64,000 nt of DNA from Mycobacterium pseudokansasii. GTDB taxonomy: Bacteria; Actinomycetota; Actinomycetes; Mycobacteriales; Mycobacteriaceae. The notes beneath the pieces are model-generated. The model searched no databases, was not told the origin of the DNA, and saw nothing but the letters and a program-made list of their open reading frames with translations. The first letter of the stretch is position 1, and the number at the start of each line of letters is the position of its first letter. The stretch is from positions 5,952,325-6,016,324 of the forward strand of contig NZ_UPHU01000001.1 of assembly GCF_900566075.1 (NCBI RefSeq), written 5' to 3'. The position numbers and the translations under genes are program-made. This document shows, piece by piece, positions 1 through 64,000 of this stretch.

Positions 1-89
1 GCGTGGACGTCGTCGACGCGCCGCCCTCCGACATCGCGCCGGCGCTTGCGGATCGGTATCTGGCGATGAAGGCGACGGGCCGGCTGTAG
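1..89 (+). CDS. C-terminal end of an Rv3693-like protein (partial)
   Basis: Only the last 28 codons lie in the window. The frame is open from position 3 and stops with TAG at 87-89; the tail ends in Ala-Thr-Gly-Arg-Leu. In M. tuberculosis the gene before the SpoIIM-type gene Rv3694c is Rv3693, a conserved DUF58-type membrane protein. The identity is inferred from that gene order, because the visible tail has no diagnostic motif. Confidence 0.5.
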   Translation, partial: VDVVDAPPSDIAPALADRYLAMKATGRL

Positions 90-104
90 TTTTCGGCCCC
101 GCGC

Positions 105-1097
105 TCAGCCGGTGGGCACCACGTCGGGAGCATCCTCGATGTCGCCGGTCTCCCCGGCCTTGGCGGCGCGACGGCCGAAGTACACGATGTAGGACACGAA
201 CGCGGCCAAGGCAAGGAGGCCGATGGCGATCCGGACGGAGGTCGGCAACGGTGACGGGGTCACCATCGCTTCGATCAGCCCGGACACCAGCAAAACCCCC
301 ACCAGGCCCACCGCCACCGACACCACGCCGCGGCCCTGTTCGGCCAGGACTTGTCCGCGCGGCCGGTCACCGGGGGCGATCACCGACCACCCCAGCCGCA
401 TCCCGGTAGCGGCGGCCAGGAACACCGCCGTCAGCTCGAGCAGTCCGTGCGGAATCAGCAGTCCCAGCAGCAGGCCGCCCCTGCCCGCCTGGAACATCAA
501 GCCGGCGATCACTCCGACGTTGGCCGCGTTCTGGAAGAGCACCAGCGGTATCGGCAGGCCCAGCACCACCGACATCGCGATGCACTTGGCGGCCACCCAG
601 GAATTGTTCACCCAGACCTGCAGCGCGAACGACGTTGCCGGGTGCTCGCTGTAATACGACTCGACGTCGTGGTTGACCAATTCGTTGATCTCGGTGGGAG
701 TTCCGATGACCGACTGCACCTCCGCACTGCCGGCCACCCAGAACGCGATGAGCACCACGACGGCGAAGAACGCCACCGCCGTCGCCGCCCACCAGCGCCA
801 GGCCCGATAGGCGACCACCGGGAAGGACACCGTCCAGAACCGGACGAAGGTGCTGGTCAGCGGCGCGTGCGCACCGGTGACCGCGGCCCGCGCACGGGCG
901 ACCAGGCTGGACAGCCGTCCGACCAGCAGCGAATCCGACGACACCGACCGCAGCATCGACAGGTGTGTGGACACGCGCTGGTACAGCTCGACGAGCTCGT
1001 CGATCTCGGCGCCGGTCAGCGAACGACGCTTTTTGACCAACTGGTCGAGGCGATCCCAGGTGCCGCGGTGGGTCAGCAAGAACGCGTCGACGTCCAC
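105..1097 (-). CDS. SpoIIM-family (stage II sporulation protein M-like) membrane protein
   Basis: This 330-residue integral membrane protein matches the length of M. tuberculosis Rv3694c. The N-terminal 90 residues are soluble and helical, opening with VDVDAFLLTH; several hydrophobic segments follow (roughly residues 105-125, 165-190, 200-240 and 265-310). The SpoIIM/DUF95 fold is shared by sporulating and non-sporulating bacteria and its role in mycobacteria is unknown. I chose GTG at 1097 because the frame upstream is a shadow of the divergent RDD gene. The gene is divergent from the RDD protein with a 63-bp shared promoter region, as in M. tuberculosis, where the neighbouring DUF58/MoxR genes suggest an envelope function. 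Confidence 0.85.
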   Translation of the reverse strand: MDVDAFLLTHRGTWDRLDQLVKKRRSLTGAEIDELVELYQRVSTHLSMLRSVSSDSLLVGRLSSLVARARAAVTGAHAPLTSTFVRFWTVSFPVVAYRAWRWWAATAVAFFAVVVLIAFWVAGSAEVQSVIGTPTEINELVNHDVESYYSEHPATSFALQVWVNNSWVAAKCIAMSVVLGLPIPLVLFQNAANVGVIAGLMFQAGRGGLLLGLLIPHGLLELTAVFLAAATGMRLGWSVIAPGDRPRGQVLAEQGRGVVSVAVGLVGVLLVSGLIEAMVTPSPLPTSVRIAIGLLALAAFVSYIVYFGRRAAKAGETGDIEDAPDVVPTG

Positions 1098-1160
1098 CTG
1101 CGCAGCGTACCCAACCGAGGGCGGTAGGCAGCGGTCCGCAAACCTGTAGCGTTCCCAGGT

Positions 1161-2105
1161 ATGTCGGAGGTGGTGACCGGGGACGCCGTGGTGCTCGATG
1201 TGCAGATCGCCCAGCTGCCGGTGCGTGCGGTGAGCGCGATCATCGACATGACGGTGATGTTCATCGGCTACCTGCTCGGGCTGATGCTGTGGGCGGCCGC
1301 GTTGAGTCAGTTGGACGAGGCGTTGACCATCGCGTTCCTGATCATGTTCACGGTGTTGGCGTTCGTCGGCTATCCGGTGGCCATCGAGACCGCGACGCGG
1401 GGCCGGTCGGTGGGCAAGATCGTGATGGGCCTGCGGGTGGTATCCGACGACGGCGGCCCGGAACGCTTCCGTCAGGCGCTGTTTCGCGCGCTGGCGTCGG
1501 TGGTGGAGATCTGGATGCTGCTGGGCAGCCCGGCCGTGATCTGCAGCATGGTGTCGCCGAAGGGCAAGCGGGTGGGCGACATGTTCGCCGGCACCATCGT
1601 GGTCAGCGAGCGTGCTCCGCGGTTGGGGCCGCCGCCGGCGATGCCGCCGGCGCTGGCGTGGTGGGCGTCGTCGCTGCAGCTGTCCGGGCTCACCGCCGGA
1701 CAAGCCGAAGTTGCGCGCCAATTCCTTTCCCGTGCACCGCAATTGGATCCGCGGTTGCGTGAGCAGATGGCATATCGGATAGCCGGCGATGTGTTGTCCC
1801 GGATCGCGCCGCCGCCCCCGCCGGGCGTTCCGCCGCAGCTGGTGCTGGCCGCCGTACTTGCCGAACGGCACCGCCGCGAGCTCGCTCGGCTGCGTCCGAC
1901 TGCGGGTCCGGCCATGGCGCCGATGCCGCCGATGCCGCCGATGCCGCCGCAGGCGTGGCCGACGGCGCCGCCGGCCGCGGCGTCATGGCCGGCCCAGCCA
2001 CCGATGTACGCACCGCCGCAGGCCGTTCCCTGGCCGGAGCCGGAAGCACCGCAGCCCTGGCCGCAGCAGCCCCCGGCGCCCGGCGGATTCTCGCCGCCGA
2101 GTTAG
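1161..2105 (+). CDS. RDD-family membrane protein with Pro/Met-rich tail
   Basis: The product has 314 residues. Residues 15-150 form an RDD domain: the first membrane helix starts near residue 25 with Arg-Ala-Val-Ser-Ala-Ile-Ile-Asp, a second spans about 55-75, and a third about 110-130, followed by the basic GKRVGDMFAGT motif typical of the family. Residues 150-215 are soluble. The last 90 residues are low-complexity Pro/Ala/Met with MPPMPPMPP runs. It corresponds to Rv3695 by order and family. Function is unknown; RDD proteins are proposed transporters or envelope proteins. It is convergent with the next gene, their stop codons touching at 2105/2106. Confidence 0.85.
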   Translation: MSEVVTGDAVVLDVQIAQLPVRAVSAIIDMTVMFIGYLLGLMLWAAALSQLDEALTIAFLIMFTVLAFVGYPVAIETATRGRSVGKIVMGLRVVSDDGGPERFRQALFRALASVVEIWMLLGSPAVICSMVSPKGKRVGDMFAGTIVVSERAPRLGPPPAMPPALAWWASSLQLSGLTAGQAEVARQFLSRAPQLDPRLREQMAYRIAGDVLSRIAPPPPPGVPPQLVLAAVLAERHRRELARLRPTAGPAMAPMPPMPPMPPQAWPTAPPAAASWPAQPPMYAPPQAVPWPEPEAPQPWPQQPPAPGGFSPPS

Positions 2106-2477
2106 CTACTGCGCGACTGTCGCGGCCAGGATGGCGACATCGCCAACCAATAGCGCCAAGCCGACCAGCGGAACGGCTATGCCGAAACGCAGCTTGGCGG
2201 TGAACACCGTGGCGGTGATGACCAACAGGGCCACCACCGGCGCGCCGTAGAACAAGACGCCGAAGTCGATCCCGGCGCCCAGGTTGGGGCATCGGCTTTC
2301 GCTACAGGCATCGGTGCTCATCACCGCGCCGAGAGCGAACAACATCACGATCGCGGCGCCCGGCACGGTCAACAGGGCAAGCACCCAGGTGCTCCACATG
2401 CGGGGCTGCCTGTTGCCCCGCGACGGAGCGGTTACGCCACCGGGACGCGCCTCCGTCAGGCGAATTCTGCCGTTCAT
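2106..2477 (-). CDS. Small multi-spanning membrane protein, hypothetical
   Basis: This 123-residue protein has a polar N-terminus of about 28 residues and then three or four hydrophobic stretches (about 30-50, 68-88, 90-120). Two cysteines (Cys-Ser-Glu-Ser-Arg-Cys, about residues 58-63) lie in a loop between the first two helices and could form an exported disulfide. No family is recognised. It is transcribed away from the PadR gene, so the interval 2478-2620 carries promoters in both directions and this protein may be a PadR target. That link is inference from position only. Confidence 0.6.
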   Translation of the reverse strand: MNGRIRLTEARPGGVTAPSRGNRQPRMWSTWVLALLTVPGAAIVMLFALGAVMSTDACSESRCPNLGAGIDFGVLFYGAPVVALLVITATVFTAKLRFGIAVPLVGLALLVGDVAILAATVAQ

Positions 2478-2548
2478 GACCTGCGGAGGTACCCGGGCAT
2501 CGATGATCCCAAACCGGGTGATGCTTGTCGTTGCATCGCGTCCTGTCG

Positions 2549-2558
2549 CGATATATCG
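2549..2558. promoter_or_regulatory. Palindrome upstream of padR-type gene, candidate operator
   Basis: A perfect 10-bp palindrome, CGATATATCG, lies 62 bp before the PadR start in the divergent interval. PadR repressors usually bind AT-rich dyads in their own promoters, so this is a reasonable autoregulatory site. The assignment is by position and symmetry only. Confidence 0.35.
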
Positions 2559-2620
2559 TTGCTGTATCGGCGCGGTCTCTCGTGCCCTTCTGAAGAGCCC
2601 TCAATAGACAAGGAACAAAC

Positions 2621-3316
2621 GTGAACAACCCCTTCGCTTCCCCCGACCAGCCATTCGGTGTCCGTCCCGGGTTCGGCTTCGGTCCCGGCCCCGCACAGCG
2701 GCGCGCCCTGCACAGCGCCCGGCGGCATGCCCGCCGCGAATTCTTCGAACACCTCCGCGACCATGCCGGCGACGACGTGCCATTCGGCTTCGGCCCCGGT
2801 GTCGGCCCCGGCTTCGGTTTCGGGTTCGGCTTCGGTCCCGGCGGCCCACGCGGCGGATGGCGTCGCGGCGGACCCGGCCGCGGTCGGCGCGGTGACGTGC
2901 GGGCGGCCATCCTGGTGCTGCTGGGCGAGGGACCGATGCACGGCTACGAGATGATCCAGCAGATCGCCGAGCGCAGCAATGGTTTGTGGCGGCCCAGCCC
3001 CGGTTCGGTGTATCCGACGCTGCAACTGCTCGACGACGAAGGCCTGGTCACTGCCGGCGCGTCCGATGGCAGCAAGAAGTTGTTCGAGCTGACCGACGAG
3101 GGCCGGGCGGCGGCCGAGAAGATCGAAACCCCGCCGTGGGAGGAGATCGCCGAAGGCGTGGCGCCGGGCCATATCAACTTGCGCAAGGCCATGGGCCAAT
3201 TGTTCGGCGCGGTGATGCAATCGGCACACACCGCCAGCGCCGAACAGCAGCAGCGCATCGTCGACATCATCAACAACGCGCGCCGGGAGATCTACGGCGT
3301 TCTCGGGGAGGACTAG
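2621..3316 (+). CDS. PadR-family transcriptional regulator
   Basis: The protein has 231 residues and starts at GTG behind an AAGGA-type ribosome site. Residues 1-85 are unusual: a basic Arg-rich helix is flanked by low-complexity Phe-Gly-Pro repeats (FGFGPG near 13-25, and again near 55-78). Residues 90-165 are a clear PadR winged helix, with RGDVRAAILVLL, the GYEMIQQI helix, the SPGSVYPTLQLLDDEGLV recognition region and the KLFELTDEG wing. The C-terminal 60 residues form the helical dimerisation arm. PadR proteins usually repress an adjacent membrane protein or exporter gene, so candidates are the divergent membrane protein or the NRPS-exporter operon downstream. Confidence 0.85.
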   Translation: MNNPFASPDQPFGVRPGFGFGPGPAQRRALHSARRHARREFFEHLRDHAGDDVPFGFGPGVGPGFGFGFGFGPGGPRGGWRRGGPGRGRRGDVRAAILVLLGEGPMHGYEMIQQIAERSNGLWRPSPGSVYPTLQLLDDEGLVTAGASDGSKKLFELTDEGRAAAEKIETPPWEEIAEGVAPGHINLRKAMGQLFGAVMQSAHTASAEQQQRIVDIINNARREIYGVLGED

Positions 3317-3325
3317 GGACCCTTG

Positions 3326-3365
3326 GTAATTCCCAACCGCTCGATGAGTAATTCCCAACCGCTCG
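3326..3365. repeat. Direct repeat, two 18-bp copies
   Basis: GTAATTCCCAACCGCTCG occurs at 3326-3343 and 3348-3365, separated by 4 bp, just after the PadR stop. The repeat marks the start of the disturbed interval that leads into the IS982 relic. No function is evident. Confidence 0.7.
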
Positions 3366-3490
3366 CCCAGTGTGCACCGGCTGCGCCGAGTGTGCACTGG
3401 CGGCAACCCACGCCGGGCGCCGCCGCAGTGGTTGCACTCTCGGCGTGTCGACTTGTGAAGGATGTGGCTGGAGCGCACCGATGGACAGTT

Positions 3491-3766
3491 GTGAATACAG
3501 ACCTCGATGCCCTCGCGACCGAACTGTATGTGACGATCGATGACCACGTAGTGCAACCCGACCGGCGGCGCGTCGGGCGGCCGAAGCAATTGACCGACGC
3601 CGAGTTGGTGTGCCTGGCCGTGCCTCCGGCGCTGCTCGGCGCCCGTAGCGAACACCATGGCTGCGAATGCGTTATTGCCGACTCGGCACCTGTTTCCATA
3701 CCTGCCGAAACAGCCCGGTTACCACAAGCGGGTCAAGGCTGCGATACCTCTGATCTAAGTCCACGG
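3491..3766 (+). pseudogene. IS982-family transposase relic, frameshifted and truncated
   Basis: From GTG 3491 the frame reads VNTDLDALATELY and then VGRPKQLTDAELVCLAV, which resembles the N-terminus of actinobacterial IS982-family transposases. Homology then continues in a different frame from about 3681 (RHLFPYLPKQPGYHKR, AAIPLI), ending at a stop near 3765. The remaining two thirds of the gene, including the catalytic DDE region, are not recognisable. The element is therefore dead. It sits at the left border of the island and suggests past insertion activity there. Confidence 0.6.
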
Positions 3767-4080
3767 TGGAACGGCTGATACGCCGAAACGGCTGGCGGGG
3801 CCGCTACCTTGCCTATCTGCCCGCGCCCGCTCGGTTGCCGTCTTGCCCTTCCGATTCGGTCTGAGGCATCAGGACCTAAGCCACCGCGCGCGAGGGCAAA
3901 AAGTCTCTACCGGCGGCTCTGGTCGACAACGACAGTGGAGGTTGTCACGGTGCATGCATGCAGATGTGGGGACTAGGTCTCGTCGGTGCCTATCGGGAAA
4001 GCCTTCGGGTTGTGCGATAGGCCAGTTCGACCACAGGAACCTATCGAAAGCTGGCATGTCGGCTTATCAGGGAGTTCGTC
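3767..4080 (+). promoter_or_regulatory. Non-coding leader of the NRPS operon
   Basis: No credible gene is seen in these 314 bases. The interval runs from the transposase relic to the NRPS start and must contain the operon promoter unless transcription enters from the PadR gene. The only clear signal is the ribosome site AGGGAG at 4069-4074, six bases before the ATG at 4081. No convincing -10/-35 pair was picked by eye. Confidence 0.4.
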
Positions 4081-7000
4081 ATGCTCAACTACGGCGCGCA
4101 ACCCGACATGCTGGGATCGTTGACCGCCGGCCAGCGGTCGATTTGGGTTCTCCAACAACTCTGGCCCGAAGTCCCTTACGTCATCGCCGGTTTTCTCGCC
4201 ATCGATCACCATGTCGACGTCGAGAGGCTCACGGTTGCATGCGAAACAGCGGCAGCGCGGTTCGGCACACAATGCGCGTTGCTGTCCCTCGTGGACAGCG
4301 AACCGGTCTTCATGGTCGACCGCTCACTCCCGCAGAGTCTGCGCTCGCTGCGTTGCATCGATCTGCGTGCCGAATCTGACCCGGTCGCAGCTGCTCACAG
4401 CTGGATGAACAACAACTACCACCGGCCGATTGATCTGGTCAGTGAGCAATTGACCGACTTGGCGCTGTTGCGGATCACCGACAATCTGTCGTACTTCTAC
4501 TTGCGTGCGCACCACGTTCTCTTCGACGGGTATGGCGCCAACAATTTCATCCAGCACATCGCGGCCGCCTACTCAGGATCGGTCGCGGATATCACCGAAG
4601 TCGACTTCTCCGAGTTTGCCTTGATCCGTGACGCAGATCAGAAGTATCAGCAGTCCGCGCGCAGTCATGCTGATGCCGAATATTGGCAGACCATCGTGCG
4701 CGGGTCCGCGGACGTCACCGACCTGGGCGGGGGATGGGGGTCAACGGCACCACGCCACCCGCAGATGCGCGAGCTGGTGTGCCGGCATCTGTCGGAGAAC
4801 CACCAGCTCGATGTCGCAAGGGTTATCGCGACAATGGCGGTGTTCATCGCCAAAACCACAGCACGCCAGAACGTCTCGATGTCGCTGCCAGTCTCGGCGC
4901 GCACGACTGCGGCGCTGAAAAGATCCGCGGGCATGGTTGCCAATATGGTGCCGCTGCGCATCTGCGTCGATGGCGGCGACACCATTGGCGCGCTGACCGA
5001 TCAGGTCGCCAAGGCCTTGGTCGGTGCGCTGCGGCATCAGCAGTTCCGGCGCTGGCCGGATCTCATTGCCGACGCAACCCATCTCGACAACCTTGATTTC
5101 GGCCCGATCATCAACATCCTCGATTTCGCCACCCCGTTTCGTTTCGGGTCTTCGGAACCGATGTACAACGTCTTGACCAACGGCCCCATACAAGACATCG
5201 CAGTCAACATCTATCCGCGGCTGGGTCACGGGGCGCCGCGAATTCAGATCGCGTGGAATCCGGATCGCTACCGCGAAGATGACATCGCCAGGCACATAAC
5301 CCGTCTGGAATGGCTCTTTGACCGTCTGCTGGTGGCGGATGGGTCGGTGGTGGTGGGTGAGGTGTCGTTGCTGGATGGTGGTGAGCGTGATCTGGTGGTG
5401 TGGGGGTGGTCTGGTGCCGGGGTGGGGGCGCCGGTGGGGGTGGCCTCGGAGTTGTTGGCTGCGGCGGTGGCGGCCGATCCGGATGCGGTGGCGGTCATCG
5501 ACGGTGCGCGGGAGGTGTCGTATCGCGAGCTTGATGAGTGGTCGACGCGGTTGGCGCGGGTGCTGATCGAGGCGGGCGTGGGTCCGCAGCGCGCGGTCGG
5601 TGTGGCGATGGATCGGTGTGCGCAGTTGGTGGTGGCGTGGTGGGCGGTGGTCAAGGCCGGCGGGGTGTATGTGCCTCTGGATCGGGCTCATCCGGTCGGG
5701 CGCATCGCCACGGTGCTCGACGCGGTGGACGCGGTGTGTGTGGTGAGCTGCGGTGCCGACAGTGTGGCCGGGGCCGGGGCGCGCCCGGTGATCCGCATCG
5801 ACGGTTTAGACGTGTCGGATCGGTGCGCAGAGCCGATCACCGATGTTGACCGGCTGGCGCCGCTGGGGGTGGATAACACCGCGTATGTGATTTTTACGTC
5901 GGGTTCCACCGGCACCCCCAAGGGGGTGGCGGTCGGCCACGCCGGTCTGCTGGGGGTGGCCGCGGCCCAACGAAAGCTGTTCGGGTTGGGCGCAGATGCG
6001 CGGATCTTGATGGTGGCCGCGCCGACGTTTGATCTGTCGATCTTCGAATGGTTGTGGGCGGCGGGGTCGGCGGCGGCAGTCGTGGTGGCACCACCGGGGG
6101 TATATGCCGGTGAAGCGCTGACCGCGTTGCTGCACGACCAGCAGGTCAGCGCTGCCATCGTGACCCCCACGGTGCTGGCGTCGCTGGATCGGGCCCGGCT
6201 GGACGGGTTGTCCACGCTGGTGGCCGGCGCGGAGGCTTGCCCACCGGAGTTGGTGGCCGCCTGGGCACCGGGCCGGCGGATGTTCAACGCTTATGGCCCC
6301 ACCGAAGCCACCATCTGGGCCACCTGCACCACGGCGCTGTCGGCCGGGCAGCCCATCACCATCGGCGCCCCGATCCCGGGGGTGTGTGCGCTGGTGCTCG
6401 ACGCCCGGCTGCACCCGGCCCCCATCGGGGTGGTCGGTGAGCTGTATCTGGCCGGGCCCGCGCTGGCACACAGCTATGTGGGCCGGGCGGAGTTGAGCGC
6501 CGAACGATTCGTGGCCAATCCCTACGGTGCGCCCGGAACACGGATGTATCGCACCGGGGATCTGGTGCGCTGGACGCCCGACGGAACATTGCAGTGCCTG
6601 GGCCGCGCCGACACTCAGGTCAAACTGCGCGGACAACGCATCGAACTCGGCGAAATCGAAAACGCCCTGCTGGCCTGCCCGCAGGTCACCCAGGCCGCCG
6701 CCACCATGCACCACACCAACACCGGAGCCCCCCAACTCGTCGGCTACATCAGCGCCTCGGCGCCCCTTGACCCCGCCGCGATACGTCAGCAGTTGAGCAA
6801 GCGGTTGCCCGCTTACCTGGTGCCGGCTCAGGTGGCGGTGCTCGATGAGTTCCCGCTGACCTCCTCGGGCAAGCTCGACCGAAACGCGTTGCCGGAACCG
6901 GTGTTTGCCGCCGCGGTATACCGGCCGCCGCAGACGGTGACCGAAAAAATCGTCGCCGACGTCTTCGCCGACGTACTGGGCGTAGCCCGGGTCGGTCTCG

Positions 7001-10000
7001 ACGACGACTTCTTCGCCCTGGGCGGAGATTCATTGCTAGCCACCCGGGTAAGCGCGCGACTGCAGCTCGCGCTAGACACCGAGGTGCCGGTGCGGTCCCT
7101 GTTCGACGCCTCCACCGTCGCCGAACTCGCCAACCATCTGCACCGCCAGCGCGGCGGCCGCACCCGGCCGCCGGTGACACCGATGCCGCGCCCGGAGCCG
7201 ATCCCGTTGTCATATGCCCAGCAGCGGTTGTGGTTTCTCAACCAATTCGAAGGCGGCGCAGCGACCTACAATATGCCCGCCGCGTTTCGGATCCGCGGGG
7301 CGCTGGATGTCGAGGCGCTGGCGGCGGCCATCGATGATGTCATCGCCCGCCACGAATCGCTGCGCACCGTATTTCCCGACATCGACGGTGTGCCGTTCCA
7401 GGAGGTATTGCCGGCCCGGGCGGGGGTGTGGCGGCGCGGAGGCGCAACGGTGGTGTCGTTGCCAGAACAAGATGTGGCCGGCGAGTTGGTGACGCTGGCG
7501 GGGTATCGGTTCGATTTGTCGGCGGAGATCCCGATTCGTGCGCAAATCTATTCGGTGGGGCCCGAGCAGCATGTGGTGGGGATTGTGGTGCACCACATTG
7601 CCTGTGATGGATGGTCACTGGCTCCGATGGTCCGTGATATGGGCCAGGCATATCGGGCGCGGCGACTGGGCCGCGCCCCGCAGTGGGCGCCGTTGGCCGT
7701 GCAGTACGTGGATTACACGTTGTGGCAACGGGAGTGGTTGGGGGCCGAGACCGATCCGGACAGTGTGATCGCCGGGCAGTTGGCCTACTGGCGGCAGGAG
7801 TTGACCGATCTGCCGGAAGTCGTATCACTCCCGGCGGATCGGGCCCGCCCGCCGGTGCCCAGTTACCGCGGTGATGCGGTGGAGGTGCGCATCGACCCGC
7901 AGGTGTGGGCGGGGGTCAAGGCGCTGGCGGCGGCGCACAACGCGACCCCCTCGATGGTGTTGCAAGCGGTCTTGGCGGTGTTGCTGCACCGGGCCGGTGC
8001 GGGTGAAGACATTGTGATGGGCGCGCCGATCGCCGGGCGGTTGGATGAGGCGCTCGATGATCTGGTCGGGTTCTTCGTCAATACGTGGGTGACGCGGGTG
8101 CGTGTCAATTCTGCGCACCGGTTCAGCGATGTGCTCCAGCAGGTGCGCCAGAAGGCGCTGGATGCCTACAGCAACCAGGACGTTCCGTTCGAGCTGCTGG
8201 TCGAGCAGCTCAACCCGGTGCGCTCAGCGGCGCATCATCCGCTGTTTCAGGTGGCCATGGCCTTCCAGAACAATGTGCGCCCCGAGGCGGTGGCGATCGA
8301 CGGGGTCAGCGTCGAGCAGCTGGGTGTGTTCACCCGCACCGCCAAGTTCGACCTGGATTTCGACCTGGGTGAGGTGCCCACCGAGGACCCGGCCGCGCCG
8401 ACGGCCGCCGGGACAGTGTCGTATGCCACGGATTTGTTTGACCGAACCACCATGGAGCGGTTGGTCACCCGCTTCGTGCGGGTGCTCGAGGCGGTGGTGG
8501 CGGATGGGTCGGTGGTGGTGGGTGAGGTGTCGTTGCTGGATGGTGGTGAGCGTGATCTGGTGGTGTGGGGGTGGTCTGGTGCCGGGGTGGGGGCGCCGGT
8601 GGGGGTGGCCTCGGAGTTGTTGGCTGCGGCGGTGGCGGCCGATCCGGATGCGGTGGCGGTCATCGACGGTGCGCGGGAGGTGTCGTATCGCGAGCTTGAT
8701 GAGTGGTCGACGCGGTTGGCGCGGGTGCTGATCGAGGCGGGCGTGGGTCCGCAGCGCGCGGTCGGTGTGGCGATGGATCGGTGTGCGCAGTTGGTGGTGG
8801 CGTGGTGGGCGGTGGTCAAGGCCGGCGGGGTGTATGTGCCTCTGGATCGGGCTCATCCGGTCGGGCGCATCGCCACGGTGCTCGACGCGGTGGACGCGGT
8901 GTGTGTGGTGAGCTGCGGTGCCGACAGTGTGGCCGGGGCCGGGGCGCGCCCGGTGATCCGCATCGACGGTTTAGACGTGTCGGATCGGTGCGCAGAGCCG
9001 ATCACCGATGTTGACCGGCTGGCGCCGCTGGGGGTGGATAACACCGCGTATGTGATTTTTACGTCGGGTTCCACCGGCACCCCCAAGGGGGTGGCGGTCG
9101 GCCACGCCGGTCTGCTGGGGGTGGCCGCGGCCCAACGAAAGCTGTTCGGGTTGGGCGCAGATGCGCGGATCTTGATGGTGGCCGCGCCGACGTTTGATCT
9201 GTCGATCTTCGAATGGTTGTGGGCGGCGGGGTCGGCGGCGGCAGTCGTGGTGGCACCACCGGGGGTATATGCCGGTGAAGCGCTGACCGCGTTGCTGCAC
9301 GACCAGCAGGTCAGCGCTGCCATCGTGACCCCCACGGTGCTGGCGTCGCTGGATCGGGCCCGGCTGGACGGGTTGTCCACGCTGGTGGCCGGCGCGGAGG
9401 CTTGCCCACCGGAGTTGGTGGCCGCCTGGGCACCGGGCCGGCGGATGTTCAACGCTTATGGCCCCACCGAAGCCACCATCTGGGCCACCTGCACCACGGC
9501 GCTGTCGGCCGGGCAGCCCATCACCATCGGCGCCCCGATCCCGGGGGTGTGTGCGCTGGTGCTCGACGCCCGGCTGCACCCGGCCCCCATCGGGGTGGTC
9601 GGTGAGCTGTATCTGGCCGGGCCCGCGCTGGCACACAGCTATGTGGGCCGGGCGGAGTTGAGCGCCGAACGATTCGTGGCCAATCCCTACGGTGCGCCCG
9701 GAACACGGATGTATCGCACCGGGGATCTGGTGCGCTGGACGCCCGACGGAACATTGCAGTGCCTGGGCCGCGCCGACACTCAGGTCAAACTGCGCGGACA
9801 ACGCATCGAACTCGGCGAAATCGAAAACGCCCTGCTGGCCTGCCCGCAGGTCACCCAGGCCGCCGCCACCATGCACCACACCAACACCGGAGCCCCCCAA
9901 CTCGTCGGCTACATCACCCTCGAGCACAACACCACCGCTGACTCCATCGCTGAGCAAGATGCCAAAATCGTCGAACAGTGGCAATACGTATATGACGAGC

Positions 10001-13000
10001 TGTACGGCCCTGAGGTCGGGGTCTCGGAGTTCGGCATGGATTTTCGGGGCTGGAACAGCAGCTACATCGATGATCCGATTCCGCTTGAGGAGATGGTGGA
10101 GTGGCGTTCGGCCATAGTGGATCGGATCATGGCCCTGCAGCCGCGGCGAGTGTTGGAGATCGGCGCGGGCTCGGGGCTGGTGTTGTCCCAGATCGCCCCG
10201 CAGTGTGAGCACTATGTGGCCACCGATATGTCGGCGGTGGCGATCGACAACCTCGCCCGCGCGCTGGAGCAGTTGCAGGTCCCGTGGCGTGACCGGGTCC
10301 AGCTGCTGACCCAGCCCGCCCACGTCACCGAGTCACTGCCGCAGGGCTACTTCGACACCATCATTCTCAACTCGGTCATCCAGTACTTTCCCAACGCGGG
10401 ATATCTGGCCAGCCTCATCGACAAGGCTGTGGATCTGTTGGCTCCCGGCGGGGCGGTGTTCATCGGCGACGTCCGTAACCACACCCTGCACGGTGCGTTC
10501 CAAACCGGCGTCGCGCTGGCCCGCACCACCGACACCGGTGCCGCCGAGATCCGCCAGCGAGTCCACCGCGCCTTGCTCAGCCAACCCGAATTACTACTGG
10601 CCCCAGGGTTTTTCACCACCTGGGCCGCGGGCCGTCCGGCGGTGGCCGGACTCGACATCCAAGTCAAACGCGGATGGGCCGACAACGAACTGACCCGGTA
10701 CCGCTATGACGTCACCATCCACAAAACTCCAACACCGGTACGCTCCGTGGCCACCACGCTCACCTGGACCTGGACCCAATGCGCAGGCCTGCGCGGACTG
10801 CACACCCGATTGATATCCGAACGTCCCACCACCGTGCGCGTCACCGACATACCCCGCGCCGGACTGATCACCGATGTCCACATCGAACAGGCCCTCGCCG
10901 CCGGGCTGCCCCTGGCAGACGCGCTCACCCAAGACACCGCCGACACCGCCATCCCCGAAGACTTGCACCGCCTCGGCGAAACCACCGGATACCACGTCGC
11001 CGTCACCTGGGGCGACCAACCCGGCACCCTCGATGCCGTCTTCGTCACCGACCCCGGCCCACTGACCGACCTCTACCTGCCCCCCACCGGGCCCCACCAA
11101 CGCACCATTTACGCCAATGACCCCCGCACCAACACCAAAATCACCGCGGTGCGTCAGTGGTTGGGCGCGCGGTTGCCCGACTACATGGTGCCGGCGCAGA
11201 TGGTGGTGCTCGACGAGTTCCCGTTGACGTCCTCAGGCAAGATCGACCGAAAGGCGTTGCCGGCACCGGTGTTTGCCGCCGCACCTTCCCGGGCGCCGCG
11301 GACCCGGACCGAAAAAACCGTCGCTGACGTGTTCGCCGAGGTCTTGGGCCTGGACCGGGTCGGGCCCGATGACGACTTCTTCGCTATGGGCGGGGACAGC
11401 ATTGTGTCGATTCAGGTGGTGTCGGCGTGTCGGGCTCGGGGGGTGTGGTTCTCGGCCCGGGATGTGTTCGAGTGCCGGACGGCTGCTCGCTTGGCGGAGG
11501 TGGCCGAGACGGCGCCGGGTGGACAAGTGCTGGAGGAGTTGCCCGGCGCCGGTGTGGGTGAAGTGCCGCTGACCCCCATTGTGTGGGACCTGGTGAGCCG
11601 CGGTGGCGGCTTCGACCGGTTCGTTCAGTCGGTGATGGTGCAGTTGCCGGTTGGTGTGGATCGCGCGGGAATCGTGGAGACCGTCTCGGCGGTGATGGCG
11701 CGCCACGATATGTTGCGGGCCCGGTTGTGGCGGGATCCGTCGGAGGGTTGGCGGATGCAGACCCATGAGATGGGGTCGGTCGACGTGGATGCGCTGCTGC
11801 ACCGGATCCCGATTCCTGCCGATGCGCCTCCGCAGGAGTTAGCGTCGCTGGCCAGCGAGGCGTTGAACGCCGCGGTGGATTGGTTGGACCCGTCGGCAGG
11901 ATCGGTGCTTCGGATGGTCTGGCTGGATCCTGCTGGCGGGCGGGGTGTTTCGGCCCGGCCGGGCCGGCTGGTCATCGTCGCGCATCATCTGGTGGTTGAT
12001 GCTGTGTCGTGGCGCATCATCGTGTTTGACCTGATGCGGGCGTGGGAGCAGGTGGCCGCGGGACGGTGTGCTGTTCTGCCGCCGGCGGGCACATCGATGC
12101 GCCGGTGGGCTCATGGGCTTCAGGAGGCGGCCCGCCGGGGGCACTTCGACACTGAACTGGCGGGATGGGCCCGAATTGTCGACGGCCCCGACCCGTTGGC
12201 GGGGTCCCGTCCTTTCGATCCGGGTGTCGATGTGATGTCGACAGTGGATCGGGTGCAGCTGCGGTTACCTCGCGAGGTGTTCGAGCCGGTGCTGACCACA
12301 TTGCCGGCGCTGTTTCGAAGCGGTGCACATGACGGATTGCTGGCGGCATTGGCGGTAGCGGTGGCGATGCGGCGGTCGCGCCGCGGGGTCGGCGAATCCT
12401 CGGTACTGGTTCACCTTGAGGGCCACGGCCGCGAGGAGTCCGTAGTGGCCGGTGCAGATCTGTCACAGACGGTGGGATGGTTCACCACGGTGTTCCCCGC
12501 CCGGCTCGACGTGTCCGGTATCGATGTCGACGACGTGCTGCGCGGCGGGGCAGCCGCCGGTGCGCTGATCAAGGCGATCAAAGAGCAGCTGGCCGCCATC
12601 CCGCAGCACGGCATCGGCTACGGCGTTTTGCGGTACCTGACGCCAGCCGGGCACAGCGCCTCGTCGGACTTCGGGCATCCCCAGATCATGTTCAACTATC
12701 TCGGCCGAATCGCGGGCAGCGAGTTGTCGACCGGCTCCGGTGACGGCGCATGGTGGGTCACCCAGGACTTCACCGCACTGGCCAGCGCCCCCGACGCCGA
12801 CATGCCCGCACCGGCCACCATCCAGATCAACGCGATGGTGCTCGATGACGAATTCAGCGCCCAGATCGCTTACCCGACAACATTGCTCGCCCAAGACGAG
12901 GTCGAAGAACTCGTCGAACTGTGGCGGGCGGCGCTGGTCGGATTGGCCCAACACACCCAACTGCCGGGAGCCGGCGGCCACACCCCCTCAGATTTCCCGC

Positions 13001-16000
13001 TGGTTTCGGTCGTCCAAGACGACCTGACCACCTGGGAACCGCGTTACCCCCGCCTTGTCGACGTCTGGCCGTTGGCGCCGCTGCAAACGGGCCTGTTCTT
13101 CCACGCTCTGCTGGCAAAGTCCTCCGTCGACGTCTACACGGTGCAAACCGTCATCGACCTCGCCGGTCAGATCGATACCGCGCGGCTGCGCGCCGCCGCC
13201 CAAGGCATCATCGACCGCCACGACAACTTGCGCACAGCGTTCGTCACCAGCTCGCACGGCCCCGCGGTGCAGATCGTCCTCGCGGACGTCGAGGTGCCCT
13301 GGCACGAACTGGACCTCACCGACTCGGCCAACCCCGACGAGGACTTCACCCGATTCACCCAGTCCGACCGGCTGCAACGATTCGACCTGACGACCCCGCC
13401 GCTGCTGCGTTTCACCCTGGCAACCAAGGGACACAACCAGTTCGCGCTGGTCATCACCCACCACCACATCCTGCTCGACGGCTGGTCCTCGCCGCTGCTG
13501 CTGCAAGAATTCCTCACTCTCTATGCCGCCGGTGGCGACCATTCAGCGCTACCACCGTCCCGACCGTTCCGTGACTACCTCGAGTGGGTCGCCCTGATCG
13601 ACACCGAGCAATCAGCACGGGCATGGCGTCGCGCCCTGGCCGGGTTGGACGAACCCACCATGCTCGCCCCGATCGATCCGAACCGCCGAATCGCTTCTGC
13701 CCCAGCCAAACACGCCCTGGAATTCAACGACCAGCAGAGCACCCGCATTGCAGACTTCGCCGCCCGCACCAGGGTCACCCTTAACACCGTCATCCAACTG
13801 GCATGGGCGATCGTGCTGGGTAACCTGACCGGACGCGACGACGTCGTGTTCGGGACCACCGTCTCCGGACGGCCCGCCGAACTACCGGGCGTGGACACCA
13901 TGATCGGCCTGCTCATCAACACCGTGCCCACCCGGCTACGCATCATCCCCACCGAAACCGTCACCGCCGCACTGCACCGCCTGCAATCCGAACAAGCTAC
14001 CCTGATCGACCACCACCATCGCAGCCTGTCCGATATCCACCGCCTCGCCGGCCCCGGAGCCACGTTCGACACTGCCATCGCCTTCGAGTCCTACCCCGTC
14101 AACACCACCGCCCTTCGACAACTCTTCGAATCCATCGATGGACTGAACCTGGAAGGGTTCAAAGTGGCTGATGCGACGCACTATCCATTGAGTTTGGCGG
14201 TTAGTTTCGATGCCCGGTTGCGGGTTGAGTTCAGCTACCTCACCGAGGTTTTCGATGCCGCCACTGTCGAGCGGATCGCTGGCTTCTACCGGCGGGTGCT
14301 CGAGGCGGTGGTGGCGGATGGGTCGGTGGTGGTGGGTGAGGTGTCGTTGCTGGATGGTGGTGAGCGTGATCTGGTGGTGTGGGGGTGGTCTGGTGCCGGG
14401 GTGGGGGCGCCGGTGGGGGTGGCCTCGGAGTTGTTGGCTGCGGCGGTGGCGGCCGATCCGGATGCGGTGGCGGTCATCGACGGTGCGCGGGAGGTGTCGT
14501 ATCGCGAGCTTGATGAGTGGTCGACGCGGTTGGCGCGGGTGCTGATCGAGGCGGGCGTGGGTCCGCAGCGCGCGGTCGGTGTGGCGATGGATCGGTGTGC
14601 GCAGTTGGTGGTGGCGTGGTGGGCGGTGGTCAAGGCCGGCGGGGTGTATGTGCCTCTGGATCGGGCTCATCCGGTCGGGCGCATCGCCACGGTGCTCGAC
14701 GCGGTGGACGCGGTGTGTGTGGTGAGCTGCGGTGCCGACAGTGTGGCCGGGGCCGGGGCGCGCCCGGTGATCCGCATCGACGGTTTAGACGTGTCGGATC
14801 GGTGCGCAGAGCCGATCACCGATGTTGACCGGCTGGCGCCGCTGGGGGTGGATAACACCGCGTATGTGATTTTTACGTCGGGTTCCACCGGCACCCCCAA
14901 GGGGGTGGCGGTCGGCCACGCCGGTCTGCTGGGGGTGGCCGCGGCCCAACGAAAGCTGTTCGGGTTGGGCGCAGATGCGCGGATCTTGATGGTGGCCGCG
15001 CCGACGTTTGATCTGTCGATCTTCGAATGGTTGTGGGCGGCGGGGTCGGCGGCGGCAGTCGTGGTGGCACCACCGGGGGTATATGCCGGTGAAGCGCTGA
15101 CCGCGTTGCTGCACGACCAGCAGGTCAGCGCTGCCATCGTGACCCCCACGGTGCTGGCGTCGCTGGATCGGGCCCGGCTGGACGGGTTGTCCACGCTGGT
15201 GGCCGGCGCGGAGGCTTGCCCACCGGAGTTGGTGGCCGCCTGGGCACCGGGCCGGCGGATGTTCAACGCTTATGGCCCCACCGAAGCCACCATCTGGGCC
15301 ACCTGCACCACGGCGCTGTCGGCCGGGCAGCCCATCACCATCGGCGCCCCGATCCCGGGGGTGTGTGCGCTGGTGCTCGACGCCCGGCTGCACCCGGCCC
15401 CCATCGGGGTGGTCGGTGAGCTGTATCTGGCCGGGCCCGCGCTGGCACACAGCTATGTGGGCCGGGCGGAGTTGAGCGCCGAACGATTCGTGGCCAATCC
15501 CTACGGTGCGCCCGGAACACGGATGTATCGCACCGGGGATCTGGTGCGCTGGACGCCCGACGGAACATTGCAGTGCCTGGGCCGCGCCGACACTCAGGTC
15601 AAACTGCGCGGACAACGCATCGAACTCGGCGAAATCGAAAACGCCCTGCTGGCCTGCCCGCAGGTCACCCAGGCCGCCGCCACCATGCACCACACCAACA
15701 CCGGAGCCCCCCAACTCGTCGGCTACATCAGCGCCTCGGCGCCCCTTGACCCCGCCGCGATACGTCAGCAGTTGAGCAAGCGGTTGCCCGCTTACCTGGT
15801 GCCGGCTCAGGTGGCGGTGCTCGATGAGTTCCCGCTGACCTCCTCGGGCAAGCTCGACCGAAACGCGTTGCCGGAACCGGTGTTTGCCGCCGCGGTATAC
15901 CGGCCGCCGCAGACGGTGACCGAAAAAATCGTCGCCGACGTCTTCGCCGACGTACTGGGCGTAGCCCGGGTCGGTCTCGACGACGACTTCTTCGCCCTGG

Positions 16001-17091
16001 GCGGAGATTCATTGCTAGCCACCCGGGTAAGCGCGCGACTGCAGCTCGCGCTAGACACCGAGGTGCCGGTGCGGTCCCTGTTCGACGCCTCCACCGTCGC
16101 CGAACTCGCCAACCATCTGCACCGCTGTAGGAATGCTATTTCCGTGCAAGAAGTCGTTCCGATTCAGACTCTGAAGAAAGGTAACGGCGTTCCGCTCTTC
16201 TGTATTCATCCTGGAGGCGGGGTGAGTTGGCCATATCAGGCTCTTGGTCATTACTTGGACTGCCCGATCATTGGAATCCAACAAATCCTGCAGGGCGAAG
16301 AAGCTGAACCTCAATCAATTCGCGATATGGCGAAAAACTATGCCGACAGGATCCAAGGCGTTTATCCTACCGGACCCTACAATCTTCTCGGCTGGTCCTT
16401 TGGAGGTGTCATAGCCCATGAACTCGCCATCGAGCTTCAGCGACGCGGATGTGTAATCGCACGCCTTGTCCTCCTCGACGCTGATCCCAGTATCGAAAAC
16501 GCTCAGGATTTAGGCGATTGGAAGAAGCAGATAGAAGTCTTGCGGTTCTACGGTATAGGTATTCCAGAACAAGACGAACCGCTTACCTACGAGCAGATAG
16601 AAGAACTGCTTCGAGAACCGGGCGGCGTAGAATTTCCTCGGTACAAACAGCTTCTGGATTTGTTTATTCAAAACATCACCACTGGTATGGCGTTGTATCG
16701 AACTCACGAACCCGATGTTTTCGATGGTGACGTGATAATATTTTCTGCGGTGCGGGGAGAGTGCGATCGGAGTTCGTCTCTTCTACGAAGTTGGCGACCC
16801 TACGTTGCTGGCGACATTACCGTGTACCCGATCGACTGTACGCATCAAGAGATGCTGACTACCGAATCGCTCAATATGTACGGCCAACAACTCAAATGTT
16901 CATTAATCCGAGTTGAATTCACTGACGTTTCCGGGCTATTTTGCGCCCCGGGCCAGCTTGTGGCCAGAACGAAGCCCGATGTCAAATGTTCGCGTGCCGG
17001 TCACTCGATCACCATCGGGAGGAATGTCCACGAAAACCACCATCAACGGGTGAAGCGATCCTCTGGTGGACATCCGGGGCGCGCACTATGA
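4081..17091 (+). CDS. Trimodular non-ribosomal peptide synthetase with N-methyltransferase, epimerase and thioesterase
   Basis: The single polypeptide has 4,336 residues. Domain order with approximate residues: C1 10-415 (HHxxxDG at 144-150), A1 420-930, T1 (Ser984), C2 1040-1465 (His1171, LCL-type), A2 1475-1945 interrupted by an N-methyltransferase 1950-2350 (SAM loop EIGAGSG at 2026-2032), end of A2 with Lys2387, T2 (Ser2440), epimerisation 2485-2970 (His2635-His2636; EGHGRE and NYLGR motifs), C3 2990-3410 (DCL-like, His3128-His3129), A3 3413-3925, T3 (Ser3977), thioesterase 4020-4271 (Ser4106 in GWSFGG, Asp4133, His4255). All catalytic motifs look intact. A1, A2 and A3 carry the same pocket residues: D651, L652, F655, T697, V714, G716, A737, I745, W746, K931 (A1 numbering). 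The amino acid cannot be assigned from memory; T278/A322-type positions hint at a hydrophobic or aromatic residue. No MbtH-like gene is present in the window. Confidence 0.95.
5330..7146 (+). repeat. Adenylation-domain repeat, copy 1 (extended through T1)
   Basis: Bases 5330-6751 recur at 8495-9916 and 14309-15730. The match to copy 3 continues to 7146 (16125), giving 1,817 bp shared between modules 1 and 3. Identity is inferred from matching translations in several frames and from checks of the boundaries. The first differing bases are 5329 against 8494/14308, and 7147 against 16126. Confidence 0.9.
8495..9916 (+). repeat. Adenylation-domain repeat, copy 2
   Basis: This is the module 2 copy of 1,422 bp, offset exactly 3,165 bp from copy 1. 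It ends sharply at the junction to the N-methyltransferase insert: the bases after GGCTACATCA differ from copies 1 and 3. On the left it shares 17 further bases with copy 3 (from 8478 and 14292). Confidence 0.9.
14309..16125 (+). repeat. Adenylation-domain repeat, copy 3 (extended through T3)
   Basis: This is the module 3 copy, offset exactly 8,979 bp from copy 1. It covers A3 and T3 and stops abruptly at 16125. The sequence then changes to much lower GC for the thioesterase domain. Confidence 0.9.
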
Positions 17092-17855
17092 GCGGACAAT
17101 TACCATCGTCGGACGTCGCGGCGGCTGAGGCTACGTCAGGCTGTGGGACTCATGCGTTGCGACTGGAGGCGGTGAGCCGAACCTATGGCGCAGGACCGAC
17201 AGCGGTGGACGCGCTCAAGGATGTCAACCTCGAGATCTGGCCCGGTGAGTTCGTCGTAATACTTGGTCCGTCGGGTTCGGGTAAAACGACGCTGCTCAAT
17301 CTGGTGGGCGGTATCGAAGTGCCCACGTGTGGACGCATCCTGGTGTCCGGCAACGACATTGCCACGCTCAACGCAAGGAAGCGCACGGCGTATCGACGGG
17401 ACCAGGTCGGATTTGTGTTCCAGTTCTTCAACCTGGTAGCGACCCTGACCGCGCTGGAGAATGTCGAGATCATTGCCGAACTCGTCGGCGAGGACTGTGC
17501 TCAGCGCAGCCGCGAGGCGCTGGAGAAAGTCGACCTCGCTGATCTCGCCGACCGGTTTCCCGGTCAAATGTCCGGTGGCCAGCAGCAACGGGCGGCGATT
17601 GCCCGCGCCATCGTCAAACAGCCGCCGCTGTTGCTGTGTGACGAACCGACCGGCAGCCTGGACCTGACCACAGCCCGGCAGGTCCTGGCGATGCTGCGAG
17701 AATTGGCCCGGGAGGGCCGTCACACCGTCCTTTTGGTAACGCACAATTCCGCGATCGCCAAGATCGCCGATCGGGTGGTGTGGTTGCGCTCCGGAAGGAT
17801 CGCCCGTCAGGAGCGGGTCGCCGCCCTGGTGTCAGCGCAGGAGCTCGACTGGTGA
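17088..17855 (+). CDS. ABC transporter ATP-binding protein, MacB/LolD type
   Basis: The ATPase has 255 residues. Its ATG at 17088 overlaps the NRPS stop as ATGA, so translation is coupled. Walker A is GPSGSGKTT (residues 60-68), the Q-loop is Gln112, the signature is MSGGQ (161-165), Walker B is LLLCDE (181-186) and the switch histidine is His219. The family energises FtsX/MacB-like permeases that move lipids, lipoproteins or peptides outward. Together with the next gene it probably exports the NRPS product or protects against it. The longer open frame upstream lies inside the NRPS tail, so the ATGA start is preferred. Confidence 0.9.
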
Positions 17856-20182
17856 GCCGTATCCTGCTGCGCAAGGTGCGTCGGGATCTGTGGCGGCAGC
17901 GCTCGCAGTTCCTGGCCGCGGCGGTCGTGATGGGGATCGGTGTGGCGGTCTTTGTAGGGGCCACGGATGCCTATGCCAACTTGCAGCAGTCATTCGCCCG
18001 GGTTTATGCCACGCAACTGCTGCCGGATGTTGTGATCAGCGGGCCCGGTGTATTCGGGCTCGACGAAGCTGCCCGAAACCTTCCCGGTCATCCCAGTATC
18101 GGGCTTCGCCAGCAGGCCGACGTAAGTATCCGCATCAACGGCCGCACCCTGTTCGGCCGCGCGGTCGGCGTGCCTGTGGCGACTCAACCCACAGTGTCGA
18201 AGTTGGCGCTGCGATCCGGTGCTCTGCCGGCCCGTGGGTCGGTGCTAGTGGACGAGCACCTCGCCGCGCATTACGCCCTGCACCCGGGGAGCACCGTCGA
18301 ACTGCTCGGAACATCCGGTTGGCACCCCGTGTCCGTTTCGGGGTCTGCTGTGTCGACAGAATATTTGTGGCCGGCCCGCTCGCGCGCGGAAACCGTGACC
18401 ACACCGGAGTACTTCGGCGTGGTGTTCGTGCCGGCACCCGATATGGTGCAGTTCGCGGCTCGGCCGGCAGCTCAGCTGCTGGCGTATGCACACGATCGCG
18501 ACCAAGCACCGGCGTTGGTCACCGCTGCAACGGAATTGGCGCGTTCGCACGGACTGGTGGTCACGTCGCGCGACGAGTTGCCGTCCTACAGTTTCTTGCG
18601 CGACGGGATGGGATCGGTACGCAAGTTCGCAAGGCTGCTGCCGTGGGTGTTCCTCGTGGCAGCGGTGGTCGGGACGCAAGTGCTCTTGTCGCGACTAGTG
18701 GTGGCGCAACGAGCGGTGATCGGTACGCTGTCAGCCAACGGACTATCCGGTCGAAAGATACTTGGCCACTACCTAACTTATGGTGTGGCGGTCGGTCTGG
18801 TGGGGGCCACGGCAGGGATACTCGGCGGTTATGTTCTCGGTGGCTGGTACACCGCCCAATACACCCAGGCGCTGGGACTGCCGCAGCGGGCGACGTCGCT
18901 GTATCCCAGCAGTCTGATCATCGGAGCCGTGGCCAGCGCTGCAGCATCCGCACTAGCGGCGTGGGCCCCGGCGCGCGCCGCATCGCGGATGACCCCGGCG
19001 GAAGCGATGAGAATCTCGCCGCCCAGCGTACGCGGCCGCATAAGCATCGCGGAACGACTACTGCCGCCGCTGCGGCGTATGCCTACGCGCTGGCGAATGA
19101 CGGTGCGCGGCATCACCCGCAACCGTCGCCGCACCATCCTTACCGTGGCCGGCGTGGTGAGTTCGGTATGCCTGGTGATGGTATTCGCCGGGATGCGCGA
19201 CACCGTCAATGGCGTCATTGATCGACAGTACGGAGAGGTCGAACTTCAAGACGCTCAGGTCATCACCGCCGCGGGCGCTGCCGATGCCGTCGCGGGAACT
19301 TTACGAGCCGACCCCCAAGTCGCCACCGCAGAACCATTCACCCGGCTGGACGTCTCTGTGCAGGGCCGCAACAAGCCTTACGACACCCTGCTGATCGCCT
19401 TGCCGCGGGCAACCCAGATGCACCGCTTCACATCGGGCCGATCTAGCCGCAGCCTTCCCACCGACGGTGTGTTGCTGGGAAAGGGCTTGCGGGCGATCCT
19501 CGGCGTTGCGGTGGGTGACCCCATCTCAATAACGAACGCCCAGAATGGAATCCGTCTCGAGCAATCCGTCGCGGGCTTCGTCGATGAGCCGATGAGCCCG
19601 GTCGTATATGTCGCGTCCGAGCAAGTGCCTGCTCTCGCACCGTCGGGCGTATTGCTCAAGCTGGCCCCCGGCATCAACCAGAACGTGAAGGGCCAGGATG
19701 TGACGACGTTGCCTGGCGTGGTCGCCTACGTGCCCACCGACTCGATCTCCGCCACCGTCCGCACCTCTTTCTCGCTGTATAACGTGCTGGTTGCACTGAC
19801 CTTGTTATCTGCCGGTGTCATGGCCGCGGCGCTGCTCTATAACGCCATGTCGGCCAACGTCAGTGAACGTACTGGTGAGCTGAGTACATTGCAGGCTGCC
19901 GGAATGGGTGCCCGCCTACTGGGCCGGCTGGTGGCGGCGGAGAATATGACGCTGGCTGCCATCGGTCTGCCGGCCGGTCTGATCGTCGGGACGGGGCTCG
20001 CTGAATGGTTCCTGTCTACCTATGTGACGCAGGGGTATCGGTGGCACCTGATGATGCACACCACGACTCCGTTCCTAGTCACGGTGGGGGTTCTGAGCGC
20101 CGCACTTTTGACTATGATCCCGACGTTTCGCGTGATCAGGCGAATGGATGTGGCCAAGGTGGTGCGTGAGCGGACGCTGTGA
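17852..20182 (+). CDS. ABC transporter permease with duplicated FtsX-like domains
   Basis: The permease has 776 residues and starts at GTG 17852, overlapping the ATPase stop as GTGA. Membrane segments are visible at about 18-38, 262-282, 308-330, 353-373 and 429-446, with a further group in the last 130 residues. Large extracytoplasmic domains lie between residues 40-260 and 450-650. The two halves each have one helix, a large loop and a three-helix FtsX block, the arrangement of mycobacterial MacB-like permeases such as Rv0072-type proteins. It ends the NRPS operon. Substrate is not determined; the peptide product is the natural candidate. Confidence 0.88.
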   Translation: MSRILLRKVRRDLWRQRSQFLAAAVVMGIGVAVFVGATDAYANLQQSFARVYATQLLPDVVISGPGVFGLDEAARNLPGHPSIGLRQQADVSIRINGRTLFGRAVGVPVATQPTVSKLALRSGALPARGSVLVDEHLAAHYALHPGSTVELLGTSGWHPVSVSGSAVSTEYLWPARSRAETVTTPEYFGVVFVPAPDMVQFAARPAAQLLAYAHDRDQAPALVTAATELARSHGLVVTSRDELPSYSFLRDGMGSVRKFARLLPWVFLVAAVVGTQVLLSRLVVAQRAVIGTLSANGLSGRKILGHYLTYGVAVGLVGATAGILGGYVLGGWYTAQYTQALGLPQRATSLYPSSLIIGAVASAAASALAAWAPARAASRMTPAEAMRISPPSVRGRISIAERLLPPLRRMPTRWRMTVRGITRNRRRTILTVAGVVSSVCLVMVFAGMRDTVNGVIDRQYGEVELQDAQVITAAGAADAVAGTLRADPQVATAEPFTRLDVSVQGRNKPYDTLLIALPRATQMHRFTSGRSSRSLPTDGVLLGKGLRAILGVAVGDPISITNAQNGIRLEQSVAGFVDEPMSPVVYVASEQVPALAPSGVLLKLAPGINQNVKGQDVTTLPGVVAYVPTDSISATVRTSFSLYNVLVALTLLSAGVMAAALLYNAMSANVSERTGELSTLQAAGMGARLLGRLVAAENMTLAAIGLPAGLIVGTGLAEWFLSTYVTQGYRWHLMMHTTTPFLVTVGVLSAALLTMIPTFRVIRRMDVAKVVRERTL

Positions 20183-20454
20183 GCGCATGCTCGGCGATGC
20201 GCAACGGCGTCAGTAGGCGAATTCGTACCGGAGCTGGAGGCGTGGGGGTCGGCGTAGCATCGAAACGAATTTGTGTCGTCCGTCCGTAATTCCCCAGGGG
20301 TTCCGTCACGTAAAGGGCTCCAACCCGAGCCAGCCGAATCCAGATAGAAAAGGCTCCGTAAAACCGGGGGAACTTCCCGCGCCGCGCAGCACTGACGGCG
20401 CTCATCGAAAGTCCCCAGGTGTGCTCGCCGAAATTCCTCACCTGTGAGCAGCGG

Positions 20455-21312
20455 TCAGTGTAGTGGTTGGCGGGTGCCGGTGGTGGTGCGGCGTAGGGTT
20501 TCGGCGGCGGCCTGGTGGTCACGGAGGCGGTAGGACTCGCCGTCGAGGTTGATGACCACGGAGCGGTGCAGCAGGCGGTCGAGCATTGCGGCGGCCACGG
20601 TGGTGTCGCCGAGGATCTCCCCCCAGGCGCCCACGCCCCGGTTGGTGGTGATCACGATGCTGGTCTTCAAATACCGTTGGGACACAACCTGAAACAACGC
20701 CGAGGCGGCCTCGGCGGGCAGCGGCAGGTATCCCAGTTCATCGATCACCAACAATGTGGGGCCGGCGTAGAACCGCATCGTGGTGGCCCAGCGTCCCTCG
20801 ATGGCGGCACGGTGACACCGTGCGGCCAGATCGGCGGCAGTGGTGAAGTAGGTCCTGTAGCCGGCATGTGCTGCGGCCCTTGCCAATCCGACCGACAAGT
20901 GCGTCTTTCCTGTACCAGGGGGCCCGACCAGCAAAATGTTGGTCGCCGATTCCAGGTAGCGGCACGTCCCGAGTTCGTCGATGAGCTTGCGGTCGATCCC
21001 GGCGGCGGCATCGACGTCGAAGTCGACCAGTGTGGCCGGGGTGGGAAGGCAGGCGAACCGCAACCGGCCGGCCAGCCGCCGAGCGGTGGAAGCCTCGACT
21101 TCCACGGCCAGCAGACGCTCCAACGCCACGGTCAGCGACAGGCCCTCTGCGGTGGCCTGGTCGAGCACCGCTGGGAGGGCTTCGGCGGCCGCGGCGAGTT
21201 TGAGTTCGGCCAGGTGCGAGCGCAGCTGCTGATAGCGGCTCGCGGCTGCTGACGGTGACTCCTCGACGGTGGTCGTGGTGGTGGTCTTGGGGGTGCGGGG
21301 GGTGGGGGTCAT
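20455..21312 (-). CDS. istB: IS21-family helper ATPase IstB
   Basis: This AAA+ ATPase of 285 residues is related to DnaC and assists IstA in target selection. Walker A is GPPGTGKTH (about residues 128-136) and Walker B is LLVIDELGYLPL (about 185-196); the YESATNI-type lead-in and the TNRGVGAWGE sensor region are present. A Thr/Pro-rich N-terminus precedes the helical region. Its ATG at 21312 overlaps the istA stop as ATGA. Confidence 0.92.
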   Translation of the reverse strand: MTPTPRTPKTTTTTTVEESPSAAASRYQQLRSHLAELKLAAAAEALPAVLDQATAEGLSLTVALERLLAVEVEASTARRLAGRLRFACLPTPATLVDFDVDAAAGIDRKLIDELGTCRYLESATNILLVGPPGTGKTHLSVGLARAAAHAGYRTYFTTAADLAARCHRAAIEGRWATTMRFYAGPTLLVIDELGYLPLPAEAASALFQVVSQRYLKTSIVITTNRGVGAWGEILGDTTVAAAMLDRLLHRSVVINLDGESYRLRDHQAAAETLRRTTTGTRQPLH

Positions 21313-22670
21313 TGGATGGTCCTGTTCTGGGCGGCCCGCTCGTAAGCGGACAAGTCGATGACGGTGGAATCGGTTGACGGAGTTGACGTTTCAATGGCGG
21401 TGATGGATGGCTGCTTGAGTTGAAGCAGTTGCGCGGCAGCGGCTTTGGCCGCCGGGCCCGGTGGGATGCGTTCCTTGCGGCGGTGTGGGCGTCCGGTCGC
21501 TGCGGTGGCCATCGCGGCGGCGTCCAGGGCGATGACATGCCCGCTGTCGCGCACCATCACCCCGAGCCCGTCGGCGGCCATCCGGTGGCGCGCGATCACG
21601 ATCCCGCTCGTAGTGGCGATATCGCAGAACTCACCCCCGACCGGATGCGACACCACGACCTGGGCCGCCGCCAGTTCCGGCGGCACCGAATAGCGGTTGC
21701 CGCGGTAAGACACCATCGCTTGACGCGAGGCGGTGCGAGCCTCGGCGACGATCACCGGATACGGCGTCGCCGGCGCCGGTTGCAGTGGCTCTGTTTTGGC
21801 CACCACGGCGACTGAGGACCGGCCGTCGGCCGTGGCCCGCAGCCGGGTGTCACCACGGACCCGCGTGAAGCGATCCAGACTCACCTGGGCCGCCTCGACG
21901 GTCATATCGTCGGCCAGGGTGCGCCACCAGCGTTGCGCGGCGGTGTGGTTGACCTTCTCCACCACGCCCTTGCGGTTACCGCGCCGGGCCGGGCAGATCG
22001 CCACCGCCACGCCGTAGTGCTTGGCCACCCCGGCGAACGACGCGCTCACCCGACCTGAGCCGGGGTCGCACACCGTGGCCATCCGATCGAAGCGCCACAC
22101 CCGGGTCAGTCCACCCAGGCCACGGGTCACCCGGTCCAGGCCGGCGACCAGATGCGGCTGGTCCTCACTCGGCGCCAAATAGCCGCGCCACATCCCGGAA
22201 TGCGACAGTGAGCCGACCAACAGGTGCGCTGTCTTTCCCCACCCCCACGATGCCGGTGGGTCGGGCAATTCCAGCCAGTCCCATTGGGTTTCCTCACCCG
22301 GCGGGTGCGGGATCACCGCGTTCGGGCGCTGCGTGGCAGTCCGGCAGGCCTCACAAACCGGGCGCAGGTCCCGGGCACGGATGTTGCGGGTCAGGCTCTG
22401 ATAGGACAACCCGAACCCCAGGTCCTCGAGTTCGTCGAACAGGGTGCGGGCCCACAGGTGCGGGTCCTCGGTCAGCCTCGCGGTGACGTAGTCGACGAAC
22501 GGATCGAACGGGTCCGGGCCGGGGCGGGCGCGGACCCCGGGTGTGCCGCCACCGGCCAGATACTTGCGGACCGTCTTGCGGTCGAAGCCGGTGTGGCGGG
22601 CGATCGCCGAGATCGTCCAACCACGTTTGCGTAGGGCATGTACTTCCACATCGTCCTCCCATGTGAGCAT
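21309..22670 (-). CDS. istA: IS21-family transposase IstA
   Basis: From ATG 22670 (MLTWEDDVEVHALRKRG) the protein has 453 residues; a longer frame upstream to 22754 runs into the terminal repeat and is not preferred. The N-terminal helix-turn-helix reads TISAIARHTGFDRKTVRKYL. The DDE integrase core includes TQWDWLELPD, FDRMATVCDPGSG and the GVVEKVNH segment with the catalytic Glu. The C-terminal beta-barrel region contains YRGNRYSVPPEL. It appears functional and forms a two-gene unit with istB. Confidence 0.92.
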   Translation of the reverse strand: MLTWEDDVEVHALRKRGWTISAIARHTGFDRKTVRKYLAGGGTPGVRARPGPDPFDPFVDYVTARLTEDPHLWARTLFDELEDLGFGLSYQSLTRNIRARDLRPVCEACRTATQRPNAVIPHPPGEETQWDWLELPDPPASWGWGKTAHLLVGSLSHSGMWRGYLAPSEDQPHLVAGLDRVTRGLGGLTRVWRFDRMATVCDPGSGRVSASFAGVAKHYGVAVAICPARRGNRKGVVEKVNHTAAQRWWRTLADDMTVEAAQVSLDRFTRVRGDTRLRATADGRSSVAVVAKTEPLQPAPATPYPVIVAEARTASRQAMVSYRGNRYSVPPELAAAQVVVSHPVGGEFCDIATTSGIVIARHRMAADGLGVMVRDSGHVIALDAAAMATAATGRPHRRKERIPPGPAAKAAAAQLLQLKQPSITAIETSTPSTDSTVIDLSAYERAAQNRTIQ

Positions 22671-23031
22671 GAGAAAGCGGGCCTCCTTCGGTGGAGCAAC
22701 TGGCGTCAGACACCAGCAGCTTCGAGGGAGGCCCGCCCTTCTCGGCGGAGCCACACGGGTGGGGAATTTCGATGAGCGTCAGTGGGGAATTTCAGTGAGC
22801 GCGGTCAGCACGGTCAGCCCGATACGAGCGAACGACTCGTTCAGGCGGGGCATACCACACGAATCATCACTGACCACCGTCACCGGCTGATACCGACCGG
22901 GCAGCGGCTTGGTCTGGGACTTTTGACCCGTAGTGGCGGGGCAGAAATGCTCTTTGCTCCACTCCTTGATTCAGGCGATAGTTGACGGACACTACGAGCG
23001 ATCAGGCGAGACGGATCATGAGGGGATAAGC

Positions 23032-23436
23032 GTGTCAACAGCCAGCCGCTTGACAACCACCGGTGTGGCCGTGTTGGGGTTTACCGTTTTCGTCACGATC
23101 GCGGGACTCATCGCGAATTCGGCTGGTATGGGCGCTAACGCGGCGCTCGGACGTTGGGTTTCTACGGCCGCCGGGTCCACCCTTCCGCAACATCAGTCAG
23201 CGCCCAATCCGGGCTGCCCAGATCCTGACAGCCCCAACTGCCCGGGACTTCAGATGCCAGGCCCACACCCACCAGTGCCCGGGCATGACGGGACCAACAG
23301 GCCGGGCACGGGGCAGATAGACCCGGGACACATGGGTCCGATGGGTCCGATGGGTCCGATGGGTCCGATGGGTCCGATGGGTCCGATGGGTCCGATGGAA
23401 CCAGGACGGATGGGGCCTGGGCCATCGGGTTCGTGA
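23032..23436 (+). CDS. Small exported or membrane-anchored protein with Met-Gly-Pro repeats
   Basis: I chose GTG 23032 because GGGG lies just upstream and it places a hydrophobic helix (VAVLGFTVFVTIAGLIA, about residues 10-26) at the N-terminus; the product has 134 residues. After the helix come a Cys-Pro-Asp-Pro-Asp/Asn-Cys-Pro motif with two cysteines and then seven MGP triplets. The family is not recognised. It precedes the carbonic-anhydrase-like gene by 36 bp on the same strand and may form an operon with it. Confidence 0.55.
   Translation: MSTASRLTTTGVAVLGFTVFVTIAGLIANSAGMGANAALGRWVSTAAGSTLPQHQSAPNPGCPDPDSPNCPGLQMPGPHPPVPGHDGTNRPGTGQIDPGHMGPMGPMGPMGPMGPMGPMGPMEPGRMGPGPSGS
23332..23394 (+). 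repeat. In-frame tandem repeat, seven copies of a 9-mer
   Basis: Seven exact copies of ATGGGTCCG run from 23332 to 23394, followed by a degenerate ATGGAACCA. They encode (Met-Gly-Pro)7. Copy number is likely to vary between strains, because exact short repeats are prone to slippage. Confidence 0.95.
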
Positions 23437-23472
23437 TGTCCACTGTGGCGGACACGATTAGAGGAGGACGCG

Positions 23473-24318
23473 ATGGCCACGTTGAAGGATGAGTTGACCG
23501 CTAAGGTCGTGGAATATGAGCATTGGGCCAAGCGCCGTCGGTTCGGCCGCTTTGGTCCCACTGACCGCAAACTCTGGGTGCTAGCTTGCATGGACGAACG
23601 CTTGCCGATCAACGAAGCGTTGGGCATCCAGGTCGATTCGCCGGTCGGCCATGGGGATGCACACTGCTTCCGCAACGCCGGCGGGATCGTCACTGACGAC
23701 GCGATCCGATCAGCGATGCTGTCGACCAACTTTTTCGGCACAAATGAGATCGTCATCGTCCAGCACACCCAGTGCGGGATGTTGTCAGCAAACGCCAACG
23801 ACCTCGAGGCCTACTTCAAGGCCAAGGGTATCGACACCGATGAACCCATCTTGGATCCAACGCTGCCCGAGCTAAGGCTCGACAAGGGCAGCTTCGCCAA
23901 ATGGATCGGGATGACCGACGACGTTGACGAGGCGCTGCTGAAAACGATCGAGGTGTTTGAGAACCATCCGCTCATTCCCGACGACGTGACCATCAGCGGC
24001 TGGGTGTGGGAGGTCGAGACACGGCGTTTGCGGCCGCCCACGCGTGATCCGGTGCGACGGGCGCGCACTGACGCAACGGCGCGCGACTACGGCATTACCC
24101 AGCCGCAGCCTCCCCGCTGGCATTTGGGTGACGGCAAAAAAGACGTCGCCACCACAACCGACCCGGTATGCGGAATGGAACTCGTGATCGACCGTGCAGC
24201 CGGGCACCGCGATGTCGACGGGCACAGACATTACTTTTGCTCCCAGGTGTGCCTCGACAGCTACGACGCCGACCCCAGTCGCTACCTGCCCTCTAAAACT
24301 GGCGGGGTGAGTGCGTAA
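23473..24318 (+). CDS. Beta-carbonic-anhydrase-fold hydrolase (CS2/COS hydrolase-like) fused to a YHS domain
   Basis: The protein has 281 residues and follows an AGGAGG ribosome site. Residues 30-190 form a beta-carbonic-anhydrase fold with zinc ligands Cys39, His98 and Cys101 and the Asp41/Arg43 dyad in ACMDER. The sequence FRNAGGIVTDDAIRS, the TNFFGT segment, and the tail NHPLIPDDV...WEVETRRLRPP closely resemble archaeal CS2 hydrolase and bacterial COS hydrolase as I recall them, more than they resemble ordinary mycobacterial carbonic anhydrases. Residues 226-272 are a YHS-type metal-binding domain with DPVCGM (Cys233) and FCSQVC (Cys256, Cys260). The YHS fusion is unexpected. Substrate (CO2, COS or CS2) is inference. 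Confidence 0.75.
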   Translation: MATLKDELTAKVVEYEHWAKRRRFGRFGPTDRKLWVLACMDERLPINEALGIQVDSPVGHGDAHCFRNAGGIVTDDAIRSAMLSTNFFGTNEIVIVQHTQCGMLSANANDLEAYFKAKGIDTDEPILDPTLPELRLDKGSFAKWIGMTDDVDEALLKTIEVFENHPLIPDDVTISGWVWEVETRRLRPPTRDPVRRARTDATARDYGITQPQPPRWHLGDGKKDVATTTDPVCGMELVIDRAAGHRDVDGHRHYFCSQVCLDSYDADPSRYLPSKTGGVSA

Positions 24319-24428
24319 CGATTACCCAGTCTTCCAGCTGTTCGGAGGCATTCGGGTGATCACATGGGTTAGCTGTCCGGCGGCGGCTAGGTGAGCATTG
24401 GGTCGGGGCGATTGCGACGAGTTGCTGG

Positions 24429-24688
24429 TTGAGGTGCCGGGGCGGCGTGGTGATGACGATAACGGTGCTGCTGCGCCGTGCCGAAACGGCGTCGGTAATC
24501 GTATCCGCGTTGGCCGCGAAGGCGAGGCGCAGCATCGGGTTCCGTACGATCGCAGCCGAGCCCGCCCGTCCGGTGGAAACGGTGCGGGTTGGCTGCGCTG
24601 CTTCGCCGAGCGTGCCGAGGCGGGGCGGGCGCTATTCACGATCTGGTTGGTCGCGGATCCGGGTGAGGCAGTGGATACTCCCCGTTGA
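24429..24688 (+). pseudogene. Frameshifted small helix-turn-helix protein relic (DUF6431-like)
   Basis: One frame reads LLRRAETASVIVSALAAKA and then FRTIAAEPARPVETVR to about 24585. The homologous continuation GWLRCFAERAEAGRALFTIW is in the next frame to 24688. The two together resemble a small actinobacterial protein with a homeodomain-like helix-turn-helix, split by a single-base deletion near 24586. The surrounding interval 24319-24816 holds no other gene that I can support. Confidence 0.35.
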
Positions 24689-24816
24689 ACGAGCGATCCT
24701 TGGTCGCCAGGGAATTTTTGTTTGGCCGGCGCTGGGTTTCTGACTGCGCGGCGGTCAGCAGGATAGGGCACCGATGAGTGGCGTGCTGTCGGTGAGTGAG
24801 TCTGCCGTGGACCAGC

Positions 24817-26079
24817 TCACCGCGTCCGATCATGCTCTCTAATCACAACCACCGGGGGCTCGCGGCCATCCTGTTGTTGGGCAGCCGTGGTACTGCTTCG
24901 GCTGCCACCACCGCCTATCGTGCCACGTGCGGCCCAACTCGCCAGCGCCATCCCGCTGAGCAGGCCCGCTGGCATCCCGTTGAGGGCAATCGCGTCCACG
25001 CCGGAGCTGGCGCCGGTGCTGCGCATCGCCTCAACGGCAAGCTGGATCTCCGGGGCAGCCATGGTCCAGCCGTGCGGCACCGACAATGACCCGACCAATG
25101 CCGCGTGGCCGACACCCACGGTTACCGATGCGGTGCCACCGAACGGACCCCAGCCTGTTGCATTCTCACTTCTCGTCGAACCAACGGCACCGCCGTGAGT
25201 CGGGTTTGACCCGCCGCCATGCCCGTCGGCGCCGTAGTAGCTCCAGGGTCTGAGGGTGTTCGTCAATGACAGGGCCATACTGCTGGTCGCGACGGCCGCG
25301 ATGTAGAGCGCGATCACATCCAATTCCCCTATCGGGGTTGGGATTGTCACGGCGGCAGCAGTTGTGAGCTGCGGGTTGAGGCTTGTCGCGATACCCAACA
25401 GCCCAGACGTCAGCGGATCAGCTGCCGTGGTCAACGCCGACAAGCTATCCCCCAGGGCGCCGGGGAATAGTTTGGCCAGAGTGGTCGGTGTATTCGTCGC
25501 CGCCGCACCGGTGGCTTGGGCGACTGCCGCGGCTTCGGCCGTGCGGCCCGGCCGGGTCGGTGCGTTGCTCGGTTCGGTGAATGGCGTCAACGCGGCCGCC
25601 GACGCCGACGCCGCCTGATAGCTATACATCGCGGCGGCATCCTGGGCCCACATTTCGGCGTACTCGGCCTGGGTGGCCGCAATCGCCGGGCTATTTTGCC
25701 CCAGAACGTTAGCCGCGACCAGCGACATCAACCGGCTCCGGTTTGCTGCGATGAGGGGCGGCGGCACCGTCATCGCGAACGCCGTCGCAAAAGCCGCCGC
25801 CGCCATCTTGGCCTGGGAAGCGGTCTCCTTCACCTGCGCCGCCGTAGCAGCCAGCCATCCCACATACGGTGTTGCCGCGGCCGCCATCGCCGCTGCCGCC
25901 GAACCCATCCACGGCTCAAGGATCAGCGCCGACACCACTGATCCATACGAAACAGCCACAGCACTCAACTCGACCGCCAAGACGTCCCAGGCCGCCGCGG
26001 CGGCCAGCATCGATTCCGGCCCGGGACCGGCATACATTCGGCCTGAATTAACCTCCGGACATAAAAGTCCGAAATCCAT
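24817..26079 (-). CDS. PPE-family protein, SVP subfamily
   Basis: The protein has 420 residues from ATG 26079, chosen because AAGGAGA lies just upstream. The PPE domain covers residues 1-175 with GRMYAGPGPESM, the WxG-like helical turn and AAAAMYSYQAAS; the name-giving Pro-Pro-Glu at residues 7-9 is Cys-Pro-Glu here. The C-terminal half contains the SVP motif GSLSVPHGW followed by MAAPE. PPE proteins leave through ESX type VII systems, normally as a heterodimer with a PE protein from the preceding gene. Here that partner is only a relic, so an unlinked PE would be needed. Surface or secreted location is inferred from the family. Confidence 0.9.
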   Translation of the reverse strand: MDFGLLCPEVNSGRMYAGPGPESMLAAAAAWDVLAVELSAVAVSYGSVVSALILEPWMGSAAAAMAAAATPYVGWLAATAAQVKETASQAKMAAAAFATAFAMTVPPPLIAANRSRLMSLVAANVLGQNSPAIAATQAEYAEMWAQDAAAMYSYQAASASAAALTPFTEPSNAPTRPGRTAEAAAVAQATGAAATNTPTTLAKLFPGALGDSLSALTTAADPLTSGLLGIATSLNPQLTTAAAVTIPTPIGELDVIALYIAAVATSSMALSLTNTLRPWSYYGADGHGGGSNPTHGGAVGSTRSENATGWGPFGGTASVTVGVGHAALVGSLSVPHGWTMAAPEIQLAVEAMRSTGASSGVDAIALNGMPAGLLSGMALASWAARGTIGGGGSRSSTTAAQQQDGREPPVVVIREHDRTR

Positions 26080-26093
26080 TGCCGTCAATCTCC

Positions 26094-26223
26094 TTAGCTG
26101 GTTGCAACCATGTAGGTGGCTTCAATCGCGGCATACAAATCGGCACTGGTCGCCAGGATGGTCACGAACCTGTCATGAAACAAACGCGGCCTCGCACCCC
26201 GACTGAATGGTCACGACCGACAT
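26094..26223 (-). pseudogene. Possible PE-gene relic upstream of the PPE gene
   Basis: Reading on the minus strand, ATG 26223 opens MSVVTIQSGCEAAFVS and stops at 26173. A second frame ending at TAA 26094-26096 reads TILATSADLYAAIEATYMVATS. The first resembles a PE start and the second a PE-like tail, joined by what would be a large internal deletion plus frameshift. The position directly before a PPE gene fits the pe-ppe operon rule. The fragments are short, so this is tentative. From 26224 to 26428 I see nothing. Confidence 0.3.
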
Positions 26224-26428
26224 CGGTACCACCTTACGCGGATCGTTTTTATCTCGCCGGGGCTAGCGTGGGTTAATGTTGGGATTTGAAGGAGCGCCCC
26301 AAAATCGCGAGGGTCTGAGATCGCTGCTGACGAACGAAAAGACGCCGCTCCATCAAATGTGACTCGGTGCGGAATCCGAAGTTTCAGCCGCGGAACCCAC
26401 GATTGGGATTACCGACCCCGCTCACCAG

Positions 26429-26854
26429 CTAATCAGCGGGCCTTAGCCTCGCCACAGCCTCGCCACGACCGAAGGTCCAGGAGGTGACGTCGGCCAGCCG
26501 CACGCGAAGCTGATCATGCAGGTCGACTTCACCGCCATTTCGGTGAAAGGTAACCGTAACCTGAGACAAGTGCACGTACACGTGCGACGTACCCCCATTT
26601 GGGCAATTTGGGCAGGTGCCGTCGGTCGGGGCCTGTTGATTGTGGTCGACGCCGACCGTTTGGAGGTAGCCGAGAAGTTTCTGGTCGAAGTACCAGCACG
26701 GCTCGATGTTGCCCCTCACAGCTCCCCAGGGCAGGTACAGTGTCACGTCGACGTCTGCGCCCGGTCTGTGCGGGTTGGTCTCGATTGCATTGATGATCAG
26801 ATGAAGTGAATGGTCGACGGTCTCGGATGCGCCGAGTGTCTTGGTTGCAGTCAC
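26429..26854 (-). CDS. Hypothetical cytosolic protein with a CPNCPNG motif
   Basis: The product has 141 residues from GTG 26854, which follows AAGGAGA; the open frame continues upstream but lacks a ribosome site. No signal peptide or membrane segment is seen. Features are a Cys-Pro-Asn-Cys-Pro pair near residue 85, which could bind zinc or form a disulfide, and beta-strand-rich flanks (VDVTLYLPWGAVRG; HVYVHLSQVTVTFH). It is not recognised. It is the last gene of the island before glpK and is on the same strand as the PPE gene, but 350 bp away from it. Confidence 0.6.
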   Translation of the reverse strand: MTATKTLGASETVDHSLHLIINAIETNPHRPGADVDVTLYLPWGAVRGNIEPCWYFDQKLLGYLQTVGVDHNQQAPTDGTCPNCPNGGTSHVYVHLSQVTVTFHRNGGEVDLHDQLRVRLADVTSWTFGRGEAVARLRPAD

Positions 26855-27016
26855 GCTTCTCCTTGGACCTCGGAAGTCGCTGTCCCAGCCGTGACCGGGC
26901 CGTCGGCTGTACCTACCGACTAGCACCGATCAGGGCTTTGTAGTCTGCTGCTGTCCTAGCCGCAACGATGGCACCCAGCGGGCCAAGCCGAAAGTGTATA
27001 CCTGCCGCCTTAAGTC

Positions 27017-28549
27017 TCACGGCACGTCGACCCAATCCAGGGCCCGCTGCACCGCCTTGCGCCATCCCGCGTATCCGGCGGCGCGCTGCTCGTCGGTCCA
27101 CTGGGGCGTCCAGCGCTTGTCCTCTTGCCAATTGGCTCGCAGGTCAGACGGATCCGACCAAAAGCCAACCGCCAAGCCCGCGGCATAGGCCGCGCCCAGC
27201 GCGGTGGTTTCGGCGACCACCGGCCGCACCACATCAACGCCCAGCACGTCGGCCTGGATCTGCATGCACAAGTCGTTGCTGGTGATGCCGCCGTCGACCT
27301 TCAAAACCTCAAGGCGCACACCGGAATCGGCTTCCATGGCGTCGACCACGTCGCGGCTCTGGTAACAGATCGCTTCCAGCGTTGCACGGGCCAGATGCGC
27401 ATTGGTGTTGAACCGCGACAGGCCGACGATCGCGCCACGCGCATCGGATCGCCAATAGGGAGCGAACAATCCGGAGAACGCCGGCACAAAATACACCCCG
27501 CCGTTGTCGGGAACCTGACGAGCCAGCGACTCACTCTGCGCGGCACCGCTGATGATGCCGAGCTGATCTCGTAGCCACTGCACCGCCGAACCGGTGACCG
27601 CGATGGAACCTTCAAGGGCGTAAACGGGTTTGGCATCGCCGAACTGGTAGCACACGGTGGTCAGCAGGCCGTTCTGCGATCGCACAATCGTTTCGCCGGT
27701 GTTGAGCAGCAGGAAATTGCCGGTGCCGTAGGTGTTTTTGGCCTCTCCCACGTCCAGGCACACCTGACCGACCATGGCCGCGTGCTGGTCGCCGAGCACG
27801 CCGGTGATCGGCACCTCGCCGCCCACCGGCCCGGTCTCCAGAGTGACGCCGTACGGCTGCAGCGGCGACGACGCCTCGATGGCCGGCAGCATCGCGCGCG
27901 GGATGGAGAAGAACGACAGCAGTTCGTCGTCCCAGTCCAGCGTCTCCAAGTTCATCAGCATGGTCCGGCTGGCGTTGGTCACGTCGGTGACGTGCGCCCC
28001 GCCGCGCGGCCCTCCGGTCAGATTCCACAACACCCAGGTGTCCGGGGTCCCGAACAAAGCGTCGCCGCGTTCGGCGGCGTCGCGCACCCCGTCGACGTTG
28101 TCCAGGATCCACTGCAACTTCCCGCCGGAGAAGTAGGTTGCCGGCGGCAACCCCGCCTTGCGGCGGATCACCTCACCGCGGCCGTCGCGCTGCAGCGCCG
28201 CCGCGATCCGGTCGGTGCGGGTGTCCTGCCAGACGATCGCGTTGTAGTACGGCCGGCCGGTGCGCTTGTTCCACACCAGCGTCGTCTCTCGTTGATTGGT
28301 AATCCCCAGCGCCGCAATGTCTTTGGACGAAAGATCCGCCGCGTTGAGCACCGACATCAGCACCGAGGCGGTGCGCTCCCAGATCTCCACCGGATTGTGC
28401 TCGACCCACCCGGCGCGGGGCAGGATCTGCTCGTGCTCGAGCTGGTGACGGGCCACCTCGGCGCCCCGGTGATCGAAGATCATGCAGCGGGTGCTGGTGG
28501 TGCCCTGATCGATGGCGGCTACGAACTCTGAGAACTCGGCCAACTGCAC
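27017..28549 (-). CDS. glpK: Glycerol kinase
   Basis: GlpK phosphorylates glycerol to sn-glycerol 3-phosphate with ATP, the entry step for glycerol carbon in mycobacteria. The 510-residue protein is close to the family length. The FGGY-kinase signatures are present: [11 protein letters not shown] near the N-terminus, [15 protein letters not shown] and the C-terminal [18 protein letters not shown] region. The GTG at 28549 is the only start that keeps the full N-terminal domain. It is the first gene back in the M. tuberculosis order (Rv3696c), which places the right end of the island just downstream. Confidence 0.95.
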
Positions 28550-28669
28550 TCCTAAACGTGACGTCGAACACTCGGGTTAATCGTCCATGATGGGCCACCA
28601 AAGGGTAAGCATCGACGCCTACCCGGGTCGCACTTGCGCGGCGGGCGCTAAACCGGTTGCATCGGCGTT

Positions 28670-30154
28670 GTGGGCGAAGAGGTCAAGCGCACCACGTATG
28701 ACCGCACACACCGGCGGGAATACCGGCGCAAGGTGCAGATCTGTCTTGACGTCTTCGAGACGATGCTTTCCCAGTGCAGCTTCGATTCCGACCTGCCGCT
28801 CACCGGGATGGAAATCGAATGCAACCTTGTCGACGGCGACTACCAGCCCGCCATGTCGAATCGGTCTGTACTGGACGCGATCGGCGATCCGGCCTACCAG
28901 ACCGAATTAGGCGCCTACAACATCGAATTCAACGTGCCACCGCGACTGCTGTCCGGGCGTTCCGGCCTGGATTTGGAGGCCGACGTGCGGGCCAGCCTCA
29001 ACGACGCCGAACGAAAGGCCGGTTCCGACGGCACCCACATCGTGATGATCGGCATCCTGCCCACGCTGATGCCCGAGCATCTGACCGAGGGCTGGATGAG
29101 CGAATCCACCCGCTACGTCGCGCTCAACGAATCGATCTTCGACGCCCGCGGCGAGGACATCCCGATCAATATCTCCGGCCCGGAGCCGTTGAGCTGGCAG
29201 GCCGCCTCGATTGCGCCCGAATCAGCATGCACCAGTATGCAATTGCATCTGCAGCTGGCTCCTGCCGATTTCGCCGCCCACTGGAACGCGGCTCAGGTGC
29301 TGGCCGGCCCGCAGCTTGCGCTGGGCGCCAACTCCCCCTACTTCTTCGGCCACCAGCTCTGGTCGGAAACCCGGATCGAACTGTTCGCCCAATCCACCGA
29401 CACCCGGCCCGAGGAACTGAAGTCCCAGGGCGTGCGGCCGCGGGTGTGGTTCGGCGAGCGGTGGATCGGCTCCATCCTGGACCTGTTCACCGAGAACGTC
29501 CGCTACTTCCCGTCGCTGCTGCCGGAGGTGTCCGACGAGGATCCGGTCGCCGAGCTCGCGGCCGGACGGGTCCCGCAGCTGGCCGAATTGCGCTTGCACA
29601 ACGGCACGGTCTACCGGTGGAACCGGCCGGTGTACGACGTCTCGGCCGTGGCCGGGGAAGGACGGCCGCACCTGCGGCTGGAGAACCGGGTGCTGCCGGC
29701 CGGACCGACCGTCCTGGACATGCTTGCCAATTCGGCGTTCTATTACGGCGCGCTGCGCAGCCTGGCCGAAGCCGAGCAGCCACCCTGGACCACAATGAGT
29801 TTCGCTGCGGCGCAAGCGAATTTCTTCGCAGCCGCCCGGTACGGCATCGACGCACCCATGCACTGGCCGGGCCTGGGTGAGGTGACGACGCGGGAGTTGG
29901 TGTTGAGGACGTTGCTGCCGATGGCTCACGACGGACTGCGGCGCTGGGGTGTCGACGCCGAGGTGCGCGACCGGTTCCTGGGTGTCATCGAGGGCCGGGC
30001 CAGCGTCGGCCGCAACGGCGCCACCTGGCAAGTCGCCACCGTGCGCGGGCTGGAGGACGGCGGGATGAACCGGCGCGCGGCATTGGCCGAGATGCTGCGC
30101 CGCTACTGCGAGCACATGCACGCCAACGAGGCGGTGCACACCTGGGGTGAGTAG
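28670..30154 (+). CDS. GCS2-family carboxylate-amine ligase (glutamate-cysteine ligase-like), Rv3698-like
   Basis: The protein has 494 residues from GTG 28670. It belongs to the glutamate-cysteine ligase family 2/YbdK fold: GMEIECNLVD carries the metal-binding Glu residues, and the AYNIEFNVPP, QLHLQL and LGANSPYFFG segments form the active-site walls. EgtA in this window is a different branch of the same superfamily. Substrate is unknown. It is followed closely by a methyltransferase gene and is divergent from glpK. In M. tuberculosis the VapBC48 pair lies between glpK and this gene; it is absent here. Confidence 0.82.
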   Translation: MGEEVKRTTYDRTHRREYRRKVQICLDVFETMLSQCSFDSDLPLTGMEIECNLVDGDYQPAMSNRSVLDAIGDPAYQTELGAYNIEFNVPPRLLSGRSGLDLEADVRASLNDAERKAGSDGTHIVMIGILPTLMPEHLTEGWMSESTRYVALNESIFDARGEDIPINISGPEPLSWQAASIAPESACTSMQLHLQLAPADFAAHWNAAQVLAGPQLALGANSPYFFGHQLWSETRIELFAQSTDTRPEELKSQGVRPRVWFGERWIGSILDLFTENVRYFPSLLPEVSDEDPVAELAAGRVPQLAELRLHNGTVYRWNRPVYDVSAVAGEGRPHLRLENRVLPAGPTVLDMLANSAFYYGALRSLAEAEQPPWTTMSFAAAQANFFAAARYGIDAPMHWPGLGEVTTRELVLRTLLPMAHDGLRRWGVDAEVRDRFLGVIEGRASVGRNGATWQVATVRGLEDGGMNRRAALAEMLRRYCEHMHANEAVHTWGE

Positions 30155-30164
30155 GTTGGGAACC

Positions 30165-30857
30165 ATGACTTCTGAGGTAATGGACTGGGACGGCGCATAT
30201 CGGGAGCAGGGCGTGTTCGAGGGCCCGCCGCCGTGGAATATCGGTGAGCCGCAGCCGGAATTGGCGGCGTTGATCGCGGCCGGGAAGGTCCGCAGCGATG
30301 TGCTCGACGCCGGATGCGGGTTCGCCGAATTGTCGCTGGCGCTGGCAGCGGCCGGCTACACCGTGGTGGGCATCGACCTCACGCCCACCGCCGTCGCGGC
30401 AGCCACCAAAGCCGCCCGGGAGCGGGGGCTGAGCACCGCCAGCTTCGTGCAGGCCGACATCACCGACTTCGCCGGCTATCCGCCCGGCTCCGAGGGCCGC
30501 TTCGCCACCGTGGTGGACTCGACGCTGTTTCATTCGCTGCCGGTCGAGGGTCGCGACGGCTACCTGAGCGCGGTACATCGCGCGGCGGCGCCGGGCGCCA
30601 GTTATTACGTGCTGGTGTTCGCCAAGGGGGCGTTCCCGGCCGAATTCGAAGCCAGGCCCAACGAGGTCGACGAGGACGAGTTGCGGGACGCGGTGAGCAA
30701 ATACTGGGAGATCGACGAGATCCGGCCCGCGTTCATCCATGCCAATGTGCCGCAGGTTCCCGCCGGAGCCCCGTTCGAAATGCCGCCGCACCCGCGCGAC
30801 GGGAAGGGCCGGATGATGTTGCCGGCCTATCTGCTGAGCGCGCACAAGGCCGGCTGA
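30165..30857 (+). CDS. Class I SAM-dependent methyltransferase, Rv3699-like
   Basis: The product has 230 residues from ATG 30165; an earlier GTG at 30147 overlaps the upstream gene and is possible. Motif I is VLDAGCGFAELSLALA, followed by the acidic residue of VVGIDLT, and motif IV/post-IV is VVDSTLFHSLP. The family resembles thiopurine or small-molecule methyltransferases. It probably forms an operon with the GCS2-family ligase 10 bp upstream. It is convergent with egtE, with only 12 bases between the stop codons. Substrate unknown. Confidence 0.82.
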   Translation: MTSEVMDWDGAYREQGVFEGPPPWNIGEPQPELAALIAAGKVRSDVLDAGCGFAELSLALAAAGYTVVGIDLTPTAVAAATKAARERGLSTASFVQADITDFAGYPPGSEGRFATVVDSTLFHSLPVEGRDGYLSAVHRAAAPGASYYVLVFAKGAFPAEFEARPNEVDEDELRDAVSKYWEIDEIRPAFIHANVPQVPAGAPFEMPPHPRDGKGRMMLPAYLLSAHKAG

Positions 30858-30869
30858 CCCGTACGCGGC

Positions 30870-32006
30870 CTAGACCGAAGTCGCCGCGGTGGCAGCGATC
30901 AGCGCCTCGGCAAAGGCCTGCAGGTCGTCGGCCGTGGTGTCCACATGCGGTGAGATCCGCAGCACCGACGCCGTCAGTTCCTGCGGCGCTCGCCCCACAT
31001 CGGCGCAGGTCGTCACGATTCCCCGCTCCGCGAGCAGCCAGGCTCGCACTGCCGCCGGATCGGAGCCGTCGACCGCGGCTAGCGTGGTGATTGCGCTGGG
31101 TTCGTCGACCGCTTCGACCACCACCCAGCCGTCAACGTCTGCCAGCAGGGTCCGGGCGATGCCGCCGAGCTCGGCCAGGCGCGCCCTGATCAATTCCGGC
31201 CCGTAACTCAGGTGTTCGCCGACCGCTACTGAAAAGCCCACGCGCGCCGCCACATTGGCCTCACCAAGCTGCAGGCGCTGCGCCACCGACAGCGCCGGGG
31301 CCCACTCCGGCAGCGGCAGCCGCGGAGTCAGCCGTTCCATCAACTCCGAGCGCACGGCCAGCACTCCGACACCGCGCGGCCCGGCGAGCCATTTGCGCGA
31401 CGACGAATAGGCGACGTCGGCGCCCACCGCGCAGTCCACCTGGCCCAGCGCCTGAGCGGCGTCGACGACCACCGGCAGCCGCAACTCGCGGCAGAGCCTG
31501 ACCATCATCGCCAGTGGTTGCACGGTGCCGCGATGGCTGCCCACCGGGGTCAGATGCACCAGATCGGGCGGATCCTCCTCCAGGTCGAACGCCGCATCGT
31601 CCAGCGCCAGCCGGCCGTCGTCGAGGGTCGGCAAGAACCGCACTTCAAACCCGTGGGCGGCCATCAGGGCCAGGTTGGGGCCGTATTCTCCGGGCAGGCA
31701 GGCCAGGGTGCCGTGGGCGCCCGGCCAGCTGCCCAGCAGCAGGTCCAGCGCGTGCAGCGAGCCGGTGGTCAACACCACCTCGGCGTCGGGCATGCCGCAC
31801 AGCGTCGCCACGGCAGCCCGTCCCGCGTCAAGCACGGCGGTGGCGGCGTCGGCGGCGACATACCCGCCGACCTCGGCCTCGTGCAGCGCATGCCGGGCGG
31901 TGGCGTTCAAGACCGCGAAGCTTTGCCGCGAGCAGGCGGCGCTGTCCAGGTGCAGCCCCGCGACCGGCGGGCGAGCCGCCCGCCACCGCTTCGCCAGGGT
32001 GCTCAC
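30870..32006 (-). CDS. egtE: Hercynylcysteine sulfoxide lyase
   Basis: EgtE is the PLP-dependent last step of ergothioneine synthesis; it cleaves the C-S bond of hercynylcysteine sulfoxide to release ergothioneine. The 378-residue protein belongs to the class V aminotransferase fold, with the PLP-lysine at Lys205 in [10 protein letters not shown] and Asp182 in [10 protein letters not shown] contacting the pyridine nitrogen. GTG 32006 overlaps the egtD stop as GTGA, so this start is well supported. It is the distal gene of egtABCDE. Confidence 0.92.
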
Positions 32007-32968
32007 TTCACGGCCAGCGACAAGCCGAAATCGCCGGCGTCGTCGGTCCACCACCGGGTGCGACGCAGCCCCGCCGCGACCAGCTCGGCCGCGACGCCGT
32101 CCGGCCGGAACTTGCACGACACCTCGGTCAGCATCGCCTCACCGGGTGCGAATACGACAGTCAGCTCGAGCGCGCCCACCCGCACCCGTTGCCCGCGATC
32201 GGCCTGAAGCCACATCTCGATCCGTTCCTCGGCGGTGTTCCAGCGGGCGATGTGCCGGTAGGCGTCGAGCTCGAAATCGGCATCCAGCTCGCGGTTGATC
32301 ACCGCAAGGACGTTGCGGTTGAACCGGGCGGTCACCCCGGCGGCGTCGTCGTAGGCCCGCACCAGCCGCTCGGGGTCCTTGACCAGGTCGGTGCCCAAAA
32401 GGAGGCTGTCGCCAGGCTGCATCACCGCGGCCAGGGTCGCCAGGAATTCCGCCCGCGGGCCGGGTGTCAGGTTGCCGATCGTCGAGCCGAGGAACACGAA
32501 CAATCGTCGGCCGCCGTCGGGAATCTCGGCCAGGTGTTCCTCGAAATCACCACACACAGCGTGTATTTCGATGCCCTGGTACTCGCTCTTGATAGCGTTC
32601 GCGGCCGCCGACAGGACGCCGGCGTCGACGTCGAACGGCACGAATCTTTGCAGCGAACCGCGATCGCGCAACGCGTTCAACAACATCCGGGTCTTTTCCG
32701 AGGTGCCGCTGCCGAGTTCGACCAGGGTGTCGGCCCCGCTGGCGGCGGCGATGCCGGCCGAGTGGGCTCGCAGGATACCGGCCTCGGCGCGCGTCGGGTA
32801 GTACTCCGGCAACCTGGTGATCTGGTCGAACAGATCGCTGCCCACCGAATCATAGAACCACTTGGGGGGCAACGACTTTGGAGTCATCTGCAGTCCGTCG
32901 AACACGTCTCGGCACAAGGCGAGGTAGGCCGAGTCCTCGGACAGGTGGTTGGATAGCGACAGCGTCAT
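32003..32968 (-). CDS. egtD: L-histidine N-alpha-trimethyltransferase
   Basis: EgtD transfers three methyl groups from SAM to the alpha-amine of histidine to give hercynine. From ATG 32968 the protein has 321 residues, exactly the family length. The SAM-binding sequence [15 protein letters not shown] is clear, as are [10 protein letters not shown] and FLGSTIGNL. The start overlaps the egtC stop by one base (TGATG). The longer open frame is a shadow of egtC. Confidence 0.95.
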
Positions 32969-33666
32969 CAAGGTCCTTTCGTGGCGTCCAAGGCGGTCAA
33001 CGTGACCCCTTCGGCGGTGACCTCCACCAGGTGGCGGTCCGGCACGTCCGCCCAATCGGCGTCGTCGTCATAGGGTTCGCTGGCCAGCACCACCCCGTCG
33101 GGGCGGCGCAGCATGGACAGCGTCTCGTTCCAGGTCGTGGCCAGTAACCGAGATCCGTTGGCGGCCACTATGTTAAGTCGGGCTAGCGGGTCGGCGGCAC
33201 CGATCTCGGCGATGGTGCCGGCCAGTTCGTCCAATCCGCGCCCGAAGATGGTGGCGGCCAATATCGCGCTGTCGCAGACGGATTCGGCCGACGAGGGCAG
33301 CGGCAGCACGGCGCGGTCGACGACACCGTTGTGCGACAGCAGCCACTCTCCATCGGTAAACGGTGCGGTGGCGCTGATCTCGATCGGCATCCCGACGGTC
33401 GCCGAGCGGACCGCAGCCACCACGCAGTGGCTGCGCACCGCCGGCGCGACCGACGCGAACGACGTGTCACCCCACAACGGCGATGCGCTGCGCCACCGCC
33501 GCGGAACCCCCGCGTCGAAAAAGCCGACGCCCCAACCGTCGGCATTCATCAGGCCATGCTTTTGCCGGCGCGGCGCATAAGACTGCACCAGCAGGCTCCG
33601 CGGCGGCTCCAGCACCAGCGCGGACAGGGTCACCTCGGTGCCCAGCCAGCCCAGATGACGGCACAT
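32968..33666 (-). CDS. egtC: Gamma-glutamyl hercynylcysteine sulfoxide hydrolase
   Basis: EgtC is a class II glutamine amidotransferase-like hydrolase that removes glutamate from gamma-glutamyl hercynylcysteine sulfoxide. The nucleophile is Cys2 directly after the initiator Met (MCRHLGWLG). [10 protein letters not shown] and LLSHNGVVD are the family's active-site loops. The protein has 232 residues. Its ATG overlaps the egtB stop by one base. Confidence 0.93.
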
Positions 33667-34973
33667 CAGCCCGGGCCCTCAACGTCCCAGGCCAGCCGCA
33701 CGCCGGAGAAGATCTGCCGGCGGTACGGGTGATCCCAGTTGCGGAAGCTGGGCCGCAGGATGGCCGGCTCGACGGCCCAGGATCCGCCACGCAGCACCCG
33801 GTAGTCGCCCTCGAAGAACGGTTGGGAGTACCGGTCGTAGATCATCGGGACGAATCCCGGCCAGGGCCGCAGCGGCGAGCTGGTCCACTCCCAGACATCG
33901 CCGAGCAGCTGCTCGGCCCCATACGCCGACGCGCCGGCCGGGTAGGCGCCCACCGGCGCCGGGCGCAGCGCCGCGGCACCGAGGTTGGCGTGCCCGTCCG
34001 ACGGCTGCTGCGCGCCCCACGGGTAGCGGCGCCGAGACTGGGTGACCGGATCCCATGCGCACGCCTTCTCCCACTCCACCTCGGTGGGCAGCCGGGCGCC
34101 GGCCCAGGCCGCGTAGGCCTCGGCTTCGAAGTAGGTGACATGCTGCACCGGCTCGTCGGGCGGAAGGTCTTCGCAGTAGCCGAACCGGGTCCGGGTTCGC
34201 CCGTCGGTGCCCCAGAACTGCGGGGCGGTCAGGCCGGCGCTCAACCGGTATTGCCAGCCGCGATCGGACCACCACCGCGATTGGGTGTAGCCGCCGTCGT
34301 CGACGAACTGTCGCCATTCGCCGTTGGTGACCGGAACCCTGCCGATCCGGAAGGCCGGCACGTCGACGACGTGGGCCGGGCGTTCGTTGTCCAGCGAGTA
34401 CGGCTCGGCCTCGGCGTCCACACCCAGCACGAACGGCCCGCCCGGTACCAGCACCGACGTCCCGGCCACGCCCGGCCGGCCGACTGGCAGCACGGAGGAC
34501 TCCCGCAGCAGCGGCGCGCCGGGGCGCAGGTTCAACGCCTGCAGCATGGTCTCGGTGTGCTGGTATTCGTGGCTGGCCACCATGCCGAAGGCAAAGCCGG
34601 CTTCGTCGGGCCGGTCGTCTGCAGCGTCGGGTAGGGCGTCCAGTGCGTCCAGGGCCGCGGCCCGGACGGTGCGACAGAAGGTTCGCGCCTGGTCCGGGGA
34701 CAGCAACGGCAGCTCGACCCGGCTCGCGCGCGCGTGCCGGAATGCGTCGTAGAGGCCCTCGACCGCCGGCGGCAGCATCCCGGGGCGATCCGGGTTGCCG
34801 CCGCGCAGCAGCCACAACTCCTCCTGCTGACCGATGTGCGCCAAGTCCCACACCAGCGGGCTCATCAGCGGGTCGTATTGGCGGCACAGCTCCGCGTCGT
34901 CGAAATCGACCAGGCGCAACGTCAGCGTCCGGGCCCGCTCCAGATCCTGGGCCAGTCTTTCCCGTGTGGTCAC
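33666..34973 (-). CDS. egtB: Hercynine oxygenase (gamma-glutamyl-cysteinylhercynine sulfoxide synthase)
   Basis: EgtB is the non-haem iron enzyme that joins gamma-glutamylcysteine to hercynine and oxidises the sulfur. The N-terminal DinB-like half supplies the iron-binding histidines His46, His135 and His139 ([11 protein letters not shown]). The C-terminal half is a formylglycine-generating-enzyme fold with [16 protein letters not shown] and [13 protein letters not shown]. The protein has 435 residues from GTG 34973, which overlaps the egtA stop as GTGA. Confidence 0.95.
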
Positions 34974-36259
34974 GCTTCCCCTCGCGCCAACCGCGCTACC
35001 GCCGGCGCGATCCCCGATTCGACGACCCGGTCGGCGAAGTCGTCACCGCAGCAGCGGCCCTGCTCGACATTGGCGATCAACACCTGCATGGCGTCGGCGA
35101 TCTGCGTCGGCGCCCGCTCGGCGGCGACGGTCACACATCGGTTGGCCGCCGCGTAGAGCCGCCGGTCTTCCAGGCCGACGCGGGCAGCGGTGTCCCAGGC
35201 GGTGGCGACGGGTTCGACGGCCTCCGCGGCCAGCTCGGCCGCCGCCGGGTCATCGAGCAGGGTCACCACCGTGAATGCCAGAGCGGGCCAGAACGCGTCG
35301 GGCACGCTGTCCAGGTAACGGATCTCCAGCCATTGCCGGGGACGTACCGGCGGGAACAGCGTGGTCAGGTGATAGTCCAGGTCGGCGGTGGTCGGGCGGC
35401 GGTCACCCAGCAACACCGTGCCGTTGGCCCAATCGGCGAAGGGCACGTAGTGAGTCACCGCCACGGCGTCGGGGTTGTGCACCAGCATCACCGGCGCCTT
35501 CAGGGCGTAACGCGCCCAGTCGGTGGCGGGGTCGTCCCCGCTGGCGCCCAGGATCGGCCCGCACCGCGCAGCATCCATCTGGCCCCACACCCGCTGCCGG
35601 GTGGACCGCCAACCGGAGAACTCGCCACCGAGCATCGGGGAATTGGCGGCGATCGCGATCATCGTCGGCCCCAAGGCGTGGGCCAGCCGCACCCGCGCCG
35701 CCCAATCGGCCTGCGGCCCGGCATCGACATTGACCTGTATGGAGGCGGTCGCCGTCATCATCGCCGCGCCGGCTGATCCGGAGTCGCTGGCGGCGAAGAA
35801 CTGTTCCATGGCCCGATAACGCGGGCCCGGGTTGATCCGCTTCGTCGGCCGCAGCGGGTCGGCACCGAGAAACACCAGGCCCAGACCGGCATCGGCGAAG
35901 GCCGGGCGCAGCACGGCCTGGTCGCGGTTCATCGCTTCGATGGCCGCCAACACTCCGTCGCACGGCGGACCCGACAGTTCCACCGCGCCGCCGGGTTCGA
36001 CGCTGACCGCGCTGCCGCCGGGCAGCGGGCCCACCCAGCCCAGAACGTCGCCGATCTCGTCCCAGCCTGGCCGGCGAAACGGATCCGCTGGGTCATAACA
36101 GTGCGCTTCCAGCTCCAGCCCGACCCGCCCGAGCGGGCCGTCGACGAGGCAACCGTCGGCCACGTACTCCCCCGCGGCTTCCAACGAGGCGATCTCGCGA
36201 TCGCTGTCACCGGCGCTGTCCAGCTGCGCTGCCGCGGCAGTGCTGGGGGCAAACGTCAT
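34970..36259 (-). CDS. egtA: Glutamate-cysteine ligase of ergothioneine synthesis
   Basis: EgtA makes gamma-glutamylcysteine, the sulfur donor for EgtB. The protein has 429 residues from ATG 36259 with a strong GGAGGA ribosome site. [15 protein letters not shown] is the metal-binding start of the fold; [23 protein letters not shown] and [17 protein letters not shown] are the family's core motifs. It is the promoter-proximal gene of egtABCDE. The 132-bp gap to 36392 contains the likely promoter; no clear box was picked by eye. Confidence 0.93.
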
Positions 36260-36391
36260 ATCACGATTCCTCCGGGGCCTGCGCAGCTATCGAGAACGAT
36301 AGCCGCCACCATCTCATCTTCCAGAGCGCCCCGACATATTCCCGCCCGCTTTTCAGTCACGGGTCAGATGAGTACCCACAGTTGCGGGTGG

Positions 36392-37066
36392 TTACTGGCC
36401 CAGCAGGTTCTGCATTGCCCCGGCCAGGACGTTGACCGCGGGACCGCCGTTGCCGGACTGACAGACCTTGGCTTGCACCAACACATTTTCGCGCAGCCTG
36501 GTTTGATCGAAGCAGCGCCGGTCGGTGCCGGCTTCCTGTTTGGTCCACGCCGCCGACGAATTGGGGGTGACGGCCGGCGGATCGCCGTCGAACGACCACA
36601 CCTGCGTAGTCCCGTTATCCAGGTGCATCGCGGTGGTTTGCCCCGAGCAGCCCACAGTTCGGTCCACGACCCGGTGAAACGCCCGGCCTGCGGCGTCGTT
36701 GGTGGCGAACACTCCCACCGCCTGCTTGACGTAGTGGGTCTGGTCGGTGGCAGAGGTCTGGGTGATCGCCCCGTTGAACGACGCCAGGTCGGGGTCGTCG
36801 TACACCTCGGGCAGCCCGATGTCGGCCCAGTTGTTGCACACCGGTAGGTCGACCGCATACGCCTGGAACGGCTGGGTGAACACCGACTCCCAGCCCATCG
36901 GCGCGCCGACGATATTGCCGACCGATCCCCTGCCCAGGACGGCGTAGTTCACCACCCCCGGCTCTGACGGGTGAGCCAGCGCAACCGGAGCCATGGCAGC
37001 TGTAGTAGCGGCTGTCCAGGCCGCTGCCCAGCCCGCGAGGACCAGGCTCAGCACCGCGAATCGCAT
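36392..37066 (-). CDS. Exported PknH-type sensor-domain protein, Rv3705c-like
   Basis: From ATG 37066 the protein has 224 residues and begins with a signal peptide (RFAVLSLVLAGWAAAW, then Ala-rich to about residue 33). The rest resembles the extracellular PknH_C-type sensor domain, with conserved cysteines in VCNNW, RTVGCSG, DRRCFD and KVCQSG that could form two disulfides. ATG 37084 is an alternative that overlaps the catalase end. The start lies four bases after the katA stop, so the pair is likely co-transcribed. Ligand unknown. Confidence 0.8.
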   Translation of the reverse strand: MRFAVLSLVLAGWAAAWTAATTAAMAPVALAHPSEPGVVNYAVLGRGSVGNIVGAPMGWESVFTQPFQAYAVDLPVCNNWADIGLPEVYDDPDLASFNGAITQTSATDQTHYVKQAVGVFATNDAAGRAFHRVVDRTVGCSGQTTAMHLDNGTTQVWSFDGDPPAVTPNSSAAWTKQEAGTDRRCFDQTRLRENVLVQAKVCQSGNGGPAVNVLAGAMQNLLGQ

Positions 37067-37070
37067 CCGG

Positions 37071-38528
37071 TCAGGCCTTGCCATGAAGCCGGGCCCGCAC
37101 GCCTTCTTCCACCTTCTTGCCCAGATCGGGGTCCACGTTGCGCCAGTACTCGAACACCCGTGACAGCACCGGCTCCTGCACACCTTTGGAGGCATGCCCA
37201 ATGACGTTGTTGGCCAAGCGTTCCCGGGCCGCGTCGTCGAGCACGTCGCGGACCAGGGCACCGGCCTGTCCCCAGTCGGCGTCGTCGGAACGCAAAGTGT
37301 ATGCGGCACGCACCATCTGGCCGTCGGCCATCCAGCGCACCTCGGCGGCGCGTGCCGGATCAGCCTGCGGGCCGCCGTAAGAGTTGGGCGCATAGACCGG
37401 ATCGGTGATGTTCTTGATCCGCATCGCACCGTCCTTGGAGTAGCTGTTGACCTCCACCTTCGGTGAATTGACCGGTATCTGCCTGTAATTGGTGCCCAGT
37501 CGGGCCCGGTGTGCATCGGAGTAGGAGAACCCGCGCGCCAGCAGCATCTTGTCCGGGCTCAATCCGGTGCCGGGCACGGTGTTATTGGGTTCGAATGCCG
37601 CCTGCTCCATCTCGGTGTGATAGTCGGTAACGTTGCGGTCCAACGTCAGTTTGCCGACGTCGATCAGGGGATAGTCGCGATGCGGCCACACTTTGGTCAG
37701 ATCGAAGGGGTTGAACCGGTAGGCCTTGGCGTCCTCGAACGGCATAATCTGCATCTTGAGTGTCCAGCTGGGGAATTCGCCCCGCTCGATCGCGTCGTAG
37801 AGATCCCGTTGGTGGTAGTCGGCGTCTTCACCGGCCAGCCGGTCGGCGTCCTCCTGCGTCAGGAAGTCGATGCCCTGGTCGGTGATGAAATGGTACTTCA
37901 CCCAAAAGATTTCGCCGGCGTCGTTGATCCAGCTGTAGGTGTGGCTTCCGTAACCGTTCATGTGCCGCCAGGTCTTCGGAATGCCGCGATCCCCCATCAG
38001 CCAGGTCACCTGATGCGCCGACTCGGGTGAGAGCGTCCAGAAGTCCCACTGCATGTTGTGGTCGCGTAGGTTGTTTGCCGCACGGCGCTTTTGGGAGCGG
38101 ATGAAGTGCTGGAACTTCAGTGGATCGCGGATGAAGAAGATCGGGGTGTTGTTGCCGACCATGTCGAAGTTGCCCTCCGACGTGTAGAACTTCACCGCGA
38201 AACCGCGTGGATCCCGCCAGGTGTCCGGGCTGCCGCGCTCGCCCGCGACGGTGGAAAACCGGATCAGTGTCTCGGTTTTGGCACCCGGCTGGAACACCGC
38301 GGCTCTGGTGTACGCGCTGACATCGTTGGTCACTTCGAAGTGGCCGAACGCGCCGCCGCCTTTGGCGTGCGGCTGACGTTCCGGGATGCGTTCCCGGTTG
38401 AACATCGCCATCTGCTCGATCAGATAGTGGTCCTGCAACAGGATGGGGCCGTCGGGTCCGACGGTCAGCGACTGGTCATCGCTAGGGGCGGGACTGCCCG
38501 CGTCGGTGGTGGTGTAACGCTCCGTCAT
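37071..38528 (-). CDS. katA: Monofunctional haem catalase
   Basis: The enzyme dismutates hydrogen peroxide. The 485-residue protein from ATG 38528 follows GAGGAGA and is a small-subunit catalase. Catalytic His54 ([12 protein letters not shown]), Asn127 ([10 protein letters not shown]) and the proximal haem ligand Tyr336 ([10 protein letters not shown]) are all present. M. tuberculosis is known to lack a monofunctional catalase and relies on KatG; many environmental mycobacteria keep one. Its place beside the ergothioneine operon makes a local redox-defence block, though shared regulation is not shown. Confidence 0.93.
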
Positions 38529-38652
38529 ATCGGTGTCTCCTCGTCGACTGGGCTGGTTCAACGAAACTTATTGGGTTGCACGGTAATGCGTTTGGCGACG
38601 GCACTAAACCGGATCATGCTGGGCGCGAACGACTTTCGGCCTGTTACAGCAC

Positions 38653-38683
38653 GGCCCGGCATCCCGCGACGGGACGCCGGGCC
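38653..38683 (-). terminator. Hairpin terminator after the His/Pro-rich membrane gene
   Basis: GGCCCGGC at 38653-38660 pairs with GCCGGGCC at 38676-38683, with an inner TCCCG/CGGGA stem around a CGA loop. It lies 58 bases past the stop of the minus-strand gene at 38741 and before the catalase promoter. Confidence 0.6.
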
Positions 38684-38740
38684 GGTTGTCCCGTGCCACG
38701 TTGGTCACATGATCCAGTATGCGCTTCTTCGCCGAAGCAG

Positions 38741-39244
38741 TTATGGCCGCGACGGCGCCGTCGTGGGGCTGGGGCTGCTGGGCGTCTGCGGTGCCCCGGG
38801 ACCCATCTGGCCGGCACCCGGACCACCCGGACCACCCGGGCCGCCCGGACCACCGGGGAACCCGGGGCCCATGCCCGGGCCCATGCCGGGACCCATGCCC
38901 GGGCCCATGCCGGGACCCATGCCGGGAGGCGGGGGTCCGGGGAATCCGAACTGCCATCCCTGCCCCGGGCCGGGGCCACCCGGACCGGCCGGCATGAACA
39001 TGCCGTGATGGTGGTGGCGGTGGTGATGACACTTGCCGTATCCGAAAACCAGGGCGCCGGCGACAAAGATCGACCAGGCGATGAAGATGCCGCCGGCAAC
39101 GATCACCACCCACGCTGCGGCCTGGTACAGCCTCGGCGGCTTTTCCCTCGGCGGGGGCGGTGGTGCAGCGGCGGCTACGGCCGGCGGTGGGGACGGTGGG
39201 GGTGGTGGGGGCGGTGGGGGTGCGGGCTCAGGTGTTTCGCTCAT
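38741..39244 (-). CDS. Pro/Gly-rich single-pass membrane protein with histidine cluster
   Basis: The protein has 167 residues. A proline-rich N-terminus (PPPPPPPPSPPP) precedes one membrane helix (AAWVVIVAGGIFIAWSIFVA, about 43-65). Immediately outside comes KCHHHRHHHH, then a tail of Met-Gly-Pro-Gly and Gly-Pro repeats. It is a paralogue of the next gene: both share YQAAAW/FKAAAW before the helix and a His-rich stretch after it. Position matches the small Rv3705A/Rv3706c genes of M. tuberculosis. The histidines could bind metal; function unknown. Confidence 0.72.
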   Translation of the reverse strand: MSETPEPAPPPPPPPPPSPPPAVAAAAPPPPPREKPPRLYQAAAWVVIVAGGIFIAWSIFVAGALVFGYGKCHHHRHHHHGMFMPAGPGGPGPGQGWQFGFPGPPPPGMGPGMGPGMGPGMGPGMGPGFPGGPGGPGGPGGPGAGQMGPGAPQTPSSPSPTTAPSRP

Positions 39245-39322
39245 CACTCGAATATTGCTCAGCCCCGCGGCAACCGCAAAGGGTTACGGCAATACGACTC
39301 CGGATTGATCACAAATTCATGA

Positions 39323-39350
39323 GGCCCGGTGCTCGAGTGAGCACCGGGCC
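39323..39350 (-). terminator. Perfect 12-bp hairpin terminator
   Basis: GGCCCGGTGCTC (39323-39334) and GAGCACCGGGCC (39339-39350) form a perfect 12-bp stem with a GAGT loop. It lies 15 bases past the stop of the minus-strand gene that ends at 39365. There is no U-tract, as is common for mycobacterial terminators. Confidence 0.75.
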
Positions 39351-39364
39351 CGGTGTCGAAGTTT

Positions 39365-39712
39365 CTAACGACCAGGTGTGGTGGCCGGCGCAACCGAGGA
39401 CGGCACCTGCGCCGGACCGCCGGGACCGGTGCTCGGGCTCACCGCCGGGACGCCACCATTGGGACCTCCCATCCGGTGCATCATCGCGTGGGGCTTGTGG
39501 TGGCGGTGGTGGCCGTAGCCGCTGTGACCGCTTTGCATGCCGAGCCGGAAGCCGGTGAAGAAGATCACCGCGACGATGAACACGATTCCGGCGACGATGG
39601 CCACCCACGCCGCGGCTTTGAAGACCTTGGGGGTCTGATGGGGTACCGCCGGCGGTGGTGGTGCTACGGCGGTCGACGTCGGCGCTGTCGGAATTTCAGG
39701 TGTTTCGGTCAT
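39365..39712 (-). CDS. Small single-pass membrane protein with histidine-rich tail
   Basis: From ATG 39712 the protein has 115 residues; an in-frame ATG three codons upstream is possible. A proline-rich N-terminus precedes one helix (AAWVAIVAGIVFIVAVIFF, about 36-56) and then GHHRHHKPHAMMHRM, followed by a Pro/Ser/Thr tail. It is a tandem paralogue of the gene at 38741-39244. Each has its own hairpin terminator, so the two are probably transcribed separately. Confidence 0.72.
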   Translation of the reverse strand: MTETPEIPTAPTSTAVAPPPPAVPHQTPKVFKAAAWVAIVAGIVFIVAVIFFTGFRLGMQSGHSGYGHHRHHKPHAMMHRMGGPNGGVPAVSPSTGPGGPAQVPSSVAPATTPGR

Positions 39713-39924
39713 GAGACGCATGATGCCGGGGCAAACAGTGGTGGGGGCTATGCGCAACTTATGTAGTAGCTGTGAGCCCTCCCGGGCCGATCGGATGGCA
39801 CCCGTGAGGCCTCTTGGAGGCCCCTGAGCGGACAAAGTCCCTATTAGGCACGGTTGGCCGACACGAACCATGAGCGCTACACCATAGCGACGTAGGGAGT
39901 CGGGCCGTGTCGTAGGGCAAAGCC

Positions 39925-39960
39925 GGCGAAGCAGGCACCGGCGGCGAAGCAGGCACCGGC
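39925..39960. repeat. Two tandem 18-bp repeats
   Basis: GGCGAAGCAGGCACCGGC occurs twice in direct succession (39925-39942 and 39943-39960) in the intergenic stretch 39713-39973. Nothing else recognisable lies there. Confidence 0.8.
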
Positions 39961-39973
39961 GGCACCTAGGTCG

Positions 39974-41131
39974 CTAGGGCTCCCACCCAGGCTTGAACGG
40001 GTTGACCGCGAACTGGATCACCCGATACGGCGCCCGCGCACGTGGGTCGGCGTTATTCCACTGGCTGACGAATATCCGCAGCTCATCGAGCGTGGACCCG
40101 GGCGAGATGTATCCGCCATACGGCTGCGCCAGCCGATTGTCGTCGGGCGGCGGCAGGCTTTCCGCCGGCTCGGGCCATTCCTCCTCGTGTTGCACCACGG
40201 TGGTCACCGGAGCGGCACCGAGCGACATCGGGTCGTCGGCCACCCGGACCTCCATGTCGCCGTTACTGGCATTGAAATACGACAGCACCGTCTTGCCCTC
40301 GATCTGCCGGATGCTCATCTCGCCGACCTGGTCGGGCCATAGTGGGGTCGGCGGCTTGTTCCAGCCACCGCCGGGCCCGGCGGCCCAGCCCTGCCACCGC
40401 GACCGGTCGGTGAACGCTTCCGGCGTCGCCCGGTACAGCACCACGGGCAGCCAGCGGGTGAAGCTGTTGGCCACGATGTACACCCACCCGCTGGCCGACT
40501 CCGGGGTAGGGATCGGGTCGTAGTACCCGCTGATCTGTGTCTGTCCCCAGCGCTGGTAGGACGCATCACGCCGAGACCCCGGAACGGTCTGCCAGCCGCC
40601 GCGCGCCGGTTCGGCCACCACCAGCCGCGTATTCTGCGGCACCAGGTCTTTGGTCGTGGTCACCATCAGATAGTTGCGCCGGTTGATCTGCACCACCCCG
40701 GCAGGCAGCTGCGAATCCCCCGGTGGCGTCGGGTCGGCGAGCAGCGGCTGACTTACGCCGGTCACGCCGGTGTAGCGCACCCCGGCGGGGTCGTCGACCG
40801 ACGCGGTGTCAACATGCAGGGCGATGGGCGAGTACCAGCCGCCGAACCCGACACCTTGGCCGGCGAAGCTGTCGCCGCAAACCTGCAGCACCCGGCTGGG
40901 AAATTCGATGAAGTCGCACAAGTCGGTGGCCCCGATGCCGTACTCACCGGTGGGAGTTCCGGTGCCGGCAGTCGGACCGATCCGCAGCACCTGACCGGGG
41001 GCCAGCGGCGGCAGGATCGGCTCGGGCACCGGCGCCGCGGGGTCGGCGCGTGCAACCCAAAACCATTGCGGGACAAGGAAAGTTGCGACCAGTAGCGAGC
41101 ACCGCGCGACCCAGGCGGAGCTCACCCGCAT
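39974..41131 (-). CDS. Exported DUF4185-like protein, Rv3707c-like
   Basis: The protein has 385 residues with a signal peptide (WVARCSLLVATFLVPQWFWVARA, residues 7-29) and then a mature region starting ADPAAPVPEP. The body looks like a five-bladed beta-propeller of the DUF4185 type, with repeated YxP/W motifs, a Cys pair (DLCDFIEF, LQVCGDSF) and PYGGYISPGSTLDELRIFVSQWN near the end. The carbohydrate-binding or hydrolytic role suggested for relatives is not demonstrated. It lies directly downstream of asd on the same strand, 1 bp after its stop. Confidence 0.8.
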   Translation of the reverse strand: MRVSSAWVARCSLLVATFLVPQWFWVARADPAAPVPEPILPPLAPGQVLRIGPTAGTGTPTGEYGIGATDLCDFIEFPSRVLQVCGDSFAGQGVGFGGWYSPIALHVDTASVDDPAGVRYTGVTGVSQPLLADPTPPGDSQLPAGVVQINRRNYLMVTTTKDLVPQNTRLVVAEPARGGWQTVPGSRRDASYQRWGQTQISGYYDPIPTPESASGWVYIVANSFTRWLPVVLYRATPEAFTDRSRWQGWAAGPGGGWNKPPTPLWPDQVGEMSIRQIEGKTVLSYFNASNGDMEVRVADDPMSLGAAPVTTVVQHEEEWPEPAESLPPPDDNRLAQPYGGYISPGSTLDELRIFVSQWNNADPRARAPYRVIQFAVNPFKPGWEP

Positions 41132-41132
41132 G

Positions 41133-43455
<2,323 letters not shown>

Positions 43456-43570
43456 TGATCTTTTCCTGTCTTGATTGGCCCGGGTCTAAGTCCACAACAG
43501 GATACGTGGACGCGCATCTCGATTTTATGGGCGATGCCTGCGGGCGGCCCGGGCCTGTCGAGCGTGCGCC

Positions 43571-43650
43571 GACGGCGTCGAGCGTGAGGCCACGGCGTCG
43601 AGTGTGAGCCCACGGCGTCGAGCGTGAGGCCACGGCGTCGAGTGTGAACC
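43571..43650. repeat. Four 20-bp tandem repeats, CACGGCGTCGAGYGTGA type
   Basis: Four units begin at 43571, 43591, 43611 and 43631, alternating AGCGTGAGGC and AGTGTGARCC after CACGGCGTCG. Similar GTCGAGTGTG/ACGGCGTCG words occur near 3370-3450 and 57978-58005 in other intergenic gaps, so this is a dispersed intergenic element. The rest of 43456-43782 has no gene that I can support. Confidence 0.75.
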
Positions 43651-43781
43651 GATGGTTTCCAGCGCGAACTCGGGGCGGAACTTTCGCAATTTCGCCGCCC
43701 ACAACGCACACCCGAAGCCGTCAGCACACACTCGGCGTCAGTCAACGCGGCCGGTTTTGGTGAGCAGGCCGATAGCGGTAG

Positions 43782-45752
<1,971 letters not shown>

Positions 45753-45978
45753 GCCAGGTGCCCGGCCGTGAAATGACGCAATACTGGCTCGTCGGTCTCA
45801 AGCCGGACGGAGCAGACGACATCTACCGCAAACCAACAGCGGCTGGCTACGAGCTCAGCCACTGGCGTCGACCGAAACGCTGAGTTTTTCGGGCTGCGCA
45901 TTGAGGCCGCTGCGGCTGCTGTACAAGCGACGTGACCATCAAGCCTCGCCCAGATAGAAGCCACGAACGCAGTAGCAG

Positions 45979-46551
45979 CTAGTCCTGGAAGTAGGCGCTT
46001 AGCAGTCGTTCAACCAGCGCAGCCGGGTCGCCGTCATTGAGGTCAACGGGAATCGTCAGCCTGCTGAACATATAGCCGTTGAGCAGGCGGCTGAGTTCGT
46101 CCATTTGTTCGGGCGTCGGGTTGAAGCCCGCCGCCTCCAAGACGAGCGTGGCAGACTTCACCGCGGCAGCCTGAAGCTGCGTCAGGAACGGCTGCAGTTC
46201 AGCTCGACGCGTGCCCTCCATGAACAGCTCGAACCGCGCCAGCGTGTAACAGCGCGCGTTGTCATCCGGCAGGGCAAGCATTCGCGTCAAGAGCTCCTTG
46301 ACGCCGTCACGGTCGAGGGAGCCCACGGCGGCCCGCAGGGCCTCGACGCGCTGCCAATGCAGGTCGACGGTTCGCGACGCCGCGGCTTCCAGCAGGGCCT
46401 GGCGCGTGCGGAAGTAGTTCTACGTGGTGCCTGCGGGCAACCCCGCCCGCTCATCGACCTGTCGATGTGTGAGCCCGCCGACTCCGACGTCGGCGAGGAT
46501 GTCGATGGCGGCATCGAGGATTCGGGTGCGGCGTTGCGGGTTGGGTGGCAT
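45979..46551 (-). pseudogene. TetR-family regulator interrupted by an amber codon
   Basis: From ATG 46551 the frame reads a normal TetR DNA-binding domain (RRTRILDAAIDILADVG, GGLTHRQVDERAGLPAGTT). TAG at 46420-46422 then replaces the residue before NYFRTRQALLEAA, and the same frame continues to a full C-terminal ligand domain ending at 45979. A single substitution (for example TCG to TAG) explains it. It overlaps the upstream membrane-protein stop by one base, so the pair was an operon with the regulator probably controlling the membrane protein. Confidence 0.8.
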
Positions 46552-46955
46552 CAGTCGGTGTAGCGCAGCCGCCAGAACAGGGTCAGGAACGCCGGATACA
46601 CCGCGATCAGCAGCAGATAGCTGAACCACATTGGAAACCACGTCACGATCGACACGTCCCTGACCACATACGACATGTAGACGTGTAGCGGCACGCTGCC
46701 GGCGATGTAGACCACCGACGCGGTGAACAACAGCCGATGCCGTTTGCCGGTGAACCGGACACGGTGCCACACCAGGATGCCGGTGATGGCCGCATACGTC
46801 ATCGGCACCAGCAGGATTCGGTCCGTCGTCACCGTCACCACGTAGCGCAGCGCTGTCTCGTCTCCGAAGATCACGCGGTACAGGTGTAAGGCGACGCCGA
46901 GCGAAATCGTCAGGATCGCGGCTTCCCGGAAGAAATAGCCGTGCCGGCGGTACAC
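46551..46955 (-). CDS. Four-helix membrane protein, hypothetical
   Basis: The protein has 134 residues with hydrophobic segments at about 10-28, 46-64, 76-94 and 105-125, and basic loops between them. No family is recognised with confidence. It is translationally coupled (TGATG) to the broken TetR gene, which would have been its regulator. With the regulator truncated the gene may now be constitutive. Confidence 0.65.
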   Translation of the reverse strand: MYRRHGYFFREAAILTISLGVALHLYRVIFGDETALRYVVTVTTDRILLVPMTYAAITGILVWHRVRFTGKRHRLLFTASVVYIAGSVPLHVYMSYVVRDVSIVTWFPMWFSYLLLIAVYPAFLTLFWRLRYTD

Positions 46956-46990
46956 GCTTTGATCTACTACATCCGTAGTGCAAGCAAGAT

Positions 46991-47980
46991 TCAGAAGAGG
47001 GCGAGCTGATCATCCACAAGGCCGGGGTCGGTGAATTGCTCCATGCTGGTGCCGCCGACGACGGATTCCACAGAGTCCATGAACTGCGCGTCGGATACCA
47101 CCGGTACCCCCAATTGCAGGGCGTGATAGCCCTTGCCCTGATCGGGAGCCGTCTCGTTGCAGACCACCAATGAGGTCTCCCGATCCACGTCGTCGCTGTA
47201 AGCCAGTCCGGCGTACAAGATCCGCTCGACCAGCTCCTCGTGTGTGCGCCCTAACTCAGCGGCCAACGCCACCCGCATGCCCTGCACCAGGGGCCGGCCG
47301 GCGACGTAGCGGCCCGGGTTGAGATACGGACAGAGCATCCGGGACGCCATCACCTTCAGCGGGCGCAATTCGTCGTGAGTCACCCGCCCGTTCGGCCAAT
47401 GACGTCGGGTCACCGGACGTATCGGCAGCCAGACATCCAGTTCCCGGGCGCGCTCGAGAGCGGGCGTCAGCACCCCGGTCAACACCAACGCGTCGTCGAA
47501 CGCGTCGTGCGGGCGCTCCTGGGTGATACCCCAGTGCGCCGCGAGCGTCTCCAGTCGCAGGTTGTCCATGCCGAGCTCGAGCCGGCGGGCCAGCTCGACC
47601 GTGCACATGACGGTGTCGACGGGAAGTTCGGCGTCGGCGAGTTCAGCTTCGGCGGCCAGGAACGCGTAGTCGAACGCGACATTGTGCGCCACCAGGGTGC
47701 GCCCGCGTAGCACCTCGACCACCTCACCCACAATGTCGGCGAATTGCGGCTGGTCTTCGAGCATGGCCGCGGTCAGACCGTGGACATGGGTCGGGCCCGG
47801 GTCCACTCCCGGATTGAGCAGGCTGACCACGGACTGCTCCACCCGCCCGTCGGCATCGAGGCCGAGCGCGGCGATGCTGATGATCCGGGCCTGACCAGGG
47901 CGAAAGCCCGAAGTCTCGACGTCGATGACGGCCCAACCCCCGTGCGGGTGGCTGGCCGGCCGTCCCCAGGTGTGGCTCAC
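46991..47980 (-). CDS. dnaQ: DnaQ-like 3'-5' exonuclease with BRCT domain
   Basis: From GTG 47980 the protein has 329 residues. The DEDDh exonuclease domain covers residues 15-180: AVIDVETSGF carries the first Asp/Glu pair, LVAHNVAFDYAFL the second motif and HDAFDDALVL the His/Asp motif. A BRCT-like domain lies at about 235-315. It matches Rv3711c. In mycobacteria the main replicative proofreading activity is in the DnaE1 PHP domain, so this protein is an accessory exonuclease. It is divergent from murT. Confidence 0.88.
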   Translation of the reverse strand: MSHTWGRPASHPHGGWAVIDVETSGFRPGQARIISIAALGLDADGRVEQSVVSLLNPGVDPGPTHVHGLTAAMLEDQPQFADIVGEVVEVLRGRTLVAHNVAFDYAFLAAEAELADAELPVDTVMCTVELARRLELGMDNLRLETLAAHWGITQERPHDAFDDALVLTGVLTPALERARELDVWLPIRPVTRRHWPNGRVTHDELRPLKVMASRMLCPYLNPGRYVAGRPLVQGMRVALAAELGRTHEELVERILYAGLAYSDDVDRETSLVVCNETAPDQGKGYHALQLGVPVVSDAQFMDSVESVVGGTSMEQFTDPGLVDDQLALF

Positions 47981-48136
47981 AGGATGAGAATGGCATGCAC
48001 GACCGACATCAGCGGCGTCGCAGCGCATCGTGTCGCGCTGAAACCACCATGAGGGCGACCCGACCCCCGCAAGCGGGAGGTACCCCAGCGCCCGGCGACA
48101 AGCACCGAGCTAGCGATCGCCCTTAAACTCACCCGG

Positions 48137-49378
48137 GTGATCACCACCCGGGCCCGCCTTGCCCTCGCCGCCGGGGCGAGCGCGCGCTGGGCATCGCGGG
48201 TCACCGGGCGCGGAGCCGGCGCGATGATCGGCGGCCTGGTCGCGATGACCCTGGACCGCTCGGTGCTGCGCCAACTCGCCGCGGGCCGTCGCACCGTGGT
48301 CGTCACCGGGACCAACGGCAAGTCGACGACAACCCGGATGACGGCCGCGGCTTTGGGCACGTTGGGCGCAGTGGCCACCAACGCCGAGGGCGCCAACATG
48401 GACGCCGGACTGGTGGCCGCGCTGGCCGCGGATCGCCACGCCAAGCTGGCGGCTCTGGAGGTCGACGAAATGCACGTGCCGCACGTGTCCGACGCCGTGG
48501 AGCCCGCCGCCATCGTCCTGCTGAACTTGTCGCGGGATCAGCTGGATCGCGTCGGTGAGATCACCGTGATCGAACGCACGCTGCGCGCCGGGCTGGCGCG
48601 GCACCGGCAGGCCGTCGTCGTCGCCAATTGCGACGACGTGCTGATGACCTCGGCGGCCTACGACAGCTCGCGCGTGGTGTGGGTGGCTGCGGGCGGCTCC
48701 TGGTCCAACGATTCGGTGAGCTGCCCCCGCAGCGGCGAGGTCATCGTCCGCGAGCACGGCCACTGGTACAGCACCGGCGCCGACTTCAAGCGGCCCTGCC
48801 CGCAGTGGTGGTTCGACGACCACACCCTCTACGGTCCCGACGGGCTGGCACTGCCGATGCGGTTGGCGCTGCCGGGTGCGGTGAATCGTGGCAATGCCGC
48901 CCAGGCCGTCGCGGCCGCCGTCGCGCTGGGTGCCGATCCACGGAAAGCGGTCGCCGCCGTCTGCACGGTCGACGAGGTTGCTGGACGCTATCGAACCGTG
49001 CGCACCGGTGCGCACGAAGCGCGGATCCTGCTGGCCAAGAACCCGGCCGGCTGGCAGGAAGCGCTGTCGATGGTGGACAAGCACGCGGCAGGGGTGGTCA
49101 TCGCGGTCAACGGTCAGGTTCCCGACGGCGAGGACCTGTCGTGGCTGTGGGACGTGCGGTTCGAGCACTTCGCGGAAACCTTCAAAACAACCCCGGTGGT
49201 AGCCGCCGGCGAACGCGGCACGGACCTGGCCGTGCGTCTGGGATACGCCGGTGTCGAGCACACCCTGGTGCACGACACCGTCGCGGCCATCGCGTCCTGC
49301 CCGCCCGGGCGGGTCGAGGTCGTCGCCAACTACACCGCGTTTCTGCAGCTGCAACGGGCCTTGGCGCGCCATGGCTGA
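48137..49378 (+). CDS. murT: Lipid II isoglutaminyl synthase, MurT subunit
   Basis: MurT activates the alpha-carboxyl of D-Glu in lipid II with ATP; with GatD it amidates it to D-isoglutamine, needed for cross-linking. The 413-residue Mur-ligase-like protein has the ATP loop VVVTGTNGKSTTTRM (residues 54-68), then LNLSRDQLDRVGE, and a C-terminal DUF1727 region (VDEVAGRYRTV; ANYTAFLQLQ). The cysteines of the usual zinc ribbon are only partly visible (ANCDD, VSCPRSG, RPCPQ). It overlaps gatD by 8 bp. Confidence 0.92.
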   Translation: MITTRARLALAAGASARWASRVTGRGAGAMIGGLVAMTLDRSVLRQLAAGRRTVVVTGTNGKSTTTRMTAAALGTLGAVATNAEGANMDAGLVAALAADRHAKLAALEVDEMHVPHVSDAVEPAAIVLLNLSRDQLDRVGEITVIERTLRAGLARHRQAVVVANCDDVLMTSAAYDSSRVVWVAAGGSWSNDSVSCPRSGEVIVREHGHWYSTGADFKRPCPQWWFDDHTLYGPDGLALPMRLALPGAVNRGNAAQAVAAAVALGADPRKAVAAVCTVDEVAGRYRTVRTGAHEARILLAKNPAGWQEALSMVDKHAAGVVIAVNGQVPDGEDLSWLWDVRFEHFAETFKTTPVVAAGERGTDLAVRLGYAGVEHTLVHDTVAAIASCPPGRVEVVANYTAFLQLQRALARHG

Positions 49379-50087
49379 TGCCCGGTCTTTTTCCAAAGTG
49401 CGGATCGGCCTGGTGCTGCCCGACGTGATGGGCACCTACGGCGACGGCGGCAACGCCGTGGTGCTGCGCCAACGCCTGCGCATGCGTGATATCGCCGCCG
49501 AGATCGTCGAGATCACGCTGGCCGATCCGGTTCCGGAGTCGCTGGACCTCTACACGCTGGGCGGCGCGGAGGACTATGCCCAGCGGCTGGCCACCAGGCA
49601 CCTGCTGCAGTACCCGGGCCTGCAGCGCGCAGCAGCCCGCGGTGCGCCGGTGCTGGCGATCTGCGCGGCCGTCCAGGTGCTGGGCCAGTGGTACGAGACA
49701 TCCTCGGGAGAACGGGTCGACGGTGTGGGCCTGCTCGATGCCACCACCTCGCCGCAGCAGGGGCGCACCATCGGCGAGCTGGTCAGCAAGCCGTTGCTGG
49801 CCGGTTTGACGCAGCCATTGACCGGTTTCGAAAACCACCGGGGCGGTACCGTCCTGGGTCCCGCGGCGTCGCCGTTGGGGGCGGTGGTCAAGGGTGCGGG
49901 CAACCGAGCCGGTGACGGCTTCGACGGCGCGGTTCAGGGCAGTGTGGTCGCGACATATATGCACGGGCCCTGCCTGGCCCGCAACCCCGAGCTTGCCGAC
50001 CTGTTGCTCAGCGAGGTCGTAGGTGAGCTGTCGCCGCTGGAGCTCCCCGAGGTGGACCTGCTACGCCGCGAGCGGCTGCGCGCTTAG
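49371..50087 (+). CDS. gatD: Lipid II isoglutaminyl synthase, GatD glutamine amidotransferase subunit
   Basis: GatD is a class I glutaminase-like subunit that supplies ammonia to MurT. The 238-residue protein has the nucleophile Cys98 in LAICAAVQVLG and the catalytic His in YMHGPCLARNP. TYGDGGNAVVL at the N-terminus is typical. ATG 49371 lies inside the murT end, giving translational coupling. Its last 80 bases overlap, in antisense, the 3' end of the Rv3714c-like gene. Confidence 0.94.
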   Translation: MADARSFSKVRIGLVLPDVMGTYGDGGNAVVLRQRLRMRDIAAEIVEITLADPVPESLDLYTLGGAEDYAQRLATRHLLQYPGLQRAAARGAPVLAICAAVQVLGQWYETSSGERVDGVGLLDATTSPQQGRTIGELVSKPLLAGLTQPLTGFENHRGGTVLGPAASPLGAVVKGAGNRAGDGFDGAVQGSVVATYMHGPCLARNPELADLLLSEVVGELSPLELPEVDLLRRERLRA

Positions 50088-50931
50088 GGCTGCACCACCC
50101 TCTGGTCAGCAGGGCGTTGCGCACCCGGGCGATTACCTCTTCGGATCTGTCTTCGGCGATCACCCGGATGATCAGCCAACCCAGCTGCGCCAGCGTGCGC
50201 AGTCGCCGTTGGTCGTGCGCATACCGCCGGCGATCGGTGCGGTGCTGGTCACCGTCATATTCAGCCGCCACCTGGTATTTCTCCCAGCCCATATCCAGCA
50301 TCGCGATCAGCCGCCAATCTTTCTGCACCGGTATCTGCGTGCTGGGCGTGGGAAATCCGGCATCGATCAGCAAGAGCCGCAGCCAGGTCTCCCTCGGGGA
50401 CGCCGCGCCCGCGTCGACGACGGGCAGCACCGCCCGCAGTCGGCGGACACCACGCGCACCTGGATAGCGCCTGGCCAATAGGAGCACATCTGCGGTTGAG
50501 AACGGCGTCGCTCGCAGGAGTGCGTCGAGGCGCGCCACCGCCTGCCCGCGTGGCAGATGCCTACCGAGGTCATACGCCGTCCGCGCCAACGTGGTCACCG
50601 GCAGACCCGATACCCGGGTGACCTCGTCATCGGCGAGGACTTCGTCGCGAGCGACGAGCCCCCGCGGCGGCCTGGTATTGCACCAGACCACCTCGATGGC
50701 GGCGTCGTCGTCGATCCATTGCGCACCGTGCAATGCGGACGCGGCCACACCGGCGATGACCGCTCGGCGTCCCGACCATAACCATGCCCCGATAGTCCGG
50801 TCGCGCAGTGTCAGGTTGTGCTGCCGCGGGGCGTAGACACCTGGATACACCGGCCGGTACCACCGTTACAGCTCATGCCGGGTCACTTTCCCGGAGGAGA
50901 CAGCTTCGCTGCCGAGGAAAACCGCCGTCAT
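50008..50931 (-). pseudogene. Rv3714c-like protein (AbiEi-like/DUF559) with ochre codon near the start
   Basis: ATG 50931 opens TAVFLGSEAVSSGKVTRHEL, then TAA at 50866-50868 (codon 22), and the same frame continues RWYRPVYPGVYAPRQ for 280 residues. The body has a winged-helix/AbiEi-like N-terminal part and a DUF559/Vsr-like nuclease-fold C-terminus (AEYDGDQHRTDRRRYAHDQ, GWLIIRV). The natural start is therefore cut off by a one-base change (Gln to stop is the simplest). Re-initiation at GTG 50850 could still give a protein lacking 27 residues. Confidence 0.75.
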
Positions 50932-51041
50932 GGCTCGAGATGTTGGCAGCGGGGACCGACAACTCACCGAGCCTGAAAATCTGCAGAGAAAGTGCGAGTA
51001 GCGGCCTGCAAAATTACCGGCTTGGCGAAATCACGGCGAAA

Positions 51042-51653
51042 TCACGCGAGCACTCGGCGGCCGGTCAACGCACGGCCGAGGGTCAGCTCGTCGGCGAACT
51101 CCAGGTCGCCGCCCATTGGCAGGCCTGATGCGATCCGGGTGACGGTCAGGCCGGGAATGTCGCGCAGCATCCGCACCAGGTAGGTGGCGGTGGCCTCACC
51201 CTCGGTATTGGGGTCGGTGGCGATGATCACCTCGGTGATGTCGACGTCGTCGACCCGCTCACCGATGCGGCTCAGCAGCTCTCGGATCCGCAACTGCTCC
51301 GGGCCGATCCCGGACAGTGGATCAAGCGCACCACCCAAGACGTGGTAGCGGCCGCGGAATTCGCGAGTGCGCTCGACGGCTTGGATGTCCTTGGGCTCCT
51401 CCACGACGCACACCAGGGAGCCGTCGCGGCGTGGATCAGCGCAGATGCGGCAACGTTCGCCATCGGAGACGTTGCCGCACACGGCGCAGAACCGGACGCC
51501 GTCGCGCACCCGACCCAGTACGGCGGTCAGGCGGTCGATATCCGACGGCTCGACCGACAAGAGGTGAAACGCAATGCGCTGCGCGCTCTTGGGTCCGATA
51601 CCCGGCAACTTTCCGAGCTCGTCGATCAGATCCTGGACAGGTCCCTCGAACAT
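51042..51653 (-). CDS. recR: Recombination mediator RecR
   Basis: RecR acts with RecO/RecF in loading RecA at gaps. The 203-residue protein has the N-terminal helix-hairpin-helix ([20 protein letters not shown]), a zinc finger (FCAVCGN...CRIC), and a Toprim domain ([29 protein letters not shown]). It lies 11 bp downstream of the ybaB-type gene, the usual ybaB-recR operon. Confidence 0.96.
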
Positions 51654-51664
51654 GTCGGTGCGGG

Positions 51665-52078
51665 TCAGACCCCCGGCGCTCCCGGCATACCCGGCCCACC
51701 AGGCATACCCGGCATACCCGGCCCACCCGGCATCCCCGGCCCGGGCCCACCAGGCGCACCCGGCGCACCCGGCGGACGCATCGCCCCGGCCAATGCCCCC
51801 AGCCGTTCCTGCGCCATCTTCGTCACCTGCTGCGACGCGTCGCGCATCGCACCGACGATCAGGTCCTGCAAAGTCTCGATATCGCCCGGGTCGACGACCT
51901 TGGGGTCGATCGTCACACCGATCACCTCGCCGCTGCCTTTGACGCGAACCTGGACCAAGCCACCACCGGCTTGGCCGTGCACTTCAGAGTTGGCCAGTTG
52001 GTGCTGGGCTTCCAGTAGCTTCTGCTGCATCTGCTGCGCCTGGGCCAACAGTGCCGACATATCGCCTCCAGGTTGCAT
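51665..52078 (-). CDS. YbaB/EbfC nucleoid-associated protein
   Basis: The protein has 137 residues from ATG 52078. The helix-strand core ([20 protein letters not shown], then [15 protein letters not shown]) is the YbaB dimerisation fold. The last 35 residues are Gly-Pro-Met repeats ([11 protein letters not shown]), a mycobacterial extension. YbaB proteins bind DNA without strong specificity and co-occur with recR, as here. Confidence 0.92.
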
Positions 52079-52176
52079 GACAGTCCCCTCGCATCTTGGT
52101 CTCGAGTTGGTTTCGCCTGCGGTTGTCGGGCGATTCGAAACATTCAGCCTAGACCGCTTCACGTTAGCTTTGCGCA

Positions 52177-52950
52177 GTGGACGTACGAGTCAGCCTGCGT
52201 GTCGGGATCGCCCTCCTGCTCAGCGGTGTCGTCGGGGTGCTCGTCGCCGTTGCGGTACCGCTGGTCCCCACAGCCGCCGCGACCCCCGCCACTATCGCCG
52301 GCATGGTCGTATTCATCGATCCCGGCCACAACGGAGCCAACGACTCGTCGATCGGGCGCCAGGTACCCACGGGTCGCGGCGGCACCAAGGACTGCCAAGC
52401 CAGCGGAACGTCGACCAACAGCGGCTATCCGGAACATACCTTCACCTGGGACACCGCGCTGCGACTCCGGGCCGCACTCAACGCGTTGGGGGTGCGCACC
52501 GCCATGTCGCGCGGCAACGACAACGCGCTGGGGCCGTGCGTCGACGAACGCGCCAACATGGCCAACGCCCTGCATCCGAACGCGGTCGTCAGCCTGCACG
52601 CCGACGGCGGGCCGGCCACCGGCCGCGGCTTCCACGTCAACTACTCCGCGCCGCCACTGAACGCGACCCAGGCCGGACCGTCGGTGCAGTTCGCCAAGGT
52701 GATGCGGGACCAGCTGCAGGCCTCGGGCATTCCGCCGGCCAACTACATCGGCCAGGACGGGCTGTACGGACGTTCCGATCTGGCGGGCCTGAACCTGGCG
52801 CAGTACCCGTCAATCCTGGTCGAACTCGGCAACATGAAGAACCCGGCGGACTCGGCGCTGATCGAGTCCGCCGAGGGCCGGCAAAAGTACGCCAACGCGC
52901 TGGTCCGCGGTATCGCAGGTTTCCTGGCCGCCCAGAGCCAGTCGCGTTAG
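52177..52950 (+). CDS. ami1: N-acetylmuramoyl-L-alanine amidase
   Basis: This zinc amidase cleaves the stem peptide from MurNAc in the periplasm. The 257-residue protein has a signal sequence (residues 8-36), zinc ligands His51 (DPGHNG), Glu86 (YPEHT) and His141 (LHADGG), and catalytic Glu216 (VELGNM). Cys73 and Cys121 can form the disulfide known in the M. tuberculosis homologue Rv3717. No SH3 or LysM wall-binding domain is present, as in that protein. Its stop overlaps the convergent downstream gene by four bases. Confidence 0.94.
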
Positions 52951-53384
52951 CCTTCCAGCTGCTTCTTCAGGTTGGCCAGCACCTCGCCCTGAATCCGCTT
53001 CAAGCCCAGCGGCGCAAACGTTCTTTCGAAGAAACCCTTGACGCCCCCGGCGCCGTTCCAGGTGGTCTTGACGGTGACGCTACAGCCGGGCCCCGCGGGA
53101 GCCACCGTCCAATTGGTGATCATGGACGAGTTCGCGTCCTTTTCGATCACCGTGTGGCCCGCGACGTCGACGTTGACCTGGACGTTGCGCACGCGTGATT
53201 TGGTGGCCTGCAGCCGCCATTTTGCGACCGTGCCCTGTCCCTGGCCACCCTCGAGCACCTGGTACTCGCTGTACTGCGGAGAGAGGATTTTCGGGCGGAC
53301 ATTGCGATAATCGGCCACCGCATCGAGTGCGGCCGCGGGCTCAGCATTGATCAAGATCGTGCTCGCTGCGCTCACCTGTGCCAT
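52947..53384 (-). CDS. SRPBCC (polyketide cyclase/START-like) family protein
   Basis: The 145-residue protein has the START-like helix-grip order: an N-terminal strand (VSAASTILINAEP), helix (AALDAVADY), central beta-sheet (VNVDVAGHTVIEKD; WNGAGGVKGFFERTF) and C-terminal helix ([15 protein letters not shown]). Such proteins bind lipids or hydrophobic metabolites. It matches Rv3718c and is divergent from the FAD-oxidase gene with a 71-bp gap. Ligand unknown. Confidence 0.85.
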   Translation of the reverse strand: MAQVSAASTILINAEPAAALDAVADYRNVRPKILSPQYSEYQVLEGGQGQGTVAKWRLQATKSRVRNVQVNVDVAGHTVIEKDANSSMITNWTVAPAGPGCSVTVKTTWNGAGGVKGFFERTFAPLGLKRIQGEVLANLKKQLEG

Positions 53385-53442
53385 CAGGTGTAACTCCTCC
53401 GTATCGAGCCCGCGCGGGGATGCAGGGGCTGTGGTCGGTGAC

Positions 53443-53448
53443 TACGAT
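53443..53448 (+). promoter_or_regulatory. Candidate -10 box for a leaderless FAD-oxidase transcript
   Basis: TACGAT fits the mycobacterial TANNNT -10 pattern, and the distance places the transcript start at about GTG 53453/ATG 53456. No Shine-Dalgarno sequence is present. Confidence 0.4.
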
Positions 53449-53455
53449 ATATGTG

Positions 53456-54841
53456 ATGCCCGCCCGTGAATCTTCGCTGTCCACCTACACATCGGGCACA
53501 TCTGGCGTCGAGCGGCTGCTGGCGAGCTATCGATCCATCCCCGCGACCGCGACCGTCCGGTTGGCCAAGCCCGCCTCAAATCTGTTCCGCGCCCGCACCA
53601 AACGCGATGCCCCCGGTCTGGATACGTCCGGACTGACCGGCGTGATCAGCGTGGATCCCGACGCCCGTACCGTCGACGTGGCCGGCATGTGCACGTATGA
53701 GGACCTGGTCGCGGCGACGCTGCGTTACGGCCTGTCGCCGCTGGTGGTTCCGCAACTGAAGACCATCACCCTCGGCGGCGCGGTCAGCGGCCTGGGCATC
53801 GAGTCGGCATCGTTTCGCAATGGCCTGCCGCACGAGTCGGTGCTGGAAATGGACATTCTCACCGGGGCCGGCGAACTGCTCACCGTGTCCCCCGACCAGC
53901 ACGCCGACCTGTACCGTGCATTTCCTAATTCCTATGGAACACTAGGCTATTCGACCCGACTTCGAATCGAGCTTGAGCCGGTCAAACCCTTTGTGGCGTT
54001 GCGGCACATCCGATTTCACTCGTTGACCGAGATGATCGCGGCGATGGAACGCATTGTCGACACCCAGGGACTCGACGGAGTCCAGGTGGATTACCTCGAC
54101 GGAGTTGTCTTCGGCGCCGACGAGAGCTACCTGTGCGTAGGCGTGCGGACGACGACGCCGGGCCCGGTCAGCGACTACACCGGAAAAGACATCTACTACC
54201 GGTCCATCCAGCATGGGACCGGAATCAAAGAAGACCGGTTGACCATCCACGACTACTTCTGGCGCTGGGACACCGACTGGTTCTGGTGTTCACGCGCGTT
54301 CGGCGCGCAGAACCCGCGGCTGCGGCGCTGGTGGCCGCGCCGCTACCGGCGCAGCAGCGTCTACTGGAAGCTGGTGGCGGTCGATCAGCGCTTCGGAATC
54401 GCCGACCGGATCGAGAAACGCAACGGACGTCCAGCGCGCGAACGGGTCGTTCAAGACGTCGAGGTGCCCATCGGGCGCACCGGTGAATTCCTGGAGTGGT
54501 TCTTGGGCAATGTGCCGATCGCACCAATCTGGGTGTGCCCACTGCGGCTACGCAACCCGGCCGGGTGGCCGTTGTACCCGATCCAACCGGATCGCACTTA
54601 CGTCAATATCGGGTTCTGGTCGTCGGTACCGGTAGGCACCGCCGAGGGCGCGACGAACCGGGCGATCGAGGCGAAGGTGGGCGAGCTCGGCGGCCACAAG
54701 TCGCTCTACTCAGACAGCTACTACACCCGCGAGGAGTTTGACGAGCTCTACGGCGGGGAGTCTTACAACACCGTGAAAAAGATCTACGACCCGGACTCGC
54801 GTCTACTCGATCTCTACGCAAAGGCGGTACAACGACGATGA
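53456..54841 (+). CDS. FAD-linked oxidoreductase paired with a fatty-acid methyltransferase, Rv3719-like
   Basis: The 461-residue protein from ATG 53456 belongs to the VAO/PCMH FAD-binding family. The FAD domain includes GLTGVISVDPDARTVDVAGMCTYEDL and LKTITLGGAVSGLGIESASFRNG; the C-terminal DHCR24-like part includes YFWRWDTDWFWCSRAFGAQ. Its stop overlaps the next gene as ATGA. The same gene pairing, an FAD reductase plus a CFA-synthase-type enzyme, makes tuberculostearic acid in mycobacteria (BfaB/BfaA, Rv0447c/Rv0449c), so a reductive step on a methylene-fatty acyl chain is a reasonable inference. Confidence 0.82.
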   Translation: MPARESSLSTYTSGTSGVERLLASYRSIPATATVRLAKPASNLFRARTKRDAPGLDTSGLTGVISVDPDARTVDVAGMCTYEDLVAATLRYGLSPLVVPQLKTITLGGAVSGLGIESASFRNGLPHESVLEMDILTGAGELLTVSPDQHADLYRAFPNSYGTLGYSTRLRIELEPVKPFVALRHIRFHSLTEMIAAMERIVDTQGLDGVQVDYLDGVVFGADESYLCVGVRTTTPGPVSDYTGKDIYYRSIQHGTGIKEDRLTIHDYFWRWDTDWFWCSRAFGAQNPRLRRWWPRRYRRSSVYWKLVAVDQRFGIADRIEKRNGRPARERVVQDVEVPIGRTGEFLEWFLGNVPIAPIWVCPLRLRNPAGWPLYPIQPDRTYVNIGFWSSVPVGTAEGATNRAIEAKVGELGGHKSLYSDSYYTREEFDELYGGESYNTVKKIYDPDSRLLDLYAKAVQRR

Positions 54842-56151
54842 CAACGATCAAGGAGGCCGGCCGTCCCGCAGCCGGGGGCAAGCTGACCATGGCTGAAATC
54901 CTGGCGATCTTCACCAAGCCCGGTCAAGAGCCGCTGAAGTTCGCCGCCTATGACGGCAGCACTGCCGGACGTGCCGACGCGCGGCTCGGTCTGGAGCTCA
55001 CGTCACCGCGCGGCATCACCTACTTGGCGACAGCCCCGGGTGAACTGGGTCTGGCCCGGGCCTACGTATCGGGTGACCTGCAGACCCGCGGCGTCCATCC
55101 AGGTGACCCGTATCAGCTGCTCAAAGCGCTGACCAACCGGGTGACGTTCAAGCGTCCGTCGCCGCGGGTGCTGGCCAATGTCGTGCGCTCGATCGGTGTG
55201 GAGAACCTGCTGCCGGTCGCGCCGCCGCCGCAGGAGGCACCGCCCCGGTGGCGCCGGCTGGCCGAGGGCCTGCTGCACAGCAAGTCCCGTGACGCCGAAG
55301 CCATCCACCATCACTACGACGTCTCCAACACCTTCTACGAATGGGTGCTCGGCCCGTCGATGACCTACACCTGCGCGGTCTACCCGAACGCCGACGCGAC
55401 GCTGGAAGAGGCTCAAGAGAACAAGTACCGGCTGATCTTCGAGAAGCTGCGGCTACAACCGGGCGACCGACTGCTCGACGTCGGGTGCGGCTGGGGCGGC
55501 ATGGTGCGCTACGCAGCACGACGAGGGGTCCATGTGCTGGGTGCCACGCTGTCGGCCGAGCAGGCCAAGTGGGCGCAACAGGCGATCGAAGGCGACGGTT
55601 TGACCGGTCTTGCCGAAGTGCGGCATTGCGACTACCGCGACGTGACCGAAACCGGATTCGACGCGGTCTCCTCGATCGGCCTGACCGAGCACATCGGCGT
55701 CCGGAACTATCCCGCCTACTTCGGCTTCCTCAAGTCGAAGTTGCGCACCGGCGGCCTTCTGCTCAACCACTGCATCACCCGCCACGACAATAAGTCGGCC
55801 CCATTCGCCGGCGGGTTCACCGACCGCTACGTGTTCCCCGACGGGGAGCTGGCGGGCTCGGGACGCATCATCACCGACATCCAGGACGTCGGTTTCGAGG
55901 TGCTACACGAGGAGAACTTCCGGCATCACTACGCGATGACGCTGCGCGACTGGTGCCGCAACCTCGTCGATCACTGGGAGGAGGCCGTCGCCGAGGTCGG
56001 ACTGCCCACCGCCAAGGTATGGGGTCTCTACATGGCTGCATCCCGAGTGGCATTCGAACACAACAACATTCAGCTGCATCACGTGCTGGCCGCCAATGCG
56101 GACCCCTGGGGCGAGGATGACCTGCCGCTGCGGCCGTGGTGGACGCCTTAG
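54838..56151 (+). CDS. Cyclopropane-fatty-acyl-phospholipid synthase-family methyltransferase, Rv3720-like
   Basis: The 437-residue protein has an N-terminal lipid-binding part (residues 1-130) and a SAM domain with LLDVGCGWGGMVRYAA (about 211-226). AIHHHYDVSNTFYEWVLG and SMTYTCAVY are hallmarks of CFA synthase/UfaA1-type enzymes. It transfers a methyl or methylene group to an unsaturated phospholipid acyl chain. Translational coupling to the FAD-oxidase gene implies consecutive reactions on one substrate. Confidence 0.88.
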   Translation: MTTIKEAGRPAAGGKLTMAEILAIFTKPGQEPLKFAAYDGSTAGRADARLGLELTSPRGITYLATAPGELGLARAYVSGDLQTRGVHPGDPYQLLKALTNRVTFKRPSPRVLANVVRSIGVENLLPVAPPPQEAPPRWRRLAEGLLHSKSRDAEAIHHHYDVSNTFYEWVLGPSMTYTCAVYPNADATLEEAQENKYRLIFEKLRLQPGDRLLDVGCGWGGMVRYAARRGVHVLGATLSAEQAKWAQQAIEGDGLTGLAEVRHCDYRDVTETGFDAVSSIGLTEHIGVRNYPAYFGFLKSKLRTGGLLLNHCITRHDNKSAPFAGGFTDRYVFPDGELAGSGRIITDIQDVGFEVLHEENFRHHYAMTLRDWCRNLVDHWEEAVAEVGLPTAKVWGLYMAASRVAFEHNNIQLHHVLAANADPWGEDDLPLRPWWTP

Positions 56152-56152
56152 C

Positions 56153-57937
56153 TTAGTCGATGGGCCGGGCACCCAGTTCGTTACGCAACAGCTCGAGTGC
56201 CGCCTCTTCGGGGTCGCGGCGCGGCTCGGAGGGGTTGTTGCGGCTGGCTTCGGCGAGCATGCTTTCCTCTTCGTCCTCGCCGGGTTGAGCGGAATCGGTT
56301 TCTGGCACAACCTCTTCCGCTTGCGCGGGAACCGAGGCTGCGACGGGCTCGGGTCCGCCGACCTCGCACCGCACCCGCCAGGCGACCCCCAATGCGTCTT
56401 TGAGTGCCTCGGCGATGACGTCGGCATTGCGCTGTTCGGACAAGCGCCGGGCCAGCGGCGCCGAATCGTGGGTCAGCACCAGCGTGTTGCCGTCCAGCGC
56501 GCGAACGGTGGCCCCCGCAAGCATCACCTCAGTGGTGCGGCTGCGTTGCCGCACCTTGTCGCGCACCGTCGGCCACATGGAACGAACGGCGGCTGCGTTG
56601 AGTTCGGTTGGCGCCGTGGCTGATTCGGGAGCCGGCTCGGGCGGTGCCGGACGGCGCGGCGCCGCAGTGTCCGCCGGGGCCCGCGGCGGGGCCGCAGTGT
56701 CCGCCGGGCGCGTGGGCGTTGCCCGCGGCGGCGCCGCGGTGTCCGGTGTCTCTGCAGCGGCCGGGATCGACATGGCCAACCGGGTTTCGATCCGCTCGAC
56801 ACGTTGCAACAACGCGGATTCGGCGTCACTGGCCGACGGCAGGAGCAGCCGCGCGCAAATCACTTCCAGGAGCAGGCGCGGCGCAGTCGCGCCGCGCATC
56901 TCGCCCAGACCGGCCTGAACCACCTCGGCGTACCGGGTCAGAGTCGCCGGCCCGATGCGCGCCGCCTGATCCCGCATCCGGTCCAGCACGTCCTCCGGCG
57001 CATCCACCACGCCACGAGACACGGCGTCCGGAACCGCTTGCAGGACAAGGAGATCGCGGAATCGTTCCAGCAGATCGGTGGCGAAACGGCGAGGGTCGTG
57101 CCCGGCGTCGATCACCGATTCGACCGCCCCGAATAATGCCGCCGCGTCGCCCGCGGCCAGTGCGTCGACCGCGTCGTCGATCAGGGCCACATCGGTGGCG
57201 CCCAGCAGTCCCAATGCCCGCTGGTAGGTCACCCGGATGCCGTCGTCGCCGTGGTCGGAGCCCGCCACCAACTGGTCCAGCACCGACAGCGTGTCACGCG
57301 GGGACCCGCCGCCGGCACGGATCACCAGCGGGTACACCGCGTCGTCGACGACGACGCCCTCCTGCTCACAGATTCGCCCGATCAGCCCTCGCATGGTGCG
57401 CGGTGGCAGCAACCGGAACGGGTAGTGGTGGGTGCGCGACCGAATGGTGGGCAGCACCTTTTCCGGTTCGGTGGTGGCGAAGATGAAGATCAGGTGCTCG
57501 GGCGGTTCTTCGACGATCTTGAGCAGCGCGTTGAAACCGGCGGTGGTCACCATGTGCGCCTCGTCGACGATGAACACCCGGTACCGGGACTGCGCCGGTG
57601 CGTAGAACGCGCGATCGCGCAGCTCGCGGGTATCGTCCACGCCGCCGTGACTGGCAGCGTCGAGCTCGACCACATCGATGCTGCCCGGCGCGTTGGGCGC
57701 CAGCGCCTCGCAGGACTCACAGACGCCGCACGGCGTGGCCGTCGGGCCCTGGGCACAGTTCAAGGAGCGCGCCAGGATGCGCGCCGACGACGTCTTCCCG
57801 CAGCCACGCGGCCCCGAGAACAGGTACGCGTGGTTGATCCGGCCGGCTTCCAGGGCGACCGACAGCGGCTCGGTGACGTGCTCCTGCCCCACCACCTCGG
57901 CGAACGTTGCCGGTCGATACTTGCGGTAGAGAGCCAC
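56153..57937 (-). CDS. dnaX: DNA polymerase III subunits gamma/tau
   Basis: DnaX is the AAA+ motor of the clamp loader. The 594-residue protein from GTG 57937 has Walker A SGPRGCGKTS (41-50), the zinc module Cys61/Cys70/Cys73/Cys76 and Walker B FIVDEAHMVT (121-130). The gamma core ends near residue 370; a Pro/Ala-rich linker (about 395-450, TAAPPRA repeats) and tau C-terminal domain follow. No slippery frameshift site is obvious. Confidence 0.95.
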   Translation of the reverse strand: MALYRKYRPATFAEVVGQEHVTEPLSVALEAGRINHAYLFSGPRGCGKTSSARILARSLNCAQGPTATPCGVCESCEALAPNAPGSIDVVELDAASHGGVDDTRELRDRAFYAPAQSRYRVFIVDEAHMVTTAGFNALLKIVEEPPEHLIFIFATTEPEKVLPTIRSRTHHYPFRLLPPRTMRGLIGRICEQEGVVVDDAVYPLVIRAGGGSPRDTLSVLDQLVAGSDHGDDGIRVTYQRALGLLGATDVALIDDAVDALAAGDAAALFGAVESVIDAGHDPRRFATDLLERFRDLLVLQAVPDAVSRGVVDAPEDVLDRMRDQAARIGPATLTRYAEVVQAGLGEMRGATAPRLLLEVICARLLLPSASDAESALLQRVERIETRLAMSIPAAAETPDTAAPPRATPTRPADTAAPPRAPADTAAPRRPAPPEPAPESATAPTELNAAAVRSMWPTVRDKVRQRSRTTEVMLAGATVRALDGNTLVLTHDSAPLARRLSEQRNADVIAEALKDALGVAWRVRCEVGGPEPVAASVPAQAEEVVPETDSAQPGEDEEESMLAEASRNNPSEPRRDPEEAALELLRNELGARPID

Positions 57938-58091
57938 GGTCAGCAGGCTACTCAGCTTGGGTGACCAGCGCCCGGCTGGGCATCGAGTGTGCTCTCACGG
58001 CGTCGCGGGTGAACACCGGGCGGGATTTTCGCGGTACTCGCCGCCATGACCTCACAGCGAAAACCCTCCGCCCGCAGTCGACAACGGTGCG

Positions 58092-59456
<1,365 letters not shown>

Positions 59457-59473
59457 TCACCCCTGACCAGAGG

Positions 59474-59559
59474 GGACCCCGCGCACCCGACAGAGCCCGT
59501 TGACCCTTGCTGCCTTCCGGCCCTGGGGGAGTTCACAGGATAGACGCCGCGCGGGGTCC
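59474..59559 (-). ncRNA. ffs: Signal recognition particle RNA (4.5S type)
   Basis: On the minus strand the conserved SRP apical motif CCAGGGCCGGAAGGCAGCA lies in the middle (about 59508-59526). The outer stem is formed by GGACCCCGCGC and GCGCGGGGTCC at the two ends (59549-59559 and 59474-59484). This is the short bacterial SRP RNA that binds Ffh. Mature ends may extend a few bases beyond the stem. Confidence 0.93.
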
Positions 59560-59641
59560 ACCGGTGAGTCTAGTACCCTGGCTGACGCGCTCGACGGCGG
59601 CCGCAGGACACATGACCCCGTCCAGCGGCTACCATATCGGC

Positions 59642-59730
59642 GGAGGATTCGCCTAGTGGCCTATGGCGCTCGCCTGGAACGCGGGTTGGGTTAATAGCCC
59701 TCGCGGGTTCAAATCCCGCATCCTCCGCCA
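59642..59730 (+). tRNA. tRNA-Ser (anticodon GGA)
   Basis: The acceptor stem GGAGGAT (59642-59648) pairs with ATCCTCC (59720-59726), followed by G and encoded CCA. The anticodon loop is CTGGAAC on a CTCGC/GCGGG stem, giving GGA. A long variable arm and GGTTCAAATCC T-loop complete the class II shape. Confidence 0.95.
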
Positions 59731-59786
59731 TGAGTCCGCAGCGCGGACACACACGGTGTGGGCCGGCCGGCTTGTTCGGCAAACGT

Positions 59787-59792
59787 TAAGCT
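59787..59792 (+). promoter_or_regulatory. Candidate -10 box for lucA
   Basis: TAAGCT fits TANNNT and lies six bases before GTG 59798, consistent with a leaderless transcript. An AGGAGG three bases before ATG 59822 argues for an alternative start. Confidence 0.4.
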
Positions 59793-59797
59793 GACCG

Positions 59798-60715
59798 GTG
59801 CCAACCAGTATGAGGAGGCATATGCGCCGCAAGTGGGCCGTCGTTTGGCACGCGTCGTTTTCGATCGCCGCCGGCCTCCTCTACTTCTATTTCGTGTTGC
59901 CCCGCTGGTTCGAGCTGATGGGCGAGACCTCGCACGCGTTGGGAACGACGCTGCGGATCGTAGCCGGCGCGCTGATCGGCCTGGCCGCACTGCCGGTGGT
60001 GTTCACGCTGTTGCGCACTCGCAAGCCGGAACTCGGCACACCGCAGCTCGCGCTGTCAATAAGGACCTGGTCGATCGTGGCCCATGTGCTGGCGGGCCTG
60101 CTGATCATCGGCACCGCGATCAGCGAGATCTGGCTCAGTCTGGACGCCGCGGGACAGTGGTTGTTCGGGATCTATGGGGCCGCCGCCGCCATCGGGGTGC
60201 TCGGGTTCTTCGCGTTCTACCTGTCGTTTATCGCGGAGTTGCCGCCGCCGCCACCGAAGCCGCTCAAGGTGAAAGCAACCACGCAGCGGCGCAGTCGCCG
60301 CAAGAAGCCGGGCGAGAACGACGGCGAGAACGACGAGGCTGAGACCGAAGAAGCCGAAGCCGCAGCTGACGAAGAAGCCGAGGCCGAGGTCCAGGCCGCT
60401 GAAACGACCGAAGCCGAAGCCCCGGCGACCGAAGAGGAGCCGGCCGAACCAGAAACCCCGGAACCTACGGCTGAGGCTGAGCCGGAGGTCACGGCCGAGG
60501 AACCAGACGCGACCGAAAAGACCGAAGAGACTGACGAGACCGACGAGACCCAAGAGACCGAAGCCGCCGCAGAGACTGAAGAGACCGAAGCCGCCGCAGA
60601 GACTGAACCCGCCGAAGAGACGCGGAGCGCGATCCGCAACCGCCGCCCGACCGGCAAGACGTCCCATCGCCGCCGGCGCACCCGTACCCGCGGCGGGGTC
60701 ACGGTCGAGGATTAG
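59798..60715 (+). CDS. lucA: LucA-like lipid-uptake coordinator membrane protein
   Basis: The 305-residue protein (297 from ATG 59822) has four membrane helices at about 18-36, 48-68, 92-112 and 120-142. A cytosolic tail follows, with basic RRSRRKK and then about 115 residues dominated by Glu/Ala/Thr (TEETDETDETQETE type), ending in a basic RRRRTRTRGG cluster. Order after tRNA-Ser corresponds to Rv3723, which stabilises Mce1/Mce4 lipid importers in M. tuberculosis. Identity rests on gene order plus topology. Confidence 0.8.
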   Translation: MPTSMRRHMRRKWAVVWHASFSIAAGLLYFYFVLPRWFELMGETSHALGTTLRIVAGALIGLAALPVVFTLLRTRKPELGTPQLALSIRTWSIVAHVLAGLLIIGTAISEIWLSLDAAGQWLFGIYGAAAAIGVLGFFAFYLSFIAELPPPPPKPLKVKATTQRRSRRKKPGENDGENDEAETEEAEAAADEEAEAEVQAAETTEAEAPATEEEPAEPETPEPTAEAEPEVTAEEPDATEKTEETDETDETQETEAAAETEETEAAAETEPAEETRSAIRNRRPTGKTSHRRRRTRTRGGVTVED

Positions 60716-60716
60716 C

Positions 60717-61445
60717 TCAGCGCCGGCGAAGACGCTCCAGGTAGTCGGCGATACCCTGCCGGGTCTGCTCGGCACCCCAGCGCAGACGGACGCCGTCGTC
60801 GATGTCGCCGGATTCGCGCATTCGCGCCACCGTGGGAGCCCGCAGCTGGATTTTGGTGTGCCGGTAGGCCTCGGCCGGGATGTCACCGAGGCTCGCCGCC
60901 TCCGCAACGGCCGCCTCGAGGAGGGCCTCGTCGACGACGGCGTGCGCAAGTCCACGGGCCACGGCCTCGGTCCCGCGGAACGTGCCGCCACCCAGCAGCA
61001 CCTCCTCGGCGCGGTCGCCGCACGCATAGCGCATCACCTCCAGCGCAGCGACCGGGAACGGCACTCCGACCCGCACCTCTGATGCCCCGATCTGGGCATC
61101 GGGGCTGATCAATCGCCGATCGCAGGCACAGGCCAGCACACATCCGCCCGCGATGGCCGCACCGTTGATTGCGGCCACCGTCGGCCCGGGATAGCTGAAC
61201 ATCGCCTCGAACGCGGCGGAAAGCGCCGGAATCAGCCGATCGGTGTACCCCGCACCGCCATCCAGCACGCGATTGAGGTCCACGCCGGCGCAGAACACCC
61301 GCCCGGCCCCGGTGATCACCAGCGGGCCCCGCAGCTGGTGCAGGACGTCGGTCAGCTCACCGAGCAGCTCGACGTCGAGGGCGTTCACCCGCCCCGATGA
61401 GAGCGTCAACACGTGCGCCGCTTCCAGGGTCTGGATGTCGATCAC
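60717..61445 (-). CDS. Enoyl-CoA hydratase/isomerase family protein
   Basis: The 242-residue crotonase-fold protein has AGRVFCAGVDLNRVLDGG (oxyanion region), AAINGAAIAGGCVLACACD and GASEVRVGVPFP. The usual catalytic Glu positions cannot be assigned by eye, so hydratase versus isomerase activity is open. It is convergent with lucA, with one base between the stop codons. It begins a stretch that no longer follows the M. tuberculosis order. Confidence 0.88.
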   Translation of the reverse strand: MIDIQTLEAAHVLTLSSGRVNALDVELLGELTDVLHQLRGPLVITGAGRVFCAGVDLNRVLDGGAGYTDRLIPALSAAFEAMFSYPGPTVAAINGAAIAGGCVLACACDRRLISPDAQIGASEVRVGVPFPVAALEVMRYACGDRAEEVLLGGGTFRGTEAVARGLAHAVVDEALLEAAVAEAASLGDIPAEAYRHTKIQLRAPTVARMRESGDIDDGVRLRWGAEQTRQGIADYLERLRRR

Positions 61446-61581
61446 CCTGACACTCCATCACCACGACGAAACGCCGGCGCCTCCGGGTCGCTCGAATACT
61501 TGGGATCGGTAGCAGCCGAGCGGATTTGTACTTGCTGCCATGGCGCCGCCATCGGGGCGACGCATGACGGAAGGAAGTCGG

Positions 61582-62055
61582 ATGAAGCGCGTTATCGCAG
61601 CTGCGATTGGAACCATCGGTAGCGCTGTGGCGCTGGTGGGCTGCTCCAGTGGCGGCCACACGGCCAGCCCGGCATCGAGCGTCTCCGCCGGCGGTGGCGG
61701 CACCCAGGTCCAGGTGGGCGGCACCGATCTTCCCGGACTGAACCCCGCCTCGGTGACCTGTGTCAAGCAGGGCGGCAAGGTCAACATCGGCAGCGGCTCC
61801 ACCGGTGGTCAGCAACAGGCGCTGGCGGTGGTGATGACCGACGAGGCGACACCGCGGGTCGAGTCGCTGGCGCTGGTCGTCGACGGCAACGCCCTGTCCG
61901 TCGCGGACAACATGGGCGCCAAAGTGGGCTCAGCGAAGGTCGCGGTGGACGGCAAGACCTACACCATCACCGGCCAGGCGCAGGGAGCCGACTTGAAGAA
62001 CCCGATGGCCGGAATGATCACCAAGGACTTCAACATCAAGGTGACGTGCGGCTAG
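61582..62055 (+). CDS. LpqH-family (19-kDa type) lipoprotein
   Basis: From ATG 61582, behind GGAAGGAAG, the protein has 157 residues. A lipoprotein signal ends in the lipobox LVGCSSG with Cys21 as the lipidation site. A Ser/Gly/Ala linker follows, then the LpqH fold with cysteines in SVTCVKQGG and KVTCG, and TITGQAQGADLKNPM near the end, which resembles the known 19-kDa antigen tail. Function in the envelope; relatives are TLR2 ligands. Confidence 0.88.
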   Translation: MKRVIAAAIGTIGSAVALVGCSSGGHTASPASSVSAGGGGTQVQVGGTDLPGLNPASVTCVKQGGKVNIGSGSTGGQQQALAVVMTDEATPRVESLALVVDGNALSVADNMGAKVGSAKVAVDGKTYTITGQAQGADLKNPMAGMITKDFNIKVTCG

Positions 62056-62105
62056 CACGGCAGATCCCGGCCGCCGGACATGCCTCCATGACCGCCGGCC
62101 GGACT

Positions 62106-62111
62106 TATGAT
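62106..62111 (+). promoter_or_regulatory. Strong -10 box of a leaderless repeat-protein gene
   Basis: TATGAT is a near-consensus -10 element ending six bases before GTG 62118. No ribosome site precedes that GTG, which fits a leaderless mRNA. Confidence 0.5.
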
Positions 62112-62117
62112 GCAGCC

Positions 62118-63854
62118 GTGTCGATCTCCGACGAACTCGAACGCGCCCGGCGCCAGGCGTTCGCCGCCGACGAGGAGGGTGCGCGGCAACTGCTGCTGTC
62201 CCTGATGCCGCGCATCGAGCGGGCCGATCGAGACGACCTCATGCTGGAGGTTTTCGCGCAGCTCGGTGAGATCTACCTGGTCCGCGGCGCCAATGACGGT
62301 GTGGACGAATGCATTCGGCGGATCCGCGATTGTGTGGCGAGCTACTCCGGGATTCTGGCCGGCACGATGCCCGAGGCAGCCGGTCAGGTGCGGATGTCCG
62401 GTGCGGACATCGCGCGGATGGTCTGCCGCTATTCGCGGCGAGCTCAGTTGCTGCACACCGGCCTGGCAGCGGCGCGTGGCGATCACGACGGCGCCCTGAC
62501 GGCACTGGCGGAGTTGACGGCGTTGGTCACGGACTGCGGCGACGCCTTTCCCGACCTTGCCGCCGAGGGCGCATCCCTGCTCACCCACGCCCGCATCCTG
62601 TGCGCCGGTGCGCTCTGTGACGACGACCTGCACCCCCGATCGCTGCACTTGTGGGAGCAGATACTCGACGCCGTGAACCGGCCCGCCGGCGACGAGTATG
62701 ACCACTACCTCTGGGTTAACGCGGCCACCGGATACGGCAGATTCTGCGTCGAGACGGGGCGACTACCGGAAGCCGAGCCCTGGCTGCTCCGGGCAGGAGC
62801 CCGCGCGGCCGCCAATGGCTGGGAATTAGCCTCGGCCAGAACGCAGTTGGAGCGCGCGGCGGCCAGCTGGCTGGTGGGCGACCATGTGACGACCGAGCAG
62901 TTGGTGTCGCAGGCCCATCCGGTCATCGCCCGGTACGCGCGGGCGCACGACGTCGCCCGGTGTTGGCTGTATCTGGGACTTATCCGGTTGGCAAGCGGCG
63001 CATTGGAAGCCGCCGACGAATGCTGGGAACACGCCGAACGGCATTGGCGTGAACTGGGCAAGCCGCTGCATCTGCATCGTATTCTGCTGCAACGCAGCTG
63101 GATCCCGATTTTCCGTAGCCGCTTCACCGAAGCGGTTGAGATGATCGCGCAAGCTCGCGAGTTGCTCGACTCCTCACCGCGCAGCAGTTGGCTGCAGTAC
63201 GCTCAGCTTGACAGCCACCTGGGCACCGTATGGCGGGCAGACGCGCTGGCCGACTTGGGTTTTGACAGTTCCGGCGACCCTGCGGAGACGTTGCAGGAGA
63301 CCGAGGCGCGGCAAGCCGACGGGCTCGGCATCCTGCGCGGCGAGGTCGCCACCCCGCAGTACCGGCGCGCGCGGGCCAAGCTCGAGCAGGCCGCCGAGCT
63401 CAAGGTGCCCGCGGCGCTGGCCGTCGACTCGGTGCGCTATTCGATCGCCGACGCAGACGCGAGAGCACGGTGGGCAGCCCATGTCTCGGCGCCGATGCTG
63501 GCCGGCGCCTTTGCCGTCGCCTGGGAATGGGAGAACACCGGCCTGGTCAGCGAGCTAGTCGAATATCATAGCGCCAGAGGCACTTTCAGCGAAGTCCCGC
63601 AACGGCCGGCAATGGGCGAGTGGGCGTCGACCACCACTGCAACGGCATTGGCCGACACCGAGCCGGAGCCGGCCTTGGCGGCAGCAGGTCCACCGGCGCA
63701 AACCGGTAACTCGCTGACCCGGCTTGGGCCGTTGCCGCCGTTACGGATGGAGCCGGATGCCGAGCCGATCATGAGTCACTATCGGGCACTGGCGTTTCAG
63801 CGATACGGTCGCGCTGTCACCGCCGCCGAACCCGCCTGGTCGACCTGGCCATGA
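62118..63854 (+). CDS. Helical repeat (TPR-like) protein, coupled to the next gene
   Basis: The 578-residue protein from GTG 62118 is almost entirely alpha-helical with no signal peptide. Successive helix pairs rich in Ala/Leu (LTALAELTALVTDCG, ARTQLERAAASWLVGDH, GALEAADECWEHAERHW, FTEAVEMIAQARELL) resemble degenerate TPR units. The last 75 residues are low-complexity Ala/Pro/Glu. ATGA overlap with the following gene indicates a two-protein system. Earlier in-frame starts (62046, 62088) are less likely because of the -10 box. Family not firmly recognised. Confidence 0.65.
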   Translation: MSISDELERARRQAFAADEEGARQLLLSLMPRIERADRDDLMLEVFAQLGEIYLVRGANDGVDECIRRIRDCVASYSGILAGTMPEAAGQVRMSGADIARMVCRYSRRAQLLHTGLAAARGDHDGALTALAELTALVTDCGDAFPDLAAEGASLLTHARILCAGALCDDDLHPRSLHLWEQILDAVNRPAGDEYDHYLWVNAATGYGRFCVETGRLPEAEPWLLRAGARAAANGWELASARTQLERAAASWLVGDHVTTEQLVSQAHPVIARYARAHDVARCWLYLGLIRLASGALEAADECWEHAERHWRELGKPLHLHRILLQRSWIPIFRSRFTEAVEMIAQARELLDSSPRSSWLQYAQLDSHLGTVWRADALADLGFDSSGDPAETLQETEARQADGLGILRGEVATPQYRRARAKLEQAAELKVPAALAVDSVRYSIADADARARWAAHVSAPMLAGAFAVAWEWENTGLVSELVEYHSARGTFSEVPQRPAMGEWASTTTATALADTEPEPALAAAGPPAQTGNSLTRLGPLPPLRMEPDAEPIMSHYRALAFQRYGRAVTAAEPAWSTWP

Positions 63855-64000
63855 GCGATTCGGGCCGGCTGACTCTGGTCCTGAGATACGCCGACGTCGG
63901 GATCGCCACCTACGCCGGCTTGCGGGTCGTCGGCCAGCCGTCGAAAACCGTTGCCTGGGTGGTGGAAGAGCCGATTCTGCTGGCGGCCCTGGACGAACTC
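63851..64000 (+). CDS. Partner of the repeat protein, possibly CHAT-domain (partial)
   Basis: ATG 63851 overlaps the upstream stop as ATGA, and the frame stays open to the window edge (50 codons). The visible start MSDSGRLTLVLRYADVG followed by IATYAGLRVVG is strand-rich. It resembles the N-terminus of some actinobacterial CHAT-protease proteins that pair with TPR-like partners. No catalytic His or Cys is in view, so the family call is tentative. Confidence 0.4.
   Translation, partial: MSDSGRLTLVLRYADVGIATYAGLRVVGQPSKTVAWVVEEPILLAALDEL

What the first reader, a model, noticed from the sequence alone, without database searches (positions are those of the whole stretch)
5330..16125. NRPS with three apparently identical adenylation segments
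The sequence shows a 1,422-bp block at 5330-6751, 8495-9916 and 14309-15730 with no differences detected, extended to 1,817 bp between modules 1 and 3. Flanking condensation and carrier regions are clearly diverged. Recent duplication or ongoing gene conversion of the specificity-bearing part is the simplest explanation, so all three modules should select the same monomer. Mosaic swapping of A domains is a known NRPS evolution route, but threefold homogenisation inside one gene is striking. Such repeats are also a classic place for assembly error.
Basis: partly seen in the sequence, partly recalled or inferred. Interest (0 to 1): 0.85.

Follow-up and report, generated by a model that had tools for sequence, protein, structure and literature searches.

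The report
Homogenised adenylation domains in mycobacterial synthetase
A large peptide-making enzyme gene in a Mycobacterium carries three letter-for-letter identical copies of its amino-acid-choosing part inside modules that otherwise differ, best explained by one copy having been copied over the others, a process already known for such enzymes and complete in this gene.

Summary
The repeats are real: three 1,422-bp blocks without a difference, 1,817 bp between modules 1 and 3, in one 4,336-aa gene. Layout: C-A-T / C-A(methyltransferase)-T-E / C-A-T-TE. G227, a relative, has the same layout; M. gastri has it on two contigs. So the three modules are older than the identity, and recent module duplication is not supported. 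The A copies are young: 0 of 292 fourfold sites differ inside the gene, against about 0.14 per site between window and M. gastri in C1, E and C3, and 0.24 in the A blocks. A copies group by species, and contigs of M. ostraviense, M. gordonae and G047 break inside the same block edges. This is concerted evolution by gene conversion, already described for NRPSs (PMC4256081). All three pocket codes read DLFIVGAIW; the substrate is open. M. gastri has a changed pocket in A1. Eight of 25 other loci compared have an A pair of 95% or more; only the window has all identical. Closest characterised relative: MPS1 of M. paratuberculosis. The gene lies on a ~23.7-kb insertion absent from that site in four relatives. 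Reads were not available.

The parts
4081..17091 (+). NRPS gene, 4,336 aa, three modules and a thioesterase
4111..5370 (+). C1, N-terminal condensation domain (core HHVLFDG); probable acyl-starter C domain (inferred)
   Evidence: starter role not tested
5330..6751 (+). identical block, copy 1 (end of C1, linker and A1 through the specificity pocket)
   Evidence: code DLFIVGAIW
6752..7146 (+). extension of the block shared exactly with module 3 (A1 C-terminal part and carrier T1)
7201..8550 (+). C2 condensation domain (core HHIACDG)
8495..9916 (+). identical block, copy 2 (A2 up to the methyltransferase insertion)
10006..11070 (+). methyltransferase domain inserted in A2, expected to N-methylate residue 2
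   Evidence: activity not tested
11143..11499 (+). rest of A2 (A10 lysine) and carrier T2, diverged from T1/T3
11446..12870 (+). E, epimerisation domain (core [10 protein letters not shown])
13036..14415 (+). C3, condensation domain after E (core HHILLDG), DCL position
14309..15730 (+). identical block, copy 3
15731..16125 (+). extension shared exactly with module 1 (A3 C-terminal part and carrier T3)
16171..16905 (+). TE, thioesterase (GWSFGG)
17088..17855 (+). ABC transporter ATPase, probable export partner (start codon assumed)
   Evidence: next to the NRPS in relatives
17780..20182 (+). FtsX-type permease, probable export partner
3315..27016 (.). about 23.7-kb insertion holding the NRPS cassette, an IS21-type transposase, a PPE gene and others; absent at this site in four relatives

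Best explanation
The gene encodes a three-module mycobacterial peptide synthetase of the peptidolipid type. It would join three units of the same amino acid, N-methylate and epimerise the second, and release the product through a thioesterase, with an adjacent ABC pair for export. The modules are older than the identity of their A domains. The A domains were made identical afterwards by homologous recombination (gene conversion) between A blocks of the same gene. Homology runs out at the C domains, at the methyltransferase insertion and at the end of the carrier, and these limits set the block edges. Shown: identity, architecture, shared layout, species-wise clustering of copies. Inferred: the conversion mechanism, acyl start, export and product.
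For: Exact blocks. Same 3-module layout in G227, 4,342 aa in a 5-contig assembly. G227 A1 vs A3 98.7%, with a 1,113-bp exact run, while G227 vs window A is 85.1-86.6%. M. gastri A1 vs A3 95.8%, A2 end vs A3 98.2% over 501 columns. Window vs M. gastri fourfold-site divergence about 0.14 in C1, E and C3 but 0.24 in A1 and A3, with a step at the 5' block edge; 0 of 292 inside the gene; chance of 0/292 at 0.14 per independent site about 10^-19. Tree: copies group by species. Contigs of M. ostraviense, M. gordonae and G047 end 77-160 bp inside the same block edges. 8 of 25 other loci with at least two A domains have an A pair of 95% or more.
Against: No reads, so exact identity could be helped by polishing. 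The A blocks are further from M. gastri than C1, E and C3 are, so replacement by an outside or older allele must be added; the raised divergence also continues into T3 and the unrepeated TE (0.33), so it is not confined to the block. G227 keeps a 14%-diverged A2, and 17 of 25 other loci show no such pair. No conspecific strain was available to see copies change together. The G227 clade has only 88/87 support.
Confidence: 0.85

Rival explanations
1. Recent duplication of whole modules produced the three identical A domains.
For: The identical blocks are in successive modules of one gene.
Against: C1, C2, C3 and E are different domain types, each with its own counterpart in G227 and, over two contigs, in M. 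gastri; only the A blocks (with T1/T3) are identical.
Confidence: 0.04
2. Assembly or polishing artefact: real copies differ slightly and were written as one consensus, or modules were miscounted.
For: Draft assemblies of M. gordonae and M. ostraviense do go wrong here, joining C1-A-T (in M. ostraviense with part of A missing) directly to TE although the middle part is on another contig.
Against: Module count and order match G227. The window genome has 2 contigs. Copies 14% apart, as G227 A2 is, would hardly be merged by polishing (inference).
Confidence: 0.08
3. Selection for one substrate keeps the three A domains identical, with no special role for recombination.
For: All three codes are the same here and in G227.
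Against: Silent sites are identical too (0 of 292). In G227 the code is the same in all three although A2 differs by 14% in DNA, so identity of DNA is not needed for identity of code.
Confidence: 0.03

Closest known systems
MPS1 of Mycobacterium avium subsp. paratuberculosis (P0164, so named by a source)
   Same: Three modules, methyltransferase inside A2, terminal thioesterase; A2 is 72.5% identical in protein to the window A; TE 53%. Its A1 and A3 are protein-identical over 252 residues, another case of A homogenisation.
   Different: E follows module 1 there and module 2 here; its A1 and A3 are only 46-47% like the window A; its three codes differ from the window code (DVWSVAAMC, DAGIVVGIW, DVWSVAAVY); its first C domain matches C1 weakly (38.9 bits).
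Concerted evolution of NRPS/PKS domains (PMC4256081, passages seen; daptomycin, A54145, CDA, syringopeptin, mycolactone)
   Same: Domains cluster by gene cluster rather than by position, attributed to internal recombination.
   Different: Those trees were made from amino-acid sequences; here all three A domains are exact at DNA level and only A (with T1/T3) is affected, not C or E.
Wollamide/desotamide A-domain exchange (PMC9205934, passages seen)
   Same: Intragenomic recombination between A-domain regions altered specificity, as the changed A1 pocket of M. gastri may have.
   Different: Diversifying there; homogenising in the window.

Membership tests
Nonribosomal peptide synthetase | C, A and carrier domains with core residues, release domain | tested here: met
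   (HHxxxD cores, A10 lysine, GGDS, GWSFGG)
N-methylating interrupted A domain | methyltransferase inserted in the A domain of module 2 | tested here: met
   activity not tested
Mycobacterial peptidolipid synthetase (Mps1 type) | sequence kinship and module plan of MPS1 | tested here: inconclusive
   three modules, MT in module 2 and TE agree; position of E, first C and A1/A3 differ
Mycobacterial peptidolipid synthetase (Mps1 type) | N-acylated peptide product | not testable with these tools
   needs mass spectrometry
Concerted evolution by gene conversion | copies within a gene closer to one another than to those of relatives | tested here: met
   in G227 clearly for A1/A3, weakly for A2
Concerted evolution by gene conversion | copies vary together among strains of one species | not tested
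   no conspecific genome in reach

The most novel reading that the evidence does not exclude
Mycobacterial peptide synthetases may run a two-speed system: whole A blocks are continually overwritten by sister copies, while short pocket segments are exchanged within that uniform background to change one residue of the product, as the M. gastri A1 pocket and the MPS1 A1/A3 pair suggest. The window shows the fully reset state.
Probability: 0.35. Interest if true: 0.62.

Novelty: new member of a known kind. Interest (0 to 1): 0.45.

Why it matters
It is a clean natural case in which the A block (with the carrier in two modules), and not C or E, has been exchanged between three modules of different C-domain type. 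The block edges mark junctions that have survived in nature, and relatives supply partly homogenised and pocket-changed states for comparison. It also warns that draft assemblies of such genes break or collapse at these blocks.

Tried and rejected
Recent module duplication was rejected because the layout is shared with G227 and, over two contigs, with M. gastri. A further genomic donor copy was sought and not found (40 of 226 candidates scored). A source for the M. gastri A1 pocket segment was sought among the other 39 of the 40 A domains held; the best was only 85%, M. gastri's own A3, so its source is unknown. The A block as a DNA probe over the genus matched 195 of 198 genomes and was too general to pick orthologues; C1 was used instead. 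The first protein search (methyltransferase region) ranked proteins with many such domains first and gave no orthologue list; the thioesterase search worked better. The species could not be named: the first 20 kb of the second contig gave no close plasmid record. Paper searches for NRPS A domains with gene conversion or concerted evolution, with and without mycobacteria, showed by title and abstract none on mycobacterial NRPS; one search listed 25 of 52 papers. Searches listed none that by title or abstract is about this gene.

Full report
Observation. The three blocks are identical over 1,422 bp, and modules 1 and 3 over 1,817 bp. They lie in one open frame of 4,336 aa. Pfam finds four condensation-type stretches, three AMP-binding, three carriers, one methyltransferase region and one thioesterase. 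Domain mapping gives C-A-T / C-A-MT-T-E / C-A-T-TE. Blocks start at the end of each C domain and cover the A domain through the pocket; in module 2 they stop at the methyltransferase insertion, while in modules 1 and 3 they run on through the carrier. No other full copy was found in the genome.

Where it is. Relatives of C1 at E <= 1e-60 occur in 42 of 396 genomes of the genus (at most 4 candidates scored per genome). Four relatives (M. gastri, M. ostraviense, M. gordonae, G227) match the window up to about 3314-3320 and again from about 27013-27019, with 85 to 280 bp between in their own sequence. So about 23.7 kb were inserted here, including the NRPS with its ABC pair, an IS21-type transposase and a PPE gene. 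Homology of the NRPS cassette to M. gastri, M. ostraviense and M. gordonae runs to about 20184-20200, and to M. gastri and M. ostraviense from 4081, so these species carry it elsewhere.

Age of the modules. G227, in a 5-contig assembly, has the same order of domains in 4,342 aa. M. gastri shows C1-A-T-C2-A (cut) on one contig and A (cut)-MT-T-E-C-A-T-TE on another. M. gordonae shows only pieces: MT-T-E-C, and C1-A-T-TE. C1, C2, E and C3 are 90.6-91.9% identical in DNA between window and M. gastri, with fourfold-site divergence 0.14-0.18; glpK and SpoIIM have 0.18 and 0.13, and the ABC pair 0.19. The three-module plan therefore predates the divergence of these cassette copies, which speaks against recent duplication.

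Age of the A copies. Inside the window gene 0 of 292 fourfold sites differ. Between window and M. gastri 37 of 266 differ in E, 36 of 255 in C3, 29 of 204 in C1, and 61 of 253 in A3, 60 of 249 in A1; sliding windows show the rise at the 5' block edge. Against a simple reading, the divergence stays high beyond the block, 0.27-0.33 in carriers and 0.33 in the unrepeated TE. In G227 A1 and A3 are 98.7% identical but A2 is 85.6-86.3% like them. In M. gastri A1 vs A3 is 95.8% and A2 end vs A3 98.2%. The tree groups copies by species: window 3, G227 3 (88/87), M. gastri 2 (100/100). It puts M. gastri with M. gordonae (100/99) rather than with the window, whereas in E and C3 M. gastri is nearer to the window (0.14) than to M. 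gordonae (0.19). Exchange between species or homogenisation to different ancestral copies would both do this. For M. gordonae and G227, E and C3 diverge from the window by 0.19-0.24, less than glpK and SpoIIM (0.34-0.40), which hints at transfer of the cassette; but C1 and TE of G227 (0.37, 0.36) do not show this.

Draft assemblies as witnesses. An M. ostraviense contig spans window 9820-14420, an M. gordonae contig 9840-14407, a G047 contig 7063-14422, and another G047 contig ends at 5489. These ends lie 77 to 160 bp inside block edges, as expected if the assembler met exact repeats there. The two M. gastri contigs end further inside copy 2, at 8890 and 9415. A G091 contig also ends inside copy 1, at 5425, but G091 has no match to the E-C3 probe, so its layout is unknown and I do not count it. 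M. gordonae has C1-A-T-TE joined directly and M. ostraviense the same with part of A missing; I read both as collapse, since each has the middle part on another contig. A contig labelled Chloroflexi (L012) has an E domain 100% identical to M. gordonae and an A next to its MT identical over 1,302 columns to the M. gordonae A; it lacks about 84 bp at its A-MT junction and may be chimeric, so I do not count it as proof.

How common. One search examined 28 loci: 27 of the 36 fetched, and the window; the 9 left out were broken contigs or genes cut by a contig end. The loci were chosen for a C1 relative or an A-block match, not at random. 26 had at least two full A domains. Nine of 26, window included, have a pair of 95% or more in the same locus; 8 of 25 without it. 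Only the window has all its A domains identical. The other 17 of 25 have no such pair.

Specificity. The nine pocket residues (positions by recalled GrsA numbering and motif anchors, not by a structure) read DLFIVGAIW in all three copies; G227 reads DLFIIGAIW three times although its A2 differs, M. gastri A3 DLFIIGAIW, and M. gastri A1 DAFVVEAIW. In M. gastri 31 of 46 codon substitutions between A1 and A3 fall in positions 180-268, which hold pocket positions 235 to 301 (counted by hand from its list; four further codons are an insertion in A1). The parts on either side are 98.7% and 98.3% identical. So one pocket differs inside an otherwise homogenised domain. The substrate itself is not predicted.

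Comparison. MPS1 of M. paratuberculosis (P0164) has C-A-T-E-C-A-MT-T-C-A-T-TE. [quoted passage not shown] that P0164 is that enzyme is my inference from its module plan. Its A1 and A3 are identical in protein over 252 residues (94.8% overall) and differ at two of the nine pocket positions, so near-identical A domains need not share a substrate; in the window all nine agree. Concerted evolution of NRPS domains, including A domains of daptomycin-type clusters, is described in PMC4256081 (passages), and PMC9205934 mentions the homogenising effect of gene conversion (passages). The finding is thus a strong new case of a known process.

Limits. No reads, no second strain, no product. Conversion is inferred from pattern. 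The acyl start, export and the same-residue tripeptide are inferences from domain order.

Noticed in passing
window 3315-27016: About 23.7 kb absent from the same site in four relatives, where probes from the flanking SpoIIM/RDD and glpK genes lie 1.1-1.4 kb apart; it carries an IS21-type transposase at 21309-22754.
   Followed up: partly
window 23332-23398: Short tandem array of 9-bp units just upstream of a carbonic anhydrase/YHS gene.
   Followed up: no
L102/L140 (M. gastri A1) vs L139 (A3): Specificity pocket of A1 differs while the rest of the domain is nearly identical; A1 also has four extra codons after position 360.
   Followed up: partly
P0164 (MPS1 of M. paratuberculosis), A1 and A3: A1 and A3 are protein-identical over 252 residues although their substrates differ, if the L3P assignment holds.
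   Followed up: partly
L012 (JACPOQ010000073.1): A contig filed as a Chloroflexi MAG has an E domain 100% identical to M. gordonae; likely mislabelled.
   Followed up: partly
L113 (G091 contig C85): A different NRPS layout, A-T-C-A-T-TE, whose first A has the same code type DLFIIGAIW.
   Followed up: no
L096 (G143), L101 (G031), L085 (G340), L087 (G102), L083 (G277): Other mycobacterial NRPS loci with exact internal repeats of 1.5-2.7 kb.
   Followed up: partly
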